Positions 1 through 64,000 of a stretch of 64,000 nucleotides of DNA are shown in pieces (position 1 is the stretch's first letter; each line of letters starts with the position of its first letter). Source of the stretch: Gulosibacter chungangensis (GTDB taxonomy: Bacteria; Actinomycetota; Actinomycetes; Actinomycetales; Microbacteriaceae); contig NZ_WBKB01000011.1 of NCBI RefSeq assembly GCF_008831155.1, positions 1 to 64,000 of the forward strand, read 5' to 3'. A model generated the notes under the pieces. That model did no database searches. It was not told where the DNA came from and worked only from the letters and a program-made list of their open reading frames with translations. A program made the position numbers and the translations under genes.

Positions 1-163
1 CTCTCGTCCAGGAGACGAGTTCGTCGTGATCACCATCGTAAAGAGCAAGGGCCGGGGCTGGAGAATTCGCCATGCATTATTCTCTCAACCCACTAACCAT
101 TTAGGAACTAACGACACGCGACACTAGTCTCTTTCCACAAGCACATCTATGAAAGGCAACGTG

Positions 164-355
164 ATGGTAGATTTCGGCAAGCTCGGGGACCAGCTCGGCG
201 ACGCAGCGAAGAACATTGACCCGAAGCAGGCGGACCAGGTTATCGACAACGTCGCTGACGGCGCGAAGAAGGTAACTGGCGGTAAGTTCGACGAGCAGAT
301 CGACACCGCAGCAGACAAGGCTTCGGACCTCTTCAACAAGGGCGAAAACAAGTAG
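164..355 (+). CDS. small MT0933-like antitoxin-family protein
   Basis: A 63-residue acidic/basic helical protein with the repeated pattern GDAAKNID, ADGAKKVTGG and TAADKASDLFNKG. This matches the small actinobacterial family named after the M. tuberculosis antitoxin-like protein MT0933 (Rv0909 type). I start it at the second ATG because AAAGG lies seven bases before it; an in-frame ATG at 149 lacks such a site. No toxin gene is adjacent and many family members stand alone, so a real antitoxin role is unproven. The 163 bases before it show nothing I recognise. Confidence 0.6.
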   Translation: MVDFGKLGDQLGDAAKNIDPKQADQVIDNVADGAKKVTGGKFDEQIDTAADKASDLFNKGENK

Positions 356-371
356 CCACTGCATAAAGTTC

Positions 372-412
372 AACGGCGGGACGAGTGAGCAAACTCGTCC
401 CGCCGTTCCTTA
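372..412 (+). terminator. rho-independent terminator
   Basis: A perfect 15-bp stem (AACGGCGGGACGAGT paired with ACTCGTCCCGCCGTT) with a six-base loop, followed by CCTTATTT. It ends transcription of the small upstream gene. Confidence 0.8.
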
Positions 413-559
413 TTTCTCGAGAGAAACACCAACGCTCTCGGCCTACCGTGCGATCTCGGGTCAACTCCATACAACTCCGGTATAGAACTCGCGATCAGCG
501 CGCACATCCGTTGCTAACCTCAGGCCAACGCTATTCGCAGCGACCGATATGGGGGAGCC

Positions 560-2407
560 ATGACTTACGACCCGAATGCCCCACGGCATCCCGACTCCCC
601 GCAAGGTAGCGGCCAGAACCAGCTGGGATACGGAAATCAGCAGTATGGGCAGTCGCCGAGGTACGGCCAGCACGATGCACAGGGCCAGTTCGGCCAGCAG
701 CCCGGTTACGGCAATCAGCAGTCTGGGCAGAACCCTGGCGGGTATCAGCAGGGTGGATACGGTAATCAGCAGCCGGGGCAAAGTCCCGGTGGTTACCAGC
801 AGGGTGGTCAGCAGCCCGACGGTACATACGGCGGGAACTACAGCGGCGGTACTTACGACTCAGGCCAGCAGAACCCGGGGTATGGATCCAACCCACAGAA
901 CTCCGGCTACGGTGTCGGGCAACAGAATCCGACCTATGGCTATGATCAGCAGAGCCCGACCTATGGCTCCGGTCAGCAGGATCCGACCTACGGGTCTGGC
1001 CAGCAGAACCCGGCCTACGGCGCTGGTCAACAGAACCCCAGCTATGAGCAACCGCCCCAGCCCACTCAAGGCAACGCGACCTACGGACAGTACGCCGCAT
1101 CCAGCCCCGCCCAACCACCGAAGAAGGGCCGCAAAAAGTGGTGGATCATCGGCACCGCGATCGTCGTTGTGCTCGGGCTTGCGACCTGGGGCGGCATCGC
1201 GCTGTTCGGCAAATTCGGGGGAGCGCGCACCCCGGAAGCCGCGGTCGAAAACTACCTCTCCTCGGTCGCATCCTTCAACATCGTCGACGCCGCGCTCGGC
1301 ACCGCACCCAGCGAGCGGGAGATCTTCCAGGACGCCGTGCTGCAGATTCGCGACGCCGGCCTCGGCGAAGCTGAGGGTGACGGCGAGCGGGAAATTCCGT
1401 CGATCTTTGATTCACTGAAGGATGCGCAATCGGCGTTGAAGATCACCCGTGACGGGTTCGAGTACGAGACCGAGGAACTGGTCGAAGGTGTCGAAGTCGT
1501 GAATATCACCGAAGGCGTGATTACCTTCGATGGCGATGAGGAGGCGTTCAAGGAAGCGCTCGTGAACCTCGCCCGCGGCATGCGCTATGAGGCGGAAGTC
1601 TCGAGCGGTACTCCCGAAGACGAGGCGCTCGACCTCGCCTTCGAGATGACCGACGCGGACTTGGATGTTGAGTTCCCGTACGAGTACGACCTCGCGAAGG
1701 GTAACGATGACCTGCAGGCCTTCCCCGAGGGGCTGAGCATGGTGACCGTGCAGGAGGGCAGCGGCTGGTACGTCAGCCAGATCATGACCGGCATTCACCT
1801 GGCCGCCACCGGGCTCGGCACGAGCTTGACCGGCTCTGAAGGCTGGCCGATCGGCGACACGGTGATCGACGCACAGCCCGCCGAGAGCCCGGCGGCCGCG
1901 GGTATGCAATTTGCGGATGGTCTCGCGAACTACTTCTCGATGGCAGGCGGGGTATCGGGTGTGGACACGGAGCTCGGCATCAGCACGCTGACCGAGGCAG
2001 AGCGTACGGTCGCCTCTCTTTATCTGCTGCCGTGGCTGCAGGGCTTCGCCGAGAGCAGCGCTGGCGGTGCGAGCTTCGAATATGAGGTCAGCGGCGACTT
2101 CGAAGAATTCGAGTTCGGCGGGAAGACAATGGTCCTGCCAGACGGGCTCGCGATCTCCTATGACGGCGACACCGCGCTCGAGGTAGACGGCTACTGCGCC
2201 TCGGTACTCCGCGAGGAAGTCGGGTGTCTCACCGACTGGGATGCATACTCGCAGCTCGGCTGGGATCAGCTCGGCCTCGTGGTGGTGCAGGAGGGCGGCG
2301 GTTGGCTCGTGAGCCCGTACCAGACGGTCGAGATCTTCCTCGAGACCGGTGTTGACCGCTACCTAGAGCTGCGCGAAGACGGCGATCTGCACCTGCTTTA
2401 CGGCTAG
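560..2407 (+). CDS. Q/G/Y-rich single-pass membrane protein
   Basis: A 615-residue protein of unknown function. Residues 1 to about 187 are low-complexity, rich in Gln, Gly, Tyr, Pro and Asn, with tandem units of the type GQQNPTYG and GGYQQGGYG. A basic KKGRKKWW stretch and one hydrophobic helix (about 194-215) follow. The outer part (about 216-615) is acidic. It appears to contain two related domains, because two similar segments (VQEGSGWYVSQIMT near 395 and VQEGGGWLVSPYQT near 575) each end a half. The layout is a disordered cytoplasmic tail, one membrane anchor and an outside domain pair, common in Actinobacteria. GGGGGAG precedes the start. It converges with a TetR gene. Confidence 0.75.
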   Translation: MTYDPNAPRHPDSPQGSGQNQLGYGNQQYGQSPRYGQHDAQGQFGQQPGYGNQQSGQNPGGYQQGGYGNQQPGQSPGGYQQGGQQPDGTYGGNYSGGTYDSGQQNPGYGSNPQNSGYGVGQQNPTYGYDQQSPTYGSGQQDPTYGSGQQNPAYGAGQQNPSYEQPPQPTQGNATYGQYAASSPAQPPKKGRKKWWIIGTAIVVVLGLATWGGIALFGKFGGARTPEAAVENYLSSVASFNIVDAALGTAPSEREIFQDAVLQIRDAGLGEAEGDGEREIPSIFDSLKDAQSALKITRDGFEYETEELVEGVEVVNITEGVITFDGDEEAFKEALVNLARGMRYEAEVSSGTPEDEALDLAFEMTDADLDVEFPYEYDLAKGNDDLQAFPEGLSMVTVQEGSGWYVSQIMTGIHLAATGLGTSLTGSEGWPIGDTVIDAQPAESPAAAGMQFADGLANYFSMAGGVSGVDTELGISTLTEAERTVASLYLLPWLQGFAESSAGGASFEYEVSGDFEEFEFGGKTMVLPDGLAISYDGDTALEVDGYCASVLREEVGCLTDWDAYSQLGWDQLGLVVVQEGGGWLVSPYQTVEIFLETGVDRYLELREDGDLHLLYG

Positions 2408-2575
2408 GGGGCAGCGAGGTAAGGGACGGCGTAGCGCGAGCGTTTCCTCACCGGTTACCACCCGATATCTAGTCGACTGCTTTCAGGAAAGTGGCCGACT
2501 AGATATCGGGTGGTATTTCGTGGAGAGAGCGCAGCCGGCGGCGGTGTGCGCTTTACGGCTAGGGGGCAGCGAGGT
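2396..2575. repeat. 25-bp direct repeat flanking the intergenic stem-loop
   Basis: CTTTACGGCTAGGGGGCAGCGAGGT-type copies at 2396-2420 and 2551-2575 are identical over 25 bases, 155 bases apart. The first copy carries the stop of the membrane protein (GGC TAG). The second carries the reverse-strand stop of the TetR gene (CTAG read the other way). The 130 bases between the copies hold the inverted repeat listed separately. The arrangement looks like a duplication around inserted DNA. Confidence 0.75.
2457..2514. terminator. 19-bp inverted repeat between convergent genes
   Basis: The arms ACCACCCGATATCTAGTCG (2457-2475) and its exact complement (2496-2514) enclose a 20-base loop, followed by ATTTCG. 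It probably acts as a bidirectional terminator. The perfect match of the arms, inside a 25-bp direct repeat, suggests a recent origin. Confidence 0.65.
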
Positions 2576-3197
2576 GGCGTCGGACCGTATCGGGTTCGGC
2601 GCCGACGAGGGTCTCGGATGCTTGGGCCAGCCGGGTTGCGAAGAGCGCGGCATCGGTGCCGCGGGTCAGCGCATGCGCGGCGATGCCGTCGATCATTGCC
2701 AGTAGTTGCCAAGCCACCGCAGCCGCGTCGTCCACACGGAAGGCGCCTTCGGATTCACCTACAAGAATGATCTCGGTGATGGCGTCCTGCCATGCCGCCA
2801 TCTGCTCCTCAATCGCGGTGGCGAGCGCCTCGTTGCTTCGGCCGAGGGACCAGGCGTCGACCCACACGAGGGTGATGTCATTGTGGTCGCGGCGCAGCAC
2901 CGTCGCGATCATGCGCGCGAGCCGGGCAGCGGCGCCGGGTTCTGCCGCGATTTCGGCGCACACCTCCGCAAGCTCGGCGCCAACGAGGTCGTGGAAGGTC
3001 CGCGCGACCAGCTCATCCATGCTGCTCGCGTAGTGAGCTACCAAGCCGGATGCGACACCCGCCCGGGTGGCCACGGCCCGCAAGGTCAACGCCGATAGAC
3101 CGCCTTCGCGCGCCAGGGCGGTGGCTGCCGCGTAGATCTCCTCGGAGCGCTGCTGTGGGCTCTTACGGACGCGTGGTCGGGACGTGGCTGTTGACAT
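2559..3197 (-). CDS. TetR-family transcriptional regulator
   Basis: A 212-residue TetR regulator. The N-terminal helix-turn-helix (about 16-62) contains ALTLRAVATRAGVASGLVAHYASS, the usual family signature. The C-terminal helical ligand domain is typical in length and resembles BetI-like regulators in its TRAGVASGLVAHY recognition helix. It is divergent from the agmatine deiminase/amidase genes, and a strong palindrome lies between them, so it most likely represses that operon and itself. The ligand is unknown; agmatine or a breakdown product is an inference. Confidence 0.85.
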   Translation of the reverse strand: MSTATSRPRVRKSPQQRSEEIYAAATALAREGGLSALTLRAVATRAGVASGLVAHYASSMDELVARTFHDLVGAELAEVCAEIAAEPGAAARLARMIATVLRRDHNDITLVWVDAWSLGRSNEALATAIEEQMAAWQDAITEIILVGESEGAFRVDDAAAVAWQLLAMIDGIAAHALTRGTDAALFATRLAQASETLVGAEPDTVRRHLAAP

Positions 3198-3221
3198 GGT
3201 GTCTTCAGTCTAGGATCATTA

Positions 3222-3245
3222 GTTATTGATCGGATGATCAATAAC
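3222..3245. promoter_or_regulatory. TetR operator palindrome
   Basis: GTTATTGATC, four bases GGAT, then GATCAATAAC: two perfect 10-base arms placed between the divergent TetR and agmatine deiminase genes. Position and symmetry fit a TetR dimer site controlling both directions. Confidence 0.75.
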
Positions 3246-3339
3246 GCGAAATCGAAGTGGATTTGAAGCGGAATCCAGCTGACCAAGACGGTCCGCTCCC
3301 GCATCCCGAACGACACGAATGATCGACAAAGGAGACGAC

Positions 3340-4425
3340 ATGGCCTGGCGGATGCCGCACGAACGTGACCCGCACGAGCGCACTTGGATGGCTTTCCCGC
3401 GTGCAGGGAAGACGCTCGGCGAGGGCGCTGAGCATCAAGAAACGGCGTATCGCGCCTGGAGCGAAACGGCCCTCGCGATCGCTGAATTCGAGCCGGTCAC
3501 GATGGTGGTCGACCCGACCGAGACCGCCCGCGCGAAGAACCTGCTCGGGCAGGACGTAGAAATCTACGAGGCACCCCTCGACGAGTTCTGGATGCGCGAC
3601 TTCGGCCCGACCTTCGTGATCGACGATGAGCGCCCCGGCGTGCTCGGCGCGGTCGACTGGATCTTCAACGGCTGGGGCGCACCGGCTTGGGCCGAATGGC
3701 AGGTCTCGGCCGGGATCGCGCGAATCATTGCCGCGGAAGTCGGCGCGGAGCTGGTCAGCTCGGTGCTCGTCAACGAGGGCGGCGGCATCCACGTCGACGG
3801 CGAGGGCACGGTGCTGCTGACCGACACGGTGCAGCTCGACCCGAACCGCAATCCTTTCGCGGATAAGCTGCGGGTTGAGGCGGAACTTGCGCGCACCATC
3901 GGCACTGAGAAGGCGATCTGGCTGCCTCGCGGCCTTACCCGTGACTACGACGACTACGGCACGAACGGTCACGTCGACATCGTGGCGACCTTCGCCGCAC
4001 CCGGCCAGGTGCTGCTGCACCGGCAGGACGACCCCGCGCATCCCGATTTTGCGGTTACGCGTGACCTGAAAACGCTCCTCGAAAACGAGACGGATGCCGC
4101 GGGCCGCACCCTCGAGATCATCGACGTGCCCGCCCCCGCCACACTGCGGGATGCGGAAGGTTTCGTGGACTGGAGCTACCTCAATCACCTCGTGGTCAAC
4201 GACGGCATCGTCGTCTGCGGCTTTGGCGAGCCGGCGGCGGATGCGCGCGCCCGGGAGATCCTCGAAGGTGCCTACCCGGGTCGGCGCGCCGTGACGGTGG
4301 ATGCACGCCCGATTTTCGCGCGCGGCGGCGGCATCCACTGCATCACTCAGCAGCAGCCTCGCGTGCCTTCGCAGCAGCCTGGGGTGCCGGAGCAGCAGCC
4401 TCAAGTGGCAGGGGGACAGTCATGA
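3340..4425 (+). CDS. aguA: agmatine deiminase
   Basis: Hydrolyses agmatine to N-carbamoylputrescine and ammonia. The sequence has the guanidine-deiminase landmarks in order: the early DPHERTWMAFP segment, WMRDFGPTF with the substrate-binding Asp, GHVDIVATF with the catalytic His, and GGGIHCITQQQP with the nucleophilic Cys near the C-terminus. A Q/P-rich tail after that motif (QQQP, QQPG, QQPQ) is not usual. The ATG used has GGAG six bases upstream; an ATG seven codons earlier has none. The stop overlaps the amidase start (ATGA), so the two are translationally coupled. About 361 residues, normal for the family. Confidence 0.88.
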   Translation: MAWRMPHERDPHERTWMAFPRAGKTLGEGAEHQETAYRAWSETALAIAEFEPVTMVVDPTETARAKNLLGQDVEIYEAPLDEFWMRDFGPTFVIDDERPGVLGAVDWIFNGWGAPAWAEWQVSAGIARIIAAEVGAELVSSVLVNEGGGIHVDGEGTVLLTDTVQLDPNRNPFADKLRVEAELARTIGTEKAIWLPRGLTRDYDDYGTNGHVDIVATFAAPGQVLLHRQDDPAHPDFAVTRDLKTLLENETDAAGRTLEIIDVPAPATLRDAEGFVDWSYLNHLVVNDGIVVCGFGEPAADARAREILEGAYPGRRAVTVDARPIFARGGGIHCITQQQPRVPSQQPGVPEQQPQVAGGQS

Positions 4426-6113
4426 TCGACGTGGTGGAAACCGGCATCGCTGACCTGCGGGCAGCACTAGAGTCGGGCGCGACAACGAGCGTGGAGCTCG
4501 TGCGGGCCTATCTCGCGCGGATCGACGCCTATGACGGCCTCGACACCGAAACCGCACTGAACTCGGTTGTGGTGCGCAATCCCGAAGCGCTCGCGGAGGC
4601 AGAAGCGGCAGATGCGCGGCGAGCGGCGGGGGAGTCGCTCGGTCCGCTCGACGGCATCCCCTATACCGCCAAAGACAGCTACCTGGTCAAGGGGCTCACA
4701 GCGGCGGCGGGGTCGCCCGCCTTCGCTGAGCTTGTCGCCCAGCGGGACGCCTTCACGATCGAACGGCTGCGCGCAGGCGGCGCGATCTGCCTGGGGCTGA
4801 CGAATATGCCGCCGATGGCGAACGGTGGGATGCAGCGCGGGGTCTATGGGCGGGCCGAAAGTCCGTACAACGCCGAGTGGCTCACGAGCGCGTTTGCATC
4901 CGGGTCTTCGAATGGTTCCGGCACCGCGACCGCTGCAAGCTTTGCGGCGTTTGGACTCGCGGAGGAGACCTGGTCGAGCGGCCGAGCCCCCGCATCCTGC
5001 AACGCGCTGTGCGCGTATACGCCGAGCCGCGGCGTGATTTCGGTGCGCGGGAACTGGTCGCTCGTGCCGACCATGGATGTCGTCGTGCCGCACACTCGCA
5101 CGATGGCTGACCTGCTCGAAGTGCTCGACGTGATCGTCGCGGACGATCTCGAAACCCGCGGGGACTTCTGGCGTGCCCAGCCGTGGGTGCAGATTCCGCA
5201 GGCCTCGGAAGTTCGCCCCGAATCGTTCACCTCGCTCGCGCCGGCCGACCTGCGGGGCAAGCGCCTGGGCGTTCCACGGATGTACATCAATGCCGATCCG
5301 GATGCGGGGACCGGCACGACCATCGGCGGCCCGACCGGGCAGCGCATCCAGACCCGCGACTCAGTGATGCGGCTCTGGAAGGCCGCGCGCCGCGACCTCG
5401 AGGCCGCGGGGGCTGAGGTCGTTGAAGTCGATCTCCCGGTGGTCACGAACTATGAGGGCGACCGTGCTGGGGCCCCAACCTTGGCCACGCGAGGCCTCGT
5501 TAGCCCGGAGTACTTGCGCCAGGAGATCGTCGACCTTTCGGCCTGGGCCTGGGATGACTTCCTGCGCGCGAATGGCGACCCGCGCATCCCGTCACTCGCC
5601 GCGGTCGACGGGGCTGAGATCTTCCCCGCGCCGGAGGGGGCGCTGCCGGATCGCTATGACGGGTTTGATGACGATATCGCGACCTACCCCGAGCAGGTGG
5701 CCGCGCATCCTTATGAGCACTTCACCGAGATTCCGCACCTCGAAGCGGGGGTGCGGGGCCTGGAAGAAACTCGTCGGGTCGACCTCGAAGCGTGGATGGA
5801 CGACCTCGGTTTCGACGCCGTGGTATTCCCCGCGATGGCCGATATCGGCCGGGCTGACATGGACGTCAATCCGGAGTCAGCGGATGCGGGCTGGCGCAAC
5901 GGCGTCTGGGTCGCGAACGGCAATCTCGTGCCTCGGCATTTGGGGATACCCACGGTGACCGTGCCGATGGGCACGCTCGACGATATCGGGATGCCGGTCG
6001 GGCTCACCTTCGCGGGACGTGCCTATGACGATTCCGCGCTACTCGCGCTCGGGCTCGCCTTCGAGGTCACCGGGCAGCGCCGCAGCGAGCCGCCCCGGAC
6101 CCCGCGGCTGTAG
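4422..6113 (+). CDS. amidase-signature family hydrolase
   Basis: A 563-residue amidase-signature enzyme with the Ser-cisSer-Lys triad: Lys in GIPYTAKDSY (about residue 83), cis-Ser in ASGSSNGSGTATAA, and the nucleophile Ser in EETWSSGRAPASCN. The last motif departs from the usual GTDTGGSIRxP, so the substrate pocket may be unusual. It overlaps the agmatine deiminase gene by four bases. The next step after agmatine deiminase is normally hydrolysis of N-carbamoylputrescine by the nitrilase-type AguB. No AguB is here, so this enzyme is a candidate substitute (inference). It could instead act on another amide. Confidence 0.82.
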   Translation: MIDVVETGIADLRAALESGATTSVELVRAYLARIDAYDGLDTETALNSVVVRNPEALAEAEAADARRAAGESLGPLDGIPYTAKDSYLVKGLTAAAGSPAFAELVAQRDAFTIERLRAGGAICLGLTNMPPMANGGMQRGVYGRAESPYNAEWLTSAFASGSSNGSGTATAASFAAFGLAEETWSSGRAPASCNALCAYTPSRGVISVRGNWSLVPTMDVVVPHTRTMADLLEVLDVIVADDLETRGDFWRAQPWVQIPQASEVRPESFTSLAPADLRGKRLGVPRMYINADPDAGTGTTIGGPTGQRIQTRDSVMRLWKAARRDLEAAGAEVVEVDLPVVTNYEGDRAGAPTLATRGLVSPEYLRQEIVDLSAWAWDDFLRANGDPRIPSLAAVDGAEIFPAPEGALPDRYDGFDDDIATYPEQVAAHPYEHFTEIPHLEAGVRGLEETRRVDLEAWMDDLGFDAVVFPAMADIGRADMDVNPESADAGWRNGVWVANGNLVPRHLGIPTVTVPMGTLDDIGMPVGLTFAGRAYDDSALLALGLAFEVTGQRRSEPPRTPRL

Positions 6114-6168
6114 ATCGCATCCGACAACCTGCATCGGCCAGCTGGCGTCAGGTAGCCGCGACCCGGCA

Positions 6169-6855
6169 TCAGGTGCAGCATTCTTTGTCGTGATCACCTA
6201 CATCATGCAAACCTTCGTGCCGGACCTCGTCGCGCTGCAGGCCATCGCGGATGACATTGAAGGTGCGTCCCCTTATATAGCGCTCGCTATCGGTGGCATC
6301 GTCTTCCAGACGATCTTCCTCGCCGGGGCGACCATCTCGGTGCTGTTCTCGGGCCTCGCATCGCAACTCAGTGCATCCCGGCTGCTTTATGCGATGGGGC
6401 GGGATGGGATTCTCGCGCGGAAGCTCTTCGGATACGTGCATCCGCGACTGGGTACGCCGGTGTTCAATATCGTGCTGATTGCGGTGATCGGGTTAGTGGC
6501 GCTGGGGTTGGATTTGAACGCGGCGACCTCGCTGATCAACTTTGGTGCCTTCACCGCCTTCGCATTCGTGAACCTCTCCGTGATCGCGTTATGGCTCCGG
6601 CACCGTAGGACCGGGCACGTGGCCGGATCGACGCTCGCATGGACGCTCGTACCTGCGATCGGGTTCCTAATTAACGCAGCGCTGTGGGTGAGCCTCGATC
6701 AGCTCGCGATGACGGTGGGCCTGCTCTGGGCTGCGGTGGGGGTCCTCTATTTGCTGTGGATCACGCGGATGTTCCGCCGGCCCACCCCGGACCTCGCCTT
6801 CGACGAGGCCGAGGAGCTCCCCACCGGCATGGTCCGCACCGAAAACGTTAGTTGA
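6169..6855 (+). pseudogene. truncated APC-family amino acid/polyamine permease
   Basis: The reading frame encodes only the C-terminal half of an APC permease: FFVVITYIMQTFVPD, then the typical LSASRLLYAMGRDGILARKLF segment, four or five further membrane helices and a charged tail. The N-terminal half (roughly 200-250 residues with the first six helices) is missing, and no start codon with a ribosome site precedes it. The 55 bases between the amidase stop and the homologous part look like deletion debris. Its place after the agmatine genes suggests the lost transporter imported agmatine or putrescine. Its last codons overlap the convergent lyase gene by eight bases. Confidence 0.75.
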
Positions 6856-7618
6856 GGGCGGGGGTGTCTTCCGGGATTACGCCGTTGCCGTAGAGGTCGG
6901 TGGCGAGATCGCGGTAGGCGCGCAGGGCGACGCGCTGTGTGGTCGGGCCGTAGGAGATGCGGGCCACTCCGAGCGCCTCGTACTCTGCGGCGGGGAGCGC
7001 ACCGGGTAGACCGATCACGCTGAGCTTGCCGCGTCCGAGACCTTCAACAAGGGTTTCGGTTGCCGCGCGATCCAGCACGCCGGGGACGAAGACCAGCGAC
7101 GCCCCCGCATCCAGGAAGGCCTTGCCGCGCTCGATCGCATCCTTGAGGCTCTCCTCGAGCGGCCGGTCGCCGCCGCGGACAATCGCGTCGGTGCGAGCAT
7201 TCAGCTGGAAGTCGACGCCCTCCGCTTCGCCGGCCGCGACAATTGCGTGCACATTCGCGACGGCCTCATTAAGAGGTACAAGCCGATCTTCCACGTTCGC
7301 GCCGACCACGCCCACGCCGATCGCGCGACGGACAGTCTCGCCCGGGTTCCCGAACCCGGCATCGAGGTCGGCGGTTACGGGGAGCTCGGTTGCCTTCACG
7401 ATGCGCTCGAGTGCGGGTAGGGCAAGGTCCAGCGGAATTTCACCGTCGGGGTAGCCGTGGGATGCGGCGATCGAGTGGCCTGCGGTGGCGATGGCTTTGG
7501 TGCCGGGTAGGTCGGCGACGACTTTGGTGGTGATCGCGTCCCAGACGTTGACGACGCGCAGAATTTCGTCGGCTTCGTGGAGCTGCTTGAGAGTGAGGGC
7601 CTTATCTTGAGTGGTCAT
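6848..7618 (-). CDS. isocitrate lyase/PEP mutase-family enzyme
   Basis: A 256-residue TIM-barrel enzyme of the isocitrate lyase/phosphoenolpyruvate mutase superfamily. The metal-binding TADLDAGFGNPGET and GVVGANVED motifs are clear, and NARTDAIVRGG matches the family. It lacks the KKCGH active-site loop of true isocitrate and methylisocitrate lyases and is much shorter, so it belongs with the small PEP-mutase-like or oxaloacetate-decarboxylase-like group. The exact reaction (C-C or P-C bond chemistry on a 2-oxo acid) is not predictable. It converges with the permease remnant and is separated from the ribosomal operon by repeats. Confidence 0.78.
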   Translation of the reverse strand: MTTQDKALTLKQLHEADEILRVVNVWDAITTKVVADLPGTKAIATAGHSIAASHGYPDGEIPLDLALPALERIVKATELPVTADLDAGFGNPGETVRRAIGVGVVGANVEDRLVPLNEAVANVHAIVAAGEAEGVDFQLNARTDAIVRGGDRPLEESLKDAIERGKAFLDAGASLVFVPGVLDRAATETLVEGLGRGKLSVIGLPGALPAAEYEALGVARISYGPTTQRVALRAYRDLATDLYGNGVIPEDTPALN

Positions 7619-7660
7619 GGGGTGAACCTAACTAGGCCAGATCAGTATTGGCTGCGACGT

Positions 7661-7760
7661 GGGGGCCTCGATACGCCGCTGCGCGGCACTCGGCCGGCGA
7701 CAAGCACGCAGTCGGGCGGCTGGAGGGGGCCTCGATACGCTCCGCTACTCGGCCAGCGAC
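7661..7760. repeat. two copies of the REP-like palindrome
   Basis: Two directly repeated units, GGGGGCCTCGATACG-stem-CACTCGGCCGGCGACA and GGGGGCCTCGATACG-stem-CTACTCGGCCAGCGACA, lie about 64 bases apart. The stems are CCGCTGCGCGG and CTCCG. This is the dispersed family found in at least eight other places in the window. The first copy has a degraded GTAG box (GTGC on the other strand). Confidence 0.75.
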
Positions 7761-7875
7761 AAAGAGCAGGGGGTGACGGGATGAGGAATAGCGAGTAAAC
7801 TTGATCGGCCTTCACATGCGAGAGCAACCGTGTGAGCCCGGGTAAAAAGATCTTGAAAAATCCGACACGCCCGGG

Positions 7876-7905
7876 TTGCATGATGTCGAAATCACGGTCT
7901 ACACT
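7876..7905 (+). promoter_or_regulatory. candidate S10 operon promoter
   Basis: TTGCAT and TACACT are spaced by 18 bases, the best sigma-70-type match before rpsJ. Transcription from here would give an untranslated leader of nearly 290 bases. Confidence 0.5.
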
Positions 7906-7911
7906 TGCATA

Positions 7912-8198
7912 GTTCAACATTTCGGGCGTGCCTTAGGCAGGCGCCCGGATCACTGTCGCGATTGTGACGTGTCCACCGCTTCTTGCGGGGCAGACATTTC
8001 CTCCGGCAGCAGAGCACGGCTCCGGTATCACCGGGCAAGGCCTACGGGCCTCACCCACTGATGCCGTACATCTGCCCGAGCGTACGCGCTTACGGGCCGG
8101 TGAACTTGACAGAAAAACAGTGGTGCACGCGAACTGCAAGCGCAGTCCGGTAATGCATGTGAGGCCAATTAATAGCCCCAACTAATGAGGAGTAGGAC
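7912..8198 (+). promoter_or_regulatory. long 5' leader of the S10 operon
   Basis: No gene is visible between the promoter candidate and rpsJ. The leader contains GC-rich segments that can pair (for example around CACCGGGCAAGGCCTACGGGCC) and ends with AATGAGGAGTAGGACATG, a good ribosome site. Long S10 leaders are often autoregulated by L4; whether this one is cannot be told from sequence. Confidence 0.4.
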
Positions 8199-8507
8199 AT
8201 GGCGGGACAAAAAATCCGCATCCGACTGAAGTCGTATGACCACGAGGTCATCGACAACTCCGCGCGCAAGATTGTAGACACCGTAACGCGCGCTGGTGCA
8301 TCCGTCATCGGGCCAGTCCCGCTGCCGACGGAGAAGAACGTGGTGACGGTTATCCGTTCGCCTCACAAGTACAAGGACAGCCGCGAGCAGTTTGAAAAGC
8401 GCACCCACAAGCGTCTGATCGACATTGTCGACCCCACTCCGAAGGCTGTCGACTCGCTTATGCGCCTCGACCTTCCGGCCGACGTCAACATCGAGATCAA
8501 GCTCTAG
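8199..8507 (+). CDS. rpsJ: 30S ribosomal protein S10
   Basis: 102 residues, the usual length. [15 protein letters not shown] at the start and the [11 protein letters not shown] and ADVNIEIKL segments are diagnostic. S10 binds the 30S head and, in many bacteria, pairs with NusB in antitermination. It is the first gene of the S10 operon here and follows a strong GAGGAG ribosome site. Confidence 0.98.
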
Positions 8508-8515
8508 AGGAATTC

Positions 8516-9169
8516 ATGCCTACCGCTACTAAGACCTACAAGGGCCTGCTCGGCACCAAGCTGGGCATGACCCAGCAGTGGGACTCCGAGAACCGGATGA
8601 TCCCTGTCACCGTCATCCAGGTGAGCCCGAACGTTGTAACCCAGATTCTCAACACCGAGAAGAACGGCTACGAGGCAATCCAGATTGCCGCTGGCGCGAT
8701 CGACCCGCGCAAGGTGAACAAGCCCGCCGCCGGTCACTTCGCTGCCGCAGGTGTGACCCCGCGTCGCCACCTCACCGAGATCCGTACCGCTGACGCAGCG
8801 GACTACGAGCTCGGCCAGGAACTTACCGTCGAGATCTTCGAAGCCGGCCAGAAGGTCGACGTCGTTGGTACCTCGAAGGGTAAGGGTTTCGCGGGCACCA
8901 TGAAGCGCCACAACTTCAAGGGTGTTGGCGCATCGCACGGTCAGCACAAGAACCACCGTAAGCCCGGTTCGATCGGTGCTTCGGCTACCCCCAGCCGTGT
9001 CTTCAAGGGCACGCGCATGGCCGGCCGCATGGGCGCCGACCGCGTCACCGTGCAGAACCTCACGGTTCACGGTGTCGACGTTGAGCGCAACCTGCTCCTG
9101 GTCAAGGGTGCCGTTCCCGGCGCCAAGGGCCGCCTCGTATTCGTCCGTAACGCAGTGAAGGGGGCCTAG
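8516..9169 (+). CDS. rplC: 50S ribosomal protein L3
   Basis: 217 residues. The family segments [13 protein letters not shown] at the N-terminus, [12 protein letters not shown] and [12 protein letters not shown] are present. L3 is an early-assembling protein that reaches toward the peptidyl transferase centre. It follows rpsJ by eight bases with GAGG just before the start and is followed by rplD after four bases, the standard S10 order. Confidence 0.98.
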
Positions 9170-9173
9170 CCAA

Positions 9174-9824
9174 ATGGCTGCCAACACCATTGACGTCCTC
9201 GACGCAACCGGTAAGAAGGCCGGCACGGTTGAGCTTCCCGAGTCCATCTTCGGTCTCGAAGCAAACATCGCGCTGATCCACCAGGTTGTTGTCGCGCAGC
9301 AGGCTGCTGCACGCCAGGGCACCCACAAGACCAAGAACCGCGGCGAGCGCTCGGGCGCCGGCCGCAAGCCGTTCAAGCAGAAGGGCACGGGTAACGCCCG
9401 TCAGGGTTCGATCCGTATGCCGCAGCACCGCGGCGGTGGTATCGTGCACGGCCCGACGCCTCGCAACTACGCGCAGCGCACCCCCAAGAAGATGATCGCG
9501 GCCGCACTGCTGCAGACTCTCTCGGACCGCGCCCGCAACGGTCAGATCCACGTCTTCACCGAGCTCGTCTCGGGTGACGTTCCCTCGACCCGCAGCGCGA
9601 TCAACGCGTTCCGCACCGCAGCGCAGGGCAACAAGGTCCTCGTTGTCGTTGAGCAGGATGACCAGATCACCCGCAAGTCGGTCCGCAACGTCGAGTACGC
9701 CCACGTGCTCACCGCAGACCAGCTCAACGCATACGACGTGCTGAACGCTGACGACGTTGTATTCCTCAAGGAAGCCTTCGACGGTTTCGTTGACTCGAAG
9801 ACCAGCAAGGAGCAGAAGGCATGA
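9174..9824 (+). CDS. rplD: 50S ribosomal protein L4
   Basis: 216 residues. The extended loop rich in basic residues ([30 protein letters not shown]) lines the exit tunnel, and the family block [14 protein letters not shown] follows. In some bacteria L4 represses its own operon through the leader. The stop overlaps the rplW start (ATGA), so the two are coupled. Confidence 0.98.
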
Positions 9825-10120
9825 GCGCCATCAACAAGGACCCGCGCGATGTCATCATCCGCCCGGTGATCTCGGAGAAGAGCTACGGCCTCATTGACCA
9901 GGGTCAGTACACCTTCGAGGTAGCTCCGGAAGCGAACAAGGTTGAGGTGAAGTTTGCTATCGAGCAGATCTTCAACGTCGACGTTGAGCGCGTAAACATC
10001 ATGAACCGACAGGGCAAGACTCGTCGTACCCGCTTCGGTACGGGCAAGCGCAAGGACACCAAGCGCGCCATCGTCACCCTGAAGTCCGGCACCATCGACA
10101 TCTTCTCGAACGTCGGCTAA
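9821..10120 (+). CDS. rplW: 50S ribosomal protein L23
   Basis: 99 residues, normal size. [15 protein letters not shown] is the family signature near the N-terminus, and the basic [21 protein letters not shown] loop contacts 23S rRNA. L23 sits at the tunnel exit, where trigger factor and SRP dock. It overlaps rplD by four bases. Confidence 0.98.
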
Positions 10121-10140
10121 CCGGAGGACTGAGATAAAAA

Positions 10141-10980
10141 ATGGCGATTCGCAAATTTAAGCCCACGACCCCTGGTCGCCGCGCCGGTTCGGTTTCGGAA
10201 TTCACCGAGATCACCCGCACGACCCCGGAGAAGTCGCTGCTGAAGCCGCTTCCCAAGACCGGTGGTCGCAACAATCAGGGACGCATCACCACCCGCCACA
10301 TCGGTGGTGGCCACAAGCGTCAGTACCGTGTAATCGACTTCCGCCGTAACGACAAGGACGGCGTGAACGCGAAGGTTGCACACATCGAGTACGACCCCAA
10401 CCGCACCGCACGCATTGCGCTGCTCCACTTCGTGGACGGCACCAAGCGTTACATCATCGCTCCGAACAAGCTCAAGCAGGGCGACATCGTTGAGTCGGGT
10501 CCCGAGGCTGACATCAAGCCCGGTAACAACCTGCCGCTGCGCAACATCCCCACGGGTACCGTTGTGCACGCTGTCGAGCTCCGCCCCGGTGGCGGCGCCA
10601 AGATGGCCCGTTCGGCTGGTGCCTCGGTTCGTCTCGTTGCTAAGGACGGCCCCTACGCGCAGCTTCGTCTGCCCTCGGGTGAAGTTCGCAACGTGGATGC
10701 ACGCTGCCGCGCAACCGTAGGTGAAGTTGGTAACGCCGAACAGGCAAACATTGACCTCGGTAAGGCCGGCCGCAAGCGCTGGTTGGGTGTTCGCCCGACC
10801 GTCCGCGGTGTCGTGATGAACCCGGTCGACCACCCGCACGGTGGTGGTGAAGGCCGCACTTCCGGTGGTCGTCACCCTGTCAGCCCATGGGGTCAGAAGG
10901 AAGGCCGCACTCGCAAGCCGAACCTCGAGTCTGACAAGTACATCGTCCGCCGCCGTCCGACCGGCAAGAAGAAGCGCTAG
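10141..10980 (+). CDS. rplB: 50S ribosomal protein L2
   Basis: 279 residues. The highly conserved C-terminal [16 protein letters not shown] motif, with the His important for peptidyl transferase function, is intact, as are [15 protein letters not shown] and the basic GKKKR end. It follows rplW by 20 bases with a GGAGG site. Confidence 0.98.
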
Positions 10981-10998
10981 TAGTAGGAGTTCAAGAAG

Positions 10999-11280
10999 AT
11001 GCCTCGCAGTCTTAAGAAGGGCCCCTTCGTAGACGAGCACCTGCTACAGAAGGTGCTCAAGCAGAACGAAGCTGGTTCGAACAACGTCATCAAGACCTGG
11101 TCACGCCGCTCGATGATCGTGCCCGACATGCTCGGTCACACGATCGCCGTGCACGACGGTCGTAAGCACATCCCGGTATTCGTTACCGAGTCGATGATTG
11201 GCCACAAGCTCGGCGAATTTGCGCCGACCCGCACCTTCCGCGGTCACGAGAAGGACGACAAGAAGGGTCGCCGCCGCTAA
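10999..11280 (+). CDS. rpsS: 30S ribosomal protein S19
   Basis: 93 residues. [36 protein letters not shown] and [13 protein letters not shown] are the family blocks. S19 works with S13 in the 30S head. It lies in the usual place between rplB and rplV, with TAGGAG upstream. Confidence 0.98.
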
Positions 11281-11304
11281 CGCGGGGGCAAGAAGGAGGA
11301 AATT

Positions 11305-11688
11305 ATGGTGGAGTCGATCGCCCGCGCGCGACACATCCGCGTTACCCCTCAGAAGGCTCGCCGCGTCGTCGACCTGATCCGCGGTAAGCAGGCGCTGGAA
11401 GCGCTAGCCATTCTGAAGTTCGCACCGCAGGGTGCCTCGGAGCCTGTTTACAAGGCTGTTGCCTCGGCAATCGCAAACGCGCGCGTCAAGGCAGACAACA
11501 ACAACGAGTACCTCGACGAGCGCGACCTGTACATCAGCACCGTGTTTGTTGACGAGGGAGCCACGCTGAAGCGTTTCCGTCCCCGCGCCCAGGGCCGCGC
11601 AGGACGCATCAACAAGCGCACCAGCCACATCACCGTAGTCGTGTCGACCCCTGAGGTAGACAACGCAGAGCAGGAGGCGGCGAACTAA
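11305..11688 (+). CDS. rplV: 50S ribosomal protein L22
   Basis: 127 residues. [20 protein letters not shown] opens the globular part, and the tunnel-facing beta hairpin ([21 protein letters not shown]) is intact. AGGAGG lies a few bases before the ATG. The stop shares a base with the start of rpsC. Confidence 0.97.
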
Positions 11689-12437
11689 TGGGCCAGAAAA
11701 TCAATCCGTACGGCTTCCGCCTCGGCATCACCACCGACCACCGGTCGCGCTGGTACGCAGACTCGACTAAGCCCGGTCAGCGTTACGCCGACTACGTGAA
11801 GGAAGACGTCCAGATCCGCAACTACCTGACCGAGTCGCTTGACCGCGCAGGTATCGCGTACATCGAAATCGAGCGCACCCGCGACCGCGTCCGCGTTGAC
11901 ATTCACACCGCCCGTCCGGGCATCGTGATCGGTCGCCGCGGTGCTGAAGCTGAGCGCATCCGCGCCGAGCTCGAGAAGCTCACCGGCAAGCAGATCCAGC
12001 TGAACATCCTCGAGGTGAAGAACCCCGACCAGGAAGCTCAGCTCGTCGCTCAGGGCATCGCCGAGCAGCTCGCCGCACGTGTGGCCTTCCGCCGCGCAAT
12101 GCGCAAGGGCCTCCAGGGTGCACAGCGCGCCGGAGCCAAGGGTATTCGTATCCAGGTTTCGGGTCGTCTCGGTGGCGCAGAAATGAGCCGCTCGGAGTTC
12201 TACCGCGAGGGCCGCGTGCCCCTGCACACCCTCCGTGCCAACATCGACTACGGCTTCTATGAGGCCAAGACCACCTACGGTCGCATCGGTGTCAAGGTAT
12301 GGATCTACAAGGGTGACCTGACCAACAAGGAGCTTGCTCGCGAGCAGGCCAATCAGAAGTCGTCGCGCGATCACCGTGGCGACCGTCCGCGCCGCAACCG
12401 TCGTAACGAGCAGGTTGCCGCGGGAGCGGAGGGCTAA
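11688..12437 (+). CDS. rpsC: 30S ribosomal protein S3
   Basis: 249 residues. [14 protein letters not shown] starts the protein, a KH RNA-binding domain with [15 protein letters not shown] lies near residues 80-95, and the C-terminal domain has [10 protein letters not shown]. The C-terminus is extended by a basic, disordered tail. S3 lines the mRNA entry site with helicase activity. It overlaps rplV by one base. Confidence 0.98.
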
Positions 12438-12439
12438 GA

Positions 12440-12856
12440 ATGCTGATTCCACGTCGAGTAAAGCACCGTAAGCAGCACCACCCGGGTCGTTCCGGCCAGG
12501 CTACCGGTGGCACCAAGGTGTCGTTCGGTGAGTTCGGCATCCAGGCACTGACCCCGGCTTACCTGACCAACCGTCAGATCGAAGCCGCACGTATTGCCAT
12601 GACCCGTCACATCAAGCGTGGTGGAAAGGTCTGGATCAACGTGTTCCCGGACCGTCCGATCACCAAGAAGCCTGCCGAAGTCCGCATGGGTTCCGGTAAG
12701 GGTTCGCCGGAGTGGTGGGTTGCCAACGTCAAGCCGGGCCGCGTCCTCTTCGAGGTCGGTGGCGTTGATGAAGAACTGGCACGTGAAGCACTCACCCGTG
12801 CAATTCACAAGCTGCCGCTCAAGGCACGCATCATTACCCGTGAGGAAGGCGAGTAA
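12440..12856 (+). CDS. rplP: 50S ribosomal protein L16
   Basis: 138 residues, family-typical. [17 protein letters not shown], the [24 protein letters not shown] block and the [13 protein letters not shown] motif are all intact. L16 helps position the A-site tRNA and completes the 50S subunit late in assembly. Confidence 0.98.
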
Positions 12857-12859
12857 GAC

Positions 12860-13165
12860 ATGGCGATTGGATCGAAAGAGCTCGCCATTAACGAGCTCGA
12901 CACTTTTGAGAACGGCCGTCTTGTAGACGAGCTGAAGAAGGCCAAGGAAGAGCTGTTCAACCTGCGCTTCCAGGCCGCTACCGGCCAGGCTGAAGAACGC
13001 GGTCGCATCCGCGCCGTCAAGCGCGACATCGCTCGCATCTACACGGTTCTCCGTGAGCGCGAGCTCGGCATCCGGGCAACTCCGACGCCGGCTGAGAAGC
13101 CCGCGAAGAAGTCCGAGGCTGCGCCGAAGGCTGAGGCCGCCGAGACGATCGAGGAGACCAAGTAA
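12860..13165 (+). CDS. rpmC: 50S ribosomal protein L29 with C-terminal tail
   Basis: 101 residues. The first 70 or so form the normal two-helix L29 ([37 protein letters not shown]). The remainder is a low-complexity Ala/Lys/Glu/Pro tail ([19 protein letters not shown]), absent from the classic 63-residue form but seen in actinobacterial relatives. The stop overlaps the rpsQ start by one base. Confidence 0.96.
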
Positions 13166-13470
13166 TGGCTGAGACCAACACCAACTCGGCTGCAGCCGAG
13201 GTCAGCGGCGAGAAGCTTCAGCGCAACTACCGCAAGACCCGCCGTGGCTACGTCACCAGCGACAAGATGGACAAGACCATCGTCGTCCTGGTTGAGGACC
13301 GCGTGAAGCACCCCCTCTATGGCAAGGTGATTCGCCGCTCCACCAAGATCAAGGTGCACGACGAGAACAACACCGCCGGTATCGGCGACCTCGTACGCAT
13401 CGCCGAGACCCGTCCCCTGAGCGCCACCAAGCGCTGGCGTCTGGTCGAGATCCTCGAGAAGGCGAAGTAG
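13165..13470 (+). CDS. rpsQ: 30S ribosomal protein S17
   Basis: 101 residues with a short N-terminal extension before the OB-fold core. [19 protein letters not shown] and [20 protein letters not shown] are the family blocks. It binds 16S rRNA early in assembly. 43 bases separate it from rplN. Confidence 0.97.
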
Positions 13471-13513
13471 GCCCTAGGCCACTTCGCTGGAATACAGCCA
13501 AGGAGACTGACAC

Positions 13514-13882
13514 ATGATTCAGCAAGAATCCCGACTCCGCGTCGCTGACAACAGCGGCGCCAAGGAGTTGCTCACCATCCGCGTGCTCGGAGGATCAGGC
13601 CGTCGTTACGCCGGCGTTGGTGACACCATCGTCGCAACCGTGAAGGATGCGATCCCCGGTGGCAACGTGAAGAAGGGTGACGTCGTAAAGGCAGTTATCG
13701 TTCGCACGAAGAAGCCGACCCGTCGCGTTGACGGTTCGTACATCAAGTTCGACGAGAACGCAGCCGTCATTCTGAAGACTGACGGCGAACCCCGCGGTAC
13801 CCGCATCTTCGGCCCCGTGGGCCGTGAGCTGCGCGAGAAGCGGTTCATGAAGATCATTTCGCTTGCTCCGGAGGTGCTTTAA
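13514..13882 (+). CDS. rplN: 50S ribosomal protein L14
   Basis: 122 residues exactly as in most bacteria. [34 protein letters not shown] and [25 protein letters not shown] are diagnostic. It is the first gene of the spc part, with AAGGAGA before the start. L14 contacts 16S rRNA at an intersubunit bridge and is the docking point of the silencing factor RsfS. Confidence 0.98.
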
Positions 13883-13885
13883 ACC

Positions 13886-14302
13886 ATGGCGAAGATTCGC
13901 AAGGACGACCTCGTTGAGGTTATCTCCGGTGGCGACAAGGGCAAGCAGGGCAAGGTCCTGGAAGTCCTCGTAGCGCAGGAGCGCGTGATCGTCGAAGGCG
14001 TCAACTACGTCACCAAGCACGTACGCGAAGGCCAGACCCAGCGCGGCACCAAGACCGGTGGACGAGAGACCGTTGAGGCTCCCATCCACGTGTCCAACGT
14101 TGCCCTCGTGAACCCCGAGACCGGCCGCGGTAGCCGCACCGGTATCGAGGTTTCGGAAGAGACGAAGGACGGCGCCACCAAGACCGTTCGTACCCGCGTC
14201 TTCAAGGACTCGCGTCGCGCTGCTAAGCCGGCCGAAAAGCCTGCCAAGAAGACCACGAAGAAGGCAGCCCCTAAGAAGGCCGCAGCAAAGGACAGCGAGT
14301 AG
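13886..14302 (+). CDS. rplX: 50S ribosomal protein L24 with basic tail
   Basis: 138 residues. An N-terminal KOW motif (KDDLVEVISGGDKGKQGKV) and VEGVNYVTKH identify L24, an assembly initiator for the large subunit. The last 30 or so residues ([22 protein letters not shown]) are a Lys/Ala tail beyond the 104-residue E. coli form. It lies three bases after rplN. Confidence 0.96.
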   Translation: MAKIRKDDLVEVISGGDKGKQGKVLEVLVAQERVIVEGVNYVTKHVREGQTQRGTKTGGRETVEAPIHVSNVALVNPETGRGSRTGIEVSEETKDGATKTVRTRVFKDSRRAAKPAEKPAKKTTKKAAPKKAAAKDSE

Positions 14303-14305
14303 CGC

Positions 14306-14890
14306 ATGACTGAAAATGCCACGGGAGCTGGCAAAATCCAGCCCCGACTCAAGGTGAAGTACCGCGAGGAACTCAAGGCTCAGCTGCAGGAGCAGCTCGG
14401 CGTTAAGAACATCCACCAGGTTCCGACTCTCGAAAAGATCGTCGTGAACATGGGTGTTGGCCGGGCCGCGCAGGATGGCAAGCTGATCGACGGTGCGGTC
14501 AACGACCTCACCCTCATCACCGGCCAGAAGCCGAAGATCACCAAAGCACGCAAGTCGATCGCGCAGTTCAAGCTTCGTGAGGGCCAGCCCATTGGTGCTC
14601 ACGTCACGCTTCGCGGCGACCGCATGTGGGAGTTCCTCGACCGCCTGCTCTCGCTCGCACTGCCCCGTATCCGCGACTTCCGCGGTCTTTCGGACAAGCA
14701 GTTCGACGGTCAGGGTAACTACACCTTTGGTCTTACCGAGCAGGTTATGTTCCACGAAATTGATCCGGACAAGATCGACCGCCCGCGCGGTATGGACATC
14801 ACCGTGGTAACGACCGCACAGGACGACGAAACCGGACGTGCACTGCTAACTGCACTCGGATTCCCCTACCACGCTGGGCTATCGAAGTAG
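14306..14890 (+). CDS. rplE: 50S ribosomal protein L5
   Basis: 194 residues. [39 protein letters not shown] and RIRDFRGL are the family blocks. L5 binds 5S rRNA with L18. The gene normally placed next, rpsN (S14), is not present; a GC-rich hairpin follows instead. Confidence 0.98.
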
Positions 14891-14904
14891 TAAGATAGCT
14901 CGTT

Positions 14905-14930
14905 GGCCCGCCCACATCCGTGGGCGGGCC
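14905..14930 (+). terminator. hairpin inside the spc operon
   Basis: GGCCCGCCCAC and its complement form an 11-bp stem with a four-base loop (ATCC), followed by TTACACC rather than a T-run. It lies where rpsN is expected. It may weaken or process the transcript between rplE and rpsH rather than end it. Confidence 0.5.
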
Positions 14931-14994
14931 TTACACCTAAGGTCGGCGCCCCGTGTACGGGACGTCGAAACCAGGCGAAAGGAAATATCGCGTC

Positions 14995-15393
14995 ATGACT
15001 ATGACCGACCCCGTCGCAGATATGCTTACGCGTCTGCGCAACGCGAGCAAGGCGCACCACGACACCGTGGCACTGCCGAGCTCGAAGCTCAAGAAGAGCA
15101 TTGCTGACATCCTCAAGCGCGAGGGTTACATCGCCGACTGGAACGCAGAGTCCGCTCGCGTCGGTGAGACCCTGAACATCGCACTGAAGTTCGGTCAGGA
15201 CCGCCGCCCCGCACTGTCGGGCATCAAGCGCGTCTCGAAGCCGGGCCTTCGCGTGTACGCGAAGTCGACGGAACTGCCCACCGTTCTCGGTGGCCTCGGC
15301 ATCGCAATCCTGTCCACTTCCTCGGGCGTCCTCACGGACCGCGAGGCAGATGCGAAGGGCGTAGGTGGGGAAGTCCTCGCCTACGTATGGTGA
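14995..15393 (+). CDS. rpsH: 30S ribosomal protein S8
   Basis: 132 residues from the ATG that follows GAAAGGAA by a normal spacing. An in-frame ATG at 14953 would add a non-homologous leader. [32 protein letters not shown] and [14 protein letters not shown] are the S8 blocks. S8 organises the 16S central domain and represses spc operons in some bacteria. Confidence 0.97.
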
Positions 15394-15399
15394 TACATA

Positions 15400-15936
15400 A
15401 TGTCGCGTATTGGTCGTCTCCCCATCCAGATTCCCGCCGGCGTCGAGGTCAAGATCGACGGCGCTGACGTCGCAGTCAAGGGCCCGAAGGGTGAGCTCTC
15501 GCTCACCATCGCATCCCCCATCGAGGCTTCCGTTGAAGACGGTCAGGTGCTGGTCACCCGCCCGAACGACGAGCGTGACTCGCGTTCGCTGCACGGCCTG
15601 ACCCGTACCCTCATCTTCAACAACATTGTTGGTGTAACCGAGGGCTACAAGAAGTCGCTCGAGGTCGTCGGTACCGGTTACCGCGTCCAGGCCAAGGGCA
15701 CCTCGCTCGAGTTCGCACTCGGCTTCTCGCACCCGGTCAGCTTCGACGCTCCCGAAGGCATCACCTTCGCCGTCGAGGGCCAGAACAAGATCACGGTCAG
15801 CGGTATCAACAAGCAGCAGGTCGGCGAGACCGCTGCGAACATCCGCAAGATCCGTCCGCCCGAGCCCTACAAGGGCAAGGGTATCCGTTACGAAGGCGAG
15901 CACGTTCGTCGCAAGGCCGGAAAGGCTGGTAAGTAA
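15400..15936 (+). CDS. rplF: 50S ribosomal protein L6
   Basis: 178 residues with the two repeated L6 domains. [17 protein letters not shown] starts it and [22 protein letters not shown] is the conserved C-terminus. It is located near the sarcin-ricin loop. The ribosome site is weak (GTGATAC), so translation may be coupled to rpsH. Confidence 0.98.
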
Positions 15937-15938
15937 GC

Positions 15939-16298
15939 ATGTCTCACACGAGCAAGCAAGCAGCCCGTGGCCGTCGCCACGCACGGTTGCGCAAGAAGAT
16001 CACCGGAAGCGCGCTGCGCCCGCGTCTGGTTGTTACCCGATCGGCGCGTCACGTATTCGTCCAGCTCATCGACGACGTTCAGGGGCACACCCTCGCATCG
16101 GCTTCGACCATGGAAGCAGACCTGCGTGCGTTCGACGGTGACAAGACCGCAAAGGCACGTCGCGTTGGTGAAATCCTCGGCGAGCGCGCCAAGCAGGCCG
16201 GTGTTGAGGCAGCAGTCTTCGACCGCGGCGGTAACAAGTACGCCGGTCGCGTTGCGGCCATCGCTGATGGAGCACGAGAGGCAGGACTGAGCCTGTGA
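15939..16298 (+). CDS. rplR: 50S ribosomal protein L18
   Basis: 119 residues. The basic N-terminus ([15 protein letters not shown]) precedes [20 protein letters not shown] and the terminal [23 protein letters not shown]. It binds 5S rRNA. The stop overlaps the rpsE start by four bases (GTGA). Confidence 0.98.
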
Positions 16299-17023
16299 GC
16301 GAAAACATCGAAAACAACGTCCCCGACAACATTGCCGACAAGCCGGTTGAGACCGCAGCTTCGAGCGAGTCAAACACCCGCGAAGGCGACGACCGTCGTC
16401 AGCGCCGCGGTGGCAACCGTGACCGCCAGCAGGACGGCCGTGGCCGTGGCCGCGGCGGTCGCGACAACGCAGCTGAGAAGAACGAGTTCCTCGAGCGCGT
16501 AGTCACCATCAACCGCGTGTCCAAGGTCGTCAAGGGTGGTCGTCGCTTCAGCTTCACCGCACTCGTCGTCGTTGGTGACGGTAAGGGCCTCGTCGGTGTT
16601 GGTTACGGCAAGGCACGCGAAGTTCCCCTGGCAATCGCCAAGGGTGTTGAGGAAGCGAAGAAGAACTTCTTCCGCGTTCCCCGCGTACTGAACACCATCC
16701 CGCACCCCGTCCAGGGTGAGTCGGCTGCTGGCGTGGTTCTGCTTCGCCCGGCCGCGCAGGGTACCGGTGTTATCGCCGGTGGTCCGGTCCGCGCCGTACT
16801 CGAGTGCGCCGGTATCCACGACGTACTGAGCAAGTCGCTCGGTTCCTCGAACACCATCAACATCGTTCACGCGACTGTGACTGCACTCAAGATGCTCGAA
16901 GAGCCCGCTGCAGTTGCCGCTCGTCGTGGTCTCGACATCGAGCACGTTGTCCCGGAGCGCATCCTGCGCGACCAGGCCCGCGCCCGCGAAGAGGCTGCCA
17001 AGGCTGCAAAGGTTGGTAACTAA
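16295..17023 (+). CDS. rpsE: 30S ribosomal protein S5 with long N-terminus
   Basis: 242 residues against about 166 in E. coli. The first 65 or so are a disordered Arg/Gly/Asp-rich extension ([22 protein letters not shown]), after which the double-stranded RNA-binding fold begins at [39 protein letters not shown] and [12 protein letters not shown] are the core blocks. The start is GTG, overlapping rplR. S5 contributes to decoding fidelity and mRNA unwinding. Confidence 0.97.
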
Positions 17024-17211
17024 TGGCTAAGTCGCTCAAGGTAACGCAGATTAAGTCGGTTATCAGCGAGAAGCAGAACCAGCGCGACACCCTCCGCTCG
17101 CTCGGTCTCAAGCGCATCGGCCAGTCGGTCGTGCGCGAGGACTCGCAGCAGCTCCAGGGTTACCTGCGTGCGGTTGCTCACCTCGTCAAGGTTGAGGAGA
17201 TCAACGAATAA
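17023..17211 (+). CDS. rpmD: 50S ribosomal protein L30
   Basis: 62 residues. [20 protein letters not shown] and [16 protein letters not shown] are the L30 signature. The start overlaps the rpsE stop and the stop overlaps the rplO start, one base each. Confidence 0.97.
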
Positions 17212-17681
17212 TGGCTAACAACGAAAACGCTAACGAGCAGGAGCAGAGTGCACTGAAGCTGCACGACCTCCGTCCGGCTCCCGGCGCAAAGAAGTCGCGC
17301 ATCCGTAAGGGTCGCGGTGAAGCATCCAAGGGTAAGACCGCTGGTCGCGGTACCAAGGGAACGCGCGCACGGACCACTGTGCCCCTCGGCTTCGAGGGTG
17401 GCCAGATGCCGCAGCACATGCGTACCCCGAAGCTGCGCGGGTTCAAGAACCCGTTCCGCAAGGAGTACCAGGTCGTAAACCTTTACACGCTCGCTGAGCT
17501 TTACCCGGAGGGCGGCGACGTCACGGTTGAAGATTTGGTGAACAAAGGTGCCGTTCGCAAGAACGAGCTCGTAAAGGTGCTCGGCACCGGCGAGATTACG
17601 GTTAAGCTGAACATTGCGGTTGACAAGGTCTCGAGCTCGGCAGAGCAGAAGATCGTTGCCGCAGGCGGCTCCGTCAAGTAA
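17211..17681 (+). CDS. rplO: 50S ribosomal protein L15
   Basis: 156 residues. [36 protein letters not shown] and the GFEGGQMP motif identify it. L15 is a late assembly protein of the 50S core. A terminator-like hairpin follows and separates it from secY. Confidence 0.97.
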
Positions 17682-17687
17682 ATTCCC

Positions 17688-17726
17688 AAATGCGGGGTCG
17701 GCTGCGTCCGACCCCGCATTTGTTAC
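17688..17726 (+). terminator. hairpin between rplO and secY
   Basis: AAATGCGGGGTCGG and its exact complement form a 14-bp stem with a six-base loop, then GTTACG. The T-run is weak, so it may lower rather than stop transcription into secY-adk. Confidence 0.65.
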
Positions 17727-17754
17727 GTCACTAACGCGAAAGCAGGATGCAAGC

Positions 17755-19116
17755 GTGTTCAGCGCCATTTCCCGGGTGTTTAAGACTCCCGACCTTCGTC
17801 GGAAGATTCTTTTCACCCTCGCCATGCTCGCGATCTACCGTCTCGGTACCGCGATCCCGGCCCCGTTCGTGAACTACTCCAACGTGCAGCAATGCATCGC
17901 GGGTAGCGGCGCCGACGGGCAAGCAAGCCTCTTCAACATGCTCAACATGTTCTCGGGGGGTGCGCTCACGCAGCTGTCAATCTTTGCGCTCGGCATCATG
18001 CCGTACATCACCGCATCGATCATCGTGCAGCTGCTTCGCGTAGTGATTCCACACTTTGAGGCCCTCCACAAGGAAGGCCAGTCGGGCCAGGCAACGCTCA
18101 CGCAGTACACGCGTTACCTCACCATCGGCCTGGCCGTTCTGCAGTCGACCACGCTGCTCACGGTGGCTCGCACCGGTGCCCTCTACGGCACCACCGGTAA
18201 CGCCGCCTGCCAGAACGTGCTCAACTTCGTCACCGAGACCACGGGCCTCGACGTCACCACGAACGTGGTGCGGATGCTCATGATGGTCACGGCGCTGACG
18301 GCCGGAACCGCTGTGATCATGTGGTTCGGTGAGCTCATCACCGAGCGCGGCATCGGTAACGGTATGTCGCTGCTCATCTTCACCTCGATTGCCGCCATGT
18401 TCCCGACGGGCATGTGGTCGCTGATTTCGGGTGCCGGTGGTGTCTTCACCTTCGTGGTGATCATCCTGCTCGCCTTTGGCGTGCTGGTAGCGGTGGTCTT
18501 CGTCGAGCAGTCACAGCGCCGCATCCCGGTGCAGTATGCCCGCCGAATGATCGGCCGACGTACCTACGGTGGCCAGTCCACCTACATCCCAATCAAGGTC
18601 AACCAGGCCGGAGTGATCCCGGTCATCTTCTCCTCATCGCTGCTGATGATCCCGTCCTTGATCGCCCAGTTCAACCAGCCCGCGGCAGGGGAGTCGCCCG
18701 CCGAATGGGTTGTGTGGATTCAGAACAACCTGATGACCGGCGACAGCTGGATCTACATGGTCGTCTACTTCCTGCTCACGATCGCCTTCGCGTACTTCTA
18801 CGTGTACATCGCGTTCAACCCGGATGAGGTCGCCGAGAACATGCGCAAGCAGGGCGGTTTCGTCCCGGGCATCCGCGCGGGGCAGCCCACGGCCGACTAC
18901 CTCAGCTACGTGCTGAACCGCATCACCTTCCCCGGTTCGATCTACCTCGGCATCATCGCGCTGCTGCCATTGATCGCACTATCCACGGTCGGTGCCAACC
19001 AGAACTTCCCGTTCGGTGGGGCATCCATTCTTATCCTCGTTGGTGTCGGGCTTGAGACCGTCAAGCAGATCGACGCCCAGCTCCAGCAACGCAACTACGA
19101 AGGACTGCTTCGATGA
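17755..19116 (+). CDS. secY: preprotein translocase subunit SecY
   Basis: 453 residues with ten predicted membrane helices. This is the channel of the Sec translocon, with SecE and SecG. The start is the GTG before FSAISRVFKTPDLRRKILFTL, with AAAGCAGGA upstream; in-frame codons before it run through the terminator stem. The plug region, FGELITERGIGNGMSLLIF and the cytosolic loop QRRIPVQYARRMIGRRTYGG are family landmarks. It overlaps adk by four bases. Confidence 0.97.
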   Translation: MFSAISRVFKTPDLRRKILFTLAMLAIYRLGTAIPAPFVNYSNVQQCIAGSGADGQASLFNMLNMFSGGALTQLSIFALGIMPYITASIIVQLLRVVIPHFEALHKEGQSGQATLTQYTRYLTIGLAVLQSTTLLTVARTGALYGTTGNAACQNVLNFVTETTGLDVTTNVVRMLMMVTALTAGTAVIMWFGELITERGIGNGMSLLIFTSIAAMFPTGMWSLISGAGGVFTFVVIILLAFGVLVAVVFVEQSQRRIPVQYARRMIGRRTYGGQSTYIPIKVNQAGVIPVIFSSSLLMIPSLIAQFNQPAAGESPAEWVVWIQNNLMTGDSWIYMVVYFLLTIAFAYFYVYIAFNPDEVAENMRKQGGFVPGIRAGQPTADYLSYVLNRITFPGSIYLGIIALLPLIALSTVGANQNFPFGGASILILVGVGLETVKQIDAQLQQRNYEGLLR

Positions 19117-19715
19117 CGAACACCGCTCCCATCCGTCTGCTGATCGTTGGCGCCCCCGGCGCTGGCAAGGGTACCCAGGCCACCGGCCTTGCCGAGGCCT
19201 ATGGCGTTCCTGCGATCTCTACGGGAGATATCTTCCGCGAGAACATCAAGAACGGCACCGAACTCGGGAAGCGCGTGCAGGAAATCACGGCGCAGGGGCA
19301 GCTCGTGCCCGACTCGCTCACGAACGACCTGATCTCGGACCGCCTCTCGCAGGCAGACGTTGCGCCGGGCTTCCTCCTCGACGGTTACCCTCGCACGGTC
19401 GGTCAGGTAGAGTTCCTCACCTCGGTGCTCGAGCAGGATGGCGCGGCGATTGACGCCGTTGTCCAGCTCGTGACCGACACGGATGCCGTGGTCGAGCGAC
19501 TGCTCAAGCGGGCGCAGGAGCAGGGTCGCGTTGACGACACCGAGGAGATCATCCGCCACCGCCAGGAGGTCTACCTGCAGGAGACCGCGCCGGTGATCGA
19601 CGTGTACGCATCCCGCGGCGTCGTGGTTGAGGTCGACGGCATGGGCACGGTCGAGGAAGTTGCCACGCGCATCCTCGACGCACTCAAGGCCAAGGGTCTC
19701 GAACCGCGTAACTAG
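19113..19715 (+). CDS. adk: adenylate kinase
   Basis: 200 residues. Interconverts ATP + AMP and 2 ADP in the cytoplasm. The P-loop is GAPGAGKGT, the AMP-binding part contains STGDIFRENI and LDGYPRTVGQ. The lid is the short form, without the zinc-binding insertion. Its start overlaps secY, the common secY-adk pairing. In many actinobacteria map and infA come next; here a terminator and 18.7 kb of other genes intervene. Confidence 0.97.
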   Translation: MTNTAPIRLLIVGAPGAGKGTQATGLAEAYGVPAISTGDIFRENIKNGTELGKRVQEITAQGQLVPDSLTNDLISDRLSQADVAPGFLLDGYPRTVGQVEFLTSVLEQDGAAIDAVVQLVTDTDAVVERLLKRAQEQGRVDDTEEIIRHRQEVYLQETAPVIDVYASRGVVVEVDGMGTVEEVATRILDALKAKGLEPRN

Positions 19716-19729
19716 CCAGCAATTTGAAC

Positions 19730-19767
19730 AAAGCGCCCTCCTGGAATCCAGGAGGGCGCTTTGTTTC
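19730..19767 (+). terminator. terminator after adk
   Basis: AAAGCGCCCTCCTGG and its complement form a perfect 15-bp stem with a three-base loop, then TTGTTTC. It closes the spc operon. Confidence 0.85.
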
Positions 19768-19800
19768 ACCTATCCTGCGCTGCTGTGACACAAGATCGCT

Positions 19801-20307
19801 ACCGGGTTCGATAGCCTCGAAACGAGCCAGGTTCCACAGTATTTATCTGGTCCCCACCTCGACGAGGGAGTTGAGGGGATGGCGGCCAATCGCGCACTCT
19901 TGGCTCGAATTGACGCGCTTTTTCCAGCGAGGGGAATTGACTTGTCTCAATATCGTGCTGTCCAAAACCGAGCGAATGGCAGACGGTCCTTGACCGTCTC
20001 ACACCGGAAGAAGTGGGCCTGATCGACACCTTCATCCGGTTCAATCCGGCGTCCCACAATGAGCGGTGGGCATCGAAGGGGATGGAATCACCACCTTCCA
20101 CCTCGGCGGGGGATTGGTGGCGGCCGCCGATTCGCTCTTCGACTTCAAACGTCGCTACGACCCGAGTAACGAGCCCTTGACCTTTCACCTCGGCAAGGTC
20201 GTGCACGACCCGGACCAGTACCGGGCGCTTGCCGGGACGGATTTCACAGAGGGCTATTTCCCGCCGTGGCGGGAACCAATCCCCGCTACCGACTTGAAGG
20301 CCGCTTG
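19801..20307 (+). pseudogene. frameshifted remnant, acyltransferase-like, polysaccharide-locus type
   Basis: Conceptual protein runs through all three frames. Frame of 19801 reads QYLSGPHLDEGVEGMAANRA, LLARIDALFPARGIDLSQYR. The next frame reads LDRLTPEEVGLIDTFIRFNPASHNERW, and a third reads GIEGDGITTFHLGG, LVAAADSLFDFKRRYDP, LGKVVHDPDQYRALAG and GYFPPWREP. Each piece looks like real protein, and joining them needs two frameshifts and lost 5' sequence. The FKRRYDP segment and the adjoining sugar transferase suggest a FemAB/GNAT-like enzyme of an exopolysaccharide locus, but this family call is weak. Confidence 0.45.
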
Positions 20308-20344
20308 AAGGCGGCTTGAAGGTACGACGCAAGGTTGTGCGCTG

Positions 20345-21055
20345 ATGGTTTCTATCAATGTAGGCAGACAGCAGTGGTCACATGCGACCGCTCAATACCT
20401 CAGGGTTCGCCGCGGTCTGGAGATGGCCGCGGCAGGCCTGTTGCTATTGGTGTTGAGTCCCGTGTTGGTGGCCGTTGCCCTCGATGTGCTGATCAGTATT
20501 GGGCGACCGATTATCTTCCGGCAGGTGCGGCAGGTGCGGCAGGTGCGGCAGGTGCGGCCGGTGCGGCAGGTGCGGCAGGTGCGGCAGGGGCATCAGGGAG
20601 AATTCATGATGCTGAAGTTCCGCACGATGATCCGTGGTGCTGAGAACGTAGGCGATGGTTTCAACATGAGCCAGCTGCGACTCATCACCCCGCTGGGGTC
20701 GGTGCTTCGCAAGACGAGCCTCGATGAGCTCCCGCAATTACTGAACATCTTTCGCGGCGACATGTCTTTCATCGGTCCCAGACCCGCGCTTTTGGAACAT
20801 GTCGAGAAATACACGCTTCGGCAGCGTCAACGGTTGCTTGTTCCCCAAGGACTCACCGGACTCGCGCAGGTCCGCTATCGTGACGAGGCACCGTGGTCGC
20901 AACGAATTGAGTCCGACATTGAGTATGTCGAGAAGATTGGTCCCGTCACCGATCTGAAGATCTTGTACGCAACGTTGCGAGTGGTGACCACGGCAGCTGG
21001 AATCCGTGATGACCAAAGTGAAGAAGAAGTTGATGACCTTGGCTCTGAACCGTGA
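20345..21055 (+). CDS. undecaprenyl-phosphate sugar phosphotransferase-like protein
   Basis: A 236-residue bacterial sugar transferase (WcaJ/WbaP C-terminal type), which loads the first sugar phosphate onto undecaprenyl phosphate. One N-terminal membrane hairpin (about 27-52), then the catalytic part with MMLKFRTM, LRKTSLDELPQLLNIFRGDMSFIGPRP and GLTGLAQV. Between the membrane segment and LKFRTM, where the family has a short FRQ-x-R-x-G stretch, there are seven or eight copies of Gln-Val-Arg coded by a 9-bp tandem repeat. That is an in-frame expansion close to the active site, so activity is uncertain. It stands alone beside a frameshifted gene, a sign of a decayed locus. Confidence 0.75.
   Translation: MVSINVGRQQWSHATAQYLRVRRGLEMAAAGLLLLVLSPVLVAVALDVLISIGRPIIFRQVRQVRQVRQVRPVRQVRQVRQGHQGEFMMLKFRTMIRGAENVGDGFNMSQLRLITPLGSVLRKTSLDELPQLLNIFRGDMSFIGPRPALLEHVEKYTLRQRQRLLVPQGLTGLAQVRYRDEAPWSQRIESDIEYVEKIGPVTDLKILYATLRVVTTAAGIRDDQSEEEVDDLGSEP
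20521..20592 (+). repeat. 9-bp tandem repeat inside the sugar transferase gene
   Basis: GCAGGTGCG is repeated four times, then a GCCGGTGCG variant, then two more copies and a degenerate eighth. Being a multiple of three, it changes protein length without shifting frame. Confidence 0.9.
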
Positions 21056-21056
21056 A

Positions 21057-21116
21057 ACGCGTATGGGTGGTCAGGAGGGAGTATTTCCCTCCTGACCACC
21101 CATACGCGTCAGTTTT
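21057..21116. terminator. strong bidirectional terminator
   Basis: A perfect 24-bp inverted repeat (arms 21057-21080 and 21086-21109, loop GTATT) followed by CAGTTTTTG. It separates the convergent sugar transferase and glutaryl-CoA dehydrogenase genes. Confidence 0.85.
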
Positions 21117-21140
21117 TGCGGGCAACCCGCAGTTCAGCCC

Positions 21141-22301
21141 CTATGCGAACGCGTTCTCGCCCGTGAGGTGCTGCCCCAGAATCAGCGTGTGTACCTCGTC
21201 GGTGCCCTCATAGGTGCGCACCGACTCGAGGTTGTTCGCGTGGCGCATGATCGACTGGTCGAGCAGGATGCCGTTGCCACCGAGGATCGTGCGGGCCTCG
21301 CGGCAGATGTCGATCGCGATCCGGCAGTTGTTGAGCTTGCCGACCGAGATCATGTGGCGTTCGAGCTTGCCGGCGTCCTTGAGGCGGCCGATCTGCAGCG
21401 CGAGCAGCTGGCCCTTGTTGAGCTCGAGCGCCATGTTCACGAGCTTCTGCTGCGTGAGCTGGAAGGCGGCGAGCGGCTTGTCGAACTGCTTGCGCTCCCC
21501 GGCGTACTTCGCGGCGACCTCGAAAGCGTCGCGCGCGGCACCGAGGGCACCGAAGGTGATGCCGAAGCGGGCTTCGTTGAGGCACTCGAAGGGGGCGCGC
21601 AGCGAGGTCGCACCCGGCAGGCGGTCAGCTTCGGTGAGGCGGATGTTGTCAAAGGTCAGCTCGGTCTGGATGGATGCGCGCATCGACATCTTCGGCTCGA
21701 GGGCAACGGCCTTGAAGCCTTCGGCGTCGGTGGGCACGATGAACCCGCGCACGCCCTCGTCGGTGCGTGCCCAGACGATGGCGATGTCGGCGATGGTGCC
21801 GAGGCCGATCCACCGCTTGGCGCCGTTGAGGATCCAGCCGTCGCCGTCACGGACCGCGACGGTCTCCATCCCGGCGGGGTCGGAGCCGGCGTTGGGTTCG
21901 GTGAGGCCGAAGCAACCGATCACGCGGCCCGCGGCCATCTCGGGCAGGAACTTCTGCTTCTGCTCTTCCGATCCGTGCTTCGCGATGGCGCTCATCGCGA
22001 GCGACCCCTGCACCGACACGAAGGTGCGCAGCCCCGAGTCACCGGCTTCGAGCTCCTGCATCGCAATGCCGTATTCGACCGAGCTGCGGCCCGCGCATCC
22101 GTATCCCTTGATGTGCATACCGAGCAGGCCCAGTTCGGCCATCTCGGGGATGATCTCGGTCGGGAAGACCGCCCGCTCGTACCAGTCGGTGATGTTGGGT
22201 CGGATGCGCCGGTCCACAAATTCGCGGACACGGTCACGGAGGGCGATTTCCTCGGCCGAGTACTCGGCCTCGAGGTTCAGTAGGTCAAAAAGATCCGACA
22301 T
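21141..22301 (-). CDS. glutaryl-CoA dehydrogenase
   Basis: A 386-residue FAD-dependent acyl-CoA dehydrogenase. The features that set glutaryl-CoA dehydrogenase apart are visible: GMHIKGYGCAG, FGLTEPNAGSDP for FAD binding, NEARFGITFGALGAA, and the catalytic Glu in RTYEGTDEVHTLILG (about residue 365). It would convert glutaryl-CoA to crotonyl-CoA and CO2 in lysine, cadaverine or glutarate breakdown. The upstream CoA-transferase on the same strand is the expected partner, 74 bases away. GAAAGG precedes the ATG. Confidence 0.88.
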   Translation of the reverse strand: MSDLFDLLNLEAEYSAEEIALRDRVREFVDRRIRPNITDWYERAVFPTEIIPEMAELGLLGMHIKGYGCAGRSSVEYGIAMQELEAGDSGLRTFVSVQGSLAMSAIAKHGSEEQKQKFLPEMAAGRVIGCFGLTEPNAGSDPAGMETVAVRDGDGWILNGAKRWIGLGTIADIAIVWARTDEGVRGFIVPTDAEGFKAVALEPKMSMRASIQTELTFDNIRLTEADRLPGATSLRAPFECLNEARFGITFGALGAARDAFEVAAKYAGERKQFDKPLAAFQLTQQKLVNMALELNKGQLLALQIGRLKDAGKLERHMISVGKLNNCRIAIDICREARTILGGNGILLDQSIMRHANNLESVRTYEGTDEVHTLILGQHLTGENAFA

Positions 22302-22375
22302 TGCGGTGCCTTTCGGTATGGGTTGGGTAGTACATGGATGCTGGGGGAGCGTGGGGCCTGTCGCTGCCGAACGGC

Positions 22376-23608
22376 TTAGGGTCGGGGTATCCGGCTGCGG
22401 CGCGTTCGGGTCACCTCAGCGGGGGTTAAGGGGCTGATCGGCGCGCCGACGCCGTTTCGAATTGCCTCGCCATCGGCGTCGAGCGCGGGTGGCCCGAGCG
22501 TGGGGATCGCAAACTCGGGGGTGTACCGAATCGGGTGGCGGATTCCCTTTGAGGTGACCCCGTCGCGATCGAGTTCCACCACCGGGTCGATCCCGAGTGA
22601 CTGCGCGAGTTCGATTCCCTCACCGATGGTGTTGACTTTGCCGACGGCGAGGTTCGCGGCGGTAAACCGTTCCTGCCAACCTTCGGCAGTGTCGGCTGCG
22701 AGGGCCTCCGCGAGGATTTCTCGCAGCTCGGGGCGATGCGCCACACGGTCTGGGTTCGTCGCAAAGCGCGGGTCTTCGGCAAGTTCGGGCCGGCCGAGTT
22801 CGGTGACGAAATCGCGGAACTGTTTGTTATTGCCGATTGCGACGGCGAGTTCGCCGTCCCTGGTCGGTAGCGACTCGTAGGGCATGATCGAGGGATGCAC
22901 GTTCCCGAGTCGGGTGGGTTCGACCCCGGCTCCGACCGTGGCCTGAATTTGGTTGGCGAGGGCCGACTGGATGCTGGAGAGCAGGTTGACTTCCACGCGC
23001 ATCCCGAAGCCCGTGCGGTCGCGGTTCCTCAGGGCGGCAAGGATACCGAGGGTGAGGTCTTTGGATGCGAGCACATCCACGAGCGCAACGCCGACCTTCA
23101 TCGCTTCGCCTTCGTGTTCGCCGGTGATGTGCATGAGCCCGCTGAGTGCCTGGGCGACGAAGTCGTAGCCGGGACGGGTGGCACCGCCGGCGGAACCGAA
23201 GCCGGTCACGCTCGCAACGATGAGCCCGGGGTGTTGGATGCGCAGGGCCTCGAGGTCAATACCGGCGCGTTCGAGTGCGCCGGGGAGGTAGTTCTCCACC
23301 ACGACATCGGCTTGTGCGATGAGGCGCAGGACGAGTTCGCGGCCGGAGTCCTCGCGGAAGTCGATGGCGATGGAGCGCTTATTGCGGTTCGAGGTTTGGA
23401 AGTAGGTGGCTGTGCCGTCTTCGGCAAACGGTGGCCCCCAGGCGCGGGTGTCGTCGCCAGCGCCGGGGCGCTCAACTTTAATGACATCGGCGCCGAGGTC
23501 GGCGAGGTTCATCGCCGTGAGTGGGCCGGCGAGGACTCGAGACAGGTCAAGTACGCGAATATCGCTGAGTGGGCCAGACGGTAATGGCTGCGACGGTGCG
23601 TCGGTCAA
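22376..23608 (-). CDS. class III CoA-transferase (CaiB/BaiF family)
   Basis: 410 residues. IRVLDLSRVLAGPLTAMNLADLGADVIKVE and the catalytic Asp in VGVALVDVLA identify class III CoA-transferases. Members next to glutaryl-CoA dehydrogenase usually pass CoA from succinyl-CoA to glutarate (C7orf10/SUGCT type), so a glutarate-activating role is likely. The start is TTG with GGAG upstream. A palindromic operator-like site lies about 75 bases before it and recurs before the permease ending at 36721. Confidence 0.85.
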   Translation of the reverse strand: MTDAPSQPLPSGPLSDIRVLDLSRVLAGPLTAMNLADLGADVIKVERPGAGDDTRAWGPPFAEDGTATYFQTSNRNKRSIAIDFREDSGRELVLRLIAQADVVVENYLPGALERAGIDLEALRIQHPGLIVASVTGFGSAGGATRPGYDFVAQALSGLMHITGEHEGEAMKVGVALVDVLASKDLTLGILAALRNRDRTGFGMRVEVNLLSSIQSALANQIQATVGAGVEPTRLGNVHPSIMPYESLPTRDGELAVAIGNNKQFRDFVTELGRPELAEDPRFATNPDRVAHRPELREILAEALAADTAEGWQERFTAANLAVGKVNTIGEGIELAQSLGIDPVVELDRDGVTSKGIRHPIRYTPEFAIPTLGPPALDADGEAIRNGVGAPISPLTPAEVTRTRRSRIPRP

Positions 23609-23681
23609 GAAAGTCTCCTCACTGAAACAACGGTGCGCGCTCCCGCGCGACGTGCGACGAGTCTATCGCGCCACGGCGGAT

Positions 23682-23701
23682 TTGGTAAATCGATTTTGCA
23701 A
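23682..23701. promoter_or_regulatory. operator-like palindrome, copy 1
   Basis: TTGGTAAATCGATTTTGCAA is centred on AAATC/GATTT, with eight of ten base pairs symmetric. The 15 bases TAAATCGATTTTGCA recur exactly at 38276-38290, at a similar distance before another minus-strand gene. Confidence 0.6.
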
Positions 23702-23743
23702 TTGCGGTTCCAGTCCGTGAAGCGGTGTCGAGGATGCGAGAAT

Positions 23744-23810
23744 ACTTGCCTGCACATCAGGGCAGTGCTTGCCGGGCATCAGTGAGAATTCTTGCCCGCA
23801 CATCAGGGCA
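23744..23810. repeat. three short intergenic repeats
   Basis: ACTTGCCTGCACATCAGGGC, GCTTGCCGGGCATCAGTGA and TCTTGCCCGCACATCAGGGC lie 23 bases apart, and an inverted partial copy (TTTGCGGGCAAAG) follows near 23831. They sit in the roughly 540 bases between the divergent CoA-transferase and permease genes, which otherwise hold no gene. They may be regulator sites. Confidence 0.55.
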
Positions 23811-24150
23811 TTTCCTCTGGTCGTGATGGATTTGCGGGCAAAGAACGTCAAAAACCCGAGGACAGTTGGGTTAAACATCTACTTTTGTTAGTATTCTCGA
23901 CGAGCGGTCTTGAAGGGCTCTACGGCGAGCCTCATCGAGGCTTGCAAGCTATCTGTCGGAGTTCTGCGATCGAACCACGATCGAGAGGCAGATGGCGCAC
24001 CTAAGAGTGGCAATTGTCGCAATGGAGTTGACAGGCAGCCCGCTTGGGTAAAACATGAATACCTAAAGGTTTAAACCTTGACACCGCTGTAGGACGAGCA
24101 ATGACGGCTCGGGCAGCGGTTCCGACAGCCATGGCTAAAGGAATGAGCAT

Positions 24151-25743
24151 ATGGAGAGCCAAAGCAAAGCTGCTGAAGCGGCCCCAAACGAAACCGAACA
24201 CTCCGCCTCGGAGTTCAAACGAGACATGGGATTCTGGGGCAACCTCGCCCTCGGATTCACCTATCTTTCGCCCGTGGTGGGCGTGTACGCAACCTTCGCC
24301 GCATCCGTCGCAATCGCGGGCCCACCCGCATTCTGGATGCTGATCATCGCCGGTCTCGGCCAGCTGCTTGTCGCCACCGTCTTCGGTGAGGTCGTCTCGC
24401 AGTACCCGGTCGCCGGTGGCATCTACCCCTGGAACCGACGCCTTTGGGGCGCCAAGTGGGGCTGGATCAGCGGTTGGATCTACATGATCGCGATCAACGC
24501 GACCATCGCATCCGTCGCCTACGGTGCCGGTCCCTTCCTCGGCGCCCTCCTCGGCATCGAGATGAATGCATCCGCAAACGTGCTGCTGGCACTGCTGATC
24601 ATTCTGCTGGCGACCTTCGCAAACCTGGGCGGAACGAAGTTCCTCGCCAAGGTCGCCTTCGTCGGCTTCGTGCTGGAGATTATCGCCAGCGCAGTGATCG
24701 GTGTGTGGCTGCTCATCGCGGTGCGCAAGCACGACCTCTCGGTCCTCTTCCAGGACTTCCGCCCGGCCGACATGCAGGAAAACAGCCCCTTCCTCATCGC
24801 CTTCCTCGGCGCCGCGATCATGGGTATTTACCTCTACTACGGCTTTGAAGCCAACGGTGACGTGGCGGAAGAGGTTCGTGATCCGGGTCGCGTGATTCCC
24901 AAGGCCATGCGGATGACCATCTACGTCGGTGGTGTCGCATCCATGTTCATCGCCCTGGGTCTCATCCTTGCGGTCGGTAGCTTCGAGGACATCATTAACG
25001 GCACCATTCCGGACCCGATCAGCGCGATCTTCATGGAAGCCTTCGGCCCGATTGGCTTCAAGATCGTGATGGCAGTTGTGCTCGTGTCCTTCCTCTCGTG
25101 CACCATCTCGCTGCAGGCCGCGGCCTCGCGCCTGATGTTCTCGATGGGTCGCGACAACCAGTTGCCGGGCGCCAAGTACCTCAAGCGCTTCAACGCGAAG
25201 CGCGCGGTTCCCCCATACGCACTGATCGTGGCTGGCGTGCTGCCCGCAATCGTCGTGGTGATTTCGCTGCTGAGTGAGGATGCACTGATCGCGATTATCT
25301 CCTTCGCCGCCTTCGGTATCTACCTCGCCTTCGCCGCGGTGGTGCTCGCCTCGCTGCGGGCTCGCATCCTTGGCTGGAAGCCCTCCGGTCAGTTCCGGAT
25401 GGGGAACTGGGGCTGGGCGATTACGATCGCCGCCCTTACCTACCAGATCTTCGCGATGGTGATCGTGGTCTGGCCGGTTGCTGGCGCACCGTGGTTTGAG
25501 GCCTGGCTGGTCGGCATCATGGGTGTCGTGGTGGTCGGTGTTGGATGCATCTACCTGTTCACTGCGCACCCTGAGACCAAGGGTGGGGCAGACGCGGGTA
25601 TCGCCACAGGTGTGGTGGACACGCACCTCATCCAGCCAATTGCGCCGACCGAGGAGCTCGTCGACATGGCGATCCGACTCGACGGTGGCAAGCCGCACAT
25701 CTACCCAGACAACCAGCGGAACTGGGACGAAGAGCGGAAGTAG
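24151..25743 (+). CDS. APC-superfamily amino acid/amine permease
   Basis: 530 residues, about 12 membrane helices plus a hydrophilic C-terminal tail. GFWGNLALGFTYLSPVVGVY in helix 1, GEVVSQYPVAGGIYPWNRRL, YYGFEANGDVAEEVRDPGRVIPKA and SRLMFSMGRDNQLP are APC (ACT-like) landmarks. It would be the uptake step for the adjacent amine module. AAAGGA sits eight bases before the ATG. A terminator follows. Confidence 0.85.
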   Translation: MESQSKAAEAAPNETEHSASEFKRDMGFWGNLALGFTYLSPVVGVYATFAASVAIAGPPAFWMLIIAGLGQLLVATVFGEVVSQYPVAGGIYPWNRRLWGAKWGWISGWIYMIAINATIASVAYGAGPFLGALLGIEMNASANVLLALLIILLATFANLGGTKFLAKVAFVGFVLEIIASAVIGVWLLIAVRKHDLSVLFQDFRPADMQENSPFLIAFLGAAIMGIYLYYGFEANGDVAEEVRDPGRVIPKAMRMTIYVGGVASMFIALGLILAVGSFEDIINGTIPDPISAIFMEAFGPIGFKIVMAVVLVSFLSCTISLQAAASRLMFSMGRDNQLPGAKYLKRFNAKRAVPPYALIVAGVLPAIVVVISLLSEDALIAIISFAAFGIYLAFAAVVLASLRARILGWKPSGQFRMGNWGWAITIAALTYQIFAMVIVVWPVAGAPWFEAWLVGIMGVVVVGVGCIYLFTAHPETKGGADAGIATGVVDTHLIQPIAPTEELVDMAIRLDGGKPHIYPDNQRNWDEERK

Positions 25744-25767
25744 CCGCACTCGAGCTAACAACACGAA

Positions 25768-25804
25768 ATAGGGGTGCAGGAGAGTTTCTCTCCTGCACCC
25801 CTAT
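25768..25804. terminator. bidirectional terminator after the permease
   Basis: A perfect 17-bp stem (ATAGGGGTGCAGGAGAG and complement) with a TTT loop lies between the convergent permease and Cache-domain genes. Confidence 0.85.
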
Positions 25805-25828
25805 TCGTATTGAGAGTGCCGACGTCGC

Positions 25829-26536
25829 CTAGACGCGATAGATGAGGCTCAGGTCGAGCCCGGGTGAGTCGATCCGCGTGCGGGCATAGCCCTGGGGGAT
25901 CTGGGCCACGAGGATGCCGGTCGACAGCGACCCGGAGTTCCCGACGATCACCGAGTTGTGTCGATTCAAGAGGGCAGTGCCGGGGCCGAGCGGCGCAAGC
26001 ATCCGCAGGAGCTTTGTCTCGACCTCGTTCATGACCATGTCCATGCCGGCCACGCCGATTTTCTTCCCATCGGCGTAGGCGGGCACGGTCATCGTGACGA
26101 TGTAGTCGTCCACACCGAGGTGGTCAATATAGGGGCCGGCGATCGAGCGGCGCTCTTCGCGATAGCCGCCCTGCCACCATTCCAAGATCTCGTAGTCGTA
26201 GAACTGTCCCGAGCTCGGGTCGAGATTGAACTTTTGGCGCACGAACTCGATGCCGGAACGGATCCACCATTCGAGTCTCGCCTTGCCGGGTTTTTGGATC
26301 TCGACGGGAAAGATCAACCCCGCGCCGTCAAGCGAGGGGTGTTCTTTGAGGTGTTCAATTACGCGCGCTCGGAGTTTTGCGGAGGTTGTGGCCGCGACCT
26401 CATAGGGCGCGTCACCGGAAAAATCCGGAGCGACGGCCTCCGTGAGTTCGGCCCCTAACTGCTCCAGGTCGGAATAGAGCCCGTTAAACCAATGGGCGAT
26501 GTCCTTGGCTACAGCGGCTACGTTGCTGCTTGTCAC
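25829..26536 (-). CDS. soluble Cache-domain sensor protein
   Basis: 235 residues. The central part has the PAS-like Cache fold signs: LEWWIRSG, GQFYDYEILEWWQGG, GPYIDHLGVDDYIVTMTVPAY and KIGVAGMDMVMNEVE. Cache domains normally sit outside the membrane in receptors, but there is no signal peptide or membrane helix here, so the protein is cytosolic. The start is GTG with GAGGA upstream. It lies directly after a GntR regulator and is probably co-transcribed, which suggests it binds the amine substrate and modulates the regulator (inference). Confidence 0.7.
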   Translation of the reverse strand: MTSSNVAAVAKDIAHWFNGLYSDLEQLGAELTEAVAPDFSGDAPYEVAATTSAKLRARVIEHLKEHPSLDGAGLIFPVEIQKPGKARLEWWIRSGIEFVRQKFNLDPSSGQFYDYEILEWWQGGYREERRSIAGPYIDHLGVDDYIVTMTVPAYADGKKIGVAGMDMVMNEVETKLLRMLAPLGPGTALLNRHNSVIVGNSGSLSTGILVAQIPQGYARTRIDSPGLDLSLIYRV

Positions 26537-26591
26537 TGCCGGTTTGTCCTCTTCACTGTGGCTACTGTTTCACTGCGGCTAATCACTGTCG

Positions 26592-27458
26592 CTACTGCCC
26601 GGCCGTGTGATCAATCGTGAGTTTCACGTCGATCAGCCGGTACACCGTTTTGCGGATGTGTTCTTCGATGACTTGCTCAACTCGCGTTGAGTCATGCGCC
26701 GCGACGGCTGCCGTGACGTCGCGGAGATCTTGCAAGGTTTCTGCAGCAGAGGTTGCTGCCCCTGCGGGTGACCACTTTAGCGCGCTAATTTCGGACTGCA
26801 GTCGCATCTCGGCGGCGAGGAGGCGAGGCGATTGTGCACTCACCGCGAGTTGGATGTGGAAACGACCGTCGGCGCTCGCGGCGGTCTCGGGCGAGTTGGC
26901 GGACTCGAGCCGATTGGCGGCGACGAGCAGGTCGCGGATGGCCTGCTCGTGGGCGCGCTGACAGGCAAGCCGCGCGATGCCGGTGGCGATGGTCATGTGT
27001 TCGTCACCGTAGTCGCGGATCTGCACGATCGTCAGGTTGGCGAGGTAGTCGCGCACCTGCGTTTCGCTGGGGAAGGGCACGCGCACCACGAAAGTGCCGC
27101 CGCCACGCCCGCGTCGAGTCTCGACGATGCCCTGTTCGCGCAGGACCGCGAGACTCTTGCGGAGCGTGGCGACGGCAACACCAAATTCGGCCGCGAGTTC
27201 GATCTCGGAGGGGAGGCGTTCCCCGACCGCGATGGAACCCAAAGAAATGGCCGACACAATTTGATCAGCGAGCACGTCGCCAAAGGTGTACGGTGCGGAG
27301 CTGGCCCGAACCGCCGGGCCCATAACAATGCGTTGGCTCACTGACTGTTCCTCGTTCGTCTGTCCTGGGACGATACTAGCGGGGCGCAGTTGAGTGAGGG
27401 CCAGGGATTGGGCCACGGATGAGGTCACCGCGGTGCTAGCCCCTTGGCTAGTTACCAC
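26592..27458 (-). CDS. GntR/FadR-family transcriptional regulator
   Basis: Up to 288 residues. The winged helix-turn-helix has YTFGDVLADQIVSAISLGSIAVGERLPSEIELAAEFGVAVATLRKSLAVL, and the C-terminal FCD ligand domain has RFHIQLAVSAQSPRLL and EEHIRKTVYRL. The FadR subgroup often senses carboxylic acids or catabolic intermediates. The start is uncertain: the GTG used overlaps the flavodoxin gene by 11 bases, while an ATG at 27323 would begin just before the DNA-binding domain. It probably controls the surrounding amine module. Confidence 0.82.
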   Translation of the reverse strand: MVTSQGASTAVTSSVAQSLALTQLRPASIVPGQTNEEQSVSQRIVMGPAVRASSAPYTFGDVLADQIVSAISLGSIAVGERLPSEIELAAEFGVAVATLRKSLAVLREQGIVETRRGRGGGTFVVRVPFPSETQVRDYLANLTIVQIRDYGDEHMTIATGIARLACQRAHEQAIRDLLVAANRLESANSPETAASADGRFHIQLAVSAQSPRLLAAEMRLQSEISALKWSPAGAATSAAETLQDLRDVTAAVAAHDSTRVEQVIEEHIRKTVYRLIDVKLTIDHTAGQ

Positions 27459-27921
27459 CGTTGGCCGGAGCGAGGCTGGTCGCGGCGGCTACGATTTCCG
27501 GCAGCCATTCGAGGGCAACATCGCTCGGGAGGTCCCAAGAGGATGCGTCGTGGCGGCCGTATTCGCCGACTCGCGTCGCACCGAGCTCGGCGAGTCGGTT
27601 GTCGATGTGCTCGCTGCCCTGGCTGTAGGTCTCTTCGTAGAAGGTGTCGCCGAGTCCGAACATCGCGTAGCGGACGCCCGAGAGGTCGGCTTCGAAGGAC
27701 TTGAACTTTTCGAAGAAGGGCAGCGCGGTGTTCGGCAGTTCGCCCTCGCCGTGGGTGGAGCAGACGATGATGTAGAACTGCTCGGCGGTGAACTCTGCCG
27801 GTTCGAAGTCTTGCAGGTCTTTTACTTCGGCCTCGTGTTCTTCTTGCAGTTTGGCGCCGAGGTCCTGCGCGATGAGTTCTGAGTTACCGGATTCGCTGCC
27901 GTAGAGCACAGTGAATTTCAT
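27448..27921 (-). CDS. flavodoxin (P450 redox partner candidate)
   Basis: 157 residues, one FMN domain. The phosphate loop is LYGSESGNSE, and the flavin-flanking loops STHGEGELPN and GLGDTFYEETYSQGSEHID are intact, with a close resemblance to the FMN domains of CPR/sulfite reductase. It lies between an FprA-type reductase and a GntR gene, and a P450 is divergently placed. No ferredoxin is present, so this flavodoxin most likely carries electrons from the reductase to the P450, as cindoxin does for P450cin. Confidence 0.88.
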   Translation of the reverse strand: MKFTVLYGSESGNSELIAQDLGAKLQEEHEAEVKDLQDFEPAEFTAEQFYIIVCSTHGEGELPNTALPFFEKFKSFEADLSGVRYAMFGLGDTFYEETYSQGSEHIDNRLAELGATRVGEYGRHDASSWDLPSDVALEWLPEIVAAATSLAPANGGN

Positions 27922-27950
27922 GATGAGTCTTCTTTCGTGTGGTTGTGGAT

Positions 27951-28053
27951 GTGTCGTTCCCCGAGTAGGCCGGAGGCCGTATCGAGGGGATGCTGCGTGG
28001 GACGCGCTTCGATACGCTTCGCTACTCAGCGAGCGGCTTGGCTACTCAACGAG
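27951..28053. repeat. REP-like palindromes at the end of the reductase gene
   Basis: GTTCCCCGAGTAGGCCGGAGGCCGTATCGAGG and the inverted form GCGCTTCGATACGCTTCGCTACTCAGCGAGCG lie face to face, followed by a partial third copy (GCTACTCAACGAGCGC). The last part forms the end of the reductase coding sequence. Confidence 0.8.
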
Positions 28054-29364
28054 CGCACCGTGCGCGATGTCGAGCATGGCGTCGTGGCTGAGAATTTTGG
28101 TTCGGATGCGGTCGGTTTCGGCCGACTCGGTTTCGGCGGCGTCGATCTTCTGCCATTGGGCAAATGAGATCGCCTGCTCCCGCAGCGTCGAGGGCAACGC
28201 GGCAAATCCGCCGTGGTCCGGGTTTGCGAAAAGTTCGCCGGATTCGCTGGCCGCGATGATTTCTTTCGCGACCTTGTTCGAGTCGGCTCGGTTCGCGGGG
28301 ATCGCTCCCACCGGCCCGCGCTTGAGCCAACCGACGCGGTAGAGCGCCGCTTCGGGGCGGCCGCCGGCTTCCACCTGCCCACTGCCTTCCGAAGGCCCGA
28401 AGTCATATTCTTCGGCGTAGTTGAGGTGGCCGGGGGCGTTGACGTCGAAGCCGATCGCCGAGATCACGGTGTCGGCGGGGATGACGCTCGCTTCGCCCGC
28501 GGGAGCAACGCCGAGGTGGACCTGTCCCACGCGCCCGTCGCCGGTGACCTTGCTCGGTTCGGCGCCGAAAATGAAGTGCACGTGCGCGCGCGGTTCGGTG
28601 ACCTCGATGGTCGTGAGACTTTCGAAGGCTTCCTCGCGTTTGCGGCCGAGCGCGTTGTCTTCGGTCGCGGGGCTCGAGTTCGCCACGCTGAAACGCACGC
28701 CGGGGATCTTCCCGAGTTCCTTAACCATGGCGACGTCGGCCTTGGCGGTCGCAATGGGGGAGCGGCTGAGCACCGTGATGTTGGATGCGGGGGATGCGAG
28801 GTACTGCTTGAGCGCCTCGGGTGCGATGTCGCTACCGGAGTAGTCCTCGGCAGTTTTTACGAGGAAGCGCACCATGTCGATGGCCACGTTTCCGGCGCCG
28901 ACTACGACCACGCGCTCGCCAATTTCGGGCAGCGGGATGCTCGGGCGGGGTACCGCGTTGAGCGCATTAATGATGTCGCCCGAGGGTACGACGCCCGGCA
29001 GCCGTGAGCCCGGTACCGAGAGGTGGCGGTCGCGCCAGCGGCCGCTGGCAAGGATGACCAGGTCAAAGTGGGAGCGCAGCTCCGACAGTGTGATGTCGGT
29101 GCCGATTTCAATATTGCCGGCGAATCGCACCGCGTTGGGTGCGGCGGGGCTGGCCGCAAACATCCGGTCAAACTGCCGAGTGATGGCCTTGGTGTGCTGG
29201 TGGTCTGCCGCCACCCCGTAGCGAATCAGTCCGTAGGGGACCGCAAACCGATCGAAAACGGTAATCTCTGAATCTTTCCAGGCGCGCTGGAGTGACTGGG
29301 CGACAAAGCATCCGCTGGGACCACTGCCCACGATTGCGATGTGTTTAGGGGGAAGTTTGCTCAC
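28042..29364 (-). CDS. FprA-type NADPH:ferredoxin/flavodoxin reductase
   Basis: 440 residues, homologous to adrenodoxin reductase and mycobacterial FprA. The FAD site is IAIVGSGPSGCFVAQ, followed by PYGLIRYGVAADHQHTK. The NADPH site is VVVVGAGNVAIDMVRFL, and YRVGWLKRGPVGAIPANRADS is the conserved C-terminal block. It would take electrons from NADPH and pass them to the flavodoxin 120 bases downstream. The start is GTG with GGAAGGAA. The C-terminal residues ALVE and the stop are coded by a dispersed palindromic repeat. Confidence 0.88.
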   Translation of the reverse strand: MSKLPPKHIAIVGSGPSGCFVAQSLQRAWKDSEITVFDRFAVPYGLIRYGVAADHQHTKAITRQFDRMFAASPAAPNAVRFAGNIEIGTDITLSELRSHFDLVILASGRWRDRHLSVPGSRLPGVVPSGDIINALNAVPRPSIPLPEIGERVVVVGAGNVAIDMVRFLVKTAEDYSGSDIAPEALKQYLASPASNITVLSRSPIATAKADVAMVKELGKIPGVRFSVANSSPATEDNALGRKREEAFESLTTIEVTEPRAHVHFIFGAEPSKVTGDGRVGQVHLGVAPAGEASVIPADTVISAIGFDVNAPGHLNYAEEYDFGPSEGSGQVEAGGRPEAALYRVGWLKRGPVGAIPANRADSNKVAKEIIAASESGELFANPDHGGFAALPSTLREQAISFAQWQKIDAAETESAETDRIRTKILSHDAMLDIAHGALVE

Positions 29365-29447
29365 GTACGATTCCTTCCGGTCTCCTACAGTCGCGCCGCG
29401 TTGCGCACTGAGACATGAACTATAAAGATCTGGAAATCAATCATTAC

Positions 29448-29576
29448 GCAAATTTGCCGCTCAGGCAAGCCGGAGTGGCTGAATGATGCGCCTTGCTTAC
29501 GTGTGATTTGGCAATTCCAGCTGTGAATGTCGGTGGTGGCGGGGTTGCACAAATCATTTAGTCGTGATTTTATACA
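29448..29576. promoter_or_regulatory. divergent control region of the P450 and reductase genes
   Basis: About 296 bases separate the two genes. They contain a perfect palindrome GCAAATTTGC (29448-29457), TTGCTTACGTGTGATTTGGCAA with inverted TTGC/GCAA ends (29494-29515), and TTGCACAAATCATTTA (29545-29560), which matches 12 of 16 positions of the palindrome found at 23682. TATACA follows. I read these as candidate regulator sites and a promoter, none proven. Confidence 0.45.
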
Positions 29577-29660
29577 TTCACCAATGAAGGTTTCGGTTCG
29601 TGGTTAAGTCACGCACCAAATCCCGAGTCTTATCAACGCTGATGAGTCAGAGAGGACACA

Positions 29661-30869
29661 ATGAGCGCTATCGCAGCAACCGAGTTGCCATACTTCGACA
29701 TTGCAGACCCATCCTTTGCGATGCAGTCGGAAGCCGTTCGCGCAGCTCGCGACGCTTCGTGGATCGCCCGCACCAACTACGGCTACGCCGTGCTTCGCTA
29801 TGAGGAAGTTTCGGAGCTGCTCAAGAGCCCCAAGCTCTCGCAGGGGAGCAAGAAGTGGCCGGACCACCACGGGGTTCACTCGGGCCTCTTCTACGACTGG
29901 TGGGAAAAGAACCTCCTCGTGCTCGAGGGAGATGAACACCACCGCATCCGCCGTCTGCTCAACCCGGCCTTCTCGCCGTCGATGGCACGCAAGCTCGAGC
30001 CCGAGTTCAAGGCGCTCGCGGAAGAGCTCATCGCGAATGTCGTCGACAAGGGGGAGATGGAGTTCGTGAGTGACTTCTCGGAGCCGTTTGCGACCCGTGC
30101 GCTGTGCATCATGATGGGCCTTGACCACAAGCACTGGGAGTTCATCGCCGACCGCGCGAACACCGTCGGCTATGCCCTGAGCGTCAACATCAAGGAAGAC
30201 ATTGACCGTGTTGACTATGCGGTCAAGGAACTCTACGACTTCGTTGAGGAACTCATCCAGGAGCGCCAGGCGAACCCCGGCCAGGATGTCGTGTCTCGCC
30301 TCGTGCAGTTCAGCGAGGGTGGCGACAAACTCAGCGCCGAAGAGCTGCGTAATGCTCTCGTGCTGATGCTCTTTGGCGGCATGGACACCACCCGCAATCA
30401 GCTCGGGCTGATGCTGCACACCTTCATCCACAACTCCGACCAGTGGGAGAAGCTCGCCGCGAACCCGGAGCTCACGAAGGCTGCGCTCGAGGAGACCCTG
30501 CGCGTGAACCCCACGACTCGCTGGGTGACGCGTGAAGCGCTTGAAGACTTTGAGTACAAGGGTGTGGAGATCGCGGCCGGCACGACCGTGCACCTCTTTA
30601 CCTTCTCGTCCGGTACCGACCCCGAGGCCTTCCCGAATCCCGAAATCGACATCGAGGCCGAGGACCGCAAGCCGCACTTCACCTTTGGCGGTGGCGTGCA
30701 CCACTGCCTCGGGCACTACATCGCGCGTGCCGACATGAGCCAGGCACTGCCGGTGCTCGCGGCGAACCTCACGAACATCCAGGTCGTCCCCGGCGGCGAC
30801 GAGTGGCTTCCGGACTCGGGTAACACCGGCCCCGTCAAGCTCACCGTCACCTTCGACAAGCGCGCCTAG
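29661..30869 (+). CDS. cytochrome P450 monooxygenase
   Basis: 402 residues, soluble class I-type P450. The I-helix oxygen motif is LFGGMDTTRNQ (about 239-244), the K-helix ExxR is EETLR (about 277), and the heme loop is FTFGGGVHHCLGHYIARAD with the axial Cys near 349. There is no membrane anchor. I cannot name the CYP family. Its neighbours are its own flavodoxin and reductase on one side, and a gamma-glutamylamide synthetase homologue, hydrolases and an aldehyde dehydrogenase on the other. That suggests it hydroxylates an amine or its glutamyl derivative next to nitrogen. Confidence 0.88.
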   Translation: MSAIAATELPYFDIADPSFAMQSEAVRAARDASWIARTNYGYAVLRYEEVSELLKSPKLSQGSKKWPDHHGVHSGLFYDWWEKNLLVLEGDEHHRIRRLLNPAFSPSMARKLEPEFKALAEELIANVVDKGEMEFVSDFSEPFATRALCIMMGLDHKHWEFIADRANTVGYALSVNIKEDIDRVDYAVKELYDFVEELIQERQANPGQDVVSRLVQFSEGGDKLSAEELRNALVLMLFGGMDTTRNQLGLMLHTFIHNSDQWEKLAANPELTKAALEETLRVNPTTRWVTREALEDFEYKGVEIAAGTTVHLFTFSSGTDPEAFPNPEIDIEAEDRKPHFTFGGGVHHCLGHYIARADMSQALPVLAANLTNIQVVPGGDEWLPDSGNTGPVKLTVTFDKRA

Positions 30870-30880
30870 CCCGCCCTGAT

Positions 30881-30990
30881 CGCTGAGTAGCGCAGCGTAT
30901 CGAAGCGCAGCCCCTCGATACGGCCTCCGGCCTACTCGGGGAACGACTTCCCCGCCCCTCGATACGGCCTTCGGCCTACTCGGGGAACGA
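30881..30990. repeat. three REP-like palindromes
   Basis: One CGCTGAGTAGCGCAGCGTATCGAAGCGC unit faces two direct CCCCTCGATACGGCCTCCGG-type units ending in CCTACTCGGGGAACGA. They lie between the P450 and the glutamine synthetase-like gene and may end or trim the P450 transcript. Confidence 0.85.
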
Positions 30991-31026
30991 CCCCAAAGCA
31001 TCCAAACCCCAACAAAAGGTAAATCA

Positions 31027-32520
31027 ATGACGATTACAAACGACACCATTACCGAAACTTCGACGCCGATCGAGCCCTTCCTCGAGTCGCTGAAGACTCG
31101 CGAGCTCAAGAACGCCGGCAACCTCGCCGAAAACTATCGCGAGCGCATCGAAGCCGACCTCAACGACAACAACGCGCTCTCCCGTCACCGCGAGCGCAAC
31201 CTCGAGAACGACACCGTTGAAGCGCTCAAGGAAAAGATTGAGCGCTCGGGCGTCGAATACCTCTACTACATGGTGCCGACCCTCCGTTCGCGCACGGTCG
31301 CGAAGATGGTGCCGGCGAAGCACTTCCTGCGCAACCTCGAAAGCGGCGTGAAGTTCACCCGCAACGCGCTGATGGACTTCCAGCTGGACGTCTTCGGCAA
31401 CCCGATTGGCGCCGACATCCACTCGAAGGAATTCGTCGCGATGCCGGACCCTGAGTCCTTCAACGCGCTGCCCTGGGACACTTCGGTCGGTCGGATTTTC
31501 TCGACCGCCTATGAGCCCGACCACCTGCCGGTCGTCGGCGGTCGCCCGAACGCGGTGGACTCGCGCGCAAACATGAAGCGCACACACCAGCTACTCAAGG
31601 ACATCTTCGGGCTCACGATGAAGTCGGGCCTGGAGCCGGAAATGGTGTGGGTCGGCGACTCGATCACCCCGAAGACGATCCCCGGCTACAACCCCGCCTA
31701 CCAGGTCGAGTACCTCGAGGGCATGCGTCCGATCTACAAGCGCGTGCACGAGTACGCGAACCAGCTCGGCTTCGACATGATCGAGGGCGACTACGAGGAC
31801 AAGGGCCAGATCGAGCTGAACTGGATGTTCGACGAGATCGAATGGACCGCCGACCGCATGGTCACCTACCGCCAGATTTGCTCGCAGGTGGCGCGCGAAT
31901 TCGGTGTGGAAGCATCCTTCATGCCCAAGCCCTTCCTCGGTGAGATGGGCGCCGGTTGCCACCACAACATTTCGCTGTGGGACGAGCAAGGCAACAACAC
32001 CCTCGAGACCCCGGGCGTGACCGAACTGCACCTCTCGCAGGTGGGTCGCTGGGCCGTCGGCGGCATCCTGAAGCACGCTCCGGGCATGATGCTGATCATG
32101 GCCTCGACCGTGAACTCCTACAAGCGCTTCTGGGACCCGGGACAGTTCGCCCCGGCCCGCGCCGACTGGGGTCTGGACGACCGCGCATCCATGGTGCGCA
32201 TCTCGGCAAATGGCCGTGCCGAGGTTCGCGTGCCGGATGCATCCGTCAACCCGTACCTTTCGCACTCGCTGCTGACGGCTGCTGTGGCCGACGGTATCGG
32301 CAACCAGATCGAGCCGATCGGCCCGGGCGAGCAGGGCGAAGACCTGCCGCGCACCCTCGGCGAGGCGGTCGAGGCGTTCCGTGCGAACCCGTTCGTGCAG
32401 GCGCACTTGCCGAATGAGCTCGGTGAGACCTTCGCGACGATGAAGGAAAACGAGTGGGCACAGTACTGCGCGACCGTGTCGCAGTGGGAGTTCGACCAGT
32501 ACTGGCAGGCGATCCCCTAA
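31027..32520 (+). CDS. glutamine synthetase-like gamma-glutamylamide synthetase
   Basis: 497 residues of the glutamine synthetase fold, not a housekeeping GlnA. Conserved features: GLEPEM and EGDYEDKGQIELN (metal and glutamate ligands), FMPKPFLGEMGAGCHHNISLW (ATP site), NSYKRF, and ARADWG with an essential Arg. Such enzymes (PuuA, IpuC, GlnA3/4 type) use ATP to join glutamate to an amine. Next to two gamma-glutamyl hydrolases and an aldehyde dehydrogenase, it probably starts a glutamylated-amine pathway. Its stop overlaps the next start by one base. Confidence 0.85.
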   Translation: MTITNDTITETSTPIEPFLESLKTRELKNAGNLAENYRERIEADLNDNNALSRHRERNLENDTVEALKEKIERSGVEYLYYMVPTLRSRTVAKMVPAKHFLRNLESGVKFTRNALMDFQLDVFGNPIGADIHSKEFVAMPDPESFNALPWDTSVGRIFSTAYEPDHLPVVGGRPNAVDSRANMKRTHQLLKDIFGLTMKSGLEPEMVWVGDSITPKTIPGYNPAYQVEYLEGMRPIYKRVHEYANQLGFDMIEGDYEDKGQIELNWMFDEIEWTADRMVTYRQICSQVAREFGVEASFMPKPFLGEMGAGCHHNISLWDEQGNNTLETPGVTELHLSQVGRWAVGGILKHAPGMMLIMASTVNSYKRFWDPGQFAPARADWGLDDRASMVRISANGRAEVRVPDASVNPYLSHSLLTAAVADGIGNQIEPIGPGEQGEDLPRTLGEAVEAFRANPFVQAHLPNELGETFATMKENEWAQYCATVSQWEFDQYWQAIP

Positions 32521-33299
32521 TGGCCGACATTTCAACTGGTGCCGTGGCGAGCGACGCGAATGTCACTCGCCCGGCGGCGGAACTGACTACGATTCGCTTC
32601 GCCTGCATCGACTCGGAAGCTGCCCCGCTCTTTGATCTTTCGCCCGATGGCGGCAAGACCCGCACCGGCTACGAACCTGAGGCAGCGGCGATCGTTGCCG
32701 AGGAACTCGGGGTCGCGCTCGAGTGGGCCGTGATGGCTTGGGATGACATGATTCCGGCCGTGCAACGCGGTGAAGTGGATGCTGTGTGGTGCGGTCAGGG
32801 GATCATCCCTTCGCGCCAGGAACAGGTGAATTTCACCCGTCCCTATGCGGTCTTTAGCGAGACCGTGCTGGTGCGTGCCGGGGACCCGGCGCGGAAGCCG
32901 GAAGACCTCGTCGGCTACAAGGTCGCGGCCATTGAAGGCAGCGCGAACATGCGCCTGGCCGAGACTTTCGAGGGCGCCGAGACCGTGGCCTTCAACGGTG
33001 ACGATGTCTTCGGCGACATGATCCAAGCCGTGCGCGACGGCACCGTCGACGCGATGGTGGACGACGATGTCGTGACCATCCCGCTCGGCGACGAACCCGA
33101 GTTCGATGTGGCCTTCACCGTGCAGACCCGGAACCCCTGGGGTGTCGGTGTTGCGAAGGACCGCGACGACCTCCTCGAGCTCCTCGACGGGGCGCTCGAA
33201 CGAGTGATTGCCGACGGCCGCCTCGAAGCGGTATGGAATAAGTGGATGACGTCGCTCCCGTATCCGGGGGAGACGTTGCGAGATGGGAGACCCTCTTGA
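32520..33299 (+). CDS. amino-acid-binding protein fold without signal peptide
   Basis: 259 residues, family 3 substrate-binding protein fold: IRFACIDSEAAPLFDL, TGYEPEAAAIVAEELGV, WDDMIPAVQRGEVDAVWCGQGIIPSRQEQVNFTRPY and NPWGVGVAKD. Such proteins normally carry a lipoprotein or Sec signal; none is visible, and no ABC membrane or ATPase gene is nearby. It is therefore probably cytosolic, perhaps a ligand sensor or an enzyme using the binding-protein fold. It is tightly coupled to the synthetase upstream and the hydrolase downstream. Confidence 0.75.
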   Translation: MADISTGAVASDANVTRPAAELTTIRFACIDSEAAPLFDLSPDGGKTRTGYEPEAAAIVAEELGVALEWAVMAWDDMIPAVQRGEVDAVWCGQGIIPSRQEQVNFTRPYAVFSETVLVRAGDPARKPEDLVGYKVAAIEGSANMRLAETFEGAETVAFNGDDVFGDMIQAVRDGTVDAMVDDDVVTIPLGDEPEFDVAFTVQTRNPWGVGVAKDRDDLLELLDGALERVIADGRLEAVWNKWMTSLPYPGETLRDGRPS

Positions 33300-34258
33300 G
33301 CGGTAAACCGCTGATCGCAGTCCCCGGGATGGCTTCGGCTCAGATCCGGGGACTTCGGTTCTCTGGAACCGTGGTTGCGAACGCAGTATTGGAAAGCATT
33401 GTCCGCGCCGGCGGCGAGCCGGTGATCGTCTCGCCGGTCGCCGAGTCGGGGATCTGGGATCGCGTGGACGGCATCGTGTTGCCAGGCGGTTCGGATATCA
33501 ACCCGGCGCGCTACGGCGCGGAACCGGATGAGACCCACGCGGGCACCGATTTCGATATTCAAGATGATGCGGATGCGCGCGCGATCGCGGCCGCCGAGTC
33601 GCGAGGACTACCGGCACTGCTGATTTGCCGCGGGATGCAGCTGTGGAACGTCGAGCGCGGCGGCACCATGATTCAGCACTGGCCCTCGGACCAGCAGGAG
33701 CACGTTGGGACCGTGCATGCTGTTGAGGTGGATGCTGAGTCTCGCTTGGCAGCGGCGCTCGCGGATGCTGCACCTGCACCTGCACCTGCGGCTGCGGCTG
33801 CGGCGGAGCTGCCTACGGCCGAACTGCCCGCCGCTGAACTGTCTGCGGCCGAGTCCGTCACGGTGTCGAGCTACCACCACCAGGCAGTGGGCGAACTCGG
33901 CCGTGGCCTGCGGGTCGTGGCCCGCGCATCCGACGGCTGTGTTGAAGCGCTCGAAGACCCATCGCTCAATATCGTCGCCGTACAGTGGCACCCGGAAGAC
34001 CGGGCCGAAACGCTCGCCGTCGACCAAGTGCTGTTCGACTGGGTCGTGCAGCAGGCCGCCGAGTTCCGCGCGGCGAAGGCGCAGCGCGCGGGATCGACGC
34101 AGCGCACTGGATCGGCTCCGGTTGCCCGACCAGCGGCCGACGCGGTATCAGCGCCAGAAGCTGGATCCGCTCCAGCTGCTGACTCAGCAGCCGACGCGGG
34201 ATCGGCATCCGCCGCCGAACCAGCACAGAAAGAGGACATCAACGTTGCCACGGTATGA
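33296..34258 (+). CDS. gamma-glutamyl hydrolase, peptidase C26 (PuuD-like), first copy
   Basis: A class I glutamine amidotransferase fold with PGGSDINPARYG, the nucleophile Cys in LLICRGMQLWNVERGG (about residue 111), YHHQAVGEL and the His-Glu pair in VQWHPED. PuuD-type enzymes release the product from gamma-glutamyl-GABA. I prefer the TTG that overlaps the previous stop (TTGA, with GGGAGA upstream); an ATG at 33242 is possible. Two Ala/Pro/Glu-rich insertions are unusual: about 30 residues before YHHQA, and a C-terminal tail of about 55. Confidence 0.8.
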   Translation: MSGKPLIAVPGMASAQIRGLRFSGTVVANAVLESIVRAGGEPVIVSPVAESGIWDRVDGIVLPGGSDINPARYGAEPDETHAGTDFDIQDDADARAIAAAESRGLPALLICRGMQLWNVERGGTMIQHWPSDQQEHVGTVHAVEVDAESRLAAALADAAPAPAPAAAAAAELPTAELPAAELSAAESVTVSSYHHQAVGELGRGLRVVARASDGCVEALEDPSLNIVAVQWHPEDRAETLAVDQVLFDWVVQQAAEFRAAKAQRAGSTQRTGSAPVARPAADAVSAPEAGSAPAADSAADAGSASAAEPAQKEDINVATV

Positions 34259-35063
34259 CAAGGTGCTTCGTCCGGAGGACGTATTCCTGACCGCCCCGCG
34301 CGCGGACGCGGACGTGCGGATCGCGGTGGTCGTGCAAATGACGACCCCCGACCAGTCCAAGTTCAGTTATGAACTCAACCGCGACCTGATTCGCACCGCG
34401 ATCGCATCCCTGCACGAGCACGGGGCAAGCGTAGCCCTGCACGATGTCGCGACAGACTCCGAGCCCGACTACGCGGAGGTTGCCGCGGCCGACGGCATCC
34501 TCGTGCTCGGTGGCGGCGATGTGGACGCCACGCTTTACGGCCACTTCGACCCAGTGCCCAATGAGGGCGGTAAGGATCGCCGTGCGGATGACCGCGAGAT
34601 CGCGATCATCCAGGAAGGCATTGAGGCGGACGCGATCATGCTGCACCTGTGCCGCGGCTCGCAGTTGCTGAACGTGGCCTGCGGAGGTTCGCTGATTCCC
34701 GATGTGGAGTCGGCGGACCTGAACCCACCGAACCTGCACAAGGGTGCGAAGGGGTCGCCGCTTTTCCTCGACGAGGAAGTGCAACTGGTTGAAGGTAGCC
34801 GCGTGCGGGAGCTGTATGGTACGCCCACGCTCACGGTCCGAAACGGCCACCACCAAGCGGTGGACCGCGTCGGTGAGGGTCTGCGCGCATCCGCCGTCGC
34901 CCATGACGGCGTGGTTGAAGGCACCGAGCGCATCGATAACACCTGGATTATCGGAGTGCAGTGGCACCCCGAAGAAGCCGACGCGTCGAAAGCAGACCGC
35001 GACATCCTCTTCGCCGAGTTCCTCGCCCAAGTCCGCGCCCGCAAGTCCGTCCCCGCGGTCTAG
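34245..35063 (+). CDS. gamma-glutamyl hydrolase, peptidase C26 (PuuD-like), second copy
   Basis: 272 residues from a TTG start preceded by AGAGGA and overlapping the first copy by 14 bases. The catalytic Cys is in LHLCRGSQLLNVACGG (about residue 136), with NGHHQAVDRVGEG and IGVQWHPEE completing the triad. It lacks the low-complexity insertions of the first copy. Two adjacent, clearly diverged copies may handle two glutamyl intermediates or form a heteromer (inference). Confidence 0.82.
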   Translation: MPRYDKVLRPEDVFLTAPRADADVRIAVVVQMTTPDQSKFSYELNRDLIRTAIASLHEHGASVALHDVATDSEPDYAEVAAADGILVLGGGDVDATLYGHFDPVPNEGGKDRRADDREIAIIQEGIEADAIMLHLCRGSQLLNVACGGSLIPDVESADLNPPNLHKGAKGSPLFLDEEVQLVEGSRVRELYGTPTLTVRNGHHQAVDRVGEGLRASAVAHDGVVEGTERIDNTWIIGVQWHPEEADASKADRDILFAEFLAQVRARKSVPAV

Positions 35064-35153
35064 GTCCCGCACATTTAGCTAGGCATCTGCTGTGCTAATC
35101 AATGAACGGGGCCTGCGCCCAACCAAGACATCCAATTAACAAAGAGGTAAGCA

Positions 35154-36545
35154 ATGGCTGGATATCAAGTACTCAACCCCGCGACCGGCAAAGTCGAGTC
35201 GGAATTCCCCCGCGCATCCGACGCCGAGGTGCGCGAGGCGATCGACCTCGCTCACCACACCTACAACTCCTGGCGCGACACGAAGCTCGAGGAGCGCGTC
35301 GCGATCATCAAGCGCGTCGCCGAACTCTACCGCGAGCGTCGCGGCGAGCTGGTCGAGATCATCGCCCGCGAAATGGGTAAGCCCGTGCGGCAGGGTGCCG
35401 GTGAGATCGGCATTTCGGCAGACATTTTTGACTACTACGCCGACAACGCGGCCGAGTTCCTAAAGGAAGAGGAACTCACGGTGGCCTCGGGCGGCCGCGC
35501 GGTGGTGCGGATGGCGCCGACCGGCGTGATTCTCGGCATCATGCCTTGGAACTACCCCTACTATCAGGTCGCTCGCTTTGCCGCCCCGAACCTGCTGCTC
35601 GGCAACACGATCGTGCTGAAGCACGCATCGAACTGCCCCGAATCGGCGCAGGCGATCGCGAAGATCTTTGACGACGCCGGACTTCCCGCGGGTGCGTACG
35701 TGAACATTTACGCGTCGAGCTCGCAGGTGCCGAGCATCATTGAGGACCCGCGCGTGCAGGGTGTCTCGCTCACAGGTTCGGAACCGGCCGGCCGCTCGGT
35801 CGCCGAAGTCGCGGGCCGGAACCTGAAGAAGTGCGTGCTCGAGCTGGGCGGCTCGGACCCGTTCCTCGTGCTCAGCACCGAAGACGTCACCGCGGCCGCG
35901 AAGATCGCCGTCGGCGGTCGGATGGCGAACTCGGGCCAGGCCTGCAACGCCTCCAAGCGCGTGATCGTCGTCGACGAGTACTACGACGAGTTCCTGCAGG
36001 CGTACCTCGAACGGATGAAGCTGTTCGCGCCCGGTGACCCGCTTGATGGCGGCACTCGGTTTGGTCCGCTTTCGTCTGCCGGTGCGGTGGATGAGCTGGT
36101 CGAGCTGGTGGAGGACGCGGTTGCTAAGGGTGCGAATCTGCTGCTCGGCGGCAATCGCATCGAGCCGGATGAGGGCGACTGGGCCGAGGGCGCATGGATG
36201 GAGCCGACCGTGCTTACCGACATCACCCCCGAGATGCGCATTTACCGCGAGGAGGCCTTTGGGCCGGTGGCGTCGATCTATCGTGTGGCCGATGAGGTCG
36301 AGGCGATCCGCCTCGCCAACGACTCGCCCTTCGGGCTCGGCTCGTCGATCATCACCAATGACGAAGAGCAGGCGAACCGCGTCGCCGACCAGATCGAGGC
36401 CGGGATGGTCTACATCAACTCGGCTGGCGAGTCGGAGCCCGATCTGCCCTTCGGTGGCGTGAAGGCCTCCGGGATCGGCCGTGAACTCGGCCGCTTCGGC
36501 ATGGAAGAGTTCGCGAACCGCAAGCTCGTCCGCTGGAGCAACTAG
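35154..36545 (+). CDS. NAD(P)-dependent aldehyde dehydrogenase (GabD/PuuC-like)
   Basis: 463 residues, aldehyde dehydrogenase superfamily close to succinate-semialdehyde dehydrogenases. PWNYPYYQVARFAAPNLLLGN, SLTGSEPAGRSVAE, the general base Glu in LELGGSDPF (about 230) and the nucleophile Cys in NSGQACNASKR (about 264) are intact. It would oxidise the aldehyde formed after amine oxidation, on the free or glutamylated compound. It ends the plus-strand operon of the amine module; AAAGAGG precedes its start. Confidence 0.88.
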   Translation: MAGYQVLNPATGKVESEFPRASDAEVREAIDLAHHTYNSWRDTKLEERVAIIKRVAELYRERRGELVEIIAREMGKPVRQGAGEIGISADIFDYYADNAAEFLKEEELTVASGGRAVVRMAPTGVILGIMPWNYPYYQVARFAAPNLLLGNTIVLKHASNCPESAQAIAKIFDDAGLPAGAYVNIYASSSQVPSIIEDPRVQGVSLTGSEPAGRSVAEVAGRNLKKCVLELGGSDPFLVLSTEDVTAAAKIAVGGRMANSGQACNASKRVIVVDEYYDEFLQAYLERMKLFAPGDPLDGGTRFGPLSSAGAVDELVELVEDAVAKGANLLLGGNRIEPDEGDWAEGAWMEPTVLTDITPEMRIYREEAFGPVASIYRVADEVEAIRLANDSPFGLGSSIITNDEEQANRVADQIEAGMVYINSAGESEPDLPFGGVKASGIGRELGRFGMEEFANRKLVRWSN

Positions 36546-36555
36546 CCCGCTCCGC

Positions 36556-36640
36556 TCATTGAGTAGCCGCGGAGCGGCGTATCGAAATGTGCCCAGCGCA
36601 GTACCTCTCGATACGCGCCTACGGCGCTACTCGAGGGACG
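36556..36640. repeat. pair of REP-like palindromes
   Basis: CATTGAGTAGCCGCGGAGCGGCGTATCGAAATG faces ACCTCTCGATACGCGCCTACGGCGCTACTCGAGGG. The stems CCGC-GGA-GCGG and CGCC-TAC-GGCG differ in sequence but both pair. Confidence 0.85.
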
Positions 36641-36667
36641 GAGGGGCTACAGCGCTACTCGTAGAGC

Positions 36668-36704
36668 AAGAGTGCCCCGTCGCGAATGGCGACGGGGCAC
36701 TCTT
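36668..36704. terminator. bidirectional terminator
   Basis: AAGAGTGCCCCGTCGC and its complement form a perfect 16-bp stem with loop GAATG, between the convergent aldehyde dehydrogenase and permease genes. Confidence 0.85.
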
Positions 36705-36720
36705 CACGTACCGCAACGAA

Positions 36721-38196
36721 CTACGGTCGGCGGCGGGGCCACTTTGCGTAGACCTTTTCGAGGAGTTCTTCCTCGGCGTTCGGGCCCGGTTTCACGCCGC
36801 CCGGAATTCCGGCGAAGAAGACCGCACCGACGAGCCACCACACCCCGAAGATGACCCACGGCTGCACGCCGAGCCCGGCGGGCATCCCCGGCAGGTAGAG
36901 CAGCACGAGGAACGCGGTGATCGCAACCGAGGTCGCTCCAACGACCACACCGAAGTTGCCCTTGCCACCGACGCGCAGTGGGCGTGGCATGTCGGGTTCG
37001 CGGCGGCGAAGAATCACGAAGGAGATCGAGACCAGCAGGTACGCGATCACGATCATCGGGGAACCCGCATCCACAATCCAACCGAGGGCCTTGTGGCCGA
37101 AGAATGGCGCGATCGTCGCAACCGCACCGAGCACGACCAGCGCGTTGACCGGGGTTCCGAACTTGGGGTGGAGCTTGCCGAGCCAGGCGGGGAGCATCCC
37201 ACCCTGCGCGAGCGAATACATCAGTCGCGAGGCACCCATCTGCAGCGAGTTCCACGAGGTGACGATGCCGGCGATACCGGCGGCGACCATCAGGTTGCCG
37301 AAGAACTGACCCCCGAAGAGCGTGGCCATGGCGTCGGCGGCGGGGAGGGTCGAGCCGGAGACCTCGTCGGGTGTGAGTGCCGAGGACACGGTGAGGATGA
37401 TCATGATGTACCAAGCCGCGGCGATGATCACCGAGATGAACGCGATGCGACCGGTCTTCTTCGGCGGCAGGTTCACCTCTTCGGCGGTCTGCGGAATCAC
37501 GTCGAAACCGACGAACATGAACGGCACGATCACAAGTACCGCGAAGAACCCGGTCCAGCCGTTATTAAAGAAGGGCTCCATCGTGGCGACTTCACCCGCG
37601 TTGAAGGATCCGAACAGCTGCAGGAAGCCGATCGCGAAGAGGAAGATCACTACGAACATCTGGAACGAGCCGGCGATTTTCACGCCGAAGATGTTGATGA
37701 TGGTGATGAGTACCGCGGTGACGGCGCCGACGAGTGCCCACGAGAGGTAGACGTCCGAGTCGCTGATGCTCCACAGGTGGAAGTGGTCGAGCGGCACGAC
37801 GTATTCCATCGCGGTGGGTAGCGCGACCGCTTCGAACGCCACCACGGTGGTGTAGCCGCCGGTGATGCCCCAGGAGCCAATGAACGACCAGCGCGGTCCG
37901 AGCGCACGCAGAATGTAGTTGTGCTCACCACCGGCCTTCGGCATCGCCGCAACCATTTCGGAGTAGACGAGGGCGACGACCGCCATCATCACACCACCGG
38001 CAAGCATTGCGGCGGCGGCTCCGAATGATCCGGCATCTTCGATCCAACCGCCGACGAGCGTGACCCAGCCAAAGCCGACCATTGCGCCGACACCGAGCGC
38101 GAGGGTTGACCAGGTTCCGAGTCCGCGCTTGAAGCCGGGACCCTTGTTGGGCGCTGGCGGTGAATTGTGAACCGTACGAGATTGCTGGATACTCAA
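36721..38196 (-). CDS. APC-superfamily amino acid/amine permease
   Basis: 491 residues with about 12 membrane helices. GLGTWSTLALGVGAMVGFGWVTLVGGWIEDAG, YSEMVAAMPKAGGEHNYILRALGPRWSF, FVGFDVIPQTAEEVNLPPKKTGR and ASRLMYSLAQGGMLPAWLGKLHPKFGTP are family blocks. It differs clearly from the permease at 24.2 kb, so the module is framed by two non-duplicate transporters. An operator-like palindrome shared with the CoA-transferase gene lies about 80 bases upstream of its ATG. Confidence 0.85.
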   Translation of the reverse strand: MSIQQSRTVHNSPPAPNKGPGFKRGLGTWSTLALGVGAMVGFGWVTLVGGWIEDAGSFGAAAAMLAGGVMMAVVALVYSEMVAAMPKAGGEHNYILRALGPRWSFIGSWGITGGYTTVVAFEAVALPTAMEYVVPLDHFHLWSISDSDVYLSWALVGAVTAVLITIINIFGVKIAGSFQMFVVIFLFAIGFLQLFGSFNAGEVATMEPFFNNGWTGFFAVLVIVPFMFVGFDVIPQTAEEVNLPPKKTGRIAFISVIIAAAWYIMIILTVSSALTPDEVSGSTLPAADAMATLFGGQFFGNLMVAAGIAGIVTSWNSLQMGASRLMYSLAQGGMLPAWLGKLHPKFGTPVNALVVLGAVATIAPFFGHKALGWIVDAGSPMIVIAYLLVSISFVILRRREPDMPRPLRVGGKGNFGVVVGATSVAITAFLVLLYLPGMPAGLGVQPWVIFGVWWLVGAVFFAGIPGGVKPGPNAEEELLEKVYAKWPRRRP

Positions 38197-38271
38197 GTAG
38201 CTGTCCCATCATTGCGACGCAGCGACACCTTGTGCCGCTGAAATTCCAAGAAAAAGCAGGCGTACTGACGT

Positions 38272-38291
38272 CTGCTAAATCGATTTTGCAT
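38272..38291. promoter_or_regulatory. operator-like palindrome, copy 2
   Basis: CTGCTAAATCGATTTTGCAT lies between the divergent permease and map genes. It shares TAAATCGATTTTGCA with the site at 23686-23700, and the symmetry extends to TGC/GCA at the edges. Confidence 0.6.
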
Positions 38292-38394
38292 CGCAGTGAC
38301 ACGCCTGTCAAGCGGTTGGGATGCACGGCCCGTTTCCGCGCGTATTTCGAGGCCCACTTTCGGCGACAGGTCTGGCACGGCCTAGACTTGAAGG

Positions 38395-39228
38395 ATGGCC
38401 TCGATCTACAAGACTCCTGACGAACTCCGCCTCATGGTCCCCGCGGGCATCCTCACCGCACAGGCGCTGGATGCCGTTGGCGAGGCGATTCGTCCGGGAA
38501 TTTCGACGCTCGAGCTGGATGCGATCGCCGAGCGGGTCATCCGCGACGGCGGGGGAGTGCCGAACTTCCAGCTCGTCGACGGCTACCACCACACGGTCTG
38601 CGCATCCGTGAATGACGCGATTGTGCACGGCATCCCGAACGAGACGCCGCTGAAGCCGGGCGATGTGGTCTCGATTGACTGCGGTGCGATGCTAGACGGC
38701 TGGAACGGCGACTCGGCGCGCACCTGGATTGTCCCTGGCGAGGTCGAGGGTGAGGATGCGGCGGGTTGGCTTTCCGAGGCGAACCGCGTGTCGGATGCGA
38801 CCCAGGCGGCAATGTGGGCCGGGATCGCGGCCGTGGCCTCGGCCCGGCACCTCAATGACGTGGGTACGGCGATTGAGGAAGCCACGAACGAGCAGCCGGG
38901 AACGCTTGGGATCCTCGAGAACTACACGGGCCACGGGATCGGCCGGAATATGCACGAGGAGCCGACGGTGTTCAACTACCGGGTGCGGCGTCGCGGCCCG
39001 GTCGTGAAAGCGGGCCTCGCGATCTGCATCGAGCCGATGCTCACCGGCGGCAGCGCTGACACTCTTGTAGATGATGATGACTGGACGGTGCGCAGCGCGG
39101 ACGGTTCGGTCGCGGCGCACTGGGAGCACACGGTGATTCGCCACAAAACGGGAATCTGGGTGACCACCGCGCACGACGGCGGCGCCGCAGGCCTCGCGGC
39201 CCACGGCGTCACCCCCGTCGCCCCGTAA
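38395..39228 (+). CDS. map: methionine aminopeptidase, type I
   Basis: 277 residues. Removes the initiator Met. The five metal ligands are in place: Asp in VSIDCG, Asp in GWNGDSARTW, His in TGHGIGRNMHEEP, Glu in CIEPML and Glu in HWEHTVI. It precedes infA as in other actinobacteria, but adk, often its upstream neighbour, is 18.7 kb away. Repeats and a separate promoter lie between map and infA. Confidence 0.95.
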   Translation: MASIYKTPDELRLMVPAGILTAQALDAVGEAIRPGISTLELDAIAERVIRDGGGVPNFQLVDGYHHTVCASVNDAIVHGIPNETPLKPGDVVSIDCGAMLDGWNGDSARTWIVPGEVEGEDAAGWLSEANRVSDATQAAMWAGIAAVASARHLNDVGTAIEEATNEQPGTLGILENYTGHGIGRNMHEEPTVFNYRVRRRGPVVKAGLAICIEPMLTGGSADTLVDDDDWTVRSADGSVAAHWEHTVIRHKTGIWVTTAHDGGAAGLAAHGVTPVAP

Positions 39229-39234
39229 ATCGGA

Positions 39235-39327
39235 GCGCGCTTCGATACGGTCGCTGCGCTCCCTACTCAGCGAGCCGCTCCTTTCGTTCCCCGAGTAGGA
39301 GCGGAGCGACGTATCGAGGGGCGCCCA
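39235..39327. repeat. pair of REP-like palindromes
   Basis: GCGCGCTTCGATACGGTCGCTGCGCTCCCTACTCAGCGAGC faces GTTCCCCGAGTAGGAGCGGAGCGACGTATCGAGGGGCG. The pair may also act as a terminator after map. Confidence 0.85.
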
Positions 39328-39337
39328 ATATCACATC

Positions 39338-39367
39338 TTGCGTAAATACGACGGGGCAACTTATACT
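39338..39367 (+). promoter_or_regulatory. promoter of the infA-rplQ operon
   Basis: TTGCGT and TATACT are spaced by 18 bases, a good sigma-70-type match, directly after the repeat pair. Confidence 0.6.
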
Positions 39368-39420
39368 CGATAGTCGGTGTGTTTCGGTGACGCTTTTGCG
39401 TTCGCAAAAACACCTGACTT

Positions 39421-39439
39421 CCGCATGACTGGCATGCGG
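39421..39439 (+). promoter_or_regulatory. small hairpin in the infA leader
   Basis: CCGCATGACTGGCATGCGG is a 7-bp perfect stem with a five-base loop, 30 bases before the infA start. It may influence translation initiation. Confidence 0.4.
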
Positions 39440-39468
39440 GCGTTCGACAAGCTAGCGACAGTGAGGCT

Positions 39469-39690
39469 ATGGCCAAGAAAGACGGCGTCATTGAGATCGA
39501 GGGCACAGTAGTCGAGGCATTGCCTAACGCAATGTTTCGGGTAGAGCTCTCGAACGGACACAAAGTGCTCGCGCACATTTCCGGAAAGATGCGGCAGCAC
39601 TACATCCGCATTCTCCCAGAAGACCGAGTGATCGTAGAGCTCAGCCCCTACGACCTCACGCGTGGGCGAATCGTCTACCGCTACAAGTAA
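39469..39690 (+). CDS. infA: translation initiation factor IF-1
   Basis: 73 residues, standard length, OB fold. [52 protein letters not shown] and [17 protein letters not shown] are diagnostic. GTGAGG precedes the start. It heads the alpha-operon section. Confidence 0.97.
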
Positions 39691-39774
39691 GCAAGTCCCT
39701 CGCCCGGCCAGATAAGGAACGGCCGGCGCATCCCCGTGCCGGTACGAGGCCAGCGATACAAAGGAATATGACTC

Positions 39775-39888
39775 ATGAAGGTCAAGCCCTCCGTGAAGAA
39801 GATCTGTGACAGCTGCCGTGTGATTCGTCGTCACGGTCGCGTCATGGTGATCTGCTCGAACCCGCGCCACAAGCAGCGCCAGGGTTAA
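39775..39888 (+). CDS. rpmJ: 50S ribosomal protein L36
   Basis: A 37-residue protein beginning [20 protein letters not shown] and ending NPRHKQRQG. The zinc-ribbon ligands Cys11, Cys14, Cys27 and His32 are present, so this is the zinc-binding form. AAAGGAA precedes the ATG. It sits between infA and rpsM as expected. Confidence 0.96.
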
Positions 39889-40009
39889 GCACAACTCAAT
39901 ACTGAAGTCGCAGTGATAAGACGCTCGGGATACCGAGCTGACACCTCCGGGCGCGAGGCCGGGGCCCAGTCGCTGCACCAAACCTCAACACCAAACAGGA
40001 GACCACTCC

Positions 40010-40384
40010 ATGGCACGTCTAGCAGGCGTTGACCTCCCCCGCGAAAAGCGGACCGAGGTCGCTCTTACCTACATCTACGGCATCGGCCGTACCCGTGCGC
40101 TCAAGACGCTCGAAGTTACCGGCATTGACGGCAACACCCGCGTGAAGGACCTCACCGACGAACAGCTCGTGGCACTTCGTGACCACATCGAGGGGACGTA
40201 TCAGGTAGAGGGTGACCTCCGCCGTGAGGTTGCCGCCGACATTCGCCGCAAGGTCGAAATCGGTAGCTACCAGGGCATCCGTCACCGCCGTGGCCTTCCG
40301 GTTCACGGCCAGCGCACCAAGACCAACGCGCGTTCGCGCAAGGGTCCGAAGCGTACCGTCGCCGGCAAGAAGAAGGCGAAGTAA
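40010..40384 (+). CDS. rpsM: 30S ribosomal protein S13
   Basis: 124 residues. [53 protein letters not shown] and the Lys-rich end are family blocks. S13 lies in the 30S head and touches tRNA and the intersubunit bridge. AGGAGA precedes the start. Confidence 0.98.
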
Positions 40385-40436
40385 CCCATCCGTCTTATCG
40401 GATGTGAGTGAACCGAATTTCGTAGGAGAGTAAGAA

Positions 40437-40832
40437 TTGGCTACCCCAAAGACTGCGCGCAAAACGCGTCGCAAGCAGAATAAGAACGTTGCCGTAGGTC
40501 AGGCGCACATCAAGTCGACCTTCAACAACACCATCATCTCGATCACCGACACCACCGGTGCCGTCATTAGCTGGGCATCCTCGGGTGGCGTTGGCTACAA
40601 GGGCTCGCGTAAGTCAACTCCGTTCGCCGCACAGCTGGCCGCTGAGGCAGCTGCTCGCCAGGCGCAGGAGCACGGCATGAAGAAGGTTGACGTCTTCGTG
40701 AAGGGCCCGGGCTCGGGTCGTGAAACCGCAATCCGTTCGCTCCAGGCTGCTGGCCTCGAGGTTGGACAGATCAGCGACGTTACCCCGCAGGCGCACAACG
40801 GTTGCCGCCCGCCGAAGCGCCGCCGCGTCTAA
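40437..40832 (+). CDS. rpsK: 30S ribosomal protein S11
   Basis: 131 residues from a TTG start that follows AGGAGAG; the first residues are [52 protein letters not shown] and [12 protein letters not shown] are the S11 blocks. rpsD, which follows S11 in some bacteria, is absent here, as in several other actinobacteria. Confidence 0.97.
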
Positions 40833-40839
40833 TTGTGTC

Positions 40840-40877
40840 TAGTCGCCCGTACTCACGAGTGTGAGGCCGGGCGACTA
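40840..40877 (+). terminator. hairpin between rpsK and rpoA
   Basis: TAGTCGCCCG pairs with CGGGCGACTA, and CTCAC/GTGAG extends the stem inward. No T-run follows, so attenuation or processing is more likely than full termination. Confidence 0.45.
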
Positions 40878-40996
40878 CGCCGGTGACGACACCGGATTCC
40901 GATTGTCCTCCGCATCCTCCCTATCTCCCAGCAGGTCTTTCCTGTTGGATACGCCAAGCGTCATATAGCGGACGCTTTGCCGAAAGGAACCACACA

Positions 40997-41992
40997 GTGC
41001 TCATTGCACAGCGCCCCACACTCACCGAGGAGAACGTATCCGATCACCGCTCACGGTTCGTCATTGAGCCGCTAGAGCCGGGCTTCGGTTACACGCTCGG
41101 AAATTCGCTGCGTCGTACGCTGCTCAGCTCCATCCCCGGTGCGGCAGTCACGAGCATTCGTCTCGACAACGTTCAGCACGAATTCACCACCATCCCGGGT
41201 GTGAAGGAAGACGTTACGGAGATCATCCTGAACGTCAAGGGTTTGGTCGTCTCGAGCGAGCACGACGAGCCCATCACCGCGTACCTGCGCAAGACCGGTG
41301 CAGGTGAAGTTACCGCAGCGGACATCTCGGCTCCCGCCGGTGTTGAGATCCACAACCCGTCGCTGGTTATCGCGACGCTCAACGACGACGCAAAGTTCGA
41401 GCTCGAGCTCACCATTGAGCGCGGCCGCGGCTACGTGTCGGCACAGCAGAACCGTAACGAGTACTCGGACACCGGCCAGATTCCGGTTGACTCGATCTAC
41501 TCGCCGGTGCTGAAGGTTACCTACCGTGTTGAGGCCACCCGTGCGGGTGAGCGCACCGACTTCGACCGTCTCATCGTTGACGTTGAGACCAAGCCGTCGA
41601 TGGCTCCGCGTGACGCGATTGCTTCGGCAGGTACCACCCTCGTTGAGCTGTTCAGCCTCGCGCGTGAACTCAACGTCGAAGCAGAAGGTATCGAAATTGG
41701 CCCGGCCCCGGTCGAGCAGGTCATCAGCGATGAGCTCTCCATGAGCATCAACGACCTTGACCTTTCGGTGCGCTCCTACAACTGCCTCATGCGTGAGGGT
41801 GTGACGACTGTTTCGCAGCTCGTTGCGCTGAGCGAGAGCCAGCTTCTGAACATCCGCAACTTCGGCCAGAAGTCGGTGGACGAGGTACGCGACAAGCTCG
41901 CATCCCTCGGCCTCACCCTCAAGGACAGCGTTCCGGGCTTCGAAGGCACCCACTTCTACGGTGCTGGCGAAGACAGCGGCGAATACATCTAA
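40997..41992 (+). CDS. rpoA: RNA polymerase subunit alpha
   Basis: 331 residues from the GTG that follows GAAAGGAA. The N-terminal dimerisation domain has [31 protein letters not shown]. The C-terminal domain, which binds UP elements and activators, has [23 protein letters not shown] and [15 protein letters not shown]. Codons upstream in frame do not resemble the family. Confidence 0.98.
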
Positions 41993-42031
41993 GCCGCACT
42001 AGCGGCCCGTACCTGAGAAAGAGAACTACGA

Positions 42032-42601
42032 ATGCCTAAGCCCAACAAGGGACCGCGCCTCGGAAGCGGCCCGTCTCACGAGCGTCTCCTGCTTGGCAAC
42101 CTCGCTGCGCAGCTGTTCACGCACAAGCGCATCCAGACCACCGAGACCAAGGCTAAGCGCCTGCAGCCGGTGGCCGAGCGCCTCGTGACTCACGCAAAGA
42201 AGGGCGACCTCGCAGCACGCCGTCGCGTGCTGCAGGTCATCACCGACCGCGGCGTCGTGCACGAGCTGTTCACCGAGATCGCTCCGCTGGTGGCTGAGCG
42301 TCCGGGTGGCTACACGCGCATCATCAAGACCGGCTACCGCAAGGGCGACAACGCTCCGATGGCCGTGATTGAGCTCGTGCTCGAGCCGGTTCAGTTCAAG
42401 AACAAGGCAGCTGCTCCCGCTGCGGACGCTCCCGTCGTTGAGGAAGCCGAAGAGACCGCTGAGGTCGAGGTAACCGAGGCAGACGAGGCTGCAGTTGAGG
42501 CTGCAGAGGCTTCGGCTGACGAGGCTGCTTCGGAAGAAGCTGCTGACGCTCCCGCCAAGGAAGCCGCTTCGGAAGAGGCTGCTGAGGAAGAGACCAAGTA
42601 G
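42032..42601 (+). CDS. rplQ: 50S ribosomal protein L17 with acidic tail
   Basis: 189 residues. Residues 1-120 are standard L17 ([55 protein letters not shown]). The remaining 65 or so form an Ala/Glu-rich low-complexity tail ([18 protein letters not shown]), absent in E. coli but seen in actinobacteria. It is the last gene of the operon; a terminator follows. Confidence 0.96.
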
Positions 42602-42618
42602 TCTCCACTCGCGCTACG

Positions 42619-42658
42619 CAAGGAACCCCGCACTCCGGTGCGGGGTTCCTTGCTTTTC
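42619..42658 (+). terminator. terminator after rplQ
   Basis: CAAGGAACCCCGCAC and its complement form a 15-bp stem with loop TCCG, then CTTTTCC. Confidence 0.85.
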
Positions 42659-42680
42659 CGGCGAGTTCTGCGGTTCCTCT

Positions 42681-42770
42681 TGCCGCTTTTGCCGCTTTTG
42701 CCGCTTTTGCCGCTTTTGCCGCTTTTGCCGCTCTTGCCGCTTTTGCCGCTTTTGCCGCTTTTGCCGCTTT
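42681..42770. repeat. 9-bp tandem repeat, ten units
   Basis: TGCCGCTTT is repeated ten times (the sixth unit is TGCCGCTCT) right after the rplQ terminator. The run is open in one frame, but no ribosome site or recognisable protein supports translation. Confidence 0.9.
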
Positions 42771-42880
42771 TCCGCGCGCCCCGCGCCTTCTGTTGTCGTC
42801 TTTCCTTCTGCGGCTCGCTACCTGCCGCCTCGCGCGCCTCTGCAACCCCTCCTCCCAGCTGGGCGGCTAACCCACGCAGC

Positions 42881-43190
42881 TAACTCGCCACTCGATGCAG
42901 TTTTTCACTGCTCCCAGAGCGTCCAGTGACGAGTTGCTGCTCCGGTCCTCCGTAACTCGTCACTCGATGCTGTTGAAGCGGGCTGCGGCAGCATCTAGCG
43001 ACGAGTTATTGAGGCAGGTTCCGGTGAGTCGTCGATGGATGCTGTTGGTTGCGGCCGCGCCTACATCGAGTGACGAGTCTGCGGCGTGTCCCTCGGTAAC
43101 TCGTCAGTGAATGCTGCTGAAACGGCTCGCGGCAGCGTTTAGTGACGAGTTAGCGGGCCCGCCGCCCGTTAATTCGTCTATGGATGCTTG
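42881..43190. repeat. 72-bp tandem array of palindromic units
   Basis: Left arms of the type TAACTCGTCACTCGATGCTG begin at 42881, 42953, 43025, 43097 and (partial) 43170. Right arms of the type CAGCATCTAGCGACGAGTTA end near 42935, 43007, 43079 and 43151. The period is 72 bases, and each unit can fold into a hairpin of nearly 20 bp with an 11-20 base loop. The array fills most of the 640 bases between rplQ and the NrtR gene. Confidence 0.85.
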
Positions 43191-43196
43191 AAATTG

Positions 43197-43256
43197 ACTT
43201 TGGGTCACTATGACACTAACCTCGCTCTAACAGTTAGGGTGAAAATGACTCAAAGT
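43197..43256. promoter_or_regulatory. pair of inverted NrtR-operator-like sites
   Basis: ACTTTGGGTCACTATGACACTAAC-type site (43197-43220) and an inverted relative (43233-43256) match at 19 of 24 positions when one is reverse-complemented. The first contains GTCACTATGAC. The second covers the start codon of the regulator gene, which points to autoregulation. Confidence 0.55.
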
Positions 43257-44069
43257 ACTGAAGGTGCTGGCGCCAATATGACGAGCTTCAGCGACGACGA
43301 CGCGATGAACAGGTCCAATGCAAGCGAATCCTCCACGGCCACCAGCGAAGTCGGCCACACAAGCGAAACCGGCAGCAATACAACGCAAACCAACGACATC
43401 CGCCTCGCGGTGTCGACGGTGATCTTCGCGCTGCGCCCGGCCACGCATCCATCGAAGAAGTGGGACATCGTGATGCCGGTGGTCCGCCGCACGCGCGACC
43501 CGCACGAGGGGGAGTGGGCGCTGCCGGGCGGTTGGCTGCAAGCTGACGAAGGCCTCTCGGCCGCCGCGAGCCGCACCCTCGCCGAAACCACGGGCCTGCA
43601 TCCGGCCTACCTCGAACAGCTCTACGCGTTCGGTGCCGTCGATCGCTCGCCGACCCGGGTCGTCTCGGTCGTGTATTGGGCCCTCTTGCGGGCGGATGCG
43701 GTGGAAGAGCGAGCTGAGCTCGAAAACGTCGCCTGGTTCTCGGTTGACGGACTCTGGGGCCTCGCCTTCGACCACGATGAAATCGTGCAGTATGCGCTTT
43801 GGCGGCTGCAGAACAAGCTCGACTACAGCGGCATTGCGCAGGGCTTTTTGCCGGAGCTGTTCACGCTCTCTGATCTCCGTGAAGTGCACGAGGCCGTGCT
43901 CAATAGACCGCTCGACCCCGCGAACTTCCGCCGTCAAATCGAAAGTTCCAAAGAGATCGTGGCAACCGACGAATTTCGCAAGGGGAGTCACCGCCCGGCT
44001 CGGCTCTACCGGACGAACAGCGAGATCGCCCTCGCAAACCACGGCCCGCTCAAGCCAGAAACGCAGTAG
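43245..44069 (+). CDS. nrtR: NrtR-type Nudix-related regulator of NAD synthesis
   Basis: About 274 residues from the ATG inside the downstream operator-like site; longer and shorter in-frame starts exist. A Ser/Thr-rich N-terminus is followed by a Nudix domain with the degenerate box GGWLQADEGLSAAASRTLAETTGL, in which the catalytic Glu pattern (REUxEE) is lost. A winged-helix part follows with FTLSDLREVHEAVL and DPANFRRQIE. NrtR proteins bind ADP-ribose or related nucleotides and repress NAD genes; nadABC lie next to it. Confidence 0.85.
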   Translation: MTQSTEGAGANMTSFSDDDAMNRSNASESSTATSEVGHTSETGSNTTQTNDIRLAVSTVIFALRPATHPSKKWDIVMPVVRRTRDPHEGEWALPGGWLQADEGLSAAASRTLAETTGLHPAYLEQLYAFGAVDRSPTRVVSVVYWALLRADAVEERAELENVAWFSVDGLWGLAFDHDEIVQYALWRLQNKLDYSGIAQGFLPELFTLSDLREVHEAVLNRPLDPANFRRQIESSKEIVATDEFRKGSHRPARLYRTNSEIALANHGPLKPETQ

Positions 44070-44113
44070 CGCTTTGGTCTCGCCGAATGGGCCTTAGCGA
44101 GCGCGTGCCTAAC

Positions 44114-44286
44114 CATTGTCGTTTTCGCTAACCCGGGTCGGCCTACCGGCAATGCCTACAGCAAGCGGCAATACCTCCCTGTCCGACCCATTGCCGTTGT
44201 GGCTAACCCGGGTCGCAATAGCGGCAAGGGATGCAGGTAACGGCAATGGCGCCAACGCCAACGCCAACGCCAACGCCAATGCCAAC
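44114..44286. repeat. diverged direct/inverted repeats and a 6-bp microsatellite before nadA
   Basis: The 380 bases before nadA hold no gene. CATTGTCGTTTTCGCTAACC and CATTGCCGTTGTGGCTAACC type copies (44114 and 44189) match at 24 of 27 bases. CATTGCCGTT (44189-44198) has an exact inverted partner AACGGCAATG (44239-44248). A run of six GCCAAC units occupies 44251-44286. Confidence 0.8.
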
Positions 44287-44450
44287 GCCGCCCCGAATCT
44301 CAACGCCAACGCCGCCCCGACCTGAATCGCAGCGCCAAGGCCAACGTCAACACCAATCTCAACTTCAGTTCCGAACCCAACGCCAACCTCAGACCCAAAC
44401 CAAAGCAGCACAGCAGCTGCACACAAACCCAACGCAAAGAGGAGACACCG

Positions 44451-45929
44451 ATGTCCCAGACCACCGCACCGCGTACGACGACCACCGGAGTCCGCACCAC
44501 CGCATCCGCACAGCAAACGAACCCCGCCTCGGTCGCGCAGACCATCGAGCTGATCGCCAGCAAGAACGCCAAAGGCAGCAACTGCGGAACCACCCTCGCC
44601 GAGCCGACCTGGAACTTCGACCGGGTCCCCGGCTACGGCCCCGGCGCATCCATTGGCGACACGATCCCGCTCTCGGCACCGCGACAGGGAACGCTCCCGG
44701 CGGAATACCGCGAGGCGAGCGAGGAGGAGCTGCACGAGCGCATCCAGCAGGCGAAGGCGACGCTGGGCGAGAAGCTCGTGATCCTCGGGCACTTCTACCA
44801 GCGCGACGAGGTGGTGCAGCATGCCGACTATGTGGGCGATTCCTTCCAGCTCGCGAAGGCGGCGCTGAACCACCCGAACGCCGAGGCGATCGTGTTCTGC
44901 GGCGTGCACTTCATGGCCGAGACTGCCGACATGCTGAGCCAGCCCGACCAATCGGTGGTCCTGCCGAACCTGGCCGCGGGCTGCTCGATGGCCGATATGG
45001 CGAACATCGACCAGGTTGAGGATGCGTGGGAACAGCTCATGGAGATCTACGGCGAGGAGCCGGATGCCGAAGGAAAAGCGCCGCTGATTCCGGTCACCTA
45101 CATGAATTCTTCGGCGGCGATCAAGGCGTTCTGTGGCCGCAACGGCGGGATCGTGTGTACGTCTTCGAACGCGACGACGGTGCTGAAGTGGGCGTTCGAG
45201 CGCGGCCAGCGGGTGATTTTCTTCCCCGATCAGCACCTCGGCCGGAACACCGCGAAGGCGATGGGAATCAGTCTCGACGAGATGCCGCTGTGGCGTCCGC
45301 AACTGCCGCTTGGCGGCAACACCGAAGAAACGCTCGAGGACGCAAAAGTCCTGTTGTGGAACGGATTCTGCTCGGTCCACAAGCGCTTCACCGTCAAGCA
45401 GATCGACCAGGCGCGCGAGCAGTTCCCGGACGTGCGCGTGATCGTGCACCCGGAGTGCTCGATGGAGGTTGTCGACGCGGCCGATGAGGCGGGCTCGACC
45501 GACTACATTCGCAAGGCAGTCGAGGCGGCGCCGGCGGGTTCGACGATCGCGATCGGCACCGAAATCAACCTCGTGCAGCGCCTCGCGGCCGAGTACCCGC
45601 AGCACAACATTTTCTGCCTCGACGACGTGGTCTGCCCCTGCTCGACGATGTACCGGATCCACCCCGGCTACCTCGCGTGGGTGCTCGAGGGCCTCGTCGA
45701 CGGCGAAGTCCGCAACCAGATTTCAGTGGATGCTTCGGTCTCGGAGCCTGCCCGCGTCGCCCTCGAGCGGATGCTCGCGGCCACTCCCGCGCCCGGCGTC
45801 AAGGCCGCGACCTTCGGCGTTCAGGCTGCCGCGGATGCGTCGGGTTCGGGTTCGGCGGCGGGTGCGGATGCTGACCCCGCGTCGGCTTCGACGGCACGCG
45901 AAGTTGTGACGGAACAGGCCCGCTCATGA
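44451..45929 (+). CDS. nadA: quinolinate synthase A
   Basis: 492 residues. Condenses iminoaspartate with dihydroxyacetone phosphate to quinolinate, using a 4Fe-4S cluster. The three cluster Cys are visible: FCGVHFMAETA (about 150), NGFCSVHKRF (about 307) and DDVVCPCSTMY (about 395). TYMNSSAAIKAFCG and HPECSMEVVDAAD are also conserved. It has an N-terminal extension of about 80 residues and an Ala/Ser/Asp-rich C-terminal tail. AGAGGAG precedes the ATG, and the stop overlaps nadB (ATGA). Confidence 0.95.
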   Translation: MSQTTAPRTTTTGVRTTASAQQTNPASVAQTIELIASKNAKGSNCGTTLAEPTWNFDRVPGYGPGASIGDTIPLSAPRQGTLPAEYREASEEELHERIQQAKATLGEKLVILGHFYQRDEVVQHADYVGDSFQLAKAALNHPNAEAIVFCGVHFMAETADMLSQPDQSVVLPNLAAGCSMADMANIDQVEDAWEQLMEIYGEEPDAEGKAPLIPVTYMNSSAAIKAFCGRNGGIVCTSSNATTVLKWAFERGQRVIFFPDQHLGRNTAKAMGISLDEMPLWRPQLPLGGNTEETLEDAKVLLWNGFCSVHKRFTVKQIDQAREQFPDVRVIVHPECSMEVVDAADEAGSTDYIRKAVEAAPAGSTIAIGTEINLVQRLAAEYPQHNIFCLDDVVCPCSTMYRIHPGYLAWVLEGLVDGEVRNQISVDASVSEPARVALERMLAATPAPGVKAATFGVQAAADASGSGSAAGADADPASASTAREVVTEQARS

Positions 45930-47662
45930 CGCACAAAGTTCTGGTGGTCGGTAGTGGCATCGCAGGCCTAACCGCGGCCCGCCACGCTCGCGAAGCTGGT
46001 CACGAGGTGACGCTGGTCACCAAGCTCGGTCTCGGCGATGGATGCACGGTCCGGGCACAGGGCGGAATCGCCGGCGTGGTCTTCCCCGACGACACGGTCG
46101 CTTCGCACGTGGCCGACACGATCGTCGCCGGTGCCGGTCACTGCGATCTCGACGCCGTGCAGGTGCTCTGCGAAAACGGCGGCGACTCGGTGCACGAGCT
46201 CGCTGCACAAGGGGTGGTTTTCGACACCGATGAGAACGGTCAGTGGTGCCGCGGTCTCGAGGGCGCCCACTCGATCGCGCGCATCGTGCACGCCGGCGGC
46301 GACGCCACCGGCGCCCGCATCCACGAGGCGCTCGTCGCCGCGGCACGCCGCGAGGGTGTCCGAATGCTCGAGCACCGCGAGCTGCGTTCGCTCACCGTCC
46401 GCGATGGCCGCGTCACCGGCGCCAGCTTCGCGCGAACCGACTCGTTCGCCGAGCCGGGCCCTTCCTCGGTCGAGCCCACCACCTCGTCCGCCGAGCCTGT
46501 CGAGGCGCCTGTTGAGACCTACACCGCCGATGCCGTCATCCTCGCCACCGGCGGCTACGGCGCCCTCTACCCCTTCACTACAAACCCCGACTCCGCCACC
46601 GGCGACGGCATTGTCATCGCAGCGCGAGCGGGAGCAGAAGTGCGGGACCTGGAGTTCATGCAGTTCCACCCCACCGTGCTCGCGGTAGGGGAGCCGTTCC
46701 TTATCTCGGAGGCAGTCCGCGGCGAGGGTGCGAAGCTGATCGACAAAACTGGCCACGCCTTCATGCAAGACGTGCACCCGCAAGCCGACCTCGCCCCACG
46801 CGACGTCGTAGCCCGCGCCATCGCAGAGAGATCACCTCTCGATACGGCCTCCGGCCTACTCGAGGACCCGGACCGTTCGCCGAGTAGGAGCGTAGCGACG
46901 TATCGAGGCGTCCCTCTCGATACGGCCTCCGGCCTACTCGTGGAACGAGCGCCAGGCGTCTACCTCGACACCACGCACCTCAGTGCAGACTTCCTGCAAT
47001 CCCGCTTCCCAACCATCGACGCCGCACTCAAGTCCCGCGGTCTCGACTGGTCCCGCGACCCGATCCCAGTCCGCCCCGGTGCGCACTTTGCGATGGGCGG
47101 CATAGCCACGGACGTCTGGGGACGCACTACGCTCCCCGGCCTCTACGCCGTCGGCGAGGTCGCCTGCACTGGAGTGCACGGTGCAAACCGTCTCGCGTCA
47201 AACTCGCTCCTCGAGGGCGCCGTCTTCGGCAAGCGCGTCGTCGAAGCAATTGGAATCGACCTGCCGGTCGACGCTGCTGCTGATTCACCTCTCGATACGG
47301 CCTCCGGCCTACTCGAGGAACAACCCCGCTCGCCGAGTAGCGGCGTAGCCGCGTATCGAGGCGCCCCCTTCACCCGCACAGCCCTGCAATCGCTCATGTG
47401 GGAAAACGTCGGCCTAATCCGCACGACAGACGGCCTCACCGAAGCCCAAACCCAAATCACCGCCTGGCTGCAAAACGAACAGCCACGCACCATGCAAGAC
47501 CAAAACCTCCTCGAACTCGCGGCGCTGGTCACACAGTCCGCAATCGATCGACCCGAGTCCATCGGCGCCCACTTCCTCAGCGACGCGGCAGCCCCGATGC
47601 CACCGACTGCCAACATCAACACAGCGGTCAGCACCCAACAAACTTTCGCCCCAACCCACTAG
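45926..47662 (+). CDS. nadB: L-aspartate oxidase with two in-frame repeat insertions
   Basis: 578 residues. Oxidises L-aspartate to iminoaspartate for NadA. The FAD site is VLVVGSGIAGLTAARHAREAG, followed by VRAQGGIAGVV, LEGAHSIARIVHAGGDATG, EFMQFHPTVL, GAHFAMGGIATDVWGRT and ASNSLLEGAVFGKRVVEA. Residues of about 303-341 and 454-482 are translations of the dispersed palindrome (both contain SPLDTASGLLE and R-S-P-S with V-A-x-Y-R-G). The first interrupts the conserved AIAER/GVYLDTTHL junction. The frame stays open through both, and the C-terminus is intact, so the enzyme is probably still made. Confidence 0.93.
   Translation: MTHKVLVVGSGIAGLTAARHAREAGHEVTLVTKLGLGDGCTVRAQGGIAGVVFPDDTVASHVADTIVAGAGHCDLDAVQVLCENGGDSVHELAAQGVVFDTDENGQWCRGLEGAHSIARIVHAGGDATGARIHEALVAAARREGVRMLEHRELRSLTVRDGRVTGASFARTDSFAEPGPSSVEPTTSSAEPVEAPVETYTADAVILATGGYGALYPFTTNPDSATGDGIVIAARAGAEVRDLEFMQFHPTVLAVGEPFLISEAVRGEGAKLIDKTGHAFMQDVHPQADLAPRDVVARAIAERSPLDTASGLLEDPDRSPSRSVATYRGVPLDTASGLLVERAPGVYLDTTHLSADFLQSRFPTIDAALKSRGLDWSRDPIPVRPGAHFAMGGIATDVWGRTTLPGLYAVGEVACTGVHGANRLASNSLLEGAVFGKRVVEAIGIDLPVDAAADSPLDTASGLLEEQPRSPSSGVAAYRGAPFTRTALQSLMWENVGLIRTTDGLTEAQTQITAWLQNEQPRTMQDQNLLELAALVTQSAIDRPESIGAHFLSDAAAPMPPTANINTAVSTQQTFAPTH
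46834..46948. repeat. REP-like palindrome cluster inside nadB, first
   Basis: CCTCTCGATACGGCCTCCGG..CCTACTCGAGGA, then the inverted form TTCGCCGAGTAGGAGCGTAGCGACGTATCGAGGCG, then another direct copy ending CCTACTCGTGGAACGA. This is three units, as in the intergenic cluster after the P450 gene. Confidence 0.9.
47287..47372. repeat. REP-like palindrome pair inside nadB, second
   Basis: ACCTCTCGATACGGCCTCCGG..CCTACTCGAGGA faces CGCTCGCCGAGTAGCGGCGTAGCCGCGTATCGAGGCG. Length change is a multiple of three and no stop is created in the nadB frame. Confidence 0.9.
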
Positions 47663-47669
47663 GACCTCC

Positions 47670-48521
47670 ATGCTCACCACACCCGAAATCACCCGCGTCA
47701 TCGACATCGCCCTCGAAGAAGACGCACCCTGGGGCGACCTCACCGCACTCGCACTCATCCCCGAAGAAGCGACGGCGAAAGCCGAACTCCGCGCCCGCGA
47801 ACCCGGCGTCTTCTCCGGCACCGAGGTCTTCACCACGGCGTTCACCCGCACCGACCCCACCATCACCACCACGTTCAACATCCAAGACGGCGACCACTTC
47901 AACACCGGTGACAAGCTCGCCACCGTCGAAGGCCCAGCCCGCGGAGTCCTCACGGGGGAGCGGATCGCTCTCAACTTCGTGCAGCGAATGTCCGGCATCG
48001 CGACGCTCACCGCCGAATACGTCAAACGAACCATGCACACCAAAGCCCGTATCGTCGACACCCGCAAAACCACTCCAGGCCTTCGCGCGCTCGAACGCCA
48101 CGCGGTTCGTTCCGGCGGCGGACACAATCACCGCCGCAACCTCTCGGACGCCGTGATGGCCAAAGACAACCACCTCGCAGTCCTCCTCAAGCAAGGCCTG
48201 AACCTCACCGAGGCAATCCAGCAGGTGCGCAAAAACATCCCACACACCACCCACCTCGAGGTCGAAATTGACCACCTCGACCAACTCGACGCGGTCCTCG
48301 CGGCGAACGTCGACTCGATCATGCTCGACAACTTCTCGCTCGCAGACCTCCGCGAGGGAGTCAAACGCATCAACGGCCGCGCGATCGTCGAAGCATCCGG
48401 CGGCGTGAACCTCGAGACGGTCCAAGCGATCGCCGAAACCGGCGTCGACGTCATCTCGGTCGGCGCGCTCACGCACTCGGCGCGCGCGCTCGACCTCGGC
48501 CTCGACATGCACATCTCCTAG
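47670..48521 (+). CDS. nadC: nicotinate-nucleotide pyrophosphorylase (carboxylating)
   Basis: 283 residues. Converts quinolinate and PRPP to nicotinate mononucleotide. EDAPWGDLTALALIPEE, LNFVQRMSGIATLTAEYV, IVDTRKTTPGLRALERHAVRSGGGHNHR and MLDNFSLADLREGV are diagnostic and carry the PRPP and quinolinate contacts. It follows nadB by seven bases with AGGACC before the start. Confidence 0.96.
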   Translation: MLTTPEITRVIDIALEEDAPWGDLTALALIPEEATAKAELRAREPGVFSGTEVFTTAFTRTDPTITTTFNIQDGDHFNTGDKLATVEGPARGVLTGERIALNFVQRMSGIATLTAEYVKRTMHTKARIVDTRKTTPGLRALERHAVRSGGGHNHRRNLSDAVMAKDNHLAVLLKQGLNLTEAIQQVRKNIPHTTHLEVEIDHLDQLDAVLAANVDSIMLDNFSLADLREGVKRINGRAIVEASGGVNLETVQAIAETGVDVISVGALTHSARALDLGLDMHIS

Positions 48522-48535
48522 ACGGGAGCCCCACC

Positions 48536-49723
48536 ATGAGCACGATCCACGACACCCTCCGCTATCTCGATAACGCCGCAACCACCCCCGTGCGTCCCGA
48601 GGCGCTCCAGGCAATGCTGCACACCTACGCCACGGTCTACGGCAACCCCTCGAGTCACCACGAGGTTGGCGAGCAGGCGAAGACCGTGCTCGAGGACGCC
48701 CGGGCTCGCGTCGCGCGCATCCTGAACGCCCGCCCGGGCGACGTGGTGTTCACCTCGGGCGGGACAGAGTCGAATAACCTCGCGCTCAAGGGCATCGCGC
48801 TCGGCAACCCGGCGGCGCGGCACGTGGTCACGACCCCGATCGAGCACGATTCGGTGCTCGAGTCGGTCGATTTTCTGGTGCGGATGCACGGCTACGACGC
48901 GACGCATCTCACGGTGGATGCGCAGGGCCTGGTCGATCCGGCCGAGGTCGCCGCGTCGATCCGAGAGGATACGGCGGTGGTGTCGATCGGCCTCGCCAAT
49001 AACGAGGTCGGCACGATCCAGCCGATCGCCGAAATTTCCGCCGCGATCAAGACCCTGAATCGCCCCCGCACGCACCCCGGCAAAGCCTGGCTCCACACCG
49101 ACGCAGTCCAAGCCGCAGGCTGGCTCCCCCTCGATTTCAAAGCGCTCGGAGCAGACGCGCTCACCCTCGCCGGCCACAAGGTCGGCGCCCCGCGCGGCAT
49201 CGGGCTGGCCGTGATCCGCGGCCGGATCGCGCTCGAGCCGATCCTGCATGGTGGGGGACAGGAACGTAATCGCCGTTCCGGCACCGAGCAGGTCGCCGGT
49301 GCCGTGGCGCTCGCGGTCGCCCTCGAGCTCGCCGAGGCCGAGCGGATGCACTCAGCAGCGCAGACCGCCGCCGCACTCGAGCAGTTCATCACCGAAGTCC
49401 ACCACCGGCTCCCTACTGCCCAACTCACCGGTCCCGAACCGGGCGCAACTCGTCTCCCGAATCTTGCGAGCTTCGTGTTCCCCGGCACGAGCGGCGAAGC
49501 GGTCCTCCTCGAACTCGCCCGCCGCGGCGTGATCGCCTCATCAGGTTCCGCCTGTGCCGCCGGCAGCGACGAGCCCTCGCACGTGCTCACCAACCTCGGT
49601 TACGACCGCGAGCTCGCACAAACCTCCGTCCGCTTCACACTCCCGCACCAGGGCGCCAACCTCAGCGCCCTCCCCGCCGCCCTCGAAGCAGCCGTCACCA
49701 CCATCGAGCAAACCGGCCGCTGA
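48536..49723 (+). CDS. cysteine desulfurase (NifS/IscS-like) of the NAD operon
   Basis: 395 residues, PLP enzyme. RYLDNAATTPVRPEAL, TSGGTESNNLALKG, the PLP Lys in LAGHKVGAPRGIG and the catalytic Cys loop SSGSACAAGSDEPSHVL are present. It supplies sulfur for Fe-S clusters; as the last gene after nadABC, it probably serves the NadA cluster. Confidence 0.92.
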   Translation: MSTIHDTLRYLDNAATTPVRPEALQAMLHTYATVYGNPSSHHEVGEQAKTVLEDARARVARILNARPGDVVFTSGGTESNNLALKGIALGNPAARHVVTTPIEHDSVLESVDFLVRMHGYDATHLTVDAQGLVDPAEVAASIREDTAVVSIGLANNEVGTIQPIAEISAAIKTLNRPRTHPGKAWLHTDAVQAAGWLPLDFKALGADALTLAGHKVGAPRGIGLAVIRGRIALEPILHGGGQERNRRSGTEQVAGAVALAVALELAEAERMHSAAQTAAALEQFITEVHHRLPTAQLTGPEPGATRLPNLASFVFPGTSGEAVLLELARRGVIASSGSACAAGSDEPSHVLTNLGYDRELAQTSVRFTLPHQGANLSALPAALEAAVTTIEQTGR

Positions 49724-49833
49724 ATGAATCGCGCCAGCGATTCGTGTCAAACCAGCTCAACGTGCACTTCTTTGAAAAAGCAAGCCTGAGAGGTGTGATT
49801 CTTGCGAAAAACGTGCAGAACATCCTCATTAGA

Positions 49834-49839
49834 TATAAT
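49834..49839 (+). promoter_or_regulatory. -10 element for a leaderless transcript
   Basis: A consensus TATAAT ends nine bases before the ATG of the ATPase gene. Transcription would start at or next to the start codon. No -35 element at normal spacing is clear. Confidence 0.45.
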
Positions 49840-49848
49840 CTATGGATC

Positions 49849-51186
49849 ATGCTCATCCTTAGCTTCTCGATTGAGAACCATAAGAGTATCCGGGACCAGC
49901 TCGTGCTCGACCTTGTAAAGCCGTCGTTGAAGACGTTGCAGCCGCGCGAGAAGTCCACTTGGGGCGAGCAGGTGTACGCGATTGCAGGTATCTTTGGGCC
50001 CAACGCGTCCGGCAAGTCAGCGATTCTGGATGCTTTCGGTTACTTCTTCACGGCAATTGCGGAGTCCGCGACAAGTTGGCAGGCACACCCTGTCATGTAT
50101 CGAGCGCCATTTAAGCTGGAGCTCAGTTCTCTAGAGCGATCGAGTACTTACGAACTTGAATTCGTTCATGCCGAACGTCGTTTTGCGTACGGGTTTTCAG
50201 TCGATGATGCGGGTATTAGTCGTGAGTGGTTGCGAGATATTCCATCCAGTAGGTGGCGGACGTTGCTCGACCGGAGTCGAGACCAAAAGCGTCCATATAT
50301 ACATCCTTCGATACCTAAGCTAGGCAATGTTACGGATCGAGAATTGGTGCTGAGTCGTGCGATTCTGCTCAATCATCCAGTGCTGGGTGCTGTTGGAAAG
50401 GACCTCGTTGAATCTTTCGATTCGATGACTGTGAAAGATACCCATCGCGAACGTCGCCTGTCGTCGATTACTGAGTCTCTGGCCACTGGATCGATTACGT
50501 TTGATGACATCGTCACGCTTCTTCAAGTCGCAGATATCGGTGTTGTAGACGTCGAGATTCAAGAAGACCGTCTGCCAATTGAAGTCCAAGAGGTGTTCAA
50601 AGGGTTCCAAGAAGTGATCGCAAGACAGGCTGAATCGGGTGACAGGGCAGAGGGTCGTGGACACCGGATACAGGTCGATATTGGGCTCGAAGGGTCGGAT
50701 GCAGTAATTCGCAATTTGACCTTTAAGCACCAGGGGGAAAGTCCGGACAGGCCATCCCTCTTTATTCAGGAGGAGAGTGACGGGACCGTTGCTTGGCTGG
50801 CGACGATTGTTCCTGCAGTTGAGATACTCCGCAACGGGGGACTTTTCTGCGTAGACGAGATCGACGCAAGTTTGCACCCACACTTGGTAGAGGTATTGTT
50901 GTCGATTTTTGCGGATCCAGAGATCAACACCAATGGGGCTCAACTTGTGTTCACGAGCCACGACGCTTACTTGTTATCGCCATTGAGCGATGTTGAACTC
51001 GCTCCTGAACAGGTTTGGTTTACGGAGAAGTCGGGCGCAGGTGTCACGTTGTTGTCCTCCTTGGCAGATTTCCCACGGCATAGGGACGCAAACGTTGCCA
51101 AGCGCTACTTGACTGGTCGGTATGGCGGCACGCCTCGTCTTGCCCCCAGTGGAATTGACCGAGTTCTGCGAAGGGAAGACGCTTAG
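49849..51186 (+). CDS. AAA-family ATPase, RloA/AbiLi-like
   Basis: About 445 residues. MLILSFSIENHKSIRDQLVLDL is the usual start of AAA15/AAA21 (OLD-like) ATPases. The Walker A is GIFGPNASGKSAIL, the Walker B is NGGLFCVDEIDASLHPHLVEVLL, and QLVFTSHDAYLL follows. It has lower GC and different codon use from its neighbours. The RloB-like gene two bases downstream makes the pair resemble the AbiL abortive-infection system of phage defence. Placed after the NAD genes without a terminator, it has its own promoter candidate. Confidence 0.8.
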   Translation: MLILSFSIENHKSIRDQLVLDLVKPSLKTLQPREKSTWGEQVYAIAGIFGPNASGKSAILDAFGYFFTAIAESATSWQAHPVMYRAPFKLELSSLERSSTYELEFVHAERRFAYGFSVDDAGISREWLRDIPSSRWRTLLDRSRDQKRPYIHPSIPKLGNVTDRELVLSRAILLNHPVLGAVGKDLVESFDSMTVKDTHRERRLSSITESLATGSITFDDIVTLLQVADIGVVDVEIQEDRLPIEVQEVFKGFQEVIARQAESGDRAEGRGHRIQVDIGLEGSDAVIRNLTFKHQGESPDRPSLFIQEESDGTVAWLATIVPAVEILRNGGLFCVDEIDASLHPHLVEVLLSIFADPEINTNGAQLVFTSHDAYLLSPLSDVELAPEQVWFTEKSGAGVTLLSSLADFPRHRDANVAKRYLTGRYGGTPRLAPSGIDRVLRREDA

Positions 51187-51188
51187 GA

Positions 51189-51788
51189 ATGGCCCGCCGT
51201 AAAGGCGCAAGACGCCCCAAACGTAACTTGAATCGACGAGGGTTGGTGGTTACCGAAGGAACTGTTACTGAACCCACCTACATCGAGCGACTTAATCAAG
51301 TCCTCCGAGATAGCGGTGTGTCGATATCGGTTACTTCGGTGCCTGTGGGGCGGGATCCGGTGTCCGTTGTCAGAAAAGCCGCTGAGAAGCGGCGCGACGC
51401 CGAGAAACGGGACAAAGCGTATGACTGGACTGTCTGTCTCGTAGACCACGATAATCACGCCAATCTGACCGATGCAGTCAAGCTTGCGGAGAAGGAGAGG
51501 ATTGACCTCCTCGTTTCCAATGTGAGTTTCGAGGTGTGGTTGCTATGGCACGTGACAGATGTCCGGGCGCATCAATCGGCTTCGATGCTTGAAAATCTTG
51601 TCCGCAAGCATGAGGTTGTGACTAAGAAGCATCTACCCCTCAACTTCCCCATTCACGCGTACCTGGAGGCGTACCAAATTGCTCGGGCAGTTGATCCTGA
51701 TTTAGCAGCGGGACGTGTTGGCCCTAACCCATCATCAGCGATGCCGGTCCTGATTGATCTCATGTCCAGCGCATCAAAGCGCAGCTAG
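51189..51788 (+). CDS. RloB/AbiLii-like protein
   Basis: 199 residues. LVVTEGTVTEPTYIERL, VCLVDHDNHANL and LLVSNVSFEVWLLWHV match the RloB family, which has a Toprim-like fold with the acidic residues in EGTVTE and DHDNH. RloB proteins are probable nucleases paired with an AAA ATPase. It is two bases after the ATPase gene, clearly one operon. Function in phage defence is inferred from the pairing. Confidence 0.78.
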   Translation: MARRKGARRPKRNLNRRGLVVTEGTVTEPTYIERLNQVLRDSGVSISVTSVPVGRDPVSVVRKAAEKRRDAEKRDKAYDWTVCLVDHDNHANLTDAVKLAEKERIDLLVSNVSFEVWLLWHVTDVRAHQSASMLENLVRKHEVVTKKHLPLNFPIHAYLEAYQIARAVDPDLAAGRVGPNPSSAMPVLIDLMSSASKRS

Positions 51789-51943
51789 CAATCGTCAGTC
51801 GAAATCGCAGACCCAACGGTTGTTCGGTTTCTTCAATGTCCGCTTTCGCCAAATCGCATGCGCATTCACATTGCTGAAAGTGAACGCTCGACCACGTCGT
51901 CAGGCTCAGCCACCTCAGACCAGCTCGCACGCACAATACCTAT

Positions 51944-53131
51944 ATGCATCCCGCCCAGCGAAGCGCCGCCGCCAGCAACCACAGCAGCACCAACACCAAA
52001 ACCAAGCGCTCCCTGCTCCACCGGCTCTTCAACCGCAGCAGCTCAGCGAGAAGCCGCCCGAGCACCCCACCTCAACCCACCTGGCCGCATCCACCCCTGC
52101 TCGACATCGCGCGCCAAACCGCTGACCTCCCGCCGCAGCGAATCCGCGAGCGTAAAACGAACTGGCTGCTCATTGCACTTGCCGTCCTCGCGCTCGCCGC
52201 AGTACCCGCCAGCATCACGCTCGCGGGCAGGAGCGAGGGGGAACCCGCAGAGGATTGGTGGGTACTCGGTGCCATCCTGAGCGCAGGCGCCGCCTTCGTA
52301 TGTATCAATTTCGGCATCGGACCGACCGGCACACATTTCCTCGCCCGGAAGGCCCGCGCAATCCGCAGTCCGACAATGGTGATCGCGGTGATCCTCGCGG
52401 GCCTACTCACGCTGTTTGCCACGGTGGTCGCTCTGGGTGCGGCGATGGATCCTGACGACCCCGAGTTCGTTGACTACATCGAGTTCGCGGTCATGCTGTT
52501 CGGCATGGCCCTACTGCTGACGCTCTTCGCGGAGTTGCTCGTCGCCCCGCCGCTCACGGTCCGCCCGAACCAGAGGCCAGGCCATTGGGTGCTGAACTGG
52601 ACGGCCTGGTACTTCGGTGCGTTCGCGGTGTCGGCCACGGCCGGAGCGGTCACCGTGCTCGTGCAAGCGCGTGATGATCAGGGCACGTCGTTGGTGCTGC
52701 AGCTGATAGTGAGCCTGTTGATTCCGCTTTCGTGGATTCCGGTTCGCTGGGCTGGCCGTCGCCCGGCCCGGTATCGGGATGCGCGCCCCGAGATCGCGTC
52801 CCAGCTCATGCGGCTGAGTTCAGCGGCGCAGCTGGCCCGGGCGGATGCGCAGGTCGCCGAGATCACGCACCTCGCCGACGAGGTGTCCACGCTTCGCGCC
52901 ACGCTACGCAAGTTCCGCGACGAGAGCCCGCTCGCGACTCGCTCGGGCGCCGACACCAAGTTGCTCGAGCTCCTCGACGTGGTCGAGTTCCGCCTCCGCG
53001 GCCGAACTCCACAAAGCAAGTTCACCCTGAACTACCCGCAAGAGCTCGCCCCGATCCTCGCCGCGCCTCCCGCAGAGCTTGCCCACGCCGTCGAGACCCT
53101 CTACAACGCGCTCCTTAAACAGGTGCAATAA
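51944..53131 (+). CDS. multi-pass membrane protein of unknown function
   Basis: Up to 395 residues; the N-terminal 70 are Ser/Pro/Arg-rich and the true start may be later. Hydrophobic helices lie near NWLLIALAVLALAAVPASITLA, WVLGAILSAGAAFVCINFGIG, SPTMVIAVILAGLLTLFATVVALGA, IEFAVMLFGMALLLTLFAELLVA, WYFGAFAVSATAGAVTVLVQA and VLQLIVSLLIPLSWIPV, six in all. A cytosolic part with a coiled-coil-like stretch (AQLARADAQVAEITHLADEVSTLRATLRKF) follows. I recognise no family. Confidence 0.6.
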   Translation: MHPAQRSAAASNHSSTNTKTKRSLLHRLFNRSSSARSRPSTPPQPTWPHPPLLDIARQTADLPPQRIRERKTNWLLIALAVLALAAVPASITLAGRSEGEPAEDWWVLGAILSAGAAFVCINFGIGPTGTHFLARKARAIRSPTMVIAVILAGLLTLFATVVALGAAMDPDDPEFVDYIEFAVMLFGMALLLTLFAELLVAPPLTVRPNQRPGHWVLNWTAWYFGAFAVSATAGAVTVLVQARDDQGTSLVLQLIVSLLIPLSWIPVRWAGRRPARYRDARPEIASQLMRLSSAAQLARADAQVAEITHLADEVSTLRATLRKFRDESPLATRSGADTKLLELLDVVEFRLRGRTPQSKFTLNYPQELAPILAAPPAELAHAVETLYNALLKQVQ

Positions 53132-53149
53132 CACCGCTTCCGCCTCTAC

Positions 53150-53719
53150 CTACCCATTACTCAATTCAGCACGAACGCGCGCAGCAAACTCAGGTGCCCC
53201 CGATCGTGAAAGTCGTTCAAGTAATTCGTCGATTGCGACGGGTGGGTTCGTCATTGCTTCAGTCTGTTCCGTGATGACGCGCAGGCACCTAGACGGATTG
53301 AAATGGAACTGGTCCAGCAAAAAATCATCAAGCCGTACTGCCGTCATGCCGAACATACGCAAAGTCTCGTCTGGGAAGTCTTTGGTGTTCTGGGTGACGA
53401 TCACGTCTGCTCGGCCGAGTATGGCGGCTGCGACAACATGTCGGTCATCTGGGTCAGGGAGCGTGACGCTTTGCTGGATCGTCTCCCACCCTTCGACCGA
53501 TGCGTCTTCGAAGGCATTGTTCATTGATCGAAAACGGCTTTGAAAGCGACTCTTGTCGATATTGGGATGGATGCGCTCTAGCGCGGTTTGCGCCTCATCA
53601 ATTACGCGGGGTGACCACAATGGTCTGAACGCGCCATTGTCGGCAAGTCGCAATAGCGTGTCGCAAGTCACTACTGGAACCAGGACGTTGGCGTCTAGAA
53701 ACGCGCTAAACAACCCCAC
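53150..53719 (-). CDS. PIN-domain toxin
   Basis: 189 residues. The PIN nuclease acidic residues appear in FLDANVLVP, VIDEAQTAL, LPDPDDRHVVAAAIL and VTQNTKDFP. PIN toxins cleave RNA. It follows, by three bases, a gene for a DNA-binding protein on the same strand, the usual antitoxin-toxin order. A C-terminal helical extension (about 140-189) is longer than in VapC. Confidence 0.82.
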   Translation of the reverse strand: MGLFSAFLDANVLVPVVTCDTLLRLADNGAFRPLWSPRVIDEAQTALERIHPNIDKSRFQSRFRSMNNAFEDASVEGWETIQQSVTLPDPDDRHVVAAAILGRADVIVTQNTKDFPDETLRMFGMTAVRLDDFLLDQFHFNPSRCLRVITEQTEAMTNPPVAIDELLERLSRSGAPEFAARVRAELSNG

Positions 53720-53722
53720 TGC

Positions 53723-54229
53723 TTACGACTTTCTGGCCTGTTTCAAAGCGTCGCGATAGGTCTCTGCGTCTACGTCGTAGAGACCATCTTCTTGAGCCTG
53801 TCGTGTGAGTTCGTTCAACCGGTGTCGTCGCTCAGCGCGTTTTCGGTCGCGGTACGCCAAGACGTCGTTAAGGCGTAGGCGACGGTGCCTTGATTCACCG
53901 AGGCGCTCGTAAGGGAGCTCGTGTTCGTCCAGAAGACGGATAAGTGTGTTTCGGCTAATCCCGAGAATGTTTGCAGCTTGTTGCGTGGTCAGTTGTCGGT
54001 CAACTCGTTCGATGCTAACTGATTCGCCACGTTGCATTGCGCTCGCCACTTGCCGAAGGACTTCATAAATAGGAAGTGGCAGCGGCAATTGTTCACCGTC
54101 TGGACCGAGCAGAACCGCGGGTGCTGAATGACTTTCTAAAAAACGTGACAGTTCAAGCAGCTCATTGAGGTCGGCCGGTGGATTCACTACGGGGGAGCCG
54201 TTGCTCGTCGGATGATTGCTTGCATTCAT
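53723..54229 (-). CDS. helix-turn-helix antitoxin (excisionase-like)
   Basis: 168 residues. The DNA-binding part has LTTQQAANILGISRNTLIRLLDEHELPYERLGESRHRRLRLNDVLAYRD, an excisionase/MerR-like helix-turn-helix. The Leu-rich N-terminus (NELLELSRFLES) may dimerise, and the C-terminal helix (TRQAQEDGLYDVDAETYRDALKQ) may bind the toxin. It is directly upstream of the PIN gene and probably represses the pair. Confidence 0.8.
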   Translation of the reverse strand: MNASNHPTSNGSPVVNPPADLNELLELSRFLESHSAPAVLLGPDGEQLPLPLPIYEVLRQVASAMQRGESVSIERVDRQLTTQQAANILGISRNTLIRLLDEHELPYERLGESRHRRLRLNDVLAYRDRKRAERRHRLNELTRQAQEDGLYDVDAETYRDALKQARKS

Positions 54230-54369
54230 GTCCTAATTATCGCCCAATTCGTGCAAAACGTCCATATCGTCAGCATTACCTCAAGTCGAATTCACACAAC
54301 CCCCAGCCTCCCGCGGTAAACCAGCTCAACAGCTCCTTCCGGCTACGAGTATCAAAGGCTCACACCCCC

Positions 54370-55593
54370 ATGAGTGCGACGAAACCCTCCCAACTCCTCG
54401 AGACGGATGCCTGGCAACTGCGGGTGCCCGATGGCCTGTCCCAGAAGTCCCCCCTGTTAGTGATCCCGACGGTGCATCCGCGCGGCGATCGGCGCATCCT
54501 TCGCTGCGCGCAGGTGGCGTTGGATGCGGGGTTCAGGGTGCATTTCATCTGGCTGGGGGAAGGGAGCCGTTCCGAGCATCCGTTCGTGCGGGAGACGCTG
54601 CTGCCGTCGCCGGCAGATCGGTGGGAGCGGATGCGCATGGCCCGCAAAGTAGGTCGGATCGCGAATCTGCTCGATGGCCAGCTGTGGCATATCCACGACT
54701 ACTACATGCTGCCGGTGGCGAACCGCTGGAGTAAGAAGACCGGGAAGCGTGTCCTCTATGACGTGCACGAATATTACGGCGACGAGTACGCCTCGAGCCT
54801 CCTGAATCCCGAGGTGCTCCGTCCACAAGCTGCCAAACTGATCGACGCCTACCAGTTCCACAGCGCAAAGCGGCTCGGCGCCGCAAACGTGGTCACTGAG
54901 AAAATGGCCGGGCCCTTCCGCGACAACGAGATTCCGGTCACGGTCTCCCCGAACTACCCACTGCTGGAGAGCTTCGACACGGCGCCGAAGATCCCGTTTC
55001 GTGAGCGGCGCTGGAAGACGCTCCACATCGGCACACTGAACCCCGGCTACGGCACGCAGCTGCTGATTGATCTGGCCCGGCGGGCCACGGAGCGCGGGCT
55101 GCCGTTCGAGTTTGAGGCAATTGCGCGGTTCCATTCGGATGCTGATGAGACGGATTTCGCCGAGCGGCTCGCGCAGGCGGGTAATCCCAATAATCTGGCT
55201 CTGGTGCCCTCGCGGTCGGTGCACGAGATGCCGGCGTTCATGGCGTCGGGTGGGTTTGGGCTTTCGCTGCTCTCTCCCGGCGGCCAGAACGAATACTCGG
55301 TGCCGAGCAAGAATTTCGAGCACCTGATGCTGGGCTTGGTGGATGTCGTGAGTGATCGTCCCGGGCAGCGCGGCTTCGTCGAGGAGTACGCGGTGGGCGT
55401 GGTCGGTACCGAGGCCGACCCCGATGGCTTCCTCGACCGGATGCTCGCCCTTGCGAACGATCCTGAGGTTACGGAATCCAGGCTCAACGCCAAGATCGAG
55501 CAGGCTCGCGAGAAATTCACTTGGGAGCGCGCCGTCGCCCCCGCTCTCGCCGCCTCCCTCCAACGCCTGGCCAACACGTCGCCCGCTGAGTAG
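54370..55593 (+). CDS. glycosyltransferase, GT4-like
   Basis: 407 residues. PLLVIPTVHPRGDRRILRCAQVALDAGFRVHFIWLG opens a GT-B fold, with HIHDYYMLPVANRW and YDVHEYYGDEY in the first half. KTLHIGTLNPGYGTQLLIDLA and the nucleotide-sugar-side SVPSKNFEHLMLGLVDVVSD lie in the second. The substrate is unknown; it is alone, not in a polysaccharide cluster. No strong ribosome site precedes the ATG. The last residues (SPAE) and the stop come from a dispersed palindrome. Confidence 0.78.
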   Translation: MSATKPSQLLETDAWQLRVPDGLSQKSPLLVIPTVHPRGDRRILRCAQVALDAGFRVHFIWLGEGSRSEHPFVRETLLPSPADRWERMRMARKVGRIANLLDGQLWHIHDYYMLPVANRWSKKTGKRVLYDVHEYYGDEYASSLLNPEVLRPQAAKLIDAYQFHSAKRLGAANVVTEKMAGPFRDNEIPVTVSPNYPLLESFDTAPKIPFRERRWKTLHIGTLNPGYGTQLLIDLARRATERGLPFEFEAIARFHSDADETDFAERLAQAGNPNNLALVPSRSVHEMPAFMASGGFGLSLLSPGGQNEYSVPSKNFEHLMLGLVDVVSDRPGQRGFVEEYAVGVVGTEADPDGFLDRMLALANDPEVTESRLNAKIEQAREKFTWERAVAPALAASLQRLANTSPAE

Positions 55594-55706
55594 CGCAGCG
55601 TATCGAAGCGCGCCCACCCGCGCCCCTTCGATACGTCGCTTCGCTCCTACTCAGGGACCGTAAAAACGTCGCCCGCTGAGTAGCGCAGCGTATCGAAGCG
55701 CGCCCC
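55578..55706. repeat. three REP-like palindromes
   Basis: ACGTCGCCCGCTGAGTAGCGCAGCGTATCGAAGCGCGCC occurs twice (about 89 bases apart), and one inverted unit CCCCTTCGATACGTCGCTTCGCTCCTACTCAGGG lies between them. The first copy carries the glycosyltransferase stop codon. Confidence 0.9.
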
Positions 55707-55743
55707 ACAGTGCATCGACCCGCAACCAGGCAAGATAGACGTC

Positions 55744-56631
55744 ATGGATCAGACTGCCTCCGTGCGTATCCGCCTCGACATCGCGTATGACGGCACCGCC
55801 TTCAGCGGTTGGGCGACGCAACCCGAGTTGCGGACCGTGCAGGGCACGCTTGAGGATGCGCTACGGATCATCTACCGCACGCTTCCCGAGTCGGGTCCGC
55901 TGCTGACCGTCGCCGGCCGGACGGATGCGGGGGTGCACGCAACCGGTCAGGTCGCCCACCTCGATCTGCCGGAGGAACTGTGGCAGGCGACCGCACGCGG
56001 TAATCGCGATGATTCCCCGGCGGATGCGCTGGTGCGCCGGCTTGCGGGTGTGCTCGGCCCCGAGTCGGATGTGGTGGTCACCCGGGTGACCGAGGCGCCG
56101 GAGGGGTTTGATGCGCGCTTTTCGGCGATTTGGCGTTCCTATGAGTATCGGATCGCCGACAGCACGATCGCCCCGAATCCGCTCGAGCGGCACCGCACGA
56201 CTCTGATCCGCCGCGAGCTTGACCTCGACCTCATGAACGAGGCCGCGCAGGTGCTGATTGGCCTGCACGATTTCGCGGGCTTCTGCAAGCCGCGCCCGCA
56301 CGCGACGACGATCCGCACCCTGCAGGAATTCCACTGGTCGCGTGACGATGCCGGGGTATTCATCGCGCAGGTCCGGGCAGATGCATTTTGTCACTCGATG
56401 GTGCGATCCCTGGTTGGGATGTGTGCAGCGGTCGGGCAGGGGCGCCTCAAGCTCTCCCGGGTCCCCGCACTTCTCGACCTGCAAGATCGCTCCAACGAGT
56501 TCACCGTCCTCGCGGCCAAGGGCCTCACTCTCACCGCGGTCGGCTACCCCCAAGAAGCCGAGCTCGCCGCCCGCCAAGAGCAAACCCGCGCCAAGCGCAT
56601 CCGCCCCACCCACCTCCGCCTCGTCGACTAA
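55744..56631 (+). CDS. truA: tRNA pseudouridine(38-40) synthase TruA
   Basis: 295 residues. IRLDIAYDGTAFSGWATQPELRTVQGTLEDAL, the catalytic Asp in GRTDAGVHATGQVAHLD, FSAIWRSYEYRI and FVTRW-type FCHSMVRSLVG are family blocks. It modifies the anticodon stem of several tRNAs. In many bacteria truA follows rplQ; here it is 13 kb away. Confidence 0.95.
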   Translation: MDQTASVRIRLDIAYDGTAFSGWATQPELRTVQGTLEDALRIIYRTLPESGPLLTVAGRTDAGVHATGQVAHLDLPEELWQATARGNRDDSPADALVRRLAGVLGPESDVVVTRVTEAPEGFDARFSAIWRSYEYRIADSTIAPNPLERHRTTLIRRELDLDLMNEAAQVLIGLHDFAGFCKPRPHATTIRTLQEFHWSRDDAGVFIAQVRADAFCHSMVRSLVGMCAAVGQGRLKLSRVPALLDLQDRSNEFTVLAAKGLTLTAVGYPQEAELAARQEQTRAKRIRPTHLRLVD

Positions 56632-56678
56632 CCGCGTCGATCCCCAACCAGCGCCACAGCCCCCACCAGCCCCCACGG

Positions 56679-56684
56679 TATAGT
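56679..56684 (+). promoter_or_regulatory. -10 element for a leaderless transcript
   Basis: TATAGT ends six bases before the ATG of the hipB-like gene, and no ribosome site is present, so the mRNA probably begins at or very near the start codon. Confidence 0.45.
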
Positions 56685-56690
56685 TGTGTC

Positions 56691-57305
56691 ATGAACGTGG
56701 AAGAGGCGGCTGCCGAGCTCAACGTGTCGTCTCGACGCGTGCGCGCGCTCATCGCCGAGGGTCGTATTCCCGCGCATCGCGAAGGCAACGCGTGGATCAT
56801 TGAAAGCCTCACGGCCCCCAAGACCCGCCGTTCGCTCTCGCCGCGTTCTTGGCAGCAACTTGCGAGAGCGCTCAAGCTTCGAGCGCTCGAGGGTCTTGTA
56901 GGTCAGGAGCGCTCCCGCACGGCAGCGCGAATCAAAGCACTTCGTGAAGCAAAGCATCCATCCCAGTTGCTGCTGGACTGGCGCCCCAAAGACGCCCCGC
57001 GGGACCTCTATATGGACTCCCTTGTCGCATACGCTGAGCTCGGTCACGACGACTACCTCAAGCTCTCGGTGAAACGTCCACCCGAGTATCTGCGCGACAG
57101 TCAAGATCTCGCACAGGTGGTCGCTGCCGAACGAGCCATCCAAGGTGCAACTCGAAAGTCACTCGCCGAGGCCGCCGACGTTCCGATTTCACTCGTACGA
57201 GACATCGAGACCGGCAAGCCGCTCACTTCTCTCGGGGGATTGCGACGTGTGCTGAAAGCCCTAGAGATCGAACCGAGAGCACTCCCGAAGATGGTGCTTA
57301 AATGA
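56691..57305 (+). CDS. HipB-like DNA-binding antitoxin with two HTH parts
   Basis: 204 residues. The N-terminus is an excisionase-type helix-turn-helix (MNVEEAAAELNVSSRRVRALIAEGRIPAHREGNAWII). The C-terminus has an XRE-type domain (AERAIQGATRKSLAEAADVPISLVRDIETGKPLTSLGGLRRVLKAL) as in HipB. A middle part (LLLDWRPKDAPRDLYMD) connects them. The stop overlaps the hipA start by four bases. A protein longer than typical HipB, fusing two DNA-binding units, is unusual. Confidence 0.75.
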   Translation: MNVEEAAAELNVSSRRVRALIAEGRIPAHREGNAWIIESLTAPKTRRSLSPRSWQQLARALKLRALEGLVGQERSRTAARIKALREAKHPSQLLLDWRPKDAPRDLYMDSLVAYAELGHDDYLKLSVKRPPEYLRDSQDLAQVVAAERAIQGATRKSLAEAADVPISLVRDIETGKPLTSLGGLRRVLKALEIEPRALPKMVLK

Positions 57306-58313
57306 GCGCACGCATCGAGGCTTGGCTCGAGGGCCACTACGCGGGTCAGTTCGTTTTTGATGACGGAGTGGTGTCCTTCCAGTATGCCGATGAGGCTCCA
57401 GCGACACCGATCTCCCTATCGCTCCCGCGGGATCGCCCTGCCTCGAGAAGAGCTGCGCAGAGTTTCCTCGAGAATCTGCTGCCCGAGCAAGCGCAGGTGC
57501 GTGCCCGCATGGCCGAAATTTACGGCGCCGCCAGTACGGATGCGTTCGATCTCTTGAGTGCGGCCGGCGGTGATTTGTCCGGGGGACTGGTCCTGGCCGA
57601 ATGCATCGATACCTTCGACGCATATTCTTAAGCCCGGTGATCCGGCGATTCGGGGAATCGAAGTCGCCGAAGCGGCCGCGATTGATCTCGCCAGTCGCGT
57701 GGGGATACCTGCCCCTCAAGCGGAGGTGTCGTCATTCGCGGAACAAACTGCCTTCGTCATTGACCGATTCGACCGTATTGACACTGACGGCCCTCTAGCA
57801 AGTCGTCTTCACGCGGAAGATTTTGCGCAGGCATTGAGCGTGCCGCCCGCTCGAAAATATGAAGTCAGTGCCGAGCAATCCATGAGGCTGCTGCAACCGG
57901 TCGATCCGACCGGTGATATTCGGCGAGCCTTTCTCAAGCAGTTGGCGTTCAACGTGATCCTCGGCAACGCGGATGCACATGCGAAGAACTACTCGCTGTT
58001 GCTCCGTCCAGAGTCGGTTGCACTGGCGCCCATTTACGACGTGGTTCCGCTTTCGTTGTATCCGCAGTTCGAGCAAAAGCTTGCGATGAAAATCGGTGGT
58101 GCTCGTTTTGCTCGAGAAGTCTCGCCGAGTCATTGGCGAAAGTTCGCTCAGAAGGTCGGTCTCGATGTGGATGAAACGCTGTCGCTCGTGCGCGAGGTTG
58201 CTTCGCGAGTGGCTGCGAGTAACGACGAGGTTTGGATGCCCCTTGAGGAAGACCAGCGAAACGTCCTCACACAATATGTCGCTCGAAACGTGGAACGGCT
58301 CCTAGCTAATTAG
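57302..58313 (+). pseudogene. hipA toxin gene broken by internal deletion/frameshift
   Basis: A first piece (57302-57631) gives the HipA N-terminal domain up to AAGGDLSGGLVLAE, then a stop in the wrong frame. The second piece, readable from about 57606, resumes at STHILKPGD and continues with VIDRFDR, the catalytic-loop GNADAHAKNYSLL and the metal site YDVVPLSLYP to a normal end. The segment normally between them, including the glycine-rich ATP loop (SxxGxQxK type, roughly 80-100 residues), is missing. The kinase toxin is therefore probably dead, while the antitoxin remains. Confidence 0.78.
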
Positions 58314-58395
58314 CCAACTGTTTCTGGATCTCGTTCATGTCGATAATGCGTCGTGATGGTTTTAGCCAAATGTCTCACCGCATGCTGTGGTGGAG

Positions 58396-59142
58396 TTAGA
58401 GGCGTGGAGTTTTCAAAGAACTTGAGGCTTCGTTCATGAGTATTTTGGCAAGGATTTCTGCTTGGGGGTTCACATCCTGTGAGAGGCCCGCGAGCGAGAG
58501 GCACCCGATTGAACCTGTAGACGAGGTGGCTGCCACACCAACAGCGGATATGCCACGGTTCACATCCTGATCAGAAAATACCCAACCTCGATTTATCGTG
58601 ACTTTGGCATCGGCGAGTAACTCTTTCGCGCTAGCAATAGTTTGGTCGGTAGGCGTCTCAAATTCACAGTGCTCGAGCCGTTCCTCGAGTGTACCTTTGG
58701 GCGAAAGCGCGAATAGGAGTCGCCCTGCTGCACCGATGTTGAACGCAAAGTGCCTTCCAGGCCTGAGTGCGAGTACGACAAGATTGGGAGCCGGAACCCA
58801 CGCAATACACGCACCACCCGTATCTGTCGGGATGGAAAGGAATGTCGTGTATCCAGTGCGTTCAACGATGCGAGGTAATCGATCGATCAGATGCTGCCAC
58901 TCGGGAAAAGAATTTGTCGTCGCATCTGCCAGGTGGAGCCAGCGCTCAGCGAGGCGAACAAGGCCTGACTCCCGGTCTATACGTACGAGACCGACCGCTT
59001 CCAACCCGTCCACGAGTCGGTAAACGCTGGATCGAGGAGTATTAATCTCTGAAGCAATTAACGAGTAGCTCGCGGTGCCGATCTCGGATAACAGCGAAAT
59101 TATCTGATTTGAGTTGTCGAGTATTTTGATGGGCTTAGCCAC
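58396..59142 (-). CDS. IclR-family regulator, second of a tandem pair
   Basis: 248 residues. The winged helix (IISLLSEIGTASYSLIASEINTPRSSVYRLVDGLEAVGLV) and the effector domain (HFAFNIGAAGRLLFAL, NRGWVFSDQDVNRGISAVGVA) are typical. The start is GTG, one base after the stop of the other IclR gene, with GGAG inside that gene's end, so the two are co-transcribed. It probably controls the neighbouring catabolic genes. Confidence 0.82.
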   Translation of the reverse strand: MAKPIKILDNSNQIISLLSEIGTASYSLIASEINTPRSSVYRLVDGLEAVGLVRIDRESGLVRLAERWLHLADATTNSFPEWQHLIDRLPRIVERTGYTTFLSIPTDTGGACIAWVPAPNLVVLALRPGRHFAFNIGAAGRLLFALSPKGTLEERLEHCEFETPTDQTIASAKELLADAKVTINRGWVFSDQDVNRGISAVGVAATSSTGSIGCLSLAGLSQDVNPQAEILAKILMNEASSSLKTPRL

Positions 59143-59143
59143 A

Positions 59144-59947
59144 CTACGACTCCTTTGGTGCTTCGTCAGATTCGATGGTCACTGTATTTGAATTCCATCC
59201 CAGGAGCTTGCTGCATTCTTGTCCCGCAGTGAGCAACATTTGGACGAGATCTTCACGTCCGATCACATCATGTCGGAGGCCTCCGACGCTCAGCCCCGCG
59301 ACGACTCTGTCGTGATGATCAAAAATTGGAGTGGCGATTCCTGCCACTCCTCGGGTGACATCGCCGTCCGTGACTACGAAACCACTCTTGCGGAATCCAG
59401 CTATCTTCTCTTCGAGCAGATGGAGTTGTGCTGGAGTGGGTTCTAATTGCCGGATGACTTCTGCGGCCTCGCGCTCCTTCATCGCAGCGAGGATAGCAAC
59501 GGGAGCGCCCCCATCAGTGAGGGGCATTGTGCTGCCCAAGGTCATGTCTAGCGAGCGGACACCGCGACCTGCGAGTCGTTCAACGCAAGTGGCTATGAGG
59601 CCGTGGGGGAGGCAAAGATAGACAGTGAGCATAGTGCGGTCACGCATGTTCATCAGAATCGGCGAGAACAGGGCTCGCATATCGAGCGTGTCAAAGAACG
59701 CAGATCCGGCGGCGAGCATCCGCAACCCAAGCCGATACGTTCCCCGGACACTGCCATGCATGACCCAGTCGAGGCGAAGCAGCGTGCGAATAAGTCGATA
59801 TATAGAGCTGACTGGTTCATCCAAACGTCCAGCGAGTTCCGCAGCGGTTAATTCCCCGCCTTCGAGCTCGGTAATGAGTGCATTGGCTTTGTCCAAGATC
59901 TCGAGGCGCTGTGGCGGGGGAAGAGTTTGCATACCAAATGATTGCAC
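59144..59947 (-). CDS. IclR-family regulator, first of a tandem pair
   Basis: 267 residues. LEILDKANALITELEGGELTAAELAGRLDEPVSSIYRLIRTLLRLDWV is the DNA-binding part, and LPLTDGG-like MPLTDGGAPVAILAAM and VTRGVAGIATPIFDHHDRVVAGLSV form the effector domain. It is divergent from an SDR gene, and a palindrome lies between them. The two IclR proteins are diverged, so a heteromer or two inducers are possible. Confidence 0.83.
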   Translation of the reverse strand: MQSFGMQTLPPPQRLEILDKANALITELEGGELTAAELAGRLDEPVSSIYRLIRTLLRLDWVMHGSVRGTYRLGLRMLAAGSAFFDTLDMRALFSPILMNMRDRTMLTVYLCLPHGLIATCVERLAGRGVRSLDMTLGSTMPLTDGGAPVAILAAMKEREAAEVIRQLEPTPAQLHLLEEKIAGFRKSGFVVTDGDVTRGVAGIATPIFDHHDRVVAGLSVGGLRHDVIGREDLVQMLLTAGQECSKLLGWNSNTVTIESDEAPKES

Positions 59948-59983
59948 GCGGTTCGGGCGAGTGTTACGTTTTGAATGTCATGT

Positions 59984-60002
59984 AGTAGACACACTGTCTA
60001 CT
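59984..60002. promoter_or_regulatory. IclR operator palindrome
   Basis: AGTAGACA, three bases CAC, then TGTCTACT: perfect 8-base arms between the divergent IclR and SDR genes. Confidence 0.65.
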
Positions 60003-60077
60003 GTGTGACAATGCATGAATGTGTTGACTCGCGATGGTCGCGTGGCAACCAAGTACGACGAGAATCGAGGATGATGC

Positions 60078-60860
60078 ATGCGTACTTCAGATAGGGCGAT
60101 AATCGCGATTTCCGGTGGTGCTAGTGGAATCGGTCTTGCAACGGTGGGACTTCTTGCGCAGAGCGGCCACAAAATAGCGGTCCTGGACTTGGACGCTTCG
60201 AAAAGTGAAGCTGCTGCAGCTTCACTCCCCGGAAGCGGGCACATCGGGGTAGCAACCGACGTGACATCAACAGATTCGGTGACTGCAGCGTTCGACTTAA
60301 TCCGAGCAAGCTTTGGTCGTCTCGATGGTGTCGTTGCCGCGGCGGGGATCGTTGACCCCGCACCTTCCGCCACTGTCACTGACGAGAGTTTGCAACGCCT
60401 CATTGATATCCATCTCATGGGTGCAATTCGTATGGCGCGCGGTGCGTATAGCCTTCTGAAAGATTCCGGAGGGGGATCGATTGTGTGTCTTTCGTCGATG
60501 GGCGCGCGACTCGGTGTCGCTGAACGGCTTGGGTACAACGTTGCGAAGACTGGTGTGGAGGGAATGGTTCGTACCCTCGCAGTCGAATGGGTACCTGCCG
60601 GCATTCGGGTAAACGCAGTTGCCCCGGCGTGGGTTAAAACGCCAGCCATCGCAAGTCTCATTGACTCTGGATTCCTGGATCCTGCTCCAGTCGAGGCGCG
60701 TACCCCGATGGGTCGCTTCGCTGATCCGGAGGAGATTGGGCAGGTGATTGCATTCCTGCTTTCACCTGCCTCCTCCTACGTAACCGGCCAATCTGTGACG
60801 GTCGATGGTGGCATGACCATCCAGTTCCCGCTGCCTCAGACCGAGCGGCAGCTTGCTTAG
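60078..60860 (+). CDS. SDR-family NAD(P)-dependent oxidoreductase
   Basis: 260 residues, classical short-chain dehydrogenase. Nucleotide site ISGGASGIGLATV with Asp after the second strand (LDLDAS), suggesting NAD preference. The catalytic set is Ser in VCLSSMGARLG and Tyr-Lys in YNVAK. VRVNAVAPAWVKTP-type VNAVAPAWVKTP and SYVTGQSVTVDGGM close it. It is convergent with the ABM-domain gene, overlapping by four bases. Probable sugar or hydroxy-acid dehydrogenase. Confidence 0.85.
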   Translation: MRTSDRAIIAISGGASGIGLATVGLLAQSGHKIAVLDLDASKSEAAAASLPGSGHIGVATDVTSTDSVTAAFDLIRASFGRLDGVVAAAGIVDPAPSATVTDESLQRLIDIHLMGAIRMARGAYSLLKDSGGGSIVCLSSMGARLGVAERLGYNVAKTGVEGMVRTLAVEWVPAGIRVNAVAPAWVKTPAIASLIDSGFLDPAPVEARTPMGRFADPEEIGQVIAFLLSPASSYVTGQSVTVDGGMTIQFPLPQTERQLA

Positions 60861-61171
60861 AGTGCCGCCTGTTTGAAAGTCATCGCGACTTCATCACAAA
60901 TCGAGACTGAACGCTTTGCAACTCGGTTGGCGATTTGTCCAAGGATGATCTCTTGGAAGTGGGCGGTTTCCCGATGCGCCGCGAGGTGCTCGGGGGACCG
61001 CCATCCTTCTATTAAGACAATCTGGTCGGGACTCTCTTGGGGCTGGAGGATGAGGAAATATTCGCAGCCTGGTTCACTAATGGTTGCAATTCGGGCAGGC
61101 TCGAGTATTTCGAGGACTTCATTCCTGTCGCCGGGAGCGCATTCGTAGGTGGCGAGTGTTGTTACAGTCAT
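60857..61171 (-). CDS. ABM-fold small protein
   Basis: About 104 residues. The antibiotic-biosynthesis-monooxygenase (dimeric ferredoxin-like) fold is indicated by TLATYECAPGDRNEVLEIL, EPGCEYFLILQPQESPDQIVLIEGWRSPEHLAAHRETAHFQ. Members include quinol monooxygenases and small isomerase-like proteins. I start it at the ATG overlapping the dehydratase stop (ATGA); an ATG 11 codons earlier is possible. Its pairing with a dehydratase suggests an accessory step such as mutarotation or isomerisation, unproven. Confidence 0.72.
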   Translation of the reverse strand: MTVTTLATYECAPGDRNEVLEILEPARIATISEPGCEYFLILQPQESPDQIVLIEGWRSPEHLAAHRETAHFQEIILGQIANRVAKRSVSICDEVAMTFKQAAL

Positions 61172-62301
61172 TTCGCGTACTTCGTCTCTTTTCGTGCGGA
61201 CCATTCCTCGACTCGGTCGAGATCGAGGTCGAAGGAAAGGCCGGGTGTAGTCGGGCGGTCGAGTAAGCCATCCTTGACGTCCCGGAAAACTGACCCAGTG
61301 GTGAGTCTGAATGATGTCTCAAAGGGTCGATCCTCAGGGAATGCTTCGACAAAAGGCATCGCGTCAGTCGCGTAGCTGAAGTGTTGGTGCACGTATGGGT
61401 GTGCGTGACCAGAAACGGGGATTCCCATTTGGCGAGCCGAACCAATGACATCTTGTGTCGGCTGAATACCTCCCAGTGTTGTTGCATCGACCCGGAGAAC
61501 ATCGACCGCTCGTTGCTGGACTAGGTCGATGAGGGCCTGAGGGTCGGTGACGTCATCTCCGGATCCGATCGGAACGGGAGACGACTCCGTCAAGGGGCGC
61601 AGGAGATCGAGGCGGTGGTGGGGGAACGGGTCTTCGAGCCAAGCGATCTCAAATTCAGCCAAATGTCTTGCCATCCACTGGGCGTTCCGGAGATCGTGCC
61701 ACGACCCGTTGACGTCCACAACAAGATCAAGGTTGCCGGTCTGCCCTTCTCGGATCAGGCGGAGACGCTCAAACAATTGGGATGGATCTTTGTAGCCTGC
61801 GGCTTCGAGTTTGATAGCGCGGTAGCCTTCGCTCGCGCGAGCGAGCAGGCGGTTTGCGAACTCCTGATTGCTCTCATTGGGCAACTCATAACCTTCGACA
61901 AGCAACACTGCGGCTGATTTGGGGCCGCCGCCGAGTAGCTGCCAGAGGGGCGCCCCGAGCACCTTTCCGCGGATGTCCCACATGGCCAGATCGATTAAGG
62001 AACGTGCTTGTGCAAGCATTCCCGTCTGGTCGAGGAATGCGTGTGCTCCACGGGAACGGGACTGAAATCCGTCGACATCCATGGCGTCGAATCCCAGCAC
62101 GTTCCACGACAACATGTCTTGCGCAACTACGTCGAGAGGTGCATTTCGATTTAAGCCAATCGCGTGGCCTGTAACTCCCTCGTCTGTTGTGAGTCGCACC
62201 ACAACGCAGTCACGGTGGGTGATCGTGTTCCATTTGAATTTGATGGGGTTGTCGAGGGGAACTCGACTCCACCAGGTGGTCATTTCGGCGATCTTCGCCA
62301 T
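61168..62301 (-). CDS. enolase-superfamily dehydratase/racemase
   Basis: 377 residues, mandelate racemase/muconate-lactonising branch. The TIM barrel shows AIKLEAAG (candidate base Lys), metal ligands in VVDVNGSW, WLEDPFP and GSGDDVTDP, and HAHPYVHQH near the end. AAAGGAG supports this ATG over one 15 codons earlier. Sugar-acid dehydration is the most common role in such loci, but the substrate cannot be read from sequence. Confidence 0.8.
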   Translation of the reverse strand: MAKIAEMTTWWSRVPLDNPIKFKWNTITHRDCVVVRLTTDEGVTGHAIGLNRNAPLDVVAQDMLSWNVLGFDAMDVDGFQSRSRGAHAFLDQTGMLAQARSLIDLAMWDIRGKVLGAPLWQLLGGGPKSAAVLLVEGYELPNESNQEFANRLLARASEGYRAIKLEAAGYKDPSQLFERLRLIREGQTGNLDLVVDVNGSWHDLRNAQWMARHLAEFEIAWLEDPFPHHRLDLLRPLTESSPVPIGSGDDVTDPQALIDLVQQRAVDVLRVDATTLGGIQPTQDVIGSARQMGIPVSGHAHPYVHQHFSYATDAMPFVEAFPEDRPFETSFRLTTGSVFRDVKDGLLDRPTTPGLSFDLDLDRVEEWSARKETKYAK

Positions 62302-62455
62302 CAGGCACTCCTTTGTGTGGTCCGGATTGGATTTTGAAATTATCACCTATTGCGCTTGCCGTCCATTGTGTGCCAATATCTCCACAAGCGGACGAGTGCC
62401 GCGAACTCGAATCGGTATACGCAGGCCGGGACGGCCGGTGCCAAAGGAGGCAGAC

Positions 62456-63253
62456 ATGAAACTGGATTCACATCAGAGAGAACTCGGTAACGTCGAAGGG
62501 CGCACCGCTCTCGTGACTGGTGCGTCAAGCGGTATGGGCGCGGCCATCGCGCAAATGCTTGTGAGTAAAGGCGCTCGCGTGCACGCTGTTGCGCGTCGGG
62601 AAGAAGAATTGAAGGTCGTTGGTGGTCAATATGTTGAGAGCGGCCAGTTTGTTCCACACTCCGTCGACGTCGCCGACCGCGATGCAGTTCAAGCACTCCT
62701 CGACGACCTTGCTGAAAACGACCCTATTGACACGCTAGTAATTGCGGCCGGCCGCAACATCAATCCACGAACTTTCGGAGACGTTGAATTCGACGCATGG
62801 GATGACCTCATCGACGTCAACCTCAACGGTGCTTTCTACTTCCTTCGCGGTGCCCTGCCGCAGCTGAGGGAAAATGCCGGAGATGCCGTACTAATTTCTA
62901 GCGTGGCTGCTTTGTGGCCCGACCATTCTGGAGCCGCTTACCAAGCATCCAAGGCTGGAATGATCGGACTTGCGCGAGGCGCAGCACGAGACGAACACGC
63001 TCAGGGAGTCCGAATCACAAGCATCCTGCCTGGCGTGGTGAATACGCCCATTCTTGACCGTCGTCCGAGCCCGCCACCGCAGGAAATGCGCCGCTGGTTC
63101 ATTCAGCCGGAGGACGTAGCCCAAGCAACGCTGGCTGCAATCACGATCCCAGGACGCACAACGGTTTCAGAGATCACTCTTACCGCTACGCGCCTGCAGT
63201 CGATTGGCAACACCCAGCAAGCGACACCTGTACTTCCTGAAGGCCTCGAATAA
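62456..63253 (+). CDS. SDR-family oxidoreductase, second
   Basis: 265 residues. TALVTGASSGMGAAIAQ nucleotide site, VHAVARREEEL with Arg-Arg after strand two suggesting NADP preference, Ser in VLISSVAALWP and the YQASK catalytic pair. It starts at the ATG after a consensus AAAGGAGG. It is divergent from the dehydratase gene and followed by a transporter. It differs from the first SDR in its cofactor-side residues. Confidence 0.83.
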   Translation: MKLDSHQRELGNVEGRTALVTGASSGMGAAIAQMLVSKGARVHAVARREEELKVVGGQYVESGQFVPHSVDVADRDAVQALLDDLAENDPIDTLVIAAGRNINPRTFGDVEFDAWDDLIDVNLNGAFYFLRGALPQLRENAGDAVLISSVAALWPDHSGAAYQASKAGMIGLARGAARDEHAQGVRITSILPGVVNTPILDRRPSPPPQEMRRWFIQPEDVAQATLAAITIPGRTTVSEITLTATRLQSIGNTQQATPVLPEGLE

Positions 63254-63268
63254 CTCACTTCGCATAAT

Positions 63269-63296
63269 GCTCGGCCCTGAATTTCTGGGGCCGAGC
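63269..63296 (+). terminator. hairpin between SDR and transporter genes
   Basis: GCTCGGCCC and GGGCCGAGC form a 9-bp stem with a 10-base loop. No T-run follows, so it may tune rather than end transcription into the transporter gene. Confidence 0.4.
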
Positions 63297-63325
63297 TCCC
63301 ACTACGACCTCAAAGGAGAGGTTTC

Positions 63326-64000
63326 ATGGTTAACGTTTCTACTGAATATGAAAAGGTTGCCGAGCCAACTCGGACCCAGATCATGCGGGCTACGGTTGCG
63401 GGCACGCTCGGGACAACCCTCGAGTACTACGACTACGTGATCTACGGCCTGGCAACCGCGCTCATTTTCAATCAGCTCTTCTACTCGGACCTGCCTCCAG
63501 CGATTGGATTCATCGCAGGGTTCGCGACTTACGCCGTCGGCTTCATCATCCGGCCAGTGGGAGGACTGATACTAGGTGCGATCGGTGACCGGATCGGCCG
63601 CAAAGTAATCATGGTTCTCACCATCGTCTTGATGGGAGCCGCTACGTTTGCGATTGGCTTGCTGCCGACTTATGAACAAGTTGGTGTTATCGCTCCGCTT
63701 CTACTTATCGTTTGTCGCATGGCGCAAGGATTCGCGACCGGAGCTGAACTCGCGAGTGCTTCATCGCTCATGGTTGAAACAGCACCGCGCAAGCATCGCG
63801 GTTTTGTAGGATCGTTCGTTTCCTTCGGTACCAACTCAGGAAACCTGCTCGCGACCGTAGTATGGCTTCTCATTTCCATGCTGCCTGAGGAACAGCTAAT
63901 GAGTTGGGGGTGGAGACTCCCGTTCCTTGGCTCAATCGTTCTTACTTTCCTTGGCCTTTGGATCAGAAAGGGCGTGAAGGAAAGCCACATCTTCGAGTCG
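63326..64000 (+). CDS. MFS transporter, metabolite:H+ symporter type (partial)
   Basis: The window ends after 225 codons, in the linker before the second half. VAGTLGTTLEYYDYVIYGLATALIF, FATYAVGFIIRPVGGLILGAIGDRIGRKVIM, CRMAQGFATGAELASASSLMVETAPRKHRGFVGSF and WGWRLPFLGSI are hallmarks of the MHS branch (ShiA, ProP, KgtP relatives). It probably imports the substrate of the adjacent dehydrogenases and dehydratase. AAAGGAG precedes the ATG. Confidence 0.9.
   Translation, partial: MVNVSTEYEKVAEPTRTQIMRATVAGTLGTTLEYYDYVIYGLATALIFNQLFYSDLPPAIGFIAGFATYAVGFIIRPVGGLILGAIGDRIGRKVIMVLTIVLMGAATFAIGLLPTYEQVGVIAPLLLIVCRMAQGFATGAELASASSLMVETAPRKHRGFVGSFVSFGTNSGNLLATVVWLLISMLPEEQLMSWGWRLPFLGSIVLTFLGLWIRKGVKESHIFES

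Follow-up and report, generated by a model that had tools for sequence, protein, structure and literature searches.

A conserved P450 and glutamine synthetase-like operon in Gulosibacter chungangensis: a candidate pathway for cyclic secondary amines

The window analysed here is a stretch of 64,000 nucleotides from Gulosibacter chungangensis (contig NZ_WBKB01000011.1), in which one block of genes, listed with its surroundings in Table 1, forms a conserved operon. The functional block probably starts at 21141, with the glutaryl-CoA dehydrogenase (GCDH)-like and succinate-glutarate CoA-transferase-like genes. Each gene named in a preliminary description of the locus was recovered by Pfam at its place. 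Regulatory sequences are tentative: an octamer related to the operator-like sequence, AACATTCA, is common to 9/21 intergenic regions compared, and a promoter and terminator scan gave no promoter-like site and terminator-like sites at chance level. The second APC-family transporter has weak APC matches at the corresponding place in loci L136–L141.

Table 1. Features of the block and its surroundings (positions in the window).
Feature	Position	Strand	Basis or remark
Glutaryl-CoA dehydrogenase-like acyl-CoA dehydrogenase	21141..22301	-	proposed last pathway step
Class III CoA-transferase (best model: succinate-glutarate type)	22376..23608	-	NCBIfam NF052585, PDB
APC-family permease, proposed amine importer	24151..25743	+	AA_permease_2 2.9e-44
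Soluble dCache-fold protein, proposed cytosolic amine sensor	25829..26536	-	Pfam MCP-like_PDC_1
GntR/FCD transcriptional regulator	26592..27458	-	GntR and FCD (Pfam)
Flavodoxin, proposed P450 electron donor	27448..27921	-	Flavodoxin_1 7.6e-30
FprA/XplB-type flavodoxin reductase	28042..29364	-	best PDB match FprA 1lqt 1.4e-43
Operator-like ACATTCACCAATGAA, divergent promoter region, tentative	29574..29588	.	
Cytochrome P450, proposed alpha-carbon hydroxylase	29661..30869	+	p450 1.3e-27
Glutamine synthetase-like, proposed gamma-glutamylamide synthetase	31027..32520	+	Gln-synt_C 7.3e-66
SBP_bac_3-fold protein, no signal peptide, proposed gamma-glutamyl-intermediate binder	32520..33299	+	start 32520 = chosen
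C26 (PuuD-like) gamma-glutamyl hydrolase A	33242..34258	+	Peptidase_C26 1.5e-39
C26 (PuuD-like) gamma-glutamyl hydrolase B	~34245..35063, start approximate	+	Peptidase_C26 3.1e-37
Aldehyde dehydrogenase, succinate-semialdehyde-dehydrogenase-like	35154..36545	+	Aldedh 1.7e-142
Second APC-family transporter, possibly associated	36721..38196	-	NCBIfam 2A0306 1.1e-49

The P450, which we take to belong to the CYP151 family, carries the heme cysteine loop HHCLGH and the acid-alcohol pair GGMDTT. Its gene context is conserved in a close set of 34 unique loci besides the window, with P450s at least 57% identical (duplicates L141, L137, L138, and L140, equal to L002, L029, L004, and L003, were removed before counting). 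The glutamine synthetase-like (GS) gene and the binding protein (SBP) without signal peptide are present in 34/34 of these loci, a C26 hydrolase and the FprA-type reductase each in 33/34 (L085 gives only a weak partial reductase match), flavodoxin in 31/34, the FCD regulator and the Cache protein each in 30/34, and APC permease matches in 29/34. Conserved co-occurrence, proposed earlier as a check, is thus seen for the P450, synthetase, hydrolases, and redox pair, which form a unit across the close loci. The aldehyde dehydrogenase (ALDH), listed in the preliminary description with the other genes, is indeed in the locus; it lies outside the constant core, with ALDH queries matching in 10/34 close loci.

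The core extends to a second, probably mycobacterial genus. A search of 198 genomes of this genus, with nine first-look candidates scored per genome, found P450s 49–55% identical to that of the window in 22 genomes, at 24 places. GS, SBP, C26, FCD, and Cache genes accompany the P450 in 21/21 loci (21 of the 24 places examined). The GS gene occurs in 0/14 control loci with P450s 30–38% identical, three of them on contigs shorter than 15 kb (L131, L133, and L146), and in 3/11 loci with P450s below 30%, taken for other reasons (L082, L211, and L212). Chance adjacency of unrelated nitrogen genes could explain why the ALDH, second permease, and acyl-CoA genes vary; it is rejected, with only a very slight probability left to it, because GS and SBP are conserved in every close and second-genus locus while GS is absent from the distant ones.

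In the P450 tree, which omits eight further Leucobacter loci, L030, and all loci below 30%, the GS-linked P450s fall in one clade (53/57 rows, support 99/97), and four rows inside it lack GS (L026, L048, L127, and L128). Occurrence of the P450 set without glutamyl genes had been named in advance as an argument against the proposed pathway, and it is found in part: a 394-genome sample, with four first-look candidates scored per genome, gave 16 places in the P450 clade, 12 without a synthetase gene nearby. Ten of these form a sister branch, and the remaining two, a pair, lie within the synthetase-linked clade; other searches added L026 and L048 as further cases of synthetase loss.

The electron transport chain is the changeable part. 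A ferredoxin probe had no match in window positions 20001–41000 (best E 0.5), in agreement with the absence claimed earlier. Second-genus loci show a redox swap, with ferredoxin in 14/21 and flavodoxin in 0/21; in 7/21 the ferredoxin probe had no match. L085 carries a ferredoxin although its P450 is 62% identical to that of the window, so the choice of flavodoxin does not strictly follow the P450 tree. The flavodoxin tree was built from a subset of the flavodoxins.

The closest PDB structures to the GS-like protein are 7cql, a type III glutamate-ammonia ligase, and the glutamate-methylamine ligase 9qur. Its metal-ligand motifs are retained, and the DGSS segment and flap Glu (GQFAP), presumably ammonium-site features of glutamine synthetase, are missing. 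Both are likewise missing in four clade relatives and kept in the genome's own GlnA_a. Given these losses, and since the G. chungangensis genome has two other GS genes with higher scores, a housekeeping GS identity was rejected. On NF045547, the model for gamma-glutamylputrescine synthetase, the enzyme reaches 174.9 bits (cut-off 650). Peptidase_C26 matched twice; the two proteins reach 75.6 and 62.2 bits on the PuuD equivalog (cut-off 266), and hydrolases A and B share one open reading frame in L085 and L086.

Judged by eye, no hydrophobic N-terminal segment is present in the window SBP and 39 homologues, and no ABC-transporter family was found among the Pfam-scanned window proteins. With no signal peptide and no ABC partners, the SBP_bac_3 protein does not fit, by its sequence, a periplasmic ABC-transporter binding protein. 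The predicted model of the Cache protein (pLDDT 93.4) matches dCache ligand-binding domains in the PDB, e.g. PctC-GABA and McpU-putrescine, with modest TM-scores. An amine motif for dCache domains is described in the accessible part of PMC10104139.

The two upstream genes bear on the carbon skeleton. The 21141..22301 protein matches glutaryl-CoA dehydrogenase 3sf6 (E 1.3e-156) and 1siq (9.2e-111) in the PDB, and NCBIfam models only below their cut-offs, the best being FadE-type. The CoA-transferase scores 329.5 bits on its best model, NF052585 (cut-off 750), and its top PDB matches are 4ed9 (CaiB/BaiF), 10uh (formyl-CoA transferase), and 9br7 (succinate-hydroxymethylglutarate CoA-transferase). 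The pair adjoins the core in the window and 6/34 close loci, and occurs in another arrangement in 7/21 second-genus loci; the other 14 have the transferase alone (3), GCDH-like plus GabT genes (2), GabT plus a weaker transferase (3), or nothing (6). It is found in 0/14 controls and 0/12 GS-less relatives. Its position beside the core suggests an amine with five carbons, a piperidine-type ring being the most likely case. The pair was not found in the examined flanks of 28/34 close loci, including all Leucobacter and Brevibacterium; these loci may therefore have another end product, or the association may be fortuitous. The ALDH is best matched by the succinate-semialdehyde dehydrogenase (SSADH) model NF006915 (499.6 bits, cut-off 730), with SSADHs among its best PDB matches.

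From these sequence relationships, we give an even chance to the reading that the operon serves the breakdown of a cyclic secondary amine, with piperidine or a close C5 analogue as the likeliest substrate. The APC permease would import the amine, and the GS-like enzyme would couple it to the gamma-carboxyl of glutamate. Electrons would pass from NADPH through the FprA-type reductase and flavodoxin to the P450, which would hydroxylate the carbon next to nitrogen. The N-acyl hemiaminal would then open to gamma-glutamyl-5-aminopentanal, a Puu-like intermediate reached by ring opening and not by PuuB. An ALDH would oxidise this aldehyde, and the C26 hydrolases would free 5-aminovalerate and glutamate. 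Transamination (the genome has a GabT gene outside the block) and oxidation of the SSADH type could yield glutarate, which the upstream CoA-transferase and GCDH-like enzyme would convert to crotonyl-CoA. The cytosolic binding-protein fold may hold the gamma-glutamyl intermediates, and the Cache protein with the GntR/FCD regulator may act as an amine sensor.

The order of the first steps could also be reversed, which we consider unlikely: the P450 would open the cyclic amine in its free form, after which the synthetase would cap the amino aldehyde (or amino acid) against reclosure to the cyclic imine. The same gene set explains this, and the glutamyl group of the Puu pathway is regarded as a guard against such closure. 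Mycobacterial enzymes of the CYP151-type family reportedly use secondary amines in the free state, an activity that would place the P450 before the synthetase. Against this order, the Ipu system, the one P450-plus-synthetase case consulted, is described as glutamylating first in the available part of PMC6776027.

The E. coli Puu pathway shares with the block the logic of glutamylation, ALDH, and C26 hydrolase, and differs in its PuuB-type oxidase, where the window has a P450 chain and a synthetase far below the PuuA cut-off. Among the Pfam-scanned window proteins (ORFs of at least 120 aa) there is no DAO-type, PuuB-like family, as the preliminary description had stated. Its suggestion that the P450 replaces PuuB could hold for a linear diamine (cadaverine or putrescine), glutamylated and then oxidatively deaminated at its free end, and cadaverine would likewise yield glutarate; the GS-like enzyme, hydrolases, and ALDH are at hand. 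The low score on the gamma-glutamylputrescine synthetase model argues against it, and use of a P450 on a primary amine would be unusual. We rate this as improbable and regard ring opening of a cyclic secondary amine as the better fit.

The principle of glutamylation, P450, and hydrolase is already in print for isopropylamine, and the piperidine and morpholine clusters are reportedly similar. Mycobacterial pip/mor (CYP151A) clusters for piperidine, pyrrolidine, and morpholine are said to combine a P450 with a ferredoxin and a GS-like gene; likened by description, they share P450 and GS-like gene with the window, whereas the window uses flavodoxin and an FprA-type reductase. The probably mycobacterial loci above are putative stand-ins for these clusters; their P450s are 49–55% identical to that of the window, where a CYP151A relative would be expected to reach at least 40%. 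The part of PMC10301208 available names cyp151 only as a PCR target. For the Ipu systems (Pseudomonas KIE171 and Arthrobacter aurescens TC1), the accessible text describes a permease, a gamma-glutamylamide synthetase (IpuC), a P450 with ferredoxin and reductase, and an amidotransferase-type hydrolase, the TC1 P450 acting on gamma-glutamyl-isopropylamide (PMC6776027). By this description, not by sequence, the gene sets are alike and the chains differ, ferredoxin against flavodoxin/FprA-type; the same text makes no mention of a cytosolic binding protein, a Cache protein, or genes for glutarate. An Ipu-type substrate, a primary or branched alkylamine hydroxylated on its alkyl chain after glutamylation and released by the hydrolase as an amino alcohol, would follow the same logic and would not require the glutarate pair, missing from most close loci; yet TC1 is listed with ferredoxin, and the pair, where present, would be superfluous. 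We rate this reading as quite improbable. The earlier statement that no described pathway has this gene set was too strong for the principle, given the TC1 clusters. Our literature searches for the window pathway returned unrelated papers, or at most one. Overall, the earlier interpretation is partly supported.

The most unexpected observation is that the RDX plasmid pGKT2 carries, next to XplA and XplB, four components of this operon: its regulator, Cache protein, P450, and synthetase. Identities between the xpl cluster of pGKT2 (Gordonia KTR9), which degrades the explosive RDX, and the window are 37% for the FCD regulator, 32% for Cache, 52% for the P450, 50% for the GS part of the GlnA-XplB fusion, 37% for the XplB reductase, and 43% for the XplA flavodoxin domain. 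The plasmid GS is truncated and fused to XplB, whereas the window GS stands alone; XplA joins flavodoxin to a second P450 that is far removed in sequence (24%), whereas the window has flavodoxin and P450 as separate proteins. SBP, C26, and APC have no match in the 29 kb pGKT2 stretch. At 24% identity, direct kinship of the XplA heme domain with the window P450 was rejected; the redox module and gene context are shared instead. A search with the XplA-like heme domain (four first-look candidates scored per genome) found a GS-like gene in 3/4 readable loci with such domains.

In the reductase tree, window-type reductases and XplB form one clade (100/100; 32 rows against 19 FprA rows), with 18 rows omitted or replaced by cut domains and one reductase (contig C15) entered twice. 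XplB is a long branch whose exact sister is poorly supported (80/59, long branches flagged), and for this reason only clade membership is claimed. A joint proposal, which we place slightly short of an even chance, is that XplA/XplB were recruited from the present family of pathways, in which P450s would act on glutamylated (cyclic) amines, and that the cytosolic SBP fold handles gamma-glutamyl intermediates as a carrier, sensor, or lyase. By analogy, RDX has a ring of N-substituted secondary amine nitrogens and in this respect is like the N-acylated ring amines that these P450s are proposed to open. The literature searched, including the accessible parts of PMC10820124, PMC4226467, and PMC9837850, contained no statement of such an origin, which may already be in print.

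The locus represents a widespread actinobacterial catabolic module: a constant core of synthetase, P450, cytosolic binding protein, hydrolases, and Cache/GntR pair, wired to interchangeable electron chains. Since in some members of the family the core adjoins a C5 glutarate route, its substrate is testable with few compounds. The module also offers a concrete, testable origin for XplA/XplB, whose plasmid retains four of its components (regulator, Cache protein, P450, and synthetase).

All genes named in the preliminary description of the window locus were placed by Pfam. The reductase is FprA-like (PDB 1lqt, 1.4e-43), the P450 has its best PDB match in 3p3l, which we take to be AurH, and the synthetase best matches 7cql (labelled a type III glutamate-ammonia ligase) and 9qur (a glutamate-methylamine ligase). 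The reported lack of a ferredoxin was borne out by a ferredoxin probe, which had no match in 20001-41000. The closest models of the local aldehyde dehydrogenase (ALDH) are SSADHs (under cut-off), and its PDB matches prominently include SSADHs; GabT is encoded elsewhere in the genome (557 bits, over cut-off). Two genes lie upstream of the operon as first delimited: a glutaryl-CoA dehydrogenase-like (GCDH-like) gene (3sf6, 1.3e-156) and a class III CoA-transferase gene, whose top NCBIfam model, succinate-glutarate CoA-transferase, scores under its cut-off. A palindromic repeat (at most three mismatches) occurs in nine copies in the genome, six of them in the window and three within operon gaps.

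Coordinates of the repeat and of single features in comparison loci (L numbers)
Feature	Location	Strand
Palindromic repeat CCCTCGATACGGCCTnCGGCCTACTCGGGG	window 27959-27988, 30912-30941, 30956-30985, and 46836-47318	
Joined C26 hydrolases	L085 4275-5957	-
Joined C26 hydrolases	L086 12580-14157	+
Three-part fusion	L083 8815-11835	-
Three-part fusion	L080 8865-11597	-
XplB-like reductase	L081 8797-10293	+
P450 set	L048 3851-13119	
2Fe-2S reductase	L159 14059-15015	+

The P450, the glutamine synthetase-like gene (GS), the hydrolases and the redox pair recur together in most of 34 close loci (P450 at least 57% identical). Scanning named genomes with the P450 yielded 33 loci; identity is at least 56% in 30 of them, and 29 of these 30 have GS, L026 being the exception. 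The close set combines named-genome loci with further stretches after removal of four duplicates; in six of its loci the stretch stops no more than 5 kb from the P450 on one flank. GS and the binding protein (SBP, SBP_bac_3 fold) occur in all 34, C26 hydrolases and the FprA-type reductase in 33 (the latter as a weak, partial match in L085), flavodoxin in 31, the FCD regulator and Cache protein in 30 each, the APC permease in 29 and ALDH in 10. Among 394 genomes of the class (at most four candidates scored per genome), 16 P450 places reach 380 bits, the next scoring 266; GS is near four of them (the window and genomes G030, G415 and G321). The expected tie of the P450 to the synthetase gene holds in all 34 close loci and fails at the other 12 clade places, which have no GS nearby.

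One supported clade of the P450 tree (99/97) unites the GS-linked rows, 53 of its 57 rows having GS, and its sister branch consists of 10 rows without it. GS is absent from all 14 control loci (P450 at 30-38%) and present in 3 of 11 loci below 30% taken from other searches, which are the XplA-like cases. The sister-branch P450s (L118-L126, L129; 43-48% identity) have unrelated genes as neighbours, and a single ALDH match in L119 was the one operon gene found near them. A plasmid of Streptomyces NBC_00111 (L048) has an ectoine-synthesis-like cluster that encodes an adenylating enzyme and a carrier protein; set within it are a P450 from the GS-linked clade (51%), a ferredoxin and a reductase.

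The redox partners vary in the genus of G415. Among its 198 genomes, the P450 was found in 22, at 24 places (at most nine candidates scored per genome), of which 21 were examined. GS, SBP, C26, FCD and Cache genes are present in all 21 and APC in 20; a ferredoxin was found in 14 and a ferredoxin reductase in 6, and flavodoxin and the FprA-type reductase in none. In L159 the ferredoxin probe was negative; the C26 genes there are followed by the gene of a 2Fe-2S reductase that matches DmmA-like proteins weakly and may be the electron donor.

The synthetase and four clade relatives were compared with the two GlnA genes that the genome carries on contig C12. All five retain the metal-ligand motifs; the DGSS segment is missing from them, and so is the flap Glu, with GQFAP or GLFAP instead of GYEAP. 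As these features are parts of the ammonium site, the sequence makes an amine ligase more likely than a glutamine maker; its scores fall under both the PuuA and the type III cut-offs.

Chemical reasoning on the hydrolases favours a ring amine as substrate and underlies the proposed order of steps. Two hydrolases are present, so the amide bond should still be intact after the P450 has acted; if a glutamylated ring is alpha-hydroxylated, the ring would open and the amide would stay. A glutamylated primary alkylamine, if it were the P450 substrate instead, would be alpha-hydroxylated to glutamine and an aldehyde, leaving the hydrolases idle. Both C26 hydrolases lie within a single open reading frame in two loci (L085, L086), an arrangement suggesting that they work as a pair.

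The window and 6 of the 34 close loci have the GCDH-like and succinate-glutarate-type CoA-transferase genes (the glutarate pair) upstream of the permease; all six come from the genus of the window or from a Pseudoclavibacter record. Seven of the 21 loci in G415's genus carry a related pair (57-60% and 47-50%) beyond the C26 and PucR genes; of the other 14, three have the transferase alone near the stretch end, two a GCDH-like gene and GabT, three GabT and a weaker transferase, and six nothing. The pair occurs in none of the 12 GS-less clade places and none of the 14 controls, one of which (L134) has an acyl-CoA dehydrogenase match at 30%. Recurrence in differing arrangements suggests a functional link of the operon to glutarate, hence to 5-aminovalerate, and hence to piperidine or cadaverine. 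The pair was not found in the fetched flanks of the other 28 close loci, including Leucobacter and Brevibacterium, which counts against this C5 reading.

The SBP and 39 homologues have no signal peptide as judged by eye. Structures matched by its AlphaFold2 model (pLDDT 90.5) are those of amino-acid-binding proteins, of the ancestral protein AncCDT-1 and of SocA, which binds opines. Arg99 and Asp182, invariant across 25 sequences, are presumably the counterparts of the alpha-carboxylate and alpha-amino contacts in amino-acid binders. Because a gamma-glutamyl amide offers such a free amino-acid end, the modelled protein is proposed to hold pathway intermediates in the cytosol, perhaps as an enzyme, a sensor or a carrier. 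The Cache protein was modelled with confidence (pLDDT 93.4), and its fold is similar, at modest TM-scores, to ligand-binding dCache domains whose structures contain GABA, putrescine or ethanolamine. Inspection by eye shows no membrane segment; the gene adjoins that of the FCD regulator in most loci, and the protein is the proposed amine-sensing partner of the regulator.

CYP151 piperidine and morpholine clusters carry a GS-like gene. Set against these clusters, known here by description, the window operon appears to differ in its flavodoxin/FprA chain. P450 action on a gamma-glutamyl amide is already known, since isopropylamine (Ipu) clusters with this activity are described in PMC6776027. Unlike Ipu as described there, the window has a flavodoxin/FprA electron chain and adds a signal-less SBP, a Cache/GntR pair, glutarate genes and a link to xplAB, in a comparison of descriptions rather than of sequences.

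The RDX-degrading system of plasmid pGKT2 (Gordonia KTR9) has the gene order FCD regulator, Cache protein, P450, GS-XplB fusion and XplA. Its P450, which we take to be labelled cyp151C, is 52% identical to that of the window, the GS part 50% and XplB 37%. Both this P450 and the GS part share 70% identity with their counterparts in the mycobacterial-type operon L116; against L159 and L171 the GS reaches 81-82%, and the P450 groups with these two loci in the tree (100/95). XplA is a flavodoxin-P450 of 552 residues, the length also given in PMC10820124. The XplA heme domain was considered as near kin of the window P450 and rejected, the two not being close.

With at most four candidates scored per genome, the 394 genomes have only five places where a match to XplB exceeds 250 bits (next, 193), and the genome of the window accounts for three of these. 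Under the same limit, five genomes pass the threshold set for an XplA-like heme domain. A GS-like gene shares the stretch in G415 (L082), G227 and G244 (L211, L212) and was not found in that of G035 (L210); the G337 contig is too short to judge. In L082 an unfused XplA-like P450 (46%) is grouped with an XplB-like reductase, two permeases of the APC type and a GS-like gene that is 29% identical to the window GS. The GS-like genes of L211 and L212 (29%) are about 7 kb off and directly adjoin another P450. P450, XplB/FprA-like reductase and flavodoxin are fused in a single chain of 1007 aa in G407 (L083) and likewise on contig C12 of the window's genome (L080), where the flavodoxin part contains an in-frame TAG. 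Contig C15 of that genome encodes a third XplB-like reductase (about 41-43%) near a C26 hydrolase (L081), in a 19 kb stretch with no P450 match.

In the reductase tree, with several long branches flagged, a clade supported at 100/100 holds both XplB and the reductase of the window, apart from canonical FprA. In the flavodoxin tree, the XplA flavodoxin is sister to that of L082 (99/94). From gene context and trees, we hypothesize that XplA and XplB may have been recruited out of the glutamyl-amine pathway family that also includes the window operon.
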